Origin: Loripinus fragilis | Lineage: Eukaryota; Mollusca; Bivalvia; Lucinida; Lucinidae | Length of the DNA: 64,000 nucleotides | Direction: 5' to 3' | Assembly: GCA_964019695.1 (NCBI GenBank) | Contig: OZ026520.1 | Coordinates: 27,810,120 to 27,874,119, forward strand | Shown here: piece after piece, positions 1 through 64,000 of the stretch | Position numbering within the stretch: position 1 is the stretch's first letter | Layout: every line of letters starts with the position of its first letter | Program-made: the position numbers and the translations under genes | The notes under the pieces: generated by a model | Told to the model about the DNA's origin: nothing | What the model saw: the letters and a program-made list of their open reading frames with translations, nothing else | The model's database searches: none

Positions 1-190
1 GAACTCTGAGATTTAAAACAATGATGATACTGGCCAGTTTATTTGGTACTACTGAGTTTGTTGTCAATGGGTCGACTGAAAAATAGACAAAACATAATGG
101 GATTAAACACATGTACAAAGAAACTATATACAGACTCCTGAAACAATATTTCAGGTGGGGTCCATTTTGTTTTTTTACCAATACGGTAAA

Positions 191-399
191 TGTTCTAAAA
201 TTTCGAACACTAGTTGCCTGCCAAAAAGGCCTAGACAAACAGGGCAGACCCAGATCAGACTGCTTCTGATGAAGCAGTCTGATCAGGGTCTTCCCTGTTT
301 GCTATTCTGAGAAGCATTTTGTGAATTCCAGCCATTAATTTTTTAAAACCAAAATTTTGTTTGAGAATAGAAAAAAAAAGTGTTCGAAATGTTAGAACA
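191..399. mobile_element. MITE with palindromic hairpin core
   Basis: Inverted ends tgttctaaaatttcgaaca and tgttcgaaatgttagaaca. Contains the AGACCCAGATCAG hairpin at 245-291. A related copy lies at 57391-57621. Confidence 0.78.
245..291. repeat. Hairpin module copy
   Basis: agacccagatcagactgctt arm and matching arm; inside the 191-399 MITE. Confidence 0.8.
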
Positions 400-557
400 A
401 GCTACAGATACCTTATAATTCTGTAAAGTGTATTTCTCTGTGTGTCTACCACGGTTGGTATGACACCACATTCTACAAATATCAGTCGATTCTGTGCAAT
501 GTTTCGATATTCTTCTTCATGTCACTATCAATCTCTTTCTATCCATTCTATCCATTC

Positions 558-723
558 ACAGGGGTGCACAATTCCACTCGCCTACTTGCATTTGCGAGTA
601 AAATGTTATGCATGGCAAATAAAAGTTTTGACAATTTGTGTGGTACTTTTTCAATTTACAGCATCTTGGAGAAAAATTGGAACATGAAGGGATAGTAACT
701 TATTTTGAAATTTTACACCCCTG
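558..723. mobile_element. Short MITE, CAGGGGTGCA ends
   Basis: Ends caggggtgcacaattccac and ttgaaattttacacccctg. Related by its ends to 6857-7229. Confidence 0.6.
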
Positions 724-1790
724 GTTCATAATAAATATCATCTGCTGTCTCATCTGCTGATGTACTTTGCCAGTCTCAGATTCAAGCCAACTGATCCCTT
801 ATGAGCAGTTTGATCTGGGTACAAGCACTGTTTGCTGTGATTAAAACAACATTTTTGTATTGAAAACCGTGTGATGTGGTTATTCTGGCCATTTTTATGA
901 ATTAATCTTTACAGTGTTCAGTGGCCTATATTTATAGTCAGCCATTCATTTGTCTATGATTTTTTAATTGGAACTGTTTGCGTAAATCTTCTTTCATGGG
1001 AAAACATGCCAAATCTTCCATATTACAGCAAAAGTTAGCAGTAATATCAGGCAATATTTTTATTCAAAAGTACTGCTTGAAAGGCAACATGATTATCGAA
1101 GAGCTCAACATGATATAAACTGAAATTTTGCACATCTATAGTCAATTTTTCGCGATTCTTATTTATGCAGCAGTACTTTATATGTACCATAGTTTATGCT
1201 ATAAGGTAAGTACAGCAATCACTGACCTGAAACAATATTGAATGATTAAGTCAGCAATTACATATACTCATGCTATAATAGAAGGCCACCCTAAGCTTTG
1301 TATATTATGGTTATGTAATGGTTATTTTGATTTGCTTAGTATTGCATGTTATTTAGGGTACACTTAAAGTCCTTCACCCATATGTCCTGCCAATCTATCG
1401 GACTGTTGGAAACAATTTTCTCATCCAGTAAGACGATGCCCCCATACCTGCAATATGTTAGGGAACTGTTTGCAAGCTGGTCATGTCATACCTCTGGATC
1501 CCCATCAATCTCCATTTGACCATTTCTGAGATATTCCACATCGGGGGGTACATTACTTGTATCCCTTCCTCATTGCTACATCACCCGAATCGGAACGCTA
1601 GCTGGTTGAACAATGGCAAGGCATTCCACAAGTGGAGGGGGGGGGGGGGGGGGTGGGCTGGGGCAAATGCATACCCGGGCTTCTTCTAAGCATACACAAA
1701 AGGCTCATAGAATGCAATGTATCTTATAATTCATTGCTTGTTTCATAGTTCAGTTATTGGAATAATAAATAAATTTTCTAAGTAAACATT
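724..1790. other. Region without recognised gene upstream of the start exon
   Basis: AT-rich. Holds a G run of 18 at 1635-1652 within a fragment like the C-run repeats near 10 kb. No promoter is identifiable; the true promoter is probably farther upstream, before a non-coding first exon. Confidence 0.4.
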
Positions 1791-1796
1791 GAAAAT

Positions 1797-1833
1797 CCTG
1801 ATGAGACGGCTCACAAGGAGCCGTCTCATCTGG
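1797..1833. repeat. Perfect 13-bp-stem hairpin
   Basis: gatgagacggctc and its complement separated by acaag, about 80 bp upstream of the probable acceptor of the first coding exon. Confidence 0.7.
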
Positions 1834-1972
1834 ATTTCCACTGTTTACAAATGTGTGTCCGAATTTACCTGATGTCCGAATTTACCCGACTTTACCCTAT
1901 CTTTTTGCAGAATGTAGTATAGAATAAAGAAGAATTAACTTAGAAAGCCTGACTGCAACTTCATCTTTGACT

Positions 1973-2068
1973 ATGATGACACTACGAGGCTCCTACAACT
2001 ATCTCTGGGATGTCAGTAAACAGCTTGGACAAGGGGCTACCTCTATGGTGTATCGAGGAAGAAATAAG
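1973..2068 (+). CDS. TBK1: TBK1-like coding exon 1 (start codon)
   Basis: Thirty-two codons starting ATG ATG, with the glycine-rich loop [12 protein letters not shown], ending AAG before a gtacaa donor (phase 0). A pyrimidine-rich stretch ending ctttttgcag at 1901-1910 looks like an acceptor, so this exon probably runs 1911-2068 with 62 nt of 5' UTR, and a non-coding first exon lies further upstream. The second Met could also be used; the residue order around [11 protein letters not shown] matches the start of TBK1. Confidence 0.92.
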
Positions 2069-5000
2069 GTACAAAAACGTTGCTCCAGATAAATTCAGGT
2101 GTTGGTAGTGACTTGGGATCGAAGAGTCAGTTTGAGACTCGCTGGAAGCACTGTGTTGTGTCCTTGAGCAAGACACTTTATATTCTGCTTAGTTCTGGTT
2201 CAACCCAGGAAGATAGGAAATGTCCCAGCATGACTGAAAAATTGTTGACTGGGATGTAAAGCATCAATACAAACTAACAAATTTATAAAATTCTGTAAAT
2301 GCTAATTAAGTACTATGATCAGGAGTTTGGAAATGCCATGCACAGCTTGTCCGACCTGGTCCCATTACATTCAAGACACGTAAGAAATTTATATTTACTT
2401 GTCCTGGGACAAGTATAAACAAAAGTTTATACAATTCTGAATTTCAATATTGATTGTTATTATGAACCCACATGTTGTGTGGAAAACAGCATGGATCTAC
2501 ACTCTTTTCAAGATTTCATATTATTTTTAGTTTATACATCATTGGTTTAGATAAGCAAAAAATTTGAGAGTAAAATTAAAAAATATTTTCTTACCCATCA
2601 GTTGGATGGCAATTTACTTGTCCCTGGGCAAGTATCTACTTTTGCTATTTCCACTCCCCTGCTTTACTGTTGAAAATTGGGAGCGCAGTGGCTCAGTGCC
2701 ACTGTGGTAGAGTGCTTGACTCGAGACTGAGAGGCCGTGGGTTCGAGCCTCACTGATGTCACTGCCTTGTGTCCTTGAGCAAGACACATTTATCCTAGCT
2801 TAGTACTGGTTCATTCCAGGAAGACCCTTCCCCACATAACTGAAAGATTGTTGATGGGACATAAAGAATAAAAGCAAACAAACAAACTGTTGAAAATAAC
2901 AGATCAGTAGTGAAGATTAAACCAGTATCCAGTGGATATTCTTATCTTATTACAGGTCCAGAGATTATAAACTTTTTTCATGCTCAACTCTATTGTTCAT
3001 GAAAATTAATATGCTGAAAATATAGACTTTTCTTGCTTTCAAACTCTCAGAGGTTTGTATTTATCACGCTGAATGTTAAATAGCCAACAATTGCTGGCAT
3101 TTGAACATTTATGAGCATGATAAATCTCATGCTGAGTTGAGTTGAGCATGAAAAAGCTCAAAGCCAATGGGCCAGTTCATCGATTAAAAGGATATAGTGT
3201 GGCATTTTGACATGAATAGACTTGCATGCGCCTGTGCTGCCTCCTTTTAGGCTTAGAGACTCCAAATGATGTTCGGTCAGTAGCTTAATATTCATAGAAT
3301 ATTAAAGCGACTAGCAAAGGCTCTGATCATACTGCGCGTATGCCCAGGCTGATCTGAGGCTTTGCTGGTCGCACATACCACATTGTTGGAAATCTTATTT
3401 CCCGATGCAAATCCTTATTAAATCTTAACCATGATTTGTAATTATTCATGCTCTTTGTTGTTTGCTATTTTTTTCAGCATGAAATTTTTCAAAACATTCT
3501 TTCAGGAATACCATCAGAATGTCGCATTTTTGAACCAGATCAGGCTCAACATTTTGTCCATCCTGATCTGGGTCCAAACTGTTAGCCAAAGGTAATCAGC
3601 AGACAACACTAAACAGACAAAGAGCTACTGTATTTTTAACCCATATAAGCCTAATGTTCTTTTTGTGGGACATAGGCAAACAATGCAGACTCAGATCAGA
3701 CACTGCAGAATGCAGCGTCTGATCAGGGTCTCCACTGTTTGCTTATAGAATGTTCTATTTATTTAATAAAATTTTAATAAAATGAAAAGTACCACCCAAC
3801 ATCCCTTAAAACAGAAATGGACTGGCCCAACTGATTCAGCTTAAATTGGTTAAGCAATTCTATAGATACAGAAATTTACATTTGTCTTGATATATGAGCC
3901 AGTGCATGAGATTTCCAACACTGTGGTACGTGCAGTCTGATCAGAGCCTTTGCTAGTGGCTTGAGTATTCTATGAGTGTTGAGCTACTGACTGAACACCA
4001 TTTGGAGTTCCTAAGCTTAAAAGGGGGCTGTCCATGCTCATCTGAGTCTACACTTGTCAAAATGCCACATTGTTGGAAATCACATGCCTTGACTCAATTA
4101 TTTATTGTAGAGCACTGGAGAAGAAGCAGCAGTTAAGGTTTTCACTCAGGCAGGTAACATGCGACCAGTTAACATCTGTCTTGATATATTTATTGTAGAG
4201 CACTGGGGAAGAAGTAGCAGTCAGGCAGGTAAAATGCGACCAGTTGACATCTGTCTTGATATATTTATTGTAGAGCACTGGGGAAGAAGTAGCAGTTAAG
4301 GTTTTCACTCAGGCAGGTAACATGCGACCAGTTGACATCTGTCTTGATATATTTATTGTAGAGCACTGGAGAAGAAGTAGCAGTTAAGGTTTTCACTCAG
4401 GCAGGTAACATGCGACCAGTTGACATCTGTCTTGATATATTTATTGTAGAGCACTGGAGAAGAAGTAGCAGTTAAGGTTTTCACTCAGGCAGGTAACATG
4501 CGACCAGTTAACATCTGTCTTGATATATTTATTGTAGAGCACTGGGGAAGAAGTAGCAGTCAGGCAGGTAAAATGCGACCAGTTGACATCTGTCTTGATA
4601 TATTTATTGTAGAGCACTGGAGAAGAAGCAGCAGTTAAGGTTTTCACTCAGGCAGGTAACATGCGACCAGTTAACATCTGTCTTGATATATTTATTGTAG
4701 AGCACTGGGGAAGAAGTAGCAGTCAGGCAGGTAAAATGCGACCAGTTGACATCTGTCTTGATATATTTATTGTAGAGCACTGGGGAAGAAGTAGCAGTTA
4801 AGGTTTTCACTCAGGCAGGTAACATGCGACTAGTTGACATCTGTCTTGATATATTTATTGTAGAGCACTGGAGAAGAAGTAGCAGTTAAGGTTTTCACTC
4901 AGGCAGGTAACATGCGACCAGCTGACATCTGTCTTGATATATTTATTGTAGAGCACTGGAGAAGAAGTAGCAGTTAAGGTTTTCACTCAGGCAGGTAACA

Positions 5001-8000
5001 TGCGACCAGTTGACATCTGTCTTGATATATTTATTGTAGAGCACTGGGGAAGAAGTAGCAGTTAAGGTTTTCACTCAGGCAGGTAACATGCGACCAGTTG
5101 ACATCTGTCTTGATATATTTATTGTAGAGCACTGGAGAAGAAGTAGCAGTTAAGGTTTTCACTCAGGCAGGTAACATGCGACCAGTTGACATCTGTCTTG
5201 ATATATTTATTGTAGAGCACTGGGGAAGAAGTAGCAGTTAAGGTTTTCACTCAGGCAGGTAACATGCGACATGTTGACATCTGTCTTGATATATTTATTG
5301 TTGAGCACTAGGGGAGAAGTAGCATTGAAGGTTTTCACTCAAGGCAGGTATTATGCGACCAGTTGACATCTGTCTTGATATATTTATTGTAGAGCACTGG
5401 GGAAGAAGTAGCAGTTAAGGTTTTCACTCAGGCAGATAACACTCACCCAGTTGACATCTGTCTTGATATATTTATTGTAGAGCACTGGGGAAGAAGTAGC
5501 AGTTAAGGTTTTCACTCAGGCAGGTAACATGCGACCAGTGGATGTACAGATGAGAGAGTATAATGTGATGAGAAAACTGAAACATCAGAATATTGTTCCA
5601 CTACTCGATATAGAGGAAGAGGTAACAATTTCATGATAATGTACTAGAATCCCAGAGGGGGGACTCATTTTTTCTTCATACGTAGGCACGGGCCCAGCAT
5701 TTTACCTTTCACCCAAAAAATATCAGGAATTAAAAGCACCTGAAAAAATATTTGAAATTTCAGCAACCCCAAAAATATCACCCATTCTGTACCTTGACCT
5801 TAAGAAAAGACCCTGCATAGAAATGACCCCTAAATATAGTTCAATTTTGTTAGGACCCCAAAAAATATCCACAAAATCTTCATACCCCCCAAAAAATATT
5901 AATTTTTCTGTATGAATATATATTGAAATTCAAAATTTTGAACCCCAAAAAATGGCCCAAGCCTACATATGTATGAAAATATCAGAGTACCCCCCTGGGA
6001 CTGAAATCAAATTTTCAAATTCAATATTACATTTTATTATTTGAATGAGGTGAAAACTTTAAGGCTATATTTTGTGAGTGGTGAACCATGAAAGAATAAG
6101 CCTTTTTACTCTTCATGAAATAAAAGTATGTCATATGCCAAGATTTCAATTTTCTTTGATTATATTCAAATGTGGATGTCTTGTTACTGTAAATGTCCTG
6201 TAGCTCTTCCTCATGGTGCCGTGGGTTGGTCTGCAGTTTGTTATTGTGGTATTTCCTGATCATACTTTTTGTTTGAACAGGATATATATACAAATTGAAT
6301 AAATAATATAAGGATAAGAATGAAAGCTAGTATTGTCGACCAAATTGGCAAAGTTGTAGGCATTATATCAGAACGTCCCCACTGTTACCCCAGGTAACGA
6401 ATATTAGTAAAGGAGTGTGGTTTCAAATACCTTATTTTCTTTTTTCTCAGTCATGTCATGTGAAGTACACACAGTTTAACATGACAATATCATTAAATTG
6501 CCTGCTCATGTGCACCTATTACCAACTATGAAATCAAAAGTGCATGCCCAAACATGCATATTATTAAAGTTGCTGCCTACTTAAAGGTAGTTGGTCCTTC
6601 TATACAATTTAAAAATGATCAGAATCTGATGTTTGCATTTTTGACATCACACATGGCGTCATATTTGTGATTTTATCCCATAATGTGTCTGTTTTCTAAA
6701 ACTGAAACTCAGGAGCAGGAATTTTCAAGCAGGAGCAGAAATATATGGTCGGAAATCAAGTTTCAAGACTCTGTTCATGTGTCTCTATAAAGCTAATATT
6801 CCAACAGTATGTTCAACGATATACCTCCCCAAACGAAAATTTTGAATAGAGTTATTCCAGGGGACAAAAATTCCACTCGTCCGCTCGTAAATATGAGTGC
6901 AATCTAGAAAGGGCGAGTAATACTTCTCAAAGCACTCGTCCTTTAGGACGAGTGCTTTGGGAAGAATTATTCGAGGGTGAGGGTGAAAAATCTGAGGGTG
7001 AAACTAACATTTGTTGTCAGTTTTTTGGATGCAGTTCTGAAACTGACTGGGTAAATATCATTTTAGCAGTGATATTTAAGGAACTTAATGTCATATTACA
7101 TATTACTCCCTTATGTTCTCTATTGCATACACTTTTAAAGGACAAGTTCTTATGTTTGCAGGGCAAGTGAAAATTGTAAGTCACTCGTCCTGCAGGACAA
7201 GTACAATATTGAAATATTTTTGTCCCCTGTATTCCCTTACTGATAGCTGGCTGATTTATGTTTACAGCAAGGTACAAGAAACAGAGTGATAGTGATGGAA
7301 CTAACAGAGTATGGTAGTCTATTCACCATGCTTGAGGAACCACAGAATGCCTATGGCTTGGAAGAGGAGGAATTTCTAAGAGTTTTCAGTCATGTCAGTA
7401 AGTACATCATCTTGTTCAAATTATGATAATTTTCTTATCCATCAGTAATCTGTTTAAACATGTGTTTGGGATGCTCAAAAGAACCGTCTCATTGAGACGG
7501 TTCTTTTGAGCACCCACAACATATGTCATGTCAGTAAGTGGAACTTCATCTTGTAGTGCAAGGGTAAAGGTCCAATTAAGCAAAATTTCTGAGCATAAAA
7601 TTATGATAATTTTCTTATCTATCAGTTTAAACATGTGTTTGTTGTGCTTAAAAGAACCGTCTCATTGAGACAGTTCTTTTGAGTACCCACAATATATGTT
7701 TTAGTTGAGAAATAAGATTTTTTTTTCAAATTTGCACTTTTATCTGGAGACTGGTAAGGGATTAATAATTTTGAAACTAAATTGTCCCACATATGTTTGT
7801 ATGAATTTTAGTTCAAGGGCGCAGTCAACAATATTTCAGTCATGTCAAGACCTTGCCTCTGACGTTGTTAAGCATTTACCTGACACTCAAGACTTGCTAT
7901 AAGCTAACAACAGCTCCAAAAAACTATGTTTACAGGTTGATTTTACATCATAAATTGCTGCAATTTTAGCTCACCTTGAGCTTATGCTATGGCCTGTTGT

Positions 8001-10219
8001 CCTTCATCATCCATCTGTCTGTCAGTTGCTAGCTTTTCACATTTTCAACTTCTTCTCCAGAACCTTAAGTCAGATAGAACTGGCCCCGAGGTTACAAAAC
8101 CTTTTTCATACTCAACTCAGCTTAGTACGACATTTATCCTGCTCATAAATGTTAAAAGGCAACTCTTGTTGGCATTTTAACATTTATTAGCATGATAGAT
8201 ACAACATCTGAGAGACTTAAAGCAAGACACTTCTTTATTTATTGGTATTTTAGTTTTCATGAGCAGTTGAAATTTCGTGCTCAGTTGAGTTGAGCATGAA
8301 AAAAGTTTTATAACCACTGGGCCAGATACTTGTAGTGAGGGTCTGTAGTGAGGCATTAGAGGGAGATAGTATGTCAGCATTGCTTAAATAGTATGGTTTC
8401 GAAATTGACGGATTTATCAAACCACATCTCCCTAACCATAATTTGGATTGAATAGAAATTTGGTGGGAGATATTGTGGCAACATTATTTAGCTATACTAG
8501 ATTTGGGTGTCATTCTGTCCCTCATTCCGTCCATCATAATTTCGTTTCCACTCAACATCTTGAGAACAAATTGATAGAATGTCACCAAATTTTGCATATG
8601 CATTGATATTTACAAGGTCTTCTAAGTTGGGATTGTTATACATCATTTTTCACACATTTTTCATAGAGTTATGGCCCTTGATTGATGTCAGAATTTCGTT
8701 CATAATTTCATTTTCGCTCAATATCTTGAGAACAAAATGATAGAATTTCACCAAATTTTGATTAAGCATAGATATTGACAAGATATAGGTTTGAATTGTT
8801 ACCTGTTTTTTTGCTCATTTGTTCCAGAGATATGGCCCTTGAATTACGCCAAAATTTCGTTTCCACTCAATATCTTGAAAACTAAATTGACAGAATTTCA
8901 CCAAATTTTATATATGCATTGATATTAACAAGATCTAGGTTGGGATTGTTAGCTGTCATTCTTTGCATTTTGTACCAGAGTTATGGCCCTTGATTTATGT
9001 CAGAATTTTGTTTCCACTCAATATCTTGAGAACACATGGATATAATTTTACCAAACTTTTTATATATGCATTTATATTGACAATATCTAGGTTGGGATTG
9101 TTACCTGTTTTTATTTGCTTATTTTGTAACAGATTATGGCCTTGATTGATGTCAGAACTTTGTTCCTGCTCATTGTCTTTAGATTTTCCTGCTCAATATC
9201 TTTAGAACTTGGCCTTTTTACTGCATGTAAAGCGCTAGACTGGTTCTCTCCCTTTAATAGCTTGTCAGCATATTAAGACAGGTAACTACTAAACGCCATT
9301 GCGTCTATTTATAGCATATACACTGACGTAGTAATGGAAAAATACGTAGTATTGGAAAATACCTGGACGTCTTGAGTCCATCTGCGGTATTGAATAAAAA
9401 GTGCATTTGCGATTTTTAACAACTGCTCCCAGCTAGCATCCCATCACGAGCCACTATCGACCCGCCGACGAACCGTCACCTGCGGATGGCGGTTCGTTGG
9501 CGGGCCGAAAGTGGCCCCAATTGTACGTGCGGATTGGATTTTTTTATAAAGTTTATTTTGTTCTATTATCAGGAATTTTGGCAACTGAAAAGTTACAAGT
9601 TCTATAAGTTCCTATAGAAATAAGCATCCCCAACCCAACACTGGATGCGTGGATCCAGAGGGGGTTAGGTGGTCCGCACCCTACCCCCCCCCATCCCCCT
9701 AAAAAATCACATGTTCTATGGGTTTCTATAGAAATAAAGCATTCCCGCCACCCGAAAATAAACAAAAATACAGTTACCCCGCATCTAGTCAGACGCAACG
9801 CGGCCCGGTACAACTATTTTCTGGAATTTCAAATGTTCACAGGGGAAACACTTATGAGACTTTCAGTTTGCACCTACAAAACTCAATCCGTGACGGGAAG
9901 TGGGCAATTACTTATTTCTAACCGATGTGCGGATCCAGAGGGGGATAGGTGGTCCGGACACCCCCCCCCCCCCCCAAAAAAAAAAAATAAATAAATAAAT
10001 AAAAATAAATAATAATCACAAGTTCTTTAAGTTTCGTTGGAAATAAGCATTTGCCCCCCCCCCCCCCCCCCCCCCCATCCCGAAAAAAAAACACATGTTA
10101 CCGACTGCGCCGGCCGGTAAACCTTCTGAGACTTTCAGAAAACTCAATCCGTGACAGGGAAGTGGGCAATTACTTATTTCTTTCCCATGCGCGAATCCAG
10201 AGAGGGATAGGTGGTCTGG

Positions 10220-10268
<49 letters not shown>

Positions 10269-10358
10269 TCACAAGTTATATAGGTTTCTATAGAAATAAG
10301 GATTTGTAGCCCCCCCCCCCCAACCCCCCCCCCCCAAAAAAAAATAATAAAAAGTTGC

Positions 10359-10400
<42 letters not shown>

Positions 10401-13400
10401 ATAAATGTTTCGACCCTTTTGAACCGTAAAAAAATATAATATAGTTGCAAAAAAACCAACAATAAACACCCTTATCAGAGTTTTTTTTCTGTTATTTGAG
10501 TCTGGACGCCCCCCGGCCCCTGTTTCTATCTGCGAGGAGAGGGGTGGAGGGGGGGGGTACTATAATATTTTCATTCATACGTAGGCTCGCACCATTTTGG
10601 GGTTCAAAATTTTGAATTTCAATACCTTTGAGGGTTTTCAGAAAAATGAAAATTTTTTTGGGGTATGAAGATTTTGTGGATATCTTTTGGGGTCATCACA
10701 AAATACCAAAAAGTTAACCCAAAAAATGGTCCGGGCCTACGTATGTTTGAAAATATCAGAATACCCCCCCCCCTTTCTCACCCAGGTGCGAGTATGCTTG
10801 GAATTCGTGAACAATATCAGCGGACGTCATATTTTGTGTTTGGGGTCACTACACAGATAGCAAAGATACGTTGGGCCCACGTTGGTAGTTGGTGGAAATG
10901 TGGGCGTCGCCGCATACCAACCTTGTACCAACATCGAACCGACGCAACAATGTCGACCATTCTCTCATTATTAAACACCACTATATTATTACAAAATCCT
11001 CTGTGCCTGTATTCTGAATAATGTGTTTGGTGTTAAAAGAAGTTTATGTTTCCGGAGCACATGACATTGGGCCAGCATTGCGAAGGAGATTTGTTTGATT
11101 TGATTCTTACGTCCCATCAACAATCTTTCAGTTATGTAGGGACGGGTCTTCCTGGGTTGAACCGGTACTAAGCTATGATTAATGTGTCTTGCTCAAGGAC
11201 ACAACGCAGTGACGCCTGCGAGGCTCGAACCCGCGGCCCCTCTGTCTCATGTTCATTAAATAAGCCAGGTTACGAGGAAAACTATCCATGCGCGGATCCA
11301 GAGGGGGCCGGGGCTGCGGGCCCAGCAAAATCACAAAGCTATAGGATTTATTTAGCAATACTCGTCTGGATCCACTTGAAAATCTCAAAGGCAAGCCAGA
11401 ATTCAATGTTGGGCCATTAATTCCGCCGCTAGCGAAACGCCATTGAAATTGGCCGATGATGATACACCTTGAAAGGTATTTGGATTCTCACCATATAAAA
11501 GTTGTTAAAGATAAATTGGACTCCCTCTAACAACACTTCCTGGGTCCGTGCATGCCTGTGTCGGGGCTTTCCGATCGGATGGGGGTTACTCTGATATTTC
11601 GTAGCCTATGTGGACTGGGGCCTTTTTTAAGGAGGGGGTCTAACTTTTAATTTTAATAATTTTAGGGGGTTCAGATTGAATAAATATTTTATGGGATCTA
11701 TGATAAAATTGTGGATATTTTAGGGGAGGGGGCGGGATGGTCATCATTCACAGTTAGGGAGCGTGGCGAAAAAGGAACGCATGTGCGCGACCCCCGTAAT
11801 ATGACTTTAAAGCATGTATAATATCATGCGCGGATCCAGGAATTTTTGACAGGGGGGGGGGGGTCCAGATTGAGACGGTTTTTAGTCCTCAGCTTATTTT
11901 ACAGAGGGGGGGGGGCAATGGTTTTATTGCAGAGAAAACTATACTTTCCCAAGGATCCAGAGGGGGTCCAACATTTTCAGGGGAGGTCCATCCAAGGGGG
12001 GATCCAAATGCTAATTGCTATCACAATAACTTGTGATTTTTAGGAAGGGGGGGGGGGGGGGGGCTCCGGGGATCCATAGGTTTAGTTACGCGGTGTGCAT
12101 TCTTCTAAGATCATTTTAAAGCTGTTTAAAAAAGAAAAACGGGGGTCACTTAAAACCTGGAAACACATCCTACCAGTAACAAAATCCACTTTAAGGCCAA
12201 TTTCCTCGGGTGTGGTACTTTCAGGGGTGGCACTCTCTTTAAACAATTGTGTTTTGCGTTGCGTTTTGCGTGTCTTTGTTGGTGTTTTTGAGAAGTTAAT
12301 TCTCTTTTGTGGTCTAGAGAGAGGAGAGGAGCGCATCATTCTTTTAGTATTAGCACGTATCACTATCCTTGCATTTCGTTGGCACCCCTCATAAAAAAGT
12401 CTACATCTTTGATCGAGGTTCTGTAATTTCGAGTAACAGTTTCTACACATAAGGCCTAAATGAAATATATGTGTGGTTCCTGTTTCATGCCAAGAAAATT
12501 CAGGGTAGGTAGGTAGGGAAATTATTAAATTTTGTTATAACATTTAACAAAGAAAATAGTGACAGAAATTGAAAAAGTGCCCATTTTTTCTCCAAAGACC
12601 ATTTTATTGTTTAGGGTATATAGGGTTAAAAAAATTAGGGTAGGTAGGCAACAGGAACCACACATATATTTCATTTAAGCCTAACGCCACTCTCTACATT
12701 AATGCCCCCATATTTGGCGAGCAATGCTTTGGCGTTGATGTCTGATCTTTTTGTGGATTCGATCCTTCGGACCTCTTGTGCGCTCTTTCCACAGACCATG
12801 CAGACACGCTCTGCAGGGTGCAGATTTTTGTTTTACGGGAGTTCTATACATTTCTATCCCATGCTGTAGCCACGATGATCCACGGATGTATTAGTTTGTC
12901 TTCCTGGTGTCTCTTGATGGTTGTGTGTCTCTTCCTTGCAGTGCCATGGGGTTGTCTGCTGTTTGTGATTGTGGTATTTCCTGATCATGCTCACATACTA
13001 TTTTTAGGTAGTGAATACCCTTTAAACCTTCTTTAGATGAACCACAAGACTGGTGACCTTGAAACATGGTTTGCATCATTGGATAGTAAGTGAGTATGAG
13101 CTGGCCCACCCAGTCCACTTTCTGTGCCTTTTATATAGTAAAAAATTTAATTGAATTTGGGTCACACTGGATTCATATAATACCTGGCCTATTTATGAAC
13201 TTTTTCATCACCGACGCTCTTTCTGGAGCACGCGCAGGTTCTCTACTTGAAAAAATACCATATGCGGAAGAAAAAAAATAAGGTGTGTGGGATTCGATCT
13301 CTAGACCCTAACCTCGTTAAGCTAAAGCGCTACTAGTTGCGCTATTTGGACAGGTATCGTCACCCGATTACATCAAAATCTAGGTACATTGAAAAAATTA

Positions 13401-16400
13401 TTAAAATCGAAATTACCAATAACAGCAATATTTGAAAGGCTTTGTATCGAAAAGAAAGTGCGGCAAATCTTCTCAGTTTTCAGTACATGTTCATTTCTCA
13501 TTTTGATGTGCGAAATTGACCCAGGATGTAAACAGATGCTCTTTCTGGAGCATGCGCAGTCGGATGAGTGGGATTCTCTACTGGTAAAAAATTACTAGTT
13601 ACCAAACGTAATATGCGTAGCGGAAGTGGAGCTTTATCAACGTGGGGAACCAATCTAGTAAAGCGCTGCAGGGGAGGGGGGGGGGGGGTGGCTATAGAGT
13701 ACCCAAAACATAGGTATTGGTCAAAGAATAAGAAAATAACTTTGGAACAGCCCCTTCTTAGTTGGAGGCCTAAAGAACAGTCACATTATGATCTCTTCGT
13801 CTACTGGTAACTTTGCATGCTTTTTTGTCGTCTGCTGATTTTTTTCAGAATCAACTTTTTCAAAAAATCCTTTTGTCATTACCACCAGTGTGTCAAACAG
13901 GTAGGATCCAGATCAGGTCTGACATTTTGTCATGTCTGATCTGAATCCAAACAGTTTGCAAAAGTTACCAGCAGAGGACACTATTGTCATCTGTTGTTTG
14001 TTTTTTCCAAAAATTCTTTCGGCAATAGCTTCAGAGTGTCAAACATTTTGTCAGGCCTGATCTGGGTCCACACTGTTTTCAAAAGTTATCAGCAGACAAT
14101 AGTAGATAAAGAGTTAAGGAAGGTACCCTTTGAGCACACAGCTTAGAGTTTGAAGTGACAGGGCATATATCTCATTCTGATCTGAGTTTTGGCTGACCTC
14201 ACCTGTCATTTTGTTGGTTAATTTCATGCTAACCCTTAATGCGCCAATCGCAACAAAAGTCATCTGCTTTTCTCGTCTGCTGAAATGTTTTAGAAGCCTC
14301 TATGACAAACAGTGTGGACCCAGATCAGACTGCTCCTATAGGAGCAGTCTGTTCTGGGTCCACGCTGTTTGCTTCTGTTCTTAATTTGTCAGTAATGTTA
14401 GGCAATTATTTGCAGCAGACGACTTCAGCAGACGTCATTTTTCAGATGCATTTTTTCATGGCGCTTTAAGGGCTAAGACTCAAACACATTTCTTGTTCGT
14501 TTCAGCTTCTGGTGTGAAACATCTCTATGAGAATGATATTGTACATCGAGATATCAAACCTGGTAACATCCTCAGGTTCAAAGGTGAAGATGGAAGGTAA
14601 ATCTTAATTGAGTTATTAGCCTTAATCCCTTTGTATTCTGATGGATTTTACCATACATATTGATGAATAAGCTAGGATTTGTCGGTTTTATATATTAAGG
14701 GGTCACAGGTAGAATTTTCTAAAACATGATATATTCCGTCCCTGAAGGTTGTCTTAAACGTAGCAAACAGCGCAGGCCCTGATGAAATGCAGCATTAAGC
14801 TACATATCATCTGGGTCTTCACTGTTTTCCAAAATGCCTGTTATGCGGTTTCCAGCATACAAAGTGTTAATTTCTCATTAACAATTATAAAAATGATGTC
14901 TGTTTCAATCATTTACTGAGATGGTGGTAGAAATGTATGACTGTCAGAATAGTAAATTATGTAGCCTCACCCACATTCCATCGGGAACCTGCTGGCATTG
15001 AGGTTTGATTTAGTGTCACTGGACTATCTGAAGTACCAGTACTTGTAGGTGGATTTTCACCAAAATCGCTGAATCAGATAAACACTCAGTTTAGCGTAAA
15101 ATTGTGAACATTTTCTACCCCATCAGTTTTGGGTTGTCTCATTGACAACAAGTTTTTCGTGAATACAATATTAAACCACTTTAAAGTGTTACTTATAATT
15201 TGATGACTTTGACCAAACTTTCAAGGTTATTGAATGATTTGAATTCTATCTAGATAATTTCAAAGTAAGTTGTTACGTGCCAGGCGTAACTAGAAAAGAA
15301 TTCAGGAAACCAAAATTTTGCTATTTGGAAAGTCAGCAAAAAGCACTTTTAAAATTTAACAAAATTTATTAAAAACAAAAATTATCATTTACAATAAGCA
15401 ATGGAAAATAGTTATACAATCAAAGAAAGCCTAATTTACAATACCTTGTATGTCCAAACTGTCCCTCAGAATATTTATCAACACAAGTCTTTCAGCAGTT
15501 TCTGATCCCAGATTTTGAAGATAAATCCAAATGAACATGAAGTCTGAATCCAAAACTGAATAATCCAAAGTAATCCAGAAGGAATAAATTAAACACAGTA
15601 TTCCACTATAGAATTCCAGTACAAAAGGTTTAGACTTTTAAATGGTGAAATTATTTCAAAGATGCCCTTATGAAAATTTTACTCTTATATATACCCTTTA
15701 AGAAAGTTCTGGATTAATCAGGAAAGAACTATGATATCATATGCTGTATTTATTCATTCCGGAAAGTTCCAGAGATTACTCAATGATTCCACTGAATTCC
15801 AGAACCTACTCAAAGCTTCTATTGGCATGGAAAAGAAAATTCTAGAGGGTTCTAGGCTTTTCTGGTAATCTCTAGATGATTAGTCATCATTCTAGAAAAA
15901 TCTTATGACCAAATAAATACTTTGTTTACAACAACTTATTTACCATCAATGTCTCCAATATCTGGGTCAGCAGAAACTAATTAAACAAAATATGAAATAG
16001 ATAAACAACATACATGTTACACTTCCCCTCCTCAAAGAAAAGAAAGTTTTACGAAGTAAAGCTTTCTTTTGCAATAATGAACAATTATATAACAAACGAT
16101 AATGTAAAATCACATCAGATCAATAAAGAGCAATAGCAAAAAGCTGAATATCAATAATACTGAGGCATCTAAGCCCTAGAGAGTGCATCTGGGATGATAT
16201 TATCTTTTCCTTTAGTATGCCTGATATCTAGATTGTGCTCTTGCAACATGAGACTCCATCTGAGTAAACGCTGGTTCTTGTTTTTCATTTTATGAATGAA
16301 AGTCAGTGGATTGTGATCAGTGAATATGACAATAGGTGCAACTGAAGAGGCAAGGTTAACTTCGAAGTGCTGAAGTGCAAGGATGAGAGATAAGCATTCT

Positions 16401-19400
16401 TTCTCTACAGTAGAGTAATTTCTCTGATGTTTGTTAAACTTTTTAGAATAGTAACAAACAGGATGATCAACACCATTGTCATCTTCCTGTAACAATACAC
16501 TGCCTGCACCAACATCACTGGCATCTATGGCCAACTTAAATTCTTTGTCAAAGCTTGGTGCTAAGAGAACTGGAGCACTTTTAAGTATGGCTTTAAGCTT
16601 TTCAAAAGACTTCTGACAGTTATCAGTCCAAACAAACTTGACCCTTTTGCCAAGTAAGTTTGCCAAAGGCTCTGCTATGACAGAGAAGTTATTACAGAAT
16701 TTCCTGTAATATCCAGCCATACCAAGAAAGAGCATCAGTTGTCTTTTGCCAGAAGGTACTGGAAAATCTGAGATAGCCTCAACTTTAGCCTCTACAGGTT
16801 TTACCTTACCTTGTCCCACCATATGACCTAAAAATGTCAAATTTGCATGGCAAAATTCACTCTTTGTTAAGTTAACTGTTAGTTTAGCTTCACTAAGTCT
16901 GTCGAAGAAATTTCTGATAGTTTGTAAGTGTCGTTCCCATTCTTCGCTGAAGATGATAGCGTCGTCAATATAGGCTTTACAGCCAGCCAGATTAGATATC
17001 AAGCTGTTAACTAAGCGTTGAAATGTCGCTGGGGAGTTCTTCATTCCAAACGGCATAACTTTGTACTGATACAATCCGTCTGGTGTAACAAATGCTGAGA
17101 TCTCCTTTGCTCTATCTGTCAGAGGTATTTGCCAAAATCCTTTAAGCAGATCGAATTTTGTAACATATTTGGCTTGTCCAATGTTATCGATGCAGTCATC
17201 GATTCGTGGGATGGGAAACGTGTCCGTTTTGGTGACAGAATTTACTTTACGGTAGTCCGTACACATGCGAAATGTCCCATCAGGTTTTGGTGCAAGAATA
17301 CAAGGAGAACTCCATTCACTTTGACTAGGTTCTATAAAGTCATTATCCAGCAAATATTGAACTTCTTCTCTGAGAATTTGTTGTTTTACAGGGTTCATTC
17401 TGTATGGATGTTGTTTCACAGGTTTTGAACCATCAATAAGTTCAACATCATGATAAATTTTGTCAGTTTTGGATGGAATGTCCGGAAATAAGTGTTCATA
17501 TTCAAGAATTAACTGCTTCAGTTCAAGTCTCTTGTCTGAACTAAGACGAGATAATTTCTGGTCAAGATCCTTTAAGATATCAGAGTTCTTGAGTTTTGAC
17601 GACGCGGGATCAGATTTCACAAAGTTCATATTTTCAGAGTCCATTTGATTTTGTTAAAGAGGGACAGTATTAACTAGATTTACTGATGAAATAACAGAAC
17701 TATCCCTATCAATGTACTTTTTAAGCATGTTGATATGACATAACTGTTTTTGTTTGCGCCTCCCAGGAGTGTTGACAATATAATTAACATCACTTAACTT
17801 TTTGTCAACAGTATACGGACCATAATATCTAGCTTGCAATGGCTTACCAGGAATGGGCAAAAGAGCAAGTACCTTATCTCCAGGTTCAAAATTTCTATCC
17901 TGAGCATTTTCATCATAACGTAGTTTCATTTTACTTTGAGCTGATTTGAGATTGGACCGTGCAGCTTCACAGGCTTTTGATAGTCTGTTTTTGAAATCAG
18001 AAACATACTGAAGTAAGTTCAAAGAACTGTCATCATCTGAGAGAAATTTTTCTTTCAGAAGTTTCAAGGGTCCGCGCACAGTATGCCCAAATACCAGTTC
18101 AAATGGACTGAACCCAAGAGACTCTTGTACAGATTCTCTTACAGCAAATAAAAGCAAATGTATGCCCTCATCCCAATCCTTTTCAGTGTCAAAGCAGTAA
18201 GATCTGATCATGTTTTTCAAAGTTTGATGAAATCTTTCTAAGGCACCCTGACTTTCAGGATGATAAGCTGATGACTTGTATTGTTTGATACCAAGTTCAT
18301 GCATGACTTGTTGAAAAATTCCAGACATAAAATTTGAACCTTGATCAGATTGTACAGACCTTGGAAGTCCCACAAAGGTGAAAAACTTCACAAGTGCCTT
18401 AACAATTGTCTTAGTCTTGATATTTCTGAGTGGAATGGCTTCGGGGAAGCGTGTTGAAGCACACATTATAGTCAGAAGATATTGGCAACCTGACTTGGTT
18501 TTGGGTAGGGGACCTACACAGTCAATAATGATTCTGCTTAAAGGTTCATCAAAGGCAGGAATGGGCTGTAAAGAAGCTTTTGGAATGGTCTGATTGGGTT
18601 TTCCTACCATTTGACAAGTGTGACAAGATTTGCAGTGCTGAGAAACATCAGATTTTAATCCTGGCCAAAAGAAATGATTAAGAATCTTGTGATAGGTCTT
18701 ATTTACACCTAAATGGCCTGACATTGGAGTTTCATGAGCCAAATTCAAAATTTCAAGACGATAAGCCCTTGGAACCACAATCTGGTGGTTAACTGTCCAC
18801 TCATCATCTGCTGAGACATCAGGAGGACGCCATTTTCTCATCAAAATGTCATTTTTCACATAATAACAAACAGGGACTATTGACATTTCATTTTCGTCTA
18901 AAGCTCTATCAAATAAAGGTGATATCTCAGGATCACTGTGCTGTTCCTTACAAAGCTGTGACCTTGACAGCTGATCATTTGAAATTGAAGGTGAAAGGTC
19001 AAGGTTTGACCTTGAAGTGTCAAAGTCAGTCTGAATGTCAGACTGGCTGGGAGAAAGAGAATTTGAAATCTCATCATTAAAGGACTGACCTATCAAAGTG
19101 TCAGTTAAATCAATATCCTGCATCTCATGATTCTGATTGGCTTTCTTCGCCATTGCCCTAGTGACGGCACAAGAAGGGTAAAGGTCAGGAATTTCCTGCT
19201 CAATAGGATCAGGCGGTTGATCAACACAAGGTGTGTTGGTCAAAAGTGGGTCTACCACAACCTTATCTACAGCCAAATCGTTGCCTAAAAGCAAGTGAAC
19301 ACCTTTAAAAGGTAAAGAAGGTCTAATACCTACATCCACAAGACCAGTAACTAAGTCTGAGGACAAATAAATGTTATGGAGCGGTACATTAATAAATCCA

Positions 19401-22400
19401 CACTCTACACCCTGGATAAGGACACTTGTCCCAGAAGAAGTCTTCTCAGGAAAAGGCAGGATATCTGCCAAGATAAGGGATTGAGAAGCACCAGTATCTC
19501 GTAAGATTTTAATAGGGGTAGACTGGGCAAAGTCACTATTTAGTGACACGGAACCATCTGATAAGAATGGTTCATAAATCTCCATAACGGCATCAGTCTC
19601 AGATGTTTTGGCCAAAATAGGATTCTCATCCTGAACAGAAGACTGAGGTTTTAGCCTTAAAGAGGTGAGACCTGTGGGTTTAGGACTCTCCTGTCTTTCT
19701 TTTTCTCTCTTTCTTTTCAAAGCTATACATTCAGAAATAATATGGCCTGATTGTTTACAATAATTGCAAATAGGCTGGGATAAAGGACTTTGACCTTTGT
19801 TTTCACCAGAAAATCTAGGTTTTGGAGTAAATGAATGACTGGAATTATCGGATGGATTACTGGGGTTGGATTTTGGACCTGACTGAGGGGAATATGGTTT
19901 TGACTGAGGGATAAATGGTCTTGATTGAGGTGTAAATTTTAATTGAGGGTTGAATGGTTTCCTAGGAAATGGCTTGTTACCAAAAGAAACCTTATGAGTC
20001 AAAGAATAATCATCAGCTAGTCTAGCTGCTACATCCAAATTTTCAACTTCTTTTTCATTTAAGAAAGCCCTGACGTCAGAATTTATACACCATTTGAATT
20101 CCTCAACAAGCATGAGCTGTCTTAGTTTTTCATGATCAGAACCTACTTTCTTTGAAGAGCACCACCTATCAAATAATTGTTCTTTTGTTCTAGCAAATTC
20201 CACATGAGTCTGGTTAGGTTCTTTCCTACAATCTCTAAATTTCTGCCTGTAAGCTTCAGGGACCAACTCATAAGCCTTAAGAATAAGTTCTTTTACTTTG
20301 TCATAATCTGAGCTTTGTTCTAGTGAAAGCTGAGTGTAAATTTCTCGAGCTTTGCCTATTACAACGCTCTGCAAAAGTAAGGTCCAGTGCTCTCTTGGCC
20401 ATTTCAGGTTTTCTGCCACCTTCTCAAAATGCAAAAAATATTTGTCAACTTCATTTTCTTGAAATGGAGGAACGAGTCGGATGTGTTTTTAGCCTTCCAT
20501 AATTAATAATAATGATTTGGACTGAACTTCATCAGATCTGATTTATGTTATATCTTGAACTGAAACTAACTGTGGAATGCAATATGTTGGACAAATTGGC
20601 CGATCCCTCAAGACTAGGTTTCGTGAGCACTTTCGTAAAATGAAAAAGCCTAAAAAATTTGACACATTTCTTTATCGCCATTTCAAAAATAATGGTCATC
20701 CACCTAGTAAAATTGTAATTCAGCCGGTTGAAAAAATTATATATGATCCAAATTCATCAACTAGATTAAAAAATATTAAGAGACATGACACTGAACTTAA
20801 ATGGATTAAATTTTTGCAATCACCTTTTCCTTTAGGCTTTAATGATAATATATACCATGAAGGCAACATTTCTAAAATGCCAGATTTTGATGTTTTTTTC
20901 TGTTTTGGAATGTAAAAAACGTAAAAGTAGATCTCATGGTAAACGTAAAAATGGCAACATTAAGCGCAAAATTTGTACTGAAAAACGCTTAAATACTTCT
21001 AAAGGATCTTTCTTTGGCTTTAACTAATCATGGTCGACATGGCTTATTTTCATTTTTAGTTCCTTGCCTATCTCAGTTTTACGCAATTTAGAGTTAGAGG
21101 CTAATAAACTTTATGATAGAGCAAACAAATTATATAAAGCAGCACTCCTTACAAGGTGTTATGTTCAACATTTCCTTAGTCCTTATATTGATTCTGAGGT
21201 CAACCATAAACGACATTTTATCAAAATTCCATTTATTAACAAAGGTATTGAGTTTATTGATTTACATAGTATCTTCAAGGATAATTCAGTGATTTCATCT
21301 ATTCCAAATTACTTTAATAATTCTGAAACTCCTATCATTTGTTATAAATATAACAAACCAATAAGGTCTACAATATTTAACTTTAATAAAATTGTAAATG
21401 ATTTAGATATAGATTCCAATACTCCTGCCTCCTGAGATTGTAAAAATTCAAATTATTTATATCCCTCTGCAGGGCATGTTATTACAGGTAATCTAAATGT
21501 CATTCCTGACGCTAGAGTTCGCAATATCATTTCTAAAGGTCCTAAATATAGATTTCCCTCTAATATTGATTTCTCTAAATGTCGTAGAGAGATCGCTGCT
21601 TCTTTAAATGACTTCAGTAATCGTTGGTGCAAACGGGAAAATGTTGAACCTGATGCTTTGAAGGAATGGAAGATTAACATTTTTAAAATTATTGATACTC
21701 GTATTTCATTTTACTCTCGTAATACACATCTTTTGCCCCCTAAACCTAAAATTTCTTTTAGTCATCTTAAACGAGGTATCCAGGATTTTCATATGAACTA
21801 TGTTTTGGTTCCAGCAGATAAAGCTGCTAACAATGTTGTAGTTGTTTGACGATTGTATTATATTAATACTCTTAAGCGTGAGCTTGTTGACACTAATGCC
21901 TATAAACTGCAGCCTTCTTTAAGTGAAAGGGTGATTGTTGATGGGCATGGTTGTCATACAGCCCTACATTTTGGTGTCAAAGCTAAAGAAAATCAAGACA
22001 AAGTTCCTACGTTGTACTGGTTACCTAAACTCCATAAAAAACCCTATAAAGCAAGATTTATTGCAAATTCTAGTTCTTGTACAACAACAGAACTTTCTAA
22101 ATTGTTAACCTCGTGTCTTACAGCTGTTAAAAACATGTTATCAAATATTGTGAAAAGGTATATGAGAGATCTGGTAAAAACCTATTTTGGTCGATTAAAA
22201 ATTCAGGTGAAATTTTAGATAAACTTAAAGCTAGAGATTTCAATGCGACCAGTTTGTCTACTTATGATTTTTCTACTCTTTACACTACTTTACCTCATAA
22301 TTTAATTAAAGATAAACTTATTGATCTTATTGAAAGTACCTTCCAGAGAGAAGGCTCTCCTTACCTTGCATGTAGTGACAGAAATGCATTTTTTACTTCA

Positions 22401-25400
22401 GAAAAACCTAAAAAATATCATGCATGGTCGTGTCAAAATGTATGCGATGCGCTGACCTTTTTGTTGGACAACATTTTTATTCGATTTGGCACCAAGCTCT
22501 ATAGACAAGTTGTTGGGATTCCTATGGGCACTAATTGCGCTCCCCTGGTTGCAGATTTATTCCTGTTTTGTTATGAAAGGGACTTTATGATGTCTCTTTC
22601 TGATGATAAGCAGGCTGATGTTATTGATGCGTTTAACACTACTTCCAGATATTTGGACGATATTTTAAATATTAATAATGTTTATTTTGACAATATGGTT
22701 AGTCAAATATACCCTTCAGAGCTCCAACTTAATAAAGCCAATGCCTCTGATACCGAAGCCGCGTTTTTAGACTTGCATTTGTCAATTTCTAATGATATTG
22801 TTTCTACCAAAATTTATGACAAACGTGACGACTTTGATTTTGAAATTGTCAATTTCCCATTTTTAGATGGTGATGTTCCTCGTTCTACATCCTATGGAGT
22901 CTATATCTCTCAACTCATTCGTTTTGCTAGAGCATCTAGCTATGTTGTTGACTTCAACACTCGCAATAAATTGTTAACTCAGAAACTTCTTAGACAAGGC
23001 TATCGGTATCATAAACTTCGCAAAACATTTTCAAAATTTTATAGACGATACTATGATTTGATTTCTAAATTCCAAGTTGGACTTAAATCTCTCTTGCGCC
23101 AAGGACTTTCGGAACCTGATTTCTATGGTGACTTGGTGTATAAGTTGAAGAAGATTGTTGGCTCTAATAATTTTTCAGCGCAGTTCATTAAAATAATTTC
23201 CTATTATAAAAAGATTGGCTATAACATTAATGTATTGCAACAGACTGCATGCTTGGTAGTCAACCCAATCACGGTTGGCAACTTTGCTTTCCTCTTTAAT
23301 TGCACGCCGGTGGGTCGGACTTCAGACTCTATGAAGGTTCCGACTTAAAGACTTATCTATTGATGAGATGGTAGGGGCCTGATGCTTTGGCTGTTTGTCG
23401 GGCCCACTGGGGTTTACCTGTTGGATTTCTTTTGCTTCGGTATTCAGTTTAATTTACTGTTGAGTCCTTATCCTTGCTTTATCTCCTTGTTATATCTTGA
23501 TTTATATGTTTTAGGAGATGATGCATTGATAAGTTAGGGGTCTTTCATGCAAACCAAATATCTATGTGTCTTGATCCACATCTGAATTAAGGGTGAGGTT
23601 GGCGCCGTTAAACTGGTTTAAGCCCTCCAGTAAAATATTTTACTGACCGTTCCAAGGCGGTACTTCTTTTGTGGATCTTTTATGTTTTTGTTCTGTCTTG
23701 TGTTTGCTATGTTTTGTGCGCGTCTGTTTATATGTGCTTTTTGGTCACCTGCTGGGAAAGGGCTGACCTCTTGGCTCTCGTTTGTGGTGTCTTCTGTAAG
23801 TTTGTCACTTTCCCATTGGTATCCTGGGTCAGGTGTGGTACTTGATTGTATCGATTCCTGATCTTTTCACCATTACTTACTTTTATTATCAGAGTTGTTT
23901 TGTCTGTGCTGCGTGGCGGCCCTAAAAAGTCTCCCCGCACTTTCATTTAATGCTCTTATTTTTCCAATCCTCAGGATTGTGTGTACAATCTCCTTCCATT
24001 ATTCCTGTCCCTGGATATCCTCTATGTCTTGTACCGCATTTAAGATCACTAGATGACCGATTTTCATACCCCGTTGTATAACTTCTGCTTTCTATATACC
24101 TGTGGACTTGTATTAGCCATTTGGATTATCGCTTGCATTTGTTATACCTTCCTTTGCTTTTAAGGACTCATATTATACTGGCTTGTCATTTTAATAACCG
24201 GTGTGTTGATTGCTTGTCTTGGGATGGTACTTACCCACACAACTTTTAATGATAAGAACGAAAATAACAAAATTACATTTATCTCCCATTAGTTTACATT
24301 CGGTGTCCTCTGTTCGTATTCCTAGTTCAGTTAACAATTTTCGGGATATGCTTCCTACCATTAGGTTATCTCCTCTTGGGTCACCTATTATCAGGAAGTA
24401 TACTAAACCATTTAATGCATTCAAAAGACGCGGAATGTATCCTAATGTTTCTAAGTGCAATGCCAAGAGGTGTGTCTGTTGCACACATTTATGTACTAAA
24501 ACTACCATTACATCATCTGTAAATGGTAGAAAATTTTCCATAATTGATAATAATGATTTGGACTGAACTTCATCGGATCTGATTTATGTTATATCTTGAA
24601 CTGAAACTAACTGTGGAATGCAATATGTTGGACAAACTGGCCAATCCCTCAAGACTAGGTTTCGTGAGCACTTTCGTAAAATGAAAAAGCCTAAAAAATT
24701 TGACACATTTCTTTATCGCCATTTCAAAAATAATGGTCATCCACCTAGTAAAATTGTAATTCAGCCGGTTGAAAAAATTATATATGATCCAAATTCATCA
24801 ACTAGATTAAAAAATATTAAGAGACATGAAACTGAACTTAAATGGATTAAATTTTTGCAATCACCTTTTCCTTTAGGCTTTAATGATAATATATACCATG
24901 AAGGCAACATTTCTAAAATGCCAGATTTTGATGTTTTTTTCTGTTTTGGAATGTAAAAAACGTAAAAGTAGATCTCATGGTTAACGTAAAAATGGCAACA
25001 TTAAGCGCAAAATTTGTACTGAAAAACGCTTAAATACTTCTCTAAAGGATCTTTCTTTGGCTTTAACTAATCATGGTCGACATGGCTTATTTTCATTTTT
25101 AAGTTCCTTGCCTATCTCAGTTTTACGCAATTTAGAGTTAGAGGCTAATAAACTTTATGATAGAGCAAACAAATTATATAAAGCAGCACTCCTTACAAGG
25201 TGTTATGTTCAACATTTCCTTAGTCCTTATATCGATTCTGAGGTCAACCATAAACAACATTTTATCAAAATTCCATTTATTAACAAAGGTATTGAGTTTA
25301 TTGATTTACATAGTATCTTCAAGGATAATTCAGTGATTTCATCTATTCCAAATTACTTTAATAATTCTGAAACTCCTATCATTTGTTATAAATATAACAA

Positions 25401-28400
25401 ACCAATAAGGTCTACAATATTTAACTTTAATAAAATTGTAAATGATTTAGATATAGATTCCAATACTCCTGCCTCCTGAGATTGTAAAAATTCAAATTAT
25501 TTATATCCCTCTGCAGGGCATGTTATTACAGGTAATCTAAATGTCATTCCTGACGCTAGAGTTCGCAATATCATTTCTAAAGGTCCTAAATATAGATTTC
25601 CCTCTAATATTGATTTCTCTAAATGTCGTAGAGAGATCGCTGCTTCTTTAAATGACTTCAGTAATCGTTGGTGCAAACGGGAAAATGTTGAACCTGATGC
25701 TTTGAAGGAATGGAAGATTAACATTTTTAAAATTATTGATACTCGTATTTCATTTTACTCTCGTAATACTCATCTTTTGACCCCTAAACCTAAATCTTCT
25801 TTTAGTCATCTTAAACGAGGTATCCAGGATTTTCATATGAACTATGCTTTGGTTCCAGCAGATAAAGCTGCTAACAATGTTGTAGTTGTTTGACGATTGT
25901 ATTATATTAATACTCTTAAGCGTGAGCTTGTTGACACTAATGCCTATAAACTGCAGCCTTCTTTAAGTGAAAGGGTGATTGTTGATGGGCATGGTTGTCA
26001 TACAGCCCTACATTTTGGTGTCAAAGCTAAAGAAAATCAAGACAAAGTTCCTACGTTGTACTGGTTACCTAAACTCCATAAAAAACCCTATAAAGCAAGA
26101 TTTATTGCAAATTCTAGTTCTTGTACAACAACAGAACTTTCTAAATTGTTAACCTCGTGTCTTACAGCTGTTAAAAAACATGTTATCAAATATTGTGAAA
26201 AGGTATATGAGAGATCTGGTAAAAACCTATTTTGGTCGATTAAAAATTCAGGTGAAATTTTAGATAAACTTAAAGCTAGAGATTTCAATGCGACCAGTTT
26301 GTCTACTTATGATTTTTCTACTCTTTACACTACTTTACCTCATAATTTAATTAAAGATAAACTTATTGATCTTATTGAAAGTACCTTCCAGAGAGAAGGC
26401 TCTCCTTACCTTGCATGTAGTGACAGAAATGCATTTTTTACTTCAGAAAAACCTAAAAAATATCATGCATGGTCGTGTCAAAATGTATGCGATGCGCTGA
26501 CCTTTTTGTTGGACAACATTTTTATTCGATTTGGCACCAAGCTCTATAGACAAGTTGTTGGGATTCCTATGGGCACTAATTGTGCTCCCCTGGTTGCAGA
26601 TTTATTCCTGTTTTGTTATGAAAGGGACTTTATGATGTCTCTTTCTGATGATAAGCAGGCTGATGTTATTGATGCGTTTAACACTACTTCCAGATATTTG
26701 GACGATATTTTAAATATTAATAATGTTTATTTTGACAATATGGTTAGTCAAATATACCCTTCAGAGCTCCAACTTAATAAAGCCAATGCCTCTGATACCG
26801 AAGCCGCGTTTTTAGACTTGCATTTGTCAATTTCTAATGATATTGTTTCTACCAAAATTTATGACAAACGTGACGACTTTGATTTTGAAATTGTCAATTT
26901 CCCATTTTTAGATGGTGATGTTCCTCGTTCTACATCCTATGGAGTCTATGTCTCTCAACTCATTCGTTTTGCTAGAGCATCTAGCTATGTTGTTGACTTC
27001 AACACTCGCAATAAATTGTTAACTCAGAAACTTCTTAGACAAGGCTATCGGTATCATAAACTTCGCAAAACATTTTCAAAATTTTATAGACGATACTATG
27101 ATTTGATTTCTAAATTCCAAGTTGGACTTAAATCTCTCTTGCGCCAAGGACTTTCGGAACCTGATTTCTATGGTGACTTGGTGTATAAGTTGAAGAAGAT
27201 TGTTGGCTCTAATAATTTTTCAGCGCAGTTCATTAAAATAATTTCCCATTATAAAAAGATTGGCTATAACATTAATGTATTGCAACAGACTGCATGCTTG
27301 GTAGTCAACCCAATCACGGTTGGCAACTTTGCTTTCCTCTTTAATTGCACGCCGGTGGGTCGGACTTCAGACTCTATGATGGTTCCGACTTAAAGACTTA
27401 TCTATTGATGAGATGGTAGGGGCCTGATGCTTTGGCTGTTTGTCGGGCCCACCGGGGTTTACCTGTTGGATTTCTTTTGCTCCGGTATTCAGTTTAATTT
27501 ACTGTTTATCCTTGCTTTATCTCCTTGTTATATCTTGATTTATATGTTTTAGGAGATGATGCATTGATAAGTTAGGGGTCTTTCATGCAAACCAAATATC
27601 TATGTGTCTTGATCCACATCTGAATTAAGGGTGAGGTTGGCGCCGTTAAACCGGTTTAAGCCCTCCAGTAAAATATTTTACTGACCGTTCCAAGGCGGTA
27701 CTTCTTTTGTGGATCTTTTATGTTTTTGTTCTGTCTTGTGTTTGCTATGTTTTGTGCGCGTCTGTTTATATGTGCTTTTTGGTCACCTGCTGGGAAAGGG
27801 CTGACCTCTTGGCTCTCGTTTGTGGTGTCTTCTGTAAGTTTGTCACTTTCCCATTGGTATCCTGGGTCAGGTGTGGTACTTGATTGTATCGATTCCTGAT
27901 CTTTGCACCATTACTTACTTTTGTTACATCAAAAGATTTGCCAGAGTCTAAAGGCAAAGGTTTTGATTTAGATTTTCCTTCTAACTCAAGTTCTTTCATT
28001 TTTAACTCAAAGTGTAATTTTTCTTTTTCAATTTCAATACGTTCTTGTTGTTCTAATTTTTCTCTTTCCATTTCTCTTTGTTTTTCCCTCTCTCGTTCTT
28101 CCATTTCAATTTTTTTTCTCAACAACCTATCTTCTCTTTCTAATGTTTCCAGCCTTATTCTGTCCTCCCGCTCTTCTTTCTCACGTTTCAATCTCTCTTC
28201 ACGCTCTGCATTTTCTACCCTTATTCTGTTCTCATGTTCTAACCTTAATTTTTCCATCTCAACTTGCCTTTTAATTTCTAGTTCCCTCAACTGCAAATCA
28301 GTCTGGGTAACCAGAATCTGAGATGTGGCTGAGGAATCAAATATTTCTTCGTCTACAAAGAACTGAATGAGAATATTCTTAATTTCATGTTTTAACATAG

Positions 28401-31400
28401 TCTTTTTGACATTGGGTAGGCCATAATGATCAGCAATGTCCAAAAGATCAGACTTTTTTGCCAAGTCTAACAGCTCCTGAGAAGGTGACGCAGTAAAATC
28501 ACTAAGTTTGAATGACATATTTGCTTTCTGCTGGCTTCAGCTAGTTAAACAGCAAACAGTAAAGATTATTTTAAATTTCAAATTAATTTGGTGCAGAATA
28601 AATTTCAATCCCGGACTCTGAGCCCCCAATTTCTGTTACGTGCCAGGCGTAACTAGAAAAGAATTCAGGAAACCAAAATTTTGCTATTTGGAAAGTCAGC
28701 AAAAAGCACTTTTAAAATTTAACAAAATTTATTAAAAACAAAAATTATCATTTACAATAAGCAATGGAAAATAGTTATACAATCAAAGAAAGCCTAATTT
28801 ACAATACCTTGTATGTCCAAACTGTCCCTCAGAATATTTATCAACACAAGTCTTTCAGCAGTTTCTGATCCCAGATTTTGAAGATAAATCCAAATGAACA
28901 TGAAGTCTGAATCCAAAACTGAATAATCCAAAGTAATCCAGAAGGAATAAATTAAACACAGTATTCCACTATAGAATTCCAGTACAAAAGGTTTAGACTT
29001 TTAAATGGTGAAATTATTTCAAAGATGCCCTTATGAAAAATTTACTCTTATATATACCCTTTAAGAAAGTTCTGGATTAATCAGGAAAGAACTATGATAT
29101 CATAATGCTGTATTTATTCATTCCGGAAAGTTCCAGAGATTACTCAATGATTCCACTGAATTCCAGAACCTACTCAAAGCTTCTATTGGCATGGAAAAGA
29201 AAATTCTAGAGGGTTCTAGGCTTTTCTGGTAATCTCTAGATGATTAGTCATCATTCTAGAAAAATCTTATAACCAAATAAATACTTTGTTTACAACAACT
29301 TATTTACCATCAATATCTCCAATATCTGGGTCAGCAGAAACTAAGTAAACAAAATATGAAATAGATAAACAACATACATGTTACAAAGTAAGGGTGCAAA
29401 GATCAGGAATCGATACAATTAAGTACCACACCTGACCCAGGATACCAATGGGAAAGTGACAAACTCACAGTAGACACCACAAACGAGAGCCAAGAGGTCA
29501 GCCCTTTCCCAGCAGGTGACCACAAAGCACATATAAACAGACGTGCACAAAACATAGCAAACACAAGACAGAACAAAAACATAAAAGATCCACAAAAGAA
29601 GTACCGCCTTGGAACGGTCAGTAAAATATTTTACTGGAGGGCTTAAACCAGTTTAACTGCGCCAACCTCACCCTTAATTCAGATGTGGATCAAGACACAT
29701 AGATATTTCAAGCCTCTTTTATGCTCAAATATTTTGTTTACCTGATTCTAAAGGGTGTTAAGAAAGTTCTTTCCGCAATAAAATTATGTTCCTATTATTT
29801 TAGGTATATTGTTTCTAATGACATTAATGTCACTGGAATTCTTTAAGGTTTAGATACTTGATAAGAAATATATAATGGGATGTTAAATCAAAAGTTTGTC
29901 ACGGAAAAAAGGATCTTCAAATTCAAGTATCCCTTGGAAATTTTTGGGCTCGGGGAGCAAAATGGGGTCCTGCAATAGCCAAAGTGATAAGAATATTTCC
30001 TAATTAGTTCAGAAACCTTAAATGAAGTTGTTATTCATCTTAAACAAACCTTAAGTACATTTACTTTACCAAAAGGCTGTAAAACAACCATCAAAAGTAT
30101 AAAATATCACAATTTTTGGAAAATATAAGAATGATTGTAAGACAGTATCCACAGTAAATATAATCATGTGAAAGCATTTTATGTCAGATATGATGCCAAA
30201 CGCTATAGAGTATCATAATGATTAACAGGGATGATAAAGGTCAGGATAAATCAGCATTTCTAGATTGAGCACTCATGCATTTTGGGCATGAGATCATAGT
30301 TATTATTGCTTTTATTTGGTTTTAGAACCTTTTAGTCAGATATTTACCATAAAATATGCATAAAGTGATTGTGTTCTATTGATATTTTGATCTTTAAAGC
30401 GTTTTATTGACGATTTAATAACTTTTTTGGCTCAGTTCAGGATTCAGTTGACAGATATTCCTGATTGAGATTCGCGGACTGTTAACACCCCTGTTAACAG
30501 ACTCATGGAAAATGCAATTTTTCAGCATCATTTCTTTTTAAAATGATTCCAAATTCTATGCTGAAAAGCGGAACAAACTTTCTTAACACCCTTTATGAGT
30601 TGAGCCAATGGCTATGATACTTTAGTTTGGATGGTGGAGAGACACCGGCTAACTCTGACAACATTGAACATTTCATGATCGATCGTGGAGCCAGATAACA
30701 GCGACTGGGAAAAGTTTACTAACAGACACCGACGGAATAGGCTGATTCTGCAGTTTTTAATCCATTCAACATCTATTAGTCCGGTGTGACTAAGGCAAAA
30801 AAATTATTCATATATATATAAACAAAACATCTTTTCCCATTTAAGGTAAAACTTCGAAAACTGTATTATTATGGGAAAATCCCAATTTTAGCCGGAAACA
30901 TGGTCAGCAGTTTGAATCTTTCGGATTTAGTGAGGTCAGGCAGGACTTTAGTTAAGAGTGCGTAACAAAAATTTAATTTTCTTATTTCTCAACCAAAACA
31001 TATGTTGTGGGTACTCAAAAGAACCGTCTCAATGAGACGGTTCTTTTGAGCACCCAAAACATATGTTAAAATTGATGTGTAAGAAAATATTTACAATTTT
31101 ACGCTGAAAATTTTTGTTTATCTAAACCTGTGAGGTCAGGTTTCCATATTGGCATCAACACTTGATTTGTTTACCCTCTTCTTATTATCAAATTTATTTT
31201 TTTTACCGGGCCGCATAACGCAGTCAGGAGCATTCAATACTTTCGTGGAGATTGATCATGAAATAAATTTCTATGGCCATTCTCCTCCCTTCCACTGATT
31301 CAAAAAGGGTTATTGTCAGTTACAAGCGAAAGTATGTGCACAAAATACTAGCTAATGGCTTAGTCAAGAGGCTAATCTGGTTTTGAGAAAAACATTTATG

Positions 31401-34400
31401 TGCGGCTACTCTATTCAGGACTATTAAAAGTGCACCACCTAAACTCGATTACTTGTGTGTTAATTCTACTAAGAGAAGATACAGCGAGAATCAATACCGA
31501 GAGATAACTACAGCCAATTGGGGCTTAGCTACAACCAACCAACCAACCAATCAAGCTTGCCCAGGAAATAAGTGTGGTTAAGTGAACTGACCATCCCAAC
31601 AGGACCATAGCTGTTGACTGGGACGTAAAGCATCAAGCCAAACAAAAAAAACAAAAACAAATTTATTTACTATTCCTTGAGAAGTCATATATTTACATTG
31701 CAGGCATTAAGAGTGTGTAATTGAAAATTTGTTTTCTTATTTCTCAACCAAGATATATGTTTTAGCTCAATGAGATGGCTCTTTTGAGAACCCAAAACAT
31801 ATGTATAAACTGATGGATAAGTAAATGATTACATATTCGAAGCAATGCTTTGATGAACCTTTAGATTTTTGCAAAGGTTCATAGCCTCATAAATGACACA
31901 AATATGACTAACAGCTGCCAAGCTCACTTGCCCTTGCAATACGCTTCGAACATCAAGCACATTCGCCAGAAGTGACACTGGTGTTGTGATTGACAGCGAG
32001 CCACACCTGAGTCGCACATGCAAAACAAGCCTCTTGTTTGCTCCATTGGCTGTCCATGTTCATGCTGGCTGTTCCGTTTTTCCGTTTGACACTCTGACAA
32101 AACATTTAATACAAATTCATATTAAATACAAAACTGTTTTGTTCCTAAATCATAAATAGTTTTTATATTCTAGATATTTATAATAAAATATTGATATAAG
32201 CAATTTTTGGTCTGTTTGTGGAATCATGAATACTTCGGGTCTCTTGCAAAGTTAACGTGAATTCGGCCTTCACTTTCTTTGCAAGAAACCCCAAGTATTC
32301 ATGATTCAATGAACATTCCAAAAATTGAATTCATTTCTTAAATGATTACAATTTTACTCTAAAATATTTTGCTTATCTGAATATATGCATTGTATATCTT
32401 TATGTTTCAGGTCTATTTATAAACTGACAGATTTTGGTGCAGCTAAAGAGTTAGAGCATGAAGAGGAACAGTTTATGTCATTGTATGGTACAGAGGAATA
32501 TCTGGTAATTTTATTATTATTGGAGCTAGCACATGAGCTTTTTAGCTCACCTAAGCCGAAGGCTCAAGGTGAGCTATTGTGATCAGTATTTGTCCGTTGT
32601 CTGTTGTCGGTTGTGCATAAGCATTTTCTTTAAACGAAATCTCCTCCTGAACCACTGGTCCAAATTTAAAATAATTTACATGAATGCCCGCTACCAAAAT
32701 TGCATAAATGGTTCTGCTTCACCAAACATGAAGGCCGACAGAGCTGTAAATAAGAAATCGTTGAAATGACATCTTTTCCTGAAGCACTGGTCCAAATTCA
32801 AATACAGAATTGTTCCTGAGGAGTGATACCCTCTACTTAAATTGCACAAATCATTCCGCTTCGATGAATAAAGGGGCCGCCAGAGCTCTAGATAAAAATG
32901 TCTTTCAACGACTTCTCCTGCACTAATGGTCCAAATTCAAAATAATTTCACAGAATTGTTCCTCATGATGCCTTCTACCAAAATTACACAAATTGTTTTG
33001 CTCTGCTGAACAATGGGGCTGCCAGATCTCTAGATAAGAAATATCTTTAAGCTGCATCTCCTGAACCACTGGTCTAAATTCAATATAATTTCACAGAATT
33101 GTTCCTCATGATGCGTTCTAGCAAAATTGCACAAATGGTTCCACTTAACTGAACAAAGGGGACACCAGAGCTCTAGATAAGAAATGTCTTTAAACGACAT
33201 CTCTTGAACCACTGGTCCAAATTCAAAATAATTTCACAAAAATGCTCCTCATAATCCCCTGGTCTAAAACTACACAAATGGTTCCTCTGCTGAACATGGG
33301 GGCCACCAGAGCTCTAGATAAGAAATTTCTTTAAACCGCTTCTCCCTAACTACTGGTACAAATTCAATATAATTTTACAGAAATGGTCCTCATAATGCCC
33401 TCTACTAAATTATACAAACGTTTTATCTGTGCTGAACAAAAAGGCCACCAGAGCTCTAGGTAAGAAATATCTTTAAATAACATCTCCTGAACCACTGATC
33501 CAAATTCAAAATAATGTCACAGAAATATTCCTCATGATGCCCTCTACCAAAATTGATCAGAATATTCAGCTCGGCTGAACAATATGGCCACCAGAGCTAA
33601 AAATAGAAATATTTTTTAAATGATATCGCTTAAGCCACAGGCCAATACATAATCTCTTCATGTGCCAGGATTCAGGTGAGAGATCCATGGCCATATGGCC
33701 CTCTTGTTATAATTATGGCACTTAGAAGACCAATAATGGCTCAGGCTAGCCTGCATATTCATGCAGTCTTACCAGAGTTATCACTGCTCTCATTCACAAA
33801 GTATTGAAGAGGATGAAGACTAGACATCTGGCCACATTAGATGTCTGCACATGGAAATGTAAAGTATACCTTTGGGCATGTCCAAAAAATTATATGGAGA
33901 ATAATACATAGTGTTTCAATGATATGAAAAATCTGTCATGAAGGCTTGTCTGAATACGTATAAACAATGAGTCCACATGCACATTCAGACGAGCCTTCAT
34001 GACAGGGTGGACTCGTTGTTTATATGTATTCAGACACCCTTTGTGACAGATTTTTCATATTAGGCAGACTCATTGTTTATGCCTATTCAGCTAAGCCTTC
34101 ATGACAGATTTGTCATATCATGGAAACAATGTATTATTCTGTACTAACATACTTTTTTAGTGTTTCCAAGAAAAAAGTGACAGAAAAAGGCAACAAAGAA
34201 AATATTAAAGTAGTTATACACAGGCAGACATGAAATTATACCATCACTAGTGAAATATATCACTACTCAAGATACATTAGCAATTACAAAAAAGTAGTAT
34301 ATCTTGCTAGTGAAATATTTCACTCCTCAAGATACTGAAACTATCTGACTGCTAATTAATTGGAAATTCATGCCAGGTATATAATATACTATTATAAATC

Positions 34401-37400
34401 ACTTCTGGAATTTCTATCATTAATAATAAATACAAAGTCTCATGAATAATTTTTCCGAATATAAGGGGTCCCATGCCCCAAATTTATAAAGATAGAAAAT
34501 CCCAGTTAGAATATTCCACAGGTTTAGATGAACAAAATATTTCAGCCTAAAATTGTAAAAATGTTCTTACCCATAATTTTTAGCTTATGTTTTGGGTGCC
34601 CCCAAAAAACATCTCAATGAGATGGTTCTTTTGAGTACCCACTAAATATGTTTTGGTTGAGAAATAAGAAAATTATTTTTCTGTTACACACTCTTAACTA
34701 AAGTCATGAAATTCTGTATGTTTACTTGATATAATTTTTCAGCATCCAGATATTTATCAGCGTGCTGTGTTACGTAACCCAGTGAGGAATGCCTTCACAT
34801 CCAAGGTGGATCTCTGGTCCCTAGGAGTGACACTGTTTCACCTTGCCACTGGCCAGCTGCCTTTCAAACCATATGGAGGGCGAAAAAATAGAGATAAAAT
34901 GTATGATAAAGTTTATTTTGTAGGCCTCACAAAAAAGTGGGGCTACCAAGGTAATCCCCAAATTTTCCACATCTATAAATGCCCTGCTCAATTTGCATTG
35001 GTGCAGCTCTTATAACTCATTTAGTCACATTGCATTATGAAAATTGTACACATTCAACTGAAATCACCTAATGTTAAAATCTAGTTTTTCAAACTAAAGT
35101 AGAACTTCAATGGCTTGAACTCTGATGGCTCATTCACACTGGCTGGCTAGAGCTGTAATTATGGTCCCTAAATGTCATTTAGTGCATAGCCCACCCTGGA
35201 TGGCTGGAACTACCCTTGGCTAGAACTATTTTCATGGTCCCAAGCCTGTTTGAGCCATTTAACTTATACTTTATAAGGGACTACTATAAAAGGAAAGAAT
35301 TTGCTCTCGGGAGCGAATTCTTTCCTTTAAGAGAAGTCCCTTCTATGAAAAGGGAAGTCCTCTTTATGAAAATGGACGCAATTGATGATAATCACTGCTC
35401 ATTTTAGTAGTCTGATTTCGATGTGCTTACTATTACTGTAAGAGCTTTCTGGCTATGTCCATGATTTGATATGATAGTTTACTGACTTGGATCTGTATAG
35501 TTCAAGTATTTGTTGTATTTTTCAAAAGTCATTTAATTTTTTTAATTCTGATGGATTATCCCATACATATTCATCCAATAAGTATCAAATTTTAAGTATC
35601 AAATTTTCCATTTTTTATTTTAAGGGTTGTTGGTCAAAATTTCTATAAAATTATGTATTTCTGTCGCTGAACATTAATTTTATCTTTGCAAACAGTGCAG
35701 TCCCTGATAAAATGCTCCCATATGCAGCATTTCATTTGGGTCTTCACTGTTTGCCAAGGTCATATTTTAAACACAATGCATTGAAAGAGACCGAAATCTC
35801 ATTATAGGTTTTTTTCTTTCTGAGTGCCCTAGAATTTAATGTGTATACCCAACTGCCATGTGGGACTGTATATTTAGTGCTTAGTCTTATCCTTAATCTA
35901 GTAGGAAACCTATATTTACATTGCATGAATGGGCAGACTCATTGCTATGGGATTATAGGAATGATTAAACAAGATTTTGTCATTTTGTACGCCACATTAT
36001 TATTGACATCATTACATAACATTGCTATATATGTAATCCATTAGTGGTTTATCAATTTTAATACATGCTGTTATATCACTTACGGATGTGATGTGTGATA
36101 AATATCAATGGTTTTGAGCTATCTCATTTATTCTTTTCTAAACTGATGTTGTGTCACTTTTACATTACAGTAGTCCTTTTTATAATATGCATGCGTTCAT
36201 AGATACTTTTATTAAAGGAGTCACATAATTAATAAGAAAAACTTATTTTGTTGTATGTGAACAACAAAGGTGCAGACCAGAGTGTACAGTTGCACAGGGG
36301 CTGATCAGACTTTGTTTTTTGTTTTCTGAAAAGTACACTAAAAATAACTTGTGTATCCCAATTTTCAACATTCTAGCTGGGGAGTTTACCTGGTAACTTA
36401 TCATATGAGCCAATTCATGGGATTTTTATATTCCTAGAACATGCCAGCCACAAAGCCTAAGATGAGCCTGCACATACATGCAGTCTCACTGGAGCCTTCA
36501 CTGTTGGCATACATGAAGTAGGGACATAGATGAAGGCTCTGGTCAAAAGTTAGGCATCTAGCCCCACTAGATAGCTAGGCATGCATGTCAAAAGAATATT
36601 ACATATGTAACAAAATCTCATGAACTGGCTCATTTTTCTTTGCCTCTATTCAGCAAAAATTTATACTTGCCCAGGGACAATTAAATGGCCAAAATGTACT
36701 TGTCCGAAGAACATTGTACTTGTCCTAAAGGGCAGATAATGCACAAACAACTTATGCGTAGCCCTTACTGTGCTGATACCAAATGTAAACTTTTTTAAAA
36801 CAGTATGAAAACAGATATAAACCTAATTCAAAACAGTGTAGATCCAAATCAGCTGGCTTCTGAAGAAGCCAGGTGATCAGGATCCACACTGTTTTCCAAA
36901 CAACATGCAAGTTTAAAATAATAAATCCAATTCGAAGTACAGAATTTAATCAACTTTATTCAACTTGTCCTGAATGAAATGGGACCAGGTTGGGCAAGTC
37001 GGGCATAATATTTCCATAGCTCTGCCTCTATTGCAGGTACCAGATCACTCGAGGTAAGGAGAGTGGTGTTATAATGGGTGTGCAGCTTACTGAGGGTGGT
37101 CCTATACAGTGGAGTAAGGAGTTACCACAGACCTGTAGGCTCTCACTGTAAGTAAAGATGTTTCAAAGTCTTAGACATGTAGGCTCTCCTTGTATATAAA
37201 TGAGCCATGACCTGCCAAAACAAAATGAATGAGTGTTAGACATGTATGCTCTCACTCTAAGTGAAGATTGTTTAAAGTCTTACCAAAGACCTGTAGGCTC
37301 TCCTTGTATAAAAATGAGCCATTACATGACAAAACATACATAATGAGTGTTAGACATGTATGCTCTCGCTCTAAGTGAAGATTGTTTAAAGTCTTACCAA

Positions 37401-40400
37401 AGACCTGTAGGCTCTCCTTGTATATAAATGAGCCATTACATGACAAAACATACAGAATGAGTGTGCGACATGTAGGCTCTTACTGTATGTGAAGATTGTT
37501 CAAAGTCTTACCAAAGACATGTAGGCTCTCCTTGTATATAAATGAGCCATTACATGACAAAACATACAGAATGAGTTTGCGACATGTAGGCTCTTACTGT
37601 GAGTGAAGATTGTTCAAAGTCTTACCAAAGACATGTAGGCTCTCCTTGTATATAAATGAGCCATGACATGACAAAACATACAGAATGAGTTTGCGACAGG
37701 TAGGCTCTTACTGTAAGTGAAGATTGTTCAAAGTCTTACCAAAGACATGTAGGCTCTCCTTGTATATAAATGAGCCATGACATGACAAAACATACAGAAT
37801 GAGTTTGCGACAGGTAGGCTCTTACTGTAAGTGAAGATTGTTCAAAGTCTTACCAAAGACATGTAGGCTCTCCCTGTATGTAAATGAGCCATGACATGAC
37901 AAAATGACCAGAATGAGTGTGTGCAGAGCTAAGACTCAGATCAGCTAGTTATTAGAGTCTTTGCCATGCACTCAGTGGGTGCCTATGGATTTAAGCTTTC
38001 TTTATGCATACAGAGAAGACTGATCAGGCTGAGTATATGCCTAGGCTCACTTATGTCTTGTAACACACAACCAATTTATCATTTTTTTACCCATCAATTT
38101 TAACATATGTTTTGGGTGCTCAAAAGAACCGTCTCATTGAGACAGTTCTTTTGAGTACCCTCAACATATGTTTTGGTTGAGAAATAAGAAAATTATTTTG
38201 TTAGGCCTGGATTCAATCATGTTTAATTGTAGTCAAAGGAAGTGCCAGCCATCAGGTGTTGATAATTGTATACATGGGTGAAAGTTTTCAGTAAGACAAG
38301 ACTGATCAAATCTTCAGACTGAACTGTCTCATCTGGTTGTCTGTCTGTTACCACACTCAACCTAATAATGTCACTGTGCACATAGCGTTTTCAAAATTTT
38401 ATACCCTCTCTTAAACTTTAAACAGTGTAGAACCAGGTCAGCTGAAGCCAGCTGATCAGGATCTAAATTGTTTTTCATCCACAAACATTGAATCAGTATT
38501 GATAATGAAATTACATCACTGTATTGACAAGAAAATCAAAAGTTCATATGGGCCAGCATAAGTCTTTGGTACTTCTAGCATAAGCGCTCGGATAGCCCAG
38601 TTGGTAGCATGTTTGGATACCTCTGCCGTGCAGGTTTGAATCTCGCAAGCGTTGCTAGCAAAAAAAAAATAGTGAAAAATTATCAACTTGTTTCTGCAGT
38701 GGTATATATCTCAATGGTTTGACTGTCACATGCCGGATTGCAGTGGTTTCACAGTGTATTTCCCGGCAAATGCCGAGAACTGCTCTGGCTTTCCCCCACC
38801 ACTAGGCAGTCGGGGTCTTAGAAGCAGAATTGCTTAAGTCAGATGTCTATCTCCAGTAAGTTCAATAAGGCCTCTATTAATTGCCCTGGCTGACCTATCC
38901 AGTTGGGCTAGTGCTCAAAATATTAGTCCTGAGTCTTTTCCACATCCATACCTTGTGTATGCCAGCAGAGAAGGCTCTGGAAAGTCTGTGTATTTGAGCA
39001 GGTTGGTCTGAGCCTTCTTTGCTCGACAATGCGATAAGTACTGAAATCTCATGTACTGGCCTATTCCATTAAGTTCTAAGTGTGTGCTTATCCCTTTACC
39101 TCATAGAGATACGTTTTAACACTTTTTGCATACAGAGCAGACCCAGATCAGGCAGCTCTTATAAGAGCTGCCTGATCAGTGTCTTATCTGTTTGCTTATA
39201 GAAATATGATTAGATGTGAGCCTACACTAGTGGACTGGGCAAGTTATTTATTTGTTGTATTTACAAACTTGAAAGTTCATTGATATAATTATTCATAGTG
39301 GGTGGAGCTTAGCATGAATATCCATGAAGGAAAGGGTTATACAATGTAGTAGCATGTGCTCTTATTTGATCAAATACGGTATGCTATGTTTTACTCTACA
39401 GAGGACTGAAGTTGTTGCTAACACCAGTGATAGCAGGATTGTTAGAGTCTAAGCCGGAGAGAGTGTGGACATTCGACTACTTCTTTCAACAGGTGGCAAC
39501 CATCATAAAGAAAATGGTGGTCCATGTGTTCAGCCCACAGAACTGGGCCCAACTTAAAGTTTACATCAATAAAGACAGCAAGTAAGTTGGGTTCTTTTGA
39601 GTAACCCTTTAGTGCCCTCTGCTGATTACCTTTTGCAAACAGTTTAGACCCAGATCAAGCCCAACAAAATGTTAGTCCTGATCTGGATCCAAACTGTTTG
39701 ACACTTTGATGATAGAGTAAAACCTGTCTTAAGCAGTCTTGTCAAAAAGAAGACCAAAATTGGATTTCAAGACCGATAATTGCTTAATGCATGTCAAAAG
39801 TATTGCAGAATGCTCCAAGAGAGCAATCTGCAATACTTTCGACCTTCATTAAGCTACCATTTGTCGTTAAGAATTCCGGTTTGTCTATTTTTGAGTGATC
39901 GTTTTACACAGGTTTAACTGTACATTGTATTTTTTTTTTAATCATAAAAAAGTTCCCAGCAACCAAATAGTTGAAATGTCAATCATGACTATTTTTTGTT
40001 ATATCTTCCTCAAATTTTGTGAGTATATATGGTTGACATTTCAGGTGTATCGTCTGCCAGTAGATAATCACATGAACTGTCAAGTCCAATTTGATTCCAA
40101 ACCAGTGACAAAATTTGAAAATGCCCTCTGCAACAACTTTTTGGTGGTTTTGTTTGATTTGATTCTTTACGTCCCAGTCATAAATTTTTCAGTTATGTCG
40201 GGACAGCCTTCCTGGGTTGAACCAGTACTAAGCAAGGATAAATGTGTCTTGCTCAAGGACACAACACATTGACGCCAGTGAGGCTTAAACTGGCAGCCCC
40301 TTGGTCTCAAGTGAAGCACTCTACCATTGAGCCACTGTGATCCCGCTTTTTGGTGGTACTTGAATTGTTAATTAGTTGGTTTTGCTGTGTAAACCCAGGG

Positions 40401-43400
40401 CCAAATAAAAACACACATTCTCATTTGAAATGTGATTTGTTTTTAGGTTGAAATATTCAAAATACACTGAAATACTGTGTCACACATGTTTGGGTATAAG
40501 AAGTCGTAACAATATGGGCCTCGACGCGAGAAATCCTGTCTTCGGGGCTTGCGAACGACAAAGACACAGACCAGCGCAGACTGATCAGAGCCTTTGTTAA
40601 ATTCACTATTTGGAACCTATCATATCTAAACTTACTACAAGTGAAATTTCACTATTCTAGCTAGTCTCTGTAAATGAGGAGGAGACTGGTTTGAGACTCC
40701 TTTTGTGTGGAAACCCCGAAGACAGGTTGTGCGTCAAGGCCCATATAATGCAGGATTTTTAAAGTATTACCTCATAGATTGATCTTTTTGAAGCAATAAG
40801 TTAATTTTATTTTGTCTGCTGAAGCATCATAAAATACTCTATACCTTTTATTAAATAAAATGTAACAACATTAGTGTATGAAGGCAGTGGCCCAGTGGTA
40901 AAGTGCTCGACTTGGGACTGAGGGGTCACTGGTTCAAGCTTCACCCAGGGCACTGTGTTGTCTCCTTGAGCAACACCATTTATCCTCTGCTTAGTATTGG
41001 TTCAGTGCAGGAAACATCCCGACTTGACTGAAATTTTTTAACTTGAACGCAATGCATCAAATGGAACAAAAAATACATACCAATACATGTATTAAAATCT
41101 AGTAAGGTTTAAAAGGCAAATCTTTGATTTATATAGTATATCTGACTAATCAAGGGACATAACACTGAATGACTAAACTATGCATAAAATATTTGTTATG
41201 TCCCTAAATTAGCAAAAGAAAAAAGAAAAAAAAGGATTGCTATTTACAAACTCCCCACTGTGCACTAGGTCATGTTTGACATCACCCATCCAAACAATAT
41301 TTACAGTAAAACCTGTGTAAAGCAGCCACTCACAAAAAGATCCAAAATTGGTTTTCAAGATCAATTATCACTGAATGCAGGTCAAAAGTTTTGCAGAATG
41401 CTCCAAGGGGAGCATTCTGCATTGCTTTCGACCTTCATAAAGCTTCCATTTGTCGTTAAAACCTTTAAAATTTGTTTTGTCTATTTTTGAGTGGTTGTTT
41501 TACACAGGTTTTACTGTATACAAAAACTTAAAAGAAGCTGATCAACCACTAAGACATAATCTATTGCATCCATAAATTAGGTTTTCATGGATTATTTTCG
41601 GGGGAGATAGTGAGAGATTTGCTCATGTTTCAGCCAAAAATCTCATTGAATTTTGCTTGATGGGAGAAAAATATCAATGCAAAATGTGTATATAGGGTAG
41701 GATTTTGTTAAGATTAATTTCTTGCCAAAATTAGAAGTTTCTCGTCAGTTTGGCTGAATGAAATATTTTCTCTCGAGAAATTATATTTTTTCATACTTGA
41801 TCTGAGGTTGTATATTCCTCTTGAGAAATTATATTTTTTCATACTTGATCTGAGGTTGTATATGTGTTTGTTTCAGTCTGACCCAGTTTCAAGAACTGAT
41901 AGCTGAACAGACAGAGATAGTATCTAATAACCAGTTACTGATATTTGACGGCCAGTTATTGACAGAATTTATTCAACCTATGCAGGCTATCATTGATTAT
42001 CCAAAAGGAATTAATGAGAACAATCCTGTTGTATGTTTTAATAAAGTAGCAGATGAATCCTATAAGTTCCCTGACTTCTCAATTAGTAAGTATATTGTCT
42101 ACATTTGAAGACAGCAGCCAGTTTTCATTCTATTTATTACGTGACATCACATCTGGGAGTGATAAAAACCACATGTATTAAAATTGATAAGCCACTAATG
42201 GTTACATAATATTATTTAGTAACTTTATGTAATAACAGCTACAAGGGCCATTTCACATACACTGAAACAGAACCGAAAAATTAAAATGCCTTAACACCTA
42301 TGAGTACTTCCACATATACACTGAACCAAAAACGTGCATGAATTGGATTTTATTGTTTCAGCAAATAAGACAGGTAATTTTGATTAATCTGCACACACAC
42401 AGCCACGGGGGTTGTTTATAAATTTGTAATCATGAAGTCATTGATGGATTGTCCAGCGAGACAATTGTGTGATTATTTTACAAGCACGATACTACAGACT
42501 TTTGTAGGGCAAGACCCAGAGCGACTATAAAGACCATGAACTTATGGCAGTGACATGGAACAATTTGTACTGTAAAGGTATTTCTGCTATCTGAGAGGGA
42601 AATTAGTCCAAATAATACAGGCATTTTCTTTGATTTTGTCCATGGATTATGTTCATCTGTGAAAGGTCTGCTGAAAACAAAATGATGCAATTCGGTTGCC
42701 GTTACGGTTTCGGTTCAGATTTGGTGTATATGTGAAATGGCTTTAACAAAATGCATCTATATATGGCAACCTCTTAGCATTTTTACACACAAAAAACACA
42801 ATTTCAAAGGAGTTTTAATTTTTTTTGTGATAAATAGAATCTAACATTCATGCTCCTGTATGATTGATTTTATAAAACAAGCTGTGGAAAAGTGATAAAA
42901 TTCCTGGCAAACCTTGAATTTATCACTTTTCCTCAACTTATTTAAACTTATATAAATTCAATAAGACATGAGCACACCCTTAAAATCCTCTATATTCAAT
43001 AGTTACCCAATATATTCTGATGCTGAAACTTCACACCATATAAACCTGTTCTTGTTTCACATATCTCTTATCTATTCTTCAGAAGAGTTCCCCAAGTTCA
43101 CCTCTAGTTTAAGCCCAGATGATTATCCTATAGCTAAGATGTGTTCAGGTATTTCTTGTTACACTATGAAGGAAGTTGAAGCTCATGTCAAGAAACAGGC
43201 CCTCCTCAGAAGATCAGTCCATGTTTATGTGTGAGTACAGTCAAACTTTGATGGCTCAAACTCGTCGGAACTGTCAATGTGAGTTTGACCCATCCATGTG
43301 TTCGAGTGATACCTAGCCTGACAATATTCAAGTTGGTTTATGTGTACTTTATGTCATCAAGGACATCACATTTTTTATCGACCAAAGTTGCAAAGCGCAT

Positions 43401-46400
43401 GTGACACCTGTCACTGACCAATAACTCTTTGCACGCTAGAGTTAAAATGATAAGCCGCATGTGATAGGGCATGAACCTGTTGAAAGTAAATACATTGATC
43501 AGCATGCACATATGCCCAGGCTGATCAATGCATTTGCTATCAAGTAAGCTGTACCGTTTGTCTTCTTGTATGTGAATGTTCCTGTTTATGTGTCGCTACA
43601 CTTTATGTTTGGTTGTTTATTGTTGCCTTTAGAACAATAAAAGAAAAAAAAACAAGTTTGTTTCTTATCATTTATTCACAGTGTGCAAACTCCCCAGGAT
43701 GTTTACAACAAAGACGCGGATCAGATTGTACCGTCGCACAATTTGATGCCTGTCTTTATCCAGCCAGGCAGGTTTTACTCATTTTGACACGCAAATTTTT
43801 GATTACAAAACATCTCATTAATTGTCTTGAATCATTTTCGGCCACCCTACAAATTGGTGACAAGCGAGAACTTACTCAAATCTTTGATCTGATAAATTGC
43901 CGCTAATTGCTCCACACATTCCGCTCGTCAGTTAGGTAACCTAAGGGTAAATTCATCATTGTCACGGAGCGCTTATGAAAATAATGATGAACTTTAATCA
44001 AGCGTGTGACTGATTCATGTAAAGAAATATTTGCTTCGAGTCATCATAGCGTTTTTACATGAAAAAATCGCCCTGCTGACCGTGCTTTGAGTTCGAGGGT
44101 TCGAGCCATAGCTGTTTGAGCCTGGGGTGTATTTTAACATTAAATGTATAGGGAAATTGCGGGGACCGACGAACAAGTTTGAGCGATCACTGGTGATCGA
44201 GACAGGCGAGTTCGAGTGACCAAAGTTCGACTGTAGTTAGGGCATCATTTTCTTCAATATTTTATCATATGACGTCGCGTCTGAGAGTGAAATAACACCA
44301 TGCAATAAAATCGATAAACCACTAGTGGTTTATAGATTTACGGGAAATGTTATGATGTCCATAACAACGTTGCGTACATACTGACAAAAGTATAACTTTT
44401 ACGTCAGCAATGATATTTCAAAGTAATCTTAATGTCATATGATAAATAGAATCTAACATTCGTGCTCTTGTATTATTAAATTTATTAAACTCGTTGCGAA
44501 AAAGAGATAAAATGCTCGGCAAGCCTCGCATTTTATCTCTTTTCCCCAACTCATTTAATAAATTCAATAAAACACGAGCACTCATGGAAGATCCTCTATG
44601 TTTTTTTGGGAGATCAATCAGCTGACAGTTTTTGTTTTTGACATATTTTTTCTAAAGAGACAGAGTCGTAGAACACAATTGTACAACTGACAGTTTACCT
44701 CTGTAGAAAACAATTTTTAGTAGATATGGGTGACTGCACTATATGTACATACATTCCTAGACCGGGCCGCGTAGCGCAGTCGGTAACGTGTCTGGCTACA
44801 GATGCGTGTCTGACTGCATATCCAGGGGTCGCGAGTTCGATCCTGGCCCGGTCCCATACTTTCGTGGAGATTGATCATGAAATAATTTCTACGGTCATTC
44901 TCCTCCCTTCCGCTGATTCATTTTTAGAAGGGTTGTTTGTCAGTTACAAGCGAAAGTATGTGCACAAATTACTGGTTAACCGCTTGTTCAAGCCTGCCCA
45001 GGAAAAAGTGTGGTTAGGTGAACTGACCGTCCCGCAATGACCATAGCTGTTGACTTGGGACGTAAAGCAACAAAACCAACCAACAACATACATTCCTAGC
45101 CCTGTTTTGCAAAAGTGGTGACTTAACTGGATTTGCCTTTTATTTCTGTGATTCTATTATTCAGAAATCTTACGATTAGGAAGCCCTTAGCAGTGGATAC
45201 TACCTCTCATATTTAAAGACAGTTGATCTTTTAAACTTGAAATTATTAATATTTTGTAGACATACTGCTAGTTTTAAAATTATAATTTCTAGTTAAAGAT
45301 GTGGTATGTTATTTTCATTCAGCATATAAAATGCAGTCAACACAGTTGAATGCTTGATATTTTTGTCATGATATCATTCTTTCTCTATAATATATCAATT
45401 TTTGTATTCATGTTGAACATGTTCATGAACATATTTTGTGAATGTTTCATATGAGAAGAGATGAAACAATAGATTTATTGTATTGTATACTAAAGCTTGG
45501 AAGTTTGGTACTTTTGAACTTTCACTCATGAGCATGTACTTCTTAGAGCATTCTGCAATACTTTTGACCTGCCTTAAGCGATAATCAGCCTTGAAAACCA
45601 ATTTTGATTGTCTTTTTGAGTGGACGCTTAAGACAGGTTTCAATGTAGATAGAACGGATAAGAATATCTGAGATTTTAGCCTGGATAGGAAAGTCTTATC
45701 TTACCCATGTTACATCTTACCCAGGCTGTCACGAGAGGACTGTTTCTTGGTTGTATTAGAACTCCATTACATTGTCGTCAAGTGACATCAATGTTTAGTC
45801 AGAGAGACATCATCATTTGATATTGCATCTCAGTGTATTCAGGGACTTCTGGGAGCTTATTTTAAAATAAGAAGTCCTTGGTGAGCAAGAAAAAGAATCC
45901 ATTGTTTGTGTGAGAGTGGGATAAAAAATCCATCCCTCAGTATCGCCGTTTGTCACGGCTTGTGCTGTCAAACGGTAATCCTTCAGACGGATTTTTCTGT
46001 CCGACTCTCATATTCATGGAAGATTCTTATATTATTTGAGCGGTGGCATTAGATTTCCAACAATGTGGCTTTTGACATGAATAGACATGAATAGACTCAG
46101 ACAGCCTGTGCAGCCCCCTTTTAAGCTTTGAAACTCCAAATGACGTGCAGTAGCTTAACAGTCATAGAATATTCAAGCGACTAGCAAAGGCTCTGATCAG
46201 ACTGCGCGTATGCACAGGCTGGTCTGAGCCTTTCCTGGTCGCACATACCAAATTGTTGGAAATCTCATGCCGCGGCTCATTTTATATTTCACATGTGAAA
46301 ATATATCTTCTGAAATATACACTATAGTTAGCTAATAGTTTCTAGTATTTATCAAATTTTATATGATACAGTAAAACCTGTCTTAAGCAGTCACTCAAAA

Positions 46401-49400
46401 ATAGATAAAACAGATGTCTTAATGGTACATGATAGCTTGGAGCATTCTGCAATACTTTTGACCTGCATTAAGCGATAATCGGTCTTGAAAACCAATTTTG
46501 GTCTTCTTTTTGAGTGGCTCCTTAAGACAGGTTTCACTGTAGATAGTTATATTTTATTTATAGGCAAGAGCTTTATCATGAAATTCAACACTTATTGGAC
46601 TACCACCATTTTCTGAACAAGAATTGTCAGACTACGATTAGATGGAAAGAAATCTACGAGAGAATGTCTATGAGAGAACTAGAGATGGTGAATCTGTTGC
46701 CATGGGGACTGCAGGCTGGTGAAATTAACACATTTGTTCTAGAGCTACAGTTATTCCAGCAAGAATCTGACAGACGTCTTGATGAGACCTACCAGAAGGT
46801 ATGTACCATGTTGGCCTCGTAGCAAGAAAAATAAAGAGGAAGGCAAATATCAGGAATCAATACAAGCAAGTATCACACCTGACCCCATAGGTTTAGATAA
46901 ACACAATTTTAGAGCGTAAAATTATAAATATCTTTTTACCCATCAGTTTTAACATATGTTTTGGGTGCTCAAAAGAATCGTCTCATTGAGACGGTTCTTT
47001 CGAGTACCCACAACATATGTTTTGGTTGAGAAATAAGAAAATTAAATTTTTGGTACGCACTCTGAACTAAAGTCCTGTGACCCAGGACTGTCACAGGACT
47101 TTAAGTGACAAAAACACAAGAAAACATGCATTACACTAGAGCCAAGAGGTCAGCCCTTTCCCAGCAGGTGACCACAAAAACACAAGTAATAACAACACAT
47201 AAGAGAGCCAAGCCAGAAGGTGATCACAAGGCTGCAAGGAACAGACAAGACAGCATAACAAAGATAAACATGAAACATAAATAACAAAAATTATCCACAA
47301 AAGAAGACCCACCTTGGAACGATCAGTAAAACATTACTAGAGGGCTTAAACATAGTGTTGTATCGATGATCGATTATAATCGATGATCCAGGGTTTTACA
47401 TCAAGTTGAATGTTTGGGGGTCCTTTGGACTCAACTTTTAATATGATGGGGGTCCCATCATTGAAATTGGGGGTCCCATCTTTTTATGTAAGCTTCGAAT
47501 TTTGGAAGGTAGTACATCCTTCCGTGACGACTCAGTGTAACTGTGTTGTCCCCAGGTCAGTAATTTTGAGGGCCATGTTTGGCCCCCTTCCGATTTTTTT
47601 CGGGGGCCATTTGAATTTTTTTAGGGCCACATATTACCATCAGTGAAACACAATCCTATACGCTTTTTTTTTACAAAAGCTGAACTTGTCCCTATAATAT
47701 GCAGGACCAAGCTAGCCCTTAAATTTAGGGAGAAGTGACTTCTCTCTCCAGTACAAATAGGGAGAAGTTTCAGAAAATAGGGAGAAGTGATAGATTGCTG
47801 CATCCAGAAGACAGAAAAAAAAGTCTCTGGCCAGACTGTTCTCTAATTGAGATAAAAAAAATCACACAAAAAACAGTCACTGACCAGACTGCTACTTGCT
47901 TACCATTCTGAGAATTTGGTTGGTAAATTTGAAATACACATGATCTTGCTGTCATTGTATTCTATCTATCTGTCTACAAGTCTCCACTTATCTGAAGTCT
48001 CTGGTATCTTTGATCTCTTTGCCGACTTGAGCCTTTCCAAGTGAAAATGTTACGTAATTTGGCATATACAAAAGAATGAAAACTGTCAAGATAATTGCCC
48101 TTCACGCTTGAGCGGTCCGTTGAGTTGTCAGTGATTATTCGCATTATGAAAAAATCAATACACAAAGTCAGTGATGGACAACGTTTTCCATGCTTTTTAG
48201 CAGAGCGGACCTGAGAGAAAGCATGGTATTTTACGACTTTTTTTCACGGCCAATGTTTGCATGGATGTTTTAATACGAGATCAGTGCAGCAGTCTAAAAC
48301 AAGAGCACCTGTCCTATTTATTTATAGATAGCCTGTAGATATGGGAAAACCCGAATCGTTACGAAATAACTTAGGAATTTGGGATTTTAACGAAAGGCAC
48401 AGCAAACACATCTGCGTCCCAGTGGACGCAGGTAAGGTGAATTGACGGGTCCTACCTAATGATCTATGCGTATAAGACGCAGGATATTGCGTCCTGTAAA
48501 ACCCTGATGATCAATCGAAAATTTCTTTCGATTCTACTAATCGATTGTGTTTGGTAATAATCAATTATAATCGAAAAGATTCACACCTGACCCTCTTGTA
48601 TGCTACTATTCTAAATTTGCAACTTTGCTACAAGAAAATGCAATCCATAAATTGGAAGGTTTATAGAATGTGAGGAATAAAGAAATTAACTGTAGCCTAG
48701 TTTGCTGTGTATTCTATCCCCTTTAAAATCATGACTAAGAAGTCGTCAATGCAATCTTAACCCATTTTATGCTAATTTCTCCTAAATGCGTTCTTTAACA
48801 AAGAGTGAAAATGCAGCATTTCAACAGGGTATGCACTGTTTGCTATTAAGCACAGGGGCTTGAAGTTATGATTTTTGAGTGATTTTAGGCCTAGGGAAGC
48901 GTGATACATTATTTAGAATGTCGAAAATTCGACTATTTAAATATTGAAAAAATGTTCAAATCGAGTATAAGAAAAATGAATCGCTTGGTCAAAATTTTCA
49001 TTTTTTTCATTGGCTGTTATTTTCTGGAAATTTTTGAATGGAATTAAAGAGAAGGCACTTAAGCATCAGACAAGTCAGCAAATTTTCATAAATTCGAGCA
49101 CCTGTGCTATTAAGGACGTAAAAGATCTTCAGAGAAAGAAAAAATTATTTGGGAAAGATAACATGTGACCCCTTCAGAGAAAGAAATATTTATTTGAGAA
49201 AGATAACATGTGACCCCTTCATGTTTACAATGGACCTTCCCAAGCCAGAAGGAAAAATCCATAAGTGTATAAAGGGTTTAAAATGCCAAAGGCTGTTAAT
49301 TTGAGTTTGCTGTCAGGACCAGTTGTAGTATTTGATATTGTACATAAAACAGCATGACACTGAGGCTAGCAATTTTTATAAAGATAAGTGTTTCAAGTAG

Positions 49401-52400
49401 TACAAGGGTAGACATTCTATGGGATGGAACCTGTGTTTCCCTTTCATTTGATAATTTTCGATTATAATCGATCATCAATCGAAATCTCCTGACCAATTAT
49501 TTTCGATGATCGATTATGAAAAATCCAATAATCGAACAACACTACTTAAACATGTTTCACGGTACCTGTCTTTTGGGTTTTTGACCAAGTATGACTCAAA
49601 CCAACCTGCTCAGCTACAGAGACTAGCTAAATAAACCACTCTCATTGTTATTAACCAGGGGTTTCACATTCGAACCTAAGATACACCAGTCTGTGGGTTG
49701 TGTTTTAAAGCTGTGGCCCCATCTCCATATGACCTTAGTTGTTGGTGGGAGGTTAAATACAAAAACACACACACACCTTGGAGTTAAGATTTCCAAATAT
49801 TTACGGTAGCATATTTACCCAAATAAACATAGGCTAATGTTCTGATAAATTTTACAAATTTTATGCCATTTTTAGCACACCTATATGAAGTACAAGGAGA
49901 GATGTTTTGCCACCCTGACCCTCTGTGTGTGAGTCCAAGTGCTTGTCTCTGTTCCTGTCACTCTGCTTTAAAGTTTTCCGAATGCTTATATATAGGAGCC
50001 GCTGTGGTGTAGTGGATAAACTGCTTGCCTTGTAAACCAGGGGTTGCAGGCTCGATTCCCGGCTTCACCAGTCTGTCGGATGAGACTTTAAGCCGTGGCC
50101 CCGTCTACATATGACCTTAGCTGTTGGTGGGATGTTAAACACAAACACAACAACGAATGCTTATATGTTGACAATCACTTTTAAGAGAGCATTCATATTC
50201 AGAATATAGGTGCCTAGGAGGGGGTACTCATTATTTTCAAAATGGGATATTATATATTGGGCTTTAGCAGGGTTATGATTAACCCTTTCGTTCATGAATA
50301 TTCATGCTAGGATCCACCCACTATGAATAAGCGTATTAATAAATTTTCATGTTGGTACATAGAGCAAGAAAATTACATGTCAAGTCCACTAGTGTATTTT
50401 CATAAGCAAACAGATAAGACCCAGATCAGGCAGCTCTTAGAAGAGCTGCCTGATCTGGGTCTGATCTGTTTGCAAAAGTATTGAAATGCATCTCTATGAG
50501 GTAAAGGGTTAAATGATTTATTTTTGTCCAGGTTTCTAGATTGAGTAATTTGGTTTCAAATCAACTAGATGAGCTACGTTCCCATGAAATGGAAGGAAAA
50601 GTTCTAAAGAATCAGTGGTCCGATGAGTATGGCTGCTGCATTGATGACAGATGGTAAGATTAACACAATGACAGTGGTTGAGGACATTGCCAGGATTTTC
50701 AACACCTTTGGCCTATATTGTTTCCTGTACAAAGGAAATGTGATTACTCTAAATCTTGAAATTCTATGTACCTGATTGGCAGTCTAGATAGCCCAGTCAG
50801 TATTTAGTCAATTGAGTGAACTGACTAGCTACGGAATGCAGTAGAGGAGTTGTGATTTTGAACCATTGTCCTAAATATACTGCCATATACTTTCTTAGGG
50901 ATAAACTCTCCCTATTGTTGATTCAAGTAGAGTGGTTGCCAGTTACTGAAAAAGCATGAAAACATCAATTTTTGGTGAAGACTCCCAAGGAACAGTCTGA
51001 TAGGCTACATGCCTTTTAAAAGATAAGAGTGTGTAATTAAAAAATGTTGTTAGTACTCACAAGGACTCACTGAATCCAATAACAGTGAGTCCTTGATGTG
51101 TTATCTTAGTCCAGAGCCGAGGGCATTGGGTCAATGGTAGAGTGTTAGATTTAGGATTGAAGGGTCCCTAGTTTGAGACTCATTGAAGGCACTGTGTTGT
51201 GTCCTTTAACAAGACACTGCAGGGCTTACCCTGGCTCAAAATTTGTTTTAACACTTTAACCAACTTGACAAATGTGAGGCAAATGAAATTGACTTTAGCC
51301 AAGGTTTTAGCCAGAAAGTACGTAGTATCAAGAAGTTGTTCTGTATTAAACTTTTTGCTCACTAGCGGCGACTTTTGTCATCTGCTGATAGCCTTTGCAA
51401 ACAGTTTGGACTCAGATCAGGCCCAACAAAATGTTGGGCCTGATCTGGATCAAAACTGTTTGACACCCTGATGGTATACTATTGGAAAAAAATCCAGCAT
51501 TCAAAGAGTTAGGTATGGCACAATAATAAAGTGTAAAGGAATAATTAAAGCAATATTGGAAAATCCAAAAGTTGATCAAACTACACTTTGATAAGTAAAT
51601 TTTGAACCACCTAGAGTGTACTTTTAGCCAATGACTTATATTTGTAGCCACTCTACATTTTTAGTAGCAAATGGCTACAATGGCTAATGGCAGGGTAAGC
51701 CCTGGCTTTGTACTGGTTCAACCCAGGAAGACAGGATAACGTCCAGACATGACTGAATTTTTTTTGATTGTGATTTAAAGCACTAAACTCTAGTTTTTAT
51801 GTTCTTCACATTGATTTTCAGCAGTAACTTATTTATTACTAATTTTAGCAAACTGTGTTCGAGATGAAACTTGTAGAGTAAAATTAGCGCCAATTTCTCC
51901 TTATGGTTCCATAATCCAAGATGCTGCAGTTAACCCTGCGCATAGATGCACTCTTTGAGATTTTTAATCAAAGCTCAAATAAACTAAGATAAATATGTCA
52001 GTCAAAAAGCTACAGTTCACCACCCTAATTCAATAACTAAAGTGATGGATGGCTTGTTTAAATATATTGGAAATCACGCCTGATTCGCTCGTGCATTAAG
52101 CTACTGGGGTCATCTCGAAACCGCCCGTTTTGGAGCATGTGCATAAGAGAAAAAGAGCATGTCATGCATAATCACAGCTTCTGCTCCTACAAATGATCAC
52201 GCTCAAATAAGATTCTGAATTTGCAAACAGCAGGATTATGCTATGCACAGCCGCTGAATAATGGTATATTCACCGCTTGTGAATATTCTTTTGAGACGAA
52301 CCCTTTCTGTCACGCCTCTACGAAATTTACCTGTCAATAAAAGACTTAGAAATATTGGCTAAATTCCATTTATCGCAAATTCTTCATCTATGTACGCAAA

Positions 52401-55400
52401 AATCTGTTTGGGCCAAAAACTTCGGACCTTTTGGAGAAATTGGCACTCATTTTCCTGTACAACCTTCATCGCGATCACATTTTCCTAACATTGAAAGTAA
52501 AAAAGTCATCGCCGAAAATCAATGTGAAAAACATAAAAACTAATGTTTAACACAAAAAAATATTCAAAATATTAGTGAGTACTGGAACTCACAAAAATTA
52601 AAAAAAAATACAAATCCCAAAAACTAAGGAAATCTTATGTGAAAATCTAGCGCAACTCACAGGTAAATACTAACACTGATCAAACCAGTTTGAAGAATCC
52701 ATTTGTAGTATAAAATAGTTAAACAAAAAGTGCATGCTAATCTGATTAAAGCATTTTATGAAAATAGTTGGTTGATTTGATTCTTTACATCCCAGTCAAC
52801 AATCTTTCAGTTATGTTGGGACGGGTCTTCCTGGGTTGAACCAGTACTAAGCAAGGATAAATGTGTCTTGCTCAAGGACTCAATGCAGTGGCGCCGGTGA
52901 GGCTCCAACCCGCGGCCATTTGGTCTTGAGTCAAGCACACTACCACTGAGCCCCTGCGCTCCCTATTTTATGAGAATAGTAAGTATAAATACAGTGCAGT
53001 CCCTTTATAACATTACGTTTGGGGTCCATAGGAATGGACTGCGGTATATTTGAATCATGTTATAAAGTGACAATTTCATATAGGAATTGTAGGAAAATGA
53101 CCATTTTATGGTCATTTTCTTATAATTCCTATATAAAATTTCATAAAAACAAGGAGCCACAACATGACCATGTTATATCCAAATCTGTGTTATAATGAGG
53201 TGTGTTATAAAGGAACTGTACTGTAGTCAGAAATCAAGAATGTTGATCATAGGTTGGATTGTTGTTTTTTTTCAGTGTTGATAAAATGGGAGTACTTGTT
53301 AACCATGTGTTGAAGATAAGGGCTAAATTTAATGAAGATCGCAAGAAACCCTCACTAAACTTCAATGATGAACAGATACATAAATTTGACAAGTAAGTCT
53401 CTTTAACTGTTTACCCAGTCTTAAGCTTTTTTTCCTTAACGCATGCCTTAATGCTCATGCATTTACCAAGAAATAAATATAAAACGCTGGAAAATGAACA
53501 CCTGATTTTACTACAGCATTAGAGACTGTGCCTTTTGATTTCAATGGAAATTTTGATTTTTTTCAAAAGTAAACAATGGATAATTTGTTAAACAAGTGTT
53601 CAATATTAATGATAATGGAAATGTTTTTTTGTGAGTGATTTTATGAGAGTGATAAAAATTAAGTTGCTTAGATATCTATGCACAAAGCTGCTTGAATCCA
53701 TTGACAAATTAGCAAAAATCCATGTTCAAATCATGAGGTTCATGTGCTGTTTAAACATAGGTTTTAATTTGACATTTCTAAATATGAGTCCTGATTTGTT
53801 AAAAAGTTTACAAACTCATGTCATTTTGTATAGCAATAATGTAAGGTAAATCATATATTAATGATTTAACAGCCTTTTCATTGCCATTTTCAGATAAAAT
53901 GCATAAATAATAGCTACACATTAAATTTTGCTTCATTGCTGTAACACTTGGCAGGTTCTGAAGAAGCTGTTTAGACTTAAGGTGTTGGATTAAGGACTAG
54001 TGGGTTTGTTTTCAAACAGCTTTCTAGGGCGACCAGGCAAAATGATAATGCATGAAAAATTATGTATGCATTTATGAAGTTATAGGTATTAACTGCCGGT
54101 TGTTGCCATTAGCAGCAGTTAACATGCTCTGCTACACAAACAGCTTGTATATAATCCTAGTGACACCCAAAGTTAAATACCATAGCCTTTAATTGAATTT
54201 TGTATTTTAGGAACAAGCTGAGTGAATGGTGTATTAAGGTGAAATCTCTGTTTCATGATCACTGTTTCACAAGAGCCAGACAACAATATAGACAGTTCTT
54301 AGCCTGGTATAGGTAAGTTATTGTAGGAACAAGCTGAGTGAATGGTGTATTAAGATGAAATCTCTGTTTCATGATCACTGTTTCACAAGAGCTAGACAAC
54401 AGTATAGACAGTTCTCAGCCTGGTATAGGTAAGTTATTATAGGAACAAGCTGAGTGAATGGTGTATTAAGATGAAATCTCTGTTTCATGATCACTGCTTT
54501 ACAAGAGCCAGACAACAATATAGACAGTTCTTAGCCTGGTATAGGTAAGTTATTATAGGAACAAACTGAGTGAATGGTGTATTAAGATGAAATCTCTGTT
54601 TCATGATCACTGCTTCACAAGAGCCAGACAACAATATAGACAGTTCTCAGCCTGGTATAGGTAAGTTATTGTAGGAACAAGCTGAGTGAATGGTGTATTA
54701 AGATGAAATCTCTGTTTCATGATCACTGCTTTACAAGAGCTAGACAACAGTATAGACAGTTCTTAGCCTGGTATAGGTAAGTTATTGTAGGAACAAGCTG
54801 AGTGAATGGTGTATTAAGGTGAAATCTCTGTTTCATGATCACTGCTTTACAAGAGCCAGACAACAGTATAGACAGTTCTTAGCCTGGTATAGGTAAGTTA
54901 TTGTAGGAACAAGCTGAGTGAATGGTGTATTAAGGTGATATCTCTGTTTCATGATCACTGCTTCACAAGAGCAAGACAACAGTATAGACAGTTCTTAGCC
55001 TGGTATAGGTAAGTTATTGTAGGAACAAGCTGAGTGAATGGTGTATAAAGGTGAAATCTCTGTTTTATGATCTCTGTTTCATGAGAGCCAGGCAACAGTA
55101 TAGACAGCTCTTAGCCTGGTATAGAAAAGTTATTGTAGGAACAAGTTGAGTGAATGGTGTATTAAGGTGAAATCTCTGTTTCATGATTACTATTTCACAA
55201 GAGCCAGGCAACAGTATAGACAGTTCTTAGCCTGGTATAGGTTAGTTATTGTAGGAACAAGCTGAGTGAATGGTGTATTAAGGTGAAATCTCTGTTTCAT
55301 GATCACTGCTTTACAAGAGCCAGACAACAGTATAGACAGTTCTCAGCCTGGTATAGGTAAGTTATTGTAGGAACAAGCTGAGTGAATGGTGTATTAAGGT

Positions 55401-58400
55401 GAAATCTCTGTTTCATGATCACTGCTTTACAAGAGCCAGACAACAGTATAGACAGTTCTCAGCCTGGTATAGGTAAGTTATTGTAGGAACAAGCTGAGTG
55501 AATGGTGTATTAAGGTGAAATCTCTGTTTCATGATCACTGCTTTACAAGAGCCAGACAACAGTATAGACAGTTCTCAGCCTGGTATAGGTAAGTTATTGT
55601 AGGAACAAGCTGAGTGAATGGTGTATTAAGGTGAAATCTCTGTTTCATGATCACTGTTTTACAAGAGCCAGACAACAGCATAGACAGTTCTTAGCCTGGT
55701 ATAGGTAAGTTATTATAGGAACAAGCTGAGTGAATGGTGTATTAAGGTGAAATCTCTGTTTCATGATCACTGCTTTACAAGAGCCAGACAACAATATAGA
55801 CAGTTCTTAGCCTGGTATAGGTAAGTTATTGTAGGAACAAGCTGAGTGAATGGTGTATTAAGGTGAAATCTCTGTTTCATGATCACTGTTTTACAAGAGC
55901 TAGACAACAATATAGACAGTTCTCAGCCTGGTATAGGTAAGTTATTGTAGGAACAAGCTGAGTGAATGGTGTATTAAGGTGAAATCTCTGTTTCATGATC
56001 ACTGCTTTACAAGAGCCAGACAACAGTATAGACAGTTCTCAGCCTGGTATAGGTAAGTTATTGTAGGAACAAGCTGAGTGAATGGTGTATTAAGGTGAAA
56101 TCTCTGTTTCATGATCACTGTTTTACAAGAGCTAGACAACAGTATAGACAGTTCTTAGCCTGGTATAGGTAAGTTATTGTAGGAACAAGCTGAGTGAATG
56201 GTGTATTAAGGTGAAATCTCTGTTTCATGAGAGCCAGACAACAGTATAGACAGTTCTTAGCCTGGTATAGGTAGGTTATTGTAGGAACAAGCTGAGTGAA
56301 TGGTGTATTAAGGTGAAATCTCTGTTTCACAAGAGCCAGACAACAGTATAGACAGTTCTTAGCCTGGTATAGGTAGGTTATTGTAGGAACAAGCTGAGTG
56401 AATGGTGTATTAAGGTGAAATCTCTGTTTCATGAGAGCCAGACAACAGTATAGACAGTTCTTAGCCTGGTATAGGTAGGTTATTGTAGGAACAAGCTGAG
56501 TGAATGGTGTATTAAGGTGAAATCTCTGTTTCACAAGAGCCAGACAACAGTATAGACAGTTCTTAGCCTGGTATAGGTAAGTTATTATAGGAACAAGCTG
56601 AGTGAATGGTGTATTAAGGTGAAATCTCTGTTTCATGATCACTGCTTTACAAGAGCCAGACAACAGTATAGACAGTTCTAAGCCTGGTATAGGTAAGTTA
56701 TTATAGGAACAAACTGAGTGAATGGTGTATTAAGATGAAATCTCTGTTTCATGATCACTGCTTTACAAGAGCCAGACAACAGTATAGACAGTTCTAAGCC
56801 TGGTATAGGTAAGTTATTATAGGAACAAACTGAGTGAATGGTGTATTAAGATGAAATCTCTGTTTCATGATCACTGTTTCACAAGAGCTAGACAACAGTA
56901 TAGACAGTTCTCAGCCTGGTATAGGTAAGTTATTGTAGGAACAAGCTGAGTGAATGGTGTATTAAGGTGAAATCTCTGTTTCATGATTACTATTTCACAA
57001 GAGCAAGACAACAGTATAGACAGTTCTCAGCCTGGTATAGGTAAGTTATTGTAGGAACAAGCTGAGTGAATGGTGTATTAAGGTGAAATCTCTGTTTCAT
57101 GATCACTGCTTCACAAGAGCAAGACAACAGTATAGACAGTTTTTAGCCTGGTATAGGTAAGTTAAATTGATAGTGTATTAGAAGATTTACTACACATCAC
57201 CAAAAAGTCATGGAAAATGAACAGTTTTAAGTTCATGGAATTATGAGCACTGTTAGAAAAAATATAGGCAATGTAAGGGAATTTGAAAATAATGAGATTC
57301 AAGGCCATATTAACAATGAATCAAATTATCCAACTAATAAGTTGAAAGCATTGTGTCCAGATATGATACTCAAGTATTTAGAATTTCTTTCTGTAAATGT
57401 TCCAAAATTTTGAAGACTAGTTGTTGGCCAAACAGGTTTAGACAAACAGTACAGACAAAAAGTACAGACCCAGACCAGACTGCTTCTGAAGAAGCAGTCT
57501 GATCAGGTTCTTTCCTGTTTGCTATATTCTGACAAGCATTTTGTGAATGCCAGCCTTGATAACCGACATTTTATTTGAGAACAGAGAGAATAAATGGTTT
57601 GGAATTTTAGAACATTTACAGTATATGCAAGTTTCTAACCAATTTAAAATACTTGACTTAATTGTCTGTTGGATTTAATTCTTTACGTCCAATCAACAAT
57701 CTTTCAATTATAAAGGGACGGGTCTTCCTGGGTTGAACCAGTACTAAGCTAGGATTAATGCGTCTTGCTCAAGGACACAACACAGTGATGCTGGTGAGGC
57801 TCGAACCCGCGGCCCCTCTGTCTGGAGTCAAGCACTCTACCACTTAGCCACTGCACTCCCAAATACTTGACTTAAGTACTGTAGTGTTGGTGTGTATTTC
57901 CTTTTCACTAAAATGCTTATTCAAGAATAAAAATACACTCAGTGGCCATTGTGTTTTTACAACAGTAAAATTAATTTAAGCTCCCCCTTCCCATCCCTCC
58001 CTCCCCAGTGGCTTTTTCTGTTGTTTATTGTTGCTCTCATTGTGGGTTTTTTGTGTTTAATAGGTACTTGTTTTGTCACAGTACCGTGGGATAGTCTGTA
58101 GTGTGTGATTGTGGCATTTCCTGGTCATACACTCTTACTTTTTTCAAATTTTGCCTGAGCATTTTCTGCTTACTTATTCGATAAGAACCCAAATCTCAGG
58201 AGCTGACTAAATTTTCCTTATTCTTTGAAAAGTAATATTCTATAAGTTTTGAAAAGTATTACATTAAAACCTGTGTAAAACCTATTTAAAATGACCACTC
58301 AAAAATAGACAAAACAAAGGTCTTAATGACAATTGGCAACTTATTGAAGGTCAAAAGTATTGAAGAATGCTCCCCTCGGAGCATTCTGTGATACTTTTGA

Positions 58401-61400
58401 CCTGCATTAAGCGATAATTGGTCTTGAAAACCAATTAGGGTCTTTTTTTAGAGTGGTCGTTTTACACAGGTTTTACTGTAAATTAACCCTTTTTATACTG
58501 TTATATTATTCCATACATGCTGATACAATAAGGATGGAATAATCCAGTTTGTAATTAAAGGGGTTGCCAGTCAAAATATTTCAATATATATGATATAGTT
58601 CTGCCCCTGAATATTGTTTTTATCTAAGTTAACAGTGCAAACCCTGATGAAATGCCGCTTTATGCAGCATTTTATTGGGACGTCATTGTTTGCCAAAGTA
58701 CCTGTTTACCTGTATCCAGCATGAAAATGTTTACTACATAGTCACAGCTCCAGACAAGAGTGTGTATTGGAAAACTATTTTCTTTATTTCTCATCCAAAA
58801 CATATGTTGTGGGGACTCAAAAGAACTGTCTCAATGAGACGGATCTTTTGAGCACCCAAAACACATGTTTAAATTCATGGATAAGAAAATAATTACAATT
58901 TCACGCTCATTTCCTTATCTGAACCTATGAAAGTGATTTAATACTTGCAGATCTGCCCAGGAATGTAGAGTTGAATCTGAGAGAGTTGAGAAGAGACTTC
59001 TAGATTTGGCCGAGGAACAAGAAAAACTTGCAGAAACATTGAATGAAGTAGGTTTACTTATCTCCAAATGAAGTTTTTGACACAGGTAGCACAGTGGCTC
59101 AGTGGTAGAGTACTTAACTTGAGACCAAGGGGTCATGGTTTGAGCCTCACTAGCTTCAATGTGTTGTTTCCTTAAGCAAGACACATTTATCCTTGCTTAG
59201 TACTGGTTCAACCCAGGAAGACCCATCCCAACATAACTGAAAAATTGTTGACTGGGGCGTAATGAATCAAATCAAAAACAAAAAAAAAGTTTTTTTACAA
59301 GATGTGTAGAATTAAACCTGAAATAATCCTTGTGGTCCAGCAAAATTATAGTGTTCTCAGGAGTGTAGCCATCTATACCTGTAGGAGATAGAATACTGCA
59401 AAAAGTGGTCTAAAGTTTGGTTTAGCACCATCCCTGTTCTGGTGTCTGAGACAGGGTTCCCACAAGCTCTGGAAATCATGGAAAACCTTAAAAATCACGA
59501 AAAAGATCCATGCATGGAAAAGCCGTGGAATTTGAAAAAAAATGAATAATCATGGAAAAATCATGGAATTTTGTGAAATAGTTTGATGAAACAACCAATA
59601 GCCAGAAAACTAGCTGTCAGACACACAAAACTTCAAGTTTTAATCATTTCAAAATGCATGCATGGTCTACAAGCATGCTTATTTTAATACATTACTGTTG
59701 CTGCATCCTGCATTTATGCTCAATGTGGTGAAGATGCAGCTAAAAGGGGAGGTTGGAGGCCATGCATTGAATAGTCATAGAAATTTCATTGTTGATCATG
59801 GGAAACCATTGAAAACTCATGGAATTGTGTTTTTGGATTTATTTTGGAACCCTGCTGAGATCACTGTCATGCATTTCCCGTAATGTGTGAGTGAATATTT
59901 TCAATGTATTATTATACCATATAACAGTGCCATTTCATGCAGAGTCAAAGCCATATATTTGGCCCATTAAAAAAAAGTCGTAGCAATAGTCATGCAGGTT
60001 ATATGTGCCCTACACAGGATACTTTGTCTAGTTGTGACACATTCTAATGATGAAGACAACTACTCTATGGTTGTTTACACTACATTTCCATATTATTTGC
60101 AGTTGGTTCAGATCTACACTGTTTACAAACAAGGTTAACAACTTTGAAAAAAGTTTATGCTAGCATGGGTGAAAGTTTTTAGGATTAATCCTGAATTTAG
60201 GATTTTGAGGCTGACTTTCCATAGAAAGTCAGCCTCAAAATGCTGAATTAAGGAGATTAGAATAGCTTCTTTGATTAGTTTTCAGATTAACTTAACACAA
60301 TTAATCACTTAAACATTAAATTATCCATTTTTGTAGCCATCATTTGAATGTCAAAAGTTTAGGATTTTGGAAATTTTGAACTTTCATCAATGTGCTAGCA
60401 GTGTTAGTACTTATCAGGCCTTATACAGTAAGTCATTGATGATAGTTTTACAATATAATGAGGAGCTGCCATGGTGTAGTGGATAAACCACTCACCTTGT
60501 AAGCCAAAGGTAGAAGGTTTGATCCCTGTTTTCTCTATCCTATCAGATGAGATGCTAAGCCATGTGACCTTAGCTGTTGGTGGGGTGTAAACATAAAACA
60601 CTCTCAAAATCAATGAAACCTAGTGATTTTCAGCATGCTTTACTGGGCCCCATAGTACAATCGTTATTAAGGCTTATTGCAGATCCAGGTGTTATGATTT
60701 TGATCCCTGCCCTGGAAGTGAAGATTATGAAATATTTTATTTTTGTCATTCTCCTCCTTTTGCTGATTCAAGAAAGGTCAGTGTCAGTTACAAGCGAAAA
60801 TATGTGCACATAGTACTGGTTAACCTCTTAGTCAAGCTTGTCCAGGAAAAAGTATATGGTTTGGCTAACTGACCATCTTGACATGACCATAGCTGTTAAC
60901 TGGGACGTAAAACCACAAACCAAACAAAAAAACATGCTTGAAAGTAACCAGTTTTATTTTATTTTGCAGCAATGTTTGTTGTTTCATGAAAAGATAGATG
61001 AGTTTATAAAACACCTAAAAGATAAAGACAGACCAGGCTCAGGATCTAGGAGTACTGCAGTAGTTTCAAAGAAAGTGTCCAGTGATCTTACTAGTCAGCA
61101 TACTATGAACCTCGTTAGACAACTTGTTAATTGGTAAGTAACATTACAATATTTATTATTCACCATATTTATTTAATTTAGTAACTTTTATTTTTTATCA
61201 ATGACCTCTCATATTAACTGCATTGTTGCATGTTGACCCGATAAACGTTGTCTATCTCACTGCATGTATCTTTATGAGGTCAACATGGCGCTGTACTTTC
61301 TGAATGATGTAGATAATGTTGAGTCAACACGAAAATCAATAATTAGGTCATAAGAGTGAACCTATGGGTAAACTGATAATTACAATACCAGGTGCGCATC

Positions 61401-63452: not shown

Positions 63453-63512
63453 GTAAGTATTGTAGTATCACTGTATTGCTATATACTGATGTAACACAGT
63501 CTCATTGTGTGA

Positions 63513-63640
63513 CAGTATCATTGCAATTCGGTATCATTGCAATTCAGTATCATTGCAATTCAGTATCATTGCAATTCAGTATCATTGCAATTCTGTATCA
63601 TTGCAATTCAGTATCATTGCAATTCAGTATCACTGCATCA
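63513..63640 (+). repeat. 16-bp minisatellite, about 8 copies
   Basis: Unit cagtatcattgcaatt, 60 bp after the exon-17 donor. Confidence 0.9.
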
Positions 63641-63743
63641 CAAGGTTATGTAGTAAAGCATCATAAGCTCACTCATAGGTTTGGATAAAAAAGAATTTTT
63701 GAGCGGAAAATTGTAAATATATTTTCTTACCAATCAGTTTTAA

Positions 63744-64000
63744 TATATACTCCTCAAAATAATTGAAGGACCAATGCTATCAATTATAACATTGATGCAT
63801 TTTGCGTAGAACGTATTTTGAAGACCAATTTTACAATCAAGCCTAAATTTTTTGGACATCTTTGACGCCCAATTGTCAAGTGAAACGGCAAAGAGAAAAT
63901 GATTGAAAATGATACTAACAAGGATTTTTCGTCATTTCAAAACTTGACCTGAATGCATTTGAATGTCATTTTTTGTGTATGATCCATGGACCACAGAATT
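63744..64000. mobile_element. Second copy of the 62245 element, cut by the window end
   Basis: Starts tactcctcaaaataattgaa and follows the first copy closely to the end of the window. Confidence 0.82.

Follow-up and report, generated by a model that had tools for sequence, protein, structure and literature searches.

Twenty-six tandem copies of a whole exon in a TBK1-like gene of the lucinid clam Loripinus fragilis, with a normal acceptor region at the first copy only

The question raised by this locus is what becomes of an exon that stands 26 times in a row within its own gene. The initial annotation of the window (the whole 64,000-nt stretch analysed here, positions 27,810,120 to 27,874,119 of contig OZ026520.1) left three readings open, i.e., a harmless expansion from which one copy is used, a mutually exclusive set, and a source of protein length variants. 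We favor the first because copy 1 alone has a normal acceptor, seven copies are broken, and 34 additional residues would fall within a continuous predicted helix; the other two are less likely, and use of further copies is kept open because of a weak excess of synonymous variants.

The host gene is TBK1-like, with a kinase domain, a ubiquitin-like domain, and a TBK1_CCD1 scaffold in the order that defines TBK1/IKK-epsilon. Pfam matches on its translation are all above cut-off (PF00069 at 12-238, PF18396 at 310-390, and PF18394 at 406-675), and among the matches listed, the first named ones are bivalve TBK1-like proteins (Mya, Mactra, and Ruditapes) at 56-61%. The gene model has GT-AG introns and a single open frame of 754 aa with no break, an intactness that covers the 17 visible coding exons, as the 3' end of the gene lies outside the window (Table 1). 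The repeated exon is the 14th of these; it is 102 nt long, has phase 2-2, and encodes 34 residues. The gene model and the division of the array into units thus bear out what had been proposed about the identity of the gene, the number of the exon, its symmetric phase, and the 14-nt spacers.

Table 1. Positions in the window of the visible coding exons of the TBK1-like gene and of its three splice-site arrays.
Feature	Position	Strand	Basis or remark
Exon 1 (coding part)	1976..2068	+	tblastn with P0002 and P0005, splice sites; further ATG at 1973
Array A	4099..5539	+	17 units: 12 x 88 nt, 3 x 75 nt, 1 x 89 nt (at 5304), last at 5481
Exon 2, kinase, VAVK	5481..5621	+	tblastn, splice sites
Exon 3	7268..7397	+	tblastn, splice sites
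Exon 4, HRD motif	14506..14596	+	tblastn, splice sites
Exon 5, DFG motif	32411..32504	+	tblastn, splice sites
Exon 6	34743..34900	+	tblastn, splice sites
Exon 7	37037..37147	+	tblastn, splice sites
Array B	37130..37921	+	114-nt unit, 7.0 copies; last bases of exon 7 and donor region
Exon 8	39402..39581	+	tblastn, splice sites
Exon 9	41877..42085	+	tblastn, splice sites
Exon 10	43083..43230	+	tblastn, splice sites
Exon 11	46564..46798	+	tblastn, splice sites
Exon 12	50532..50653	+	tblastn, splice sites
Exon 13	53276..53392	+	tblastn, splice sites
Exon 14 copy 1	54211..54312	+	sole copy with normal acceptor environment
Exon 14 copies 2-26 and spacers	54313..57156	+	copy 8 without donor, 18-21 frameshifted, 22-23 with stop
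Exon 15	58951..59047	+	
Exon 16	60970..61133	+	
Exon 17	63381..63452	+	3' end is a donor, so the gene extends past the window

The window also contains a Penelope-like ORF with matches of up to 99% to ENA proteins and of 76 and 81% to two proteins from MAGs with the name Candidatus Thiodiazotropha, a genus of lucinid symbionts.

Tandem Repeats Finder reported the exon 14 repeat as a single array at 54203-57164 with a period of 116, 26.0 copies, and 94% matches. When cut at the exon start, the array yields 26 units (54211-57156), which confirms the number and extent of copies given in the initial annotation; the unit length of 116 bp given there holds for 22 units, but the remaining four (copies 18-21) measure 102 nt. 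The whole exon with both splice dinucleotides is repeated head to tail, and the full 102-nt exon is present in 22/26 units, making this a tandem exon duplication. The acceptor AG is kept in all 26 copies, the donor GT in 25 (copy 8 has lost it), and the donor sequence TAG/GTAAGT in 21. The idea that nearly all copies retain splice sites and an open frame is therefore correct for the splice dinucleotides, but only 19/26 copies combine an open frame with a GT donor. Seven copies are broken: copies 18-21 are frameshifted by a 14-nt deletion, copies 22 and 23 have an in-frame TAA, and copy 8 has lost its donor.

The smallest introns that we encountered as described are those of the ciliate Stentor, at 15-16 nt (PMC9505925), and the 14-nt spacer is shorter still, which supports the earlier suggestion that neighboring copies would not both be used. 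Two ways of reading the array in full were rejected. If it is read through as one long exon, a TAA is reached directly after copy 1, and many more stops occur across three translated copies; inclusion copy by copy is ruled out by the 14-nt introns, the frameshifts, and the stops. A model in which eight chosen copies are joined in frame gives 992 aa with no stop, although it serves as a reading-frame check only and contains neighboring copies 5 and 6.

A normal acceptor region is found at copy 1 only. The acceptor score is 7.7 for copy 1 and -1.7 to 0.8 for copies 2-26, and the AG-free stretch upstream of the acceptor is 23 nt for copy 1 and 7-8 nt for copies 2-26; for native acceptors that lie outside the arrays (n=14) it is 15 to 57 nt, 57 being the limit of the stretch searched. 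The pyrimidine fraction at -20..-4 is 0.35-0.47 in copies 2-26 versus 0.47-0.82 in native acceptors. Two native acceptors, those of exons 15 (-0.4) and 17 (-4.9), have matrix scores no better than those of copies 2-26. The first branch-point rule is passed by 13/14 native acceptors and by copy 1, and by 0/25 later copies, which are near identical, so that this result amounts to about one observation. None of the later copies passes at three of five loose-motif settings or at any of five yTnAy settings. All 25 pass at the two most liberal loose-motif settings, via a poor CTTAG or CTCAG at -26; we would like to note that the loose-motif settings are unspecific, with 52-94% of random intronic AGs passing.

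The explanation that we consider probable is a minisatellite that has captured a whole exon, with copy 1 spliced in and copies 2-26 removed with intron 14. A tandem duplication would have taken exon 14 along with flanking intron (about 8 nt on the 5' side and 6 nt on the 3' side), with a short shared TA at the junction, and unequal exchange with patchy conversion would then have led to growth to 26 copies. The spliceosome would pair exon 13 with copy 1, whose acceptor alone is preceded by native intron, and would exit by the donor of that same copy; with copies 2-26 discarded within intron 14, the protein would contain a single 34-residue segment and TBK1 would keep its normal length. The array itself, the gene model, the asymmetry of the splice sites, the broken copies, and the mosaic of variants are observed, whereas we infer the origin of the array, the copy used, and the near-neutrality of the remaining copies.

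The variation among copies is that of a minisatellite, i.e., of near-identical units with exchange or conversion. The mean difference between full-length copies is 4.6 of 102 positions, all four gametes occur in 15/15 pairs of six common variant sites (22 full-length copies; mean r2 0.039), and alleles are common to neighboring copies more than by chance (P=0.0044), although recurrent mutation might contribute to this mosaic. Among the distinct exon variants (n=22; the 22 full-length copies, without 18-21), 11 are synonymous versus 6.3 expected (P=0.025), and among shared variants only, 7/12 are synonymous versus 3.6 expected (P=0.036). This weak excess hints at coding constraint, past or present, on more than one copy. 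Variants at the exon ends are fewer than expected (3/22 versus 8.6, P=0.009), in a region picked after the data were seen; for exon ends plus spacer the count is 8/27 versus 12.6 expected (P=0.057).

Could some transcripts combine copies that are not neighbors, and so encode TBK1 forms in which the scaffold helix carries additional stretches of 34 residues? We regard this as unlikely. The symmetric exon lets joined copies stay open, skipping one copy leaves an intron of 130 nt, and the donors common to most copies and the synonymous excess point the same way. Against these stand the poor acceptors of copies 2-26 and the truncation that copies 18-21 or 22-23 would cause. Moreover, 34 residues are one fewer than five heptads, and the exon 14 equivalent lies within one 106-residue helix in the structure predicted for the relative P0005; an extra copy would probably lengthen one helix without its partners. 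The best 120 of 1819 matches to an 8-copy query (7992 candidates scored) include no protein of this species and nothing longer than the 847-aa protein P0164.

P0164, a predicted TBK1-like protein of the brittle star Amphiura filiformis, is the one relative that favors multi-copy splicing. Of 171 relatives, 55 have an exon 14 match at the cut-off and only P0164 has two, so that, as in the clam, a segment homologous to exon 14 is repeated, here in a predicted protein and identical over 32 residues. It differs in having two copies with 33 unrelated residues between them, in belonging to another phylum, and in being known from gene prediction only; the 33-residue insert looks like a predicted intron, which argues against multi-copy splicing, and P0165, also of Amphiura filiformis, has one copy of the segment. 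A 7-mer check of the 171 relatives flagged 10, including P0164, whose repeat was missed by an uninformative self-BLAST. Dreissena P0004 has its 7-mer repeat at the start of the exon 13 equivalent, P0093 has 14 repeated 7-mers at 546-633, and the other seven have one or two.

A mutually exclusive set, in which one copy is chosen, perhaps depending on tissue, would fit spacers that probably bar the joining of neighbors, and copies do differ at V/M and L/S positions. Nevertheless, we give this little credence: the protein is otherwise nearly identical, so that little would be gained by choice, 14 nt leave little space for intronic selector sequences, variants are shuffled and distinct types not kept, and the normal acceptor region is confined to copy 1. 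In known Dscam1-type mutually exclusive clusters, the introns are ordinary and the copies have diverged, and the units of LPA KIV-2 carry full introns. As in the Dscam1, hydra, and pip clusters, a whole exon is repeated in tandem within a gene and its copies are rivals for the same neighbors (PMC9013439); in contrast to Dscam1-type clusters, the clam array has 14-nt spacers, few differences between copies, and later copies without a normal acceptor region. The oyster alternative oxidase exon 10 is likewise a bivalve tandem exon duplication with a splicing choice, but has two terminal exon copies that are 63.5-65.9% alike, with both forms seen as mRNA (PMC5589949). The LPA kringle IV-2 coding VNTR also has many copies of a protein-coding unit, although its units are 5.6 kb and that of the clam is 116 nt with adjacent copies that would not both be used. 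No literature report of a TBK1 exon array was found, most subscription journals being outside coverage.

Beyond the initial annotation, two further splice-site arrays are present in the same gene, array A at the acceptor of exon 2 (17 units) and array B at the donor of exon 7 (7 units). Each array A unit carries the 3' end of intron 1, acceptor included, followed by the beginning of exon 2, the last unit being the real exon 2 start. AG is kept in 16/17 units including real exon 2 (the unit at 5304 lacks it and is left out of the branch-point count), and none of these 16 fails at any branch-point setting; if the 5393 unit is read on into exon 2, the frame is shifted and a stop follows. Of the seven main-register units of array B, the first of which is the native donor, five have GT and two CT. 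Of the five arrays in the gene with the highest scores, three cover a splice site (P=0.0026 under a placement model, with arrays chosen post hoc).

This clustering, the AG-bearing units of array A with the truncating outcome at 5393, and the 25 GT donors of the exon 14 array would suit a decoy role for the splice-site arrays, by which productive splicing of this immune kinase would be reduced or adjusted according to copy number. We consider that improbable, as chance and tolerance account for the same facts and the case is based on one gene. Still less probable is an assembly artefact, with the exon 14 array shorter or single-copy in the animal: assembly errors are common in tandem repeats, but the copies contain many distinct variants and neighbors are alike, the array is below 3 kb and inside ordinary long-read length, and the same error would be needed for the two other arrays.

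With 26 exon units, spacers shorter than any described intron that we found, equal donors, and poor acceptors, the locus is a natural experiment on spliceosome choice, and it shows that an intact-looking immune gene can bear exon amplification. The presence of three splice-site arrays in one gene raises the question of whether splice sites are prone to amplify. There is a slim chance that the three arrays (17, 7, and 26 units) change fast, vary in copy number between animals, and set the amount of correctly spliced TBK1 or its length. If other copies of exon 14 were used, this would be a new way of varying the scaffold of a signaling kinase.

The window comprises animal DNA that includes retroelements, and its + strand carries a TBK1-like gene that runs from exon 1 (~1976) to exon 17 (63452) and continues past the window. 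The gene model, built by tblastn with bivalve relatives and with splice sites placed by hand, has 17 coding exons, GT-AG at every intron, and a single open frame of 754 aa as far as the window end. Its Pfam domains (kinase, ubiquitin-like, CCD1 scaffold) follow the TBK1 order, and the first named among the matches listed are the TBK1-like proteins from Mya, Mactra, and Ruditapes. The repeated exon, number 14 by order of visible coding exons, forms a real, extreme tandem exon duplication. A full unit (116 nt; 22 units) comprises the 102-nt exon, with phase 2 at entry and exit, plus a 14-nt spacer (GTAAGTTATTGTAG or a near variant). The remaining four units (copies 18-21; 102 nt) have 14 nt deleted and are thus frameshifted, copies 22 and 23 contain TAA, and copy 8 has lost its donor; an open frame with a GT donor is found in 19 of the 26 copies.

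Repeat arrays and retroelement features in the window
Feature	Positions	Strand	Description
Exon-14 array	54203-57164		26.0 copies reported
Array A	4099-5539		17 units: intron 1 end + exon 2 start; last unit is the real exon
Array B	37130-37921		seven 114-nt units: exon 7 end + donor region
Intronic array	32679-33616		143-nt unit repeated ~6.6 times with 76% matches; 175 nt 3' of exon 5
16-nt repeat	63513-63637		7.8 copies; directly downstream of exon 17
Gypsy-like polyprotein frames (label assigned by reading the translation)	16169-20488	-	494 and 944 aa; intron 4 of the TBK1-like gene
Direct element copies	20495-23888; 24536-27926		99.0% identity over 3398 nt
Direct repeat	15271-16021; 28634-29385		99.3% identity over 752 nt

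Judging from the unit boundaries, the duplication would have joined the post-exon GTAAGT to the 8 nt preceding exon 14, with TA common to both flanks of the proposed join. These 8 nt read TATTTTAG at copy 1 and TATTGTAG or TATTATAG inside the array. Among the 22 full-length copies, six common variant sites fall inside a 62-nt stretch; four allele combinations occur in 15/15 pairs of these sites, and their mean r2 (0.039) is not above the level for unlinked sites. Allele sharing by adjacent copies was 77 vs 64 when shuffled (P=0.0044), a neighbor effect not expected if the assembly had been scrambled at random. The variant mosaic fits exchange with patchy conversion, and recurrent mutation is a possible added contributor.

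The acceptors of copies 2-26 look poor, though not impossible. Upstream of the acceptor, 7 or 8 nt are free of AG in these copies, 23 in copy 1, and 15 to 57 (57 being the maximum distance examined) at the 14 native acceptors, i.e., those outside the arrays. Pyrimidine content is 0.35-0.47 in copies 2-26 vs 0.47-0.82 at native acceptors, and falls below the mean of 2972 intronic AGs (0.51). The outcome of a branch-point test, run under five settings, varies with the rules chosen. With a loose TnA motif and AGs skipped no farther than 8 nt from the branch point, the test passes 13/14 native acceptors, copy 1, and 52% of random AGs but none of the 25 later copies, which are nearly identical and so count as roughly one observation. 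Skipping up to 12 nt passes 14/14 native acceptors, copy 1, and 0/25 later copies (random AGs, 66%); the 8-nt rule with the last 12 nt ignored passes 13/14, copy 1, and 0/25 (random AGs, 87%). Under the two most liberal settings, which approximate those of Gooding and others (PMC1431707), all 14 native acceptors, copy 1, and all 25 later copies pass, the latter via CTTAG or CTCAG at -26, along with 91-94% of random AGs. With the fuller motif yTnAy, later copies pass in 0/25 cases under all five settings, and five or six of the 14 native acceptors fail. Acceptor matrix scores of copies 2-26 (-1.7 to 0.8) lie within the range of native exons 15 (-0.4), 12 (0.6), and 17 (-4.9), on a matrix with few training sites that serves as a guide only. 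In contrast to the acceptors, the donors read TAG/GTAAGT in 21/26 copies.

Splice sites are repeated elsewhere in the gene. Array A keeps its AG in 16/17 units, and those 16 pass every branch-point setting; 13 nt are missing from three 75-nt units, and the AG is lost in the unit at 5304. Array B has GT donors in five of seven units (native included) and CT in two. When the gene's arrays are ranked by score, three of the top five cover a splice site (0.26% under random placement of single units, for a five-array set picked after seeing the data). Regarding the retroelements, we take the two direct element copies to be Penelope-like, and the direct repeat flanking the Gypsy-like and Penelope-like block may represent the long terminal repeats that enclose a nested insertion.

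Exon 14 encodes model residues 611-644, aligned with positions 588-621 in a bird TBK1 of 729 aa (P0138). Its equivalent in the relative P0005 (residues 623-656) lies inside a single helix, 612-717, of a predicted structure with mean pLDDT 83.2. The 34 residues fall a single residue short of five heptads, and an extra copy would be expected to move the heptad register by one position and make one helix of the bundle ~50 Å longer, which argues against routine inclusion of multiple copies. Among 171 relatives, the segment was seen twice only in a predicted TBK1-like protein of the brittle star Amphiura filiformis (P0164, residues 614-710), the single result with two copies in a protein model. The 33 residues separating them look like a predicted intron, so this case leaves the odds of the explanations unchanged. 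A predicted Dreissena polymorpha protein (P0004) has a short duplication, VQKVHVIVTQI, at residues 572-597, where the exon-13 equivalent begins.

Across the 22 full-length copies, the exon shows 22 different variants, of which 11 are synonymous, 10 change a residue, and one introduces a stop. The 11 synonymous variants exceed the 6.3 expected without constraint (P=0.025), in a small sample of non-independent copies that copy 1 may seed via conversion; we take this excess as a weak sign against the copies being pure passengers. The best reading, which we favor by a modest degree, is that exon 14 became trapped in a minisatellite and that the gene uses copy 1.
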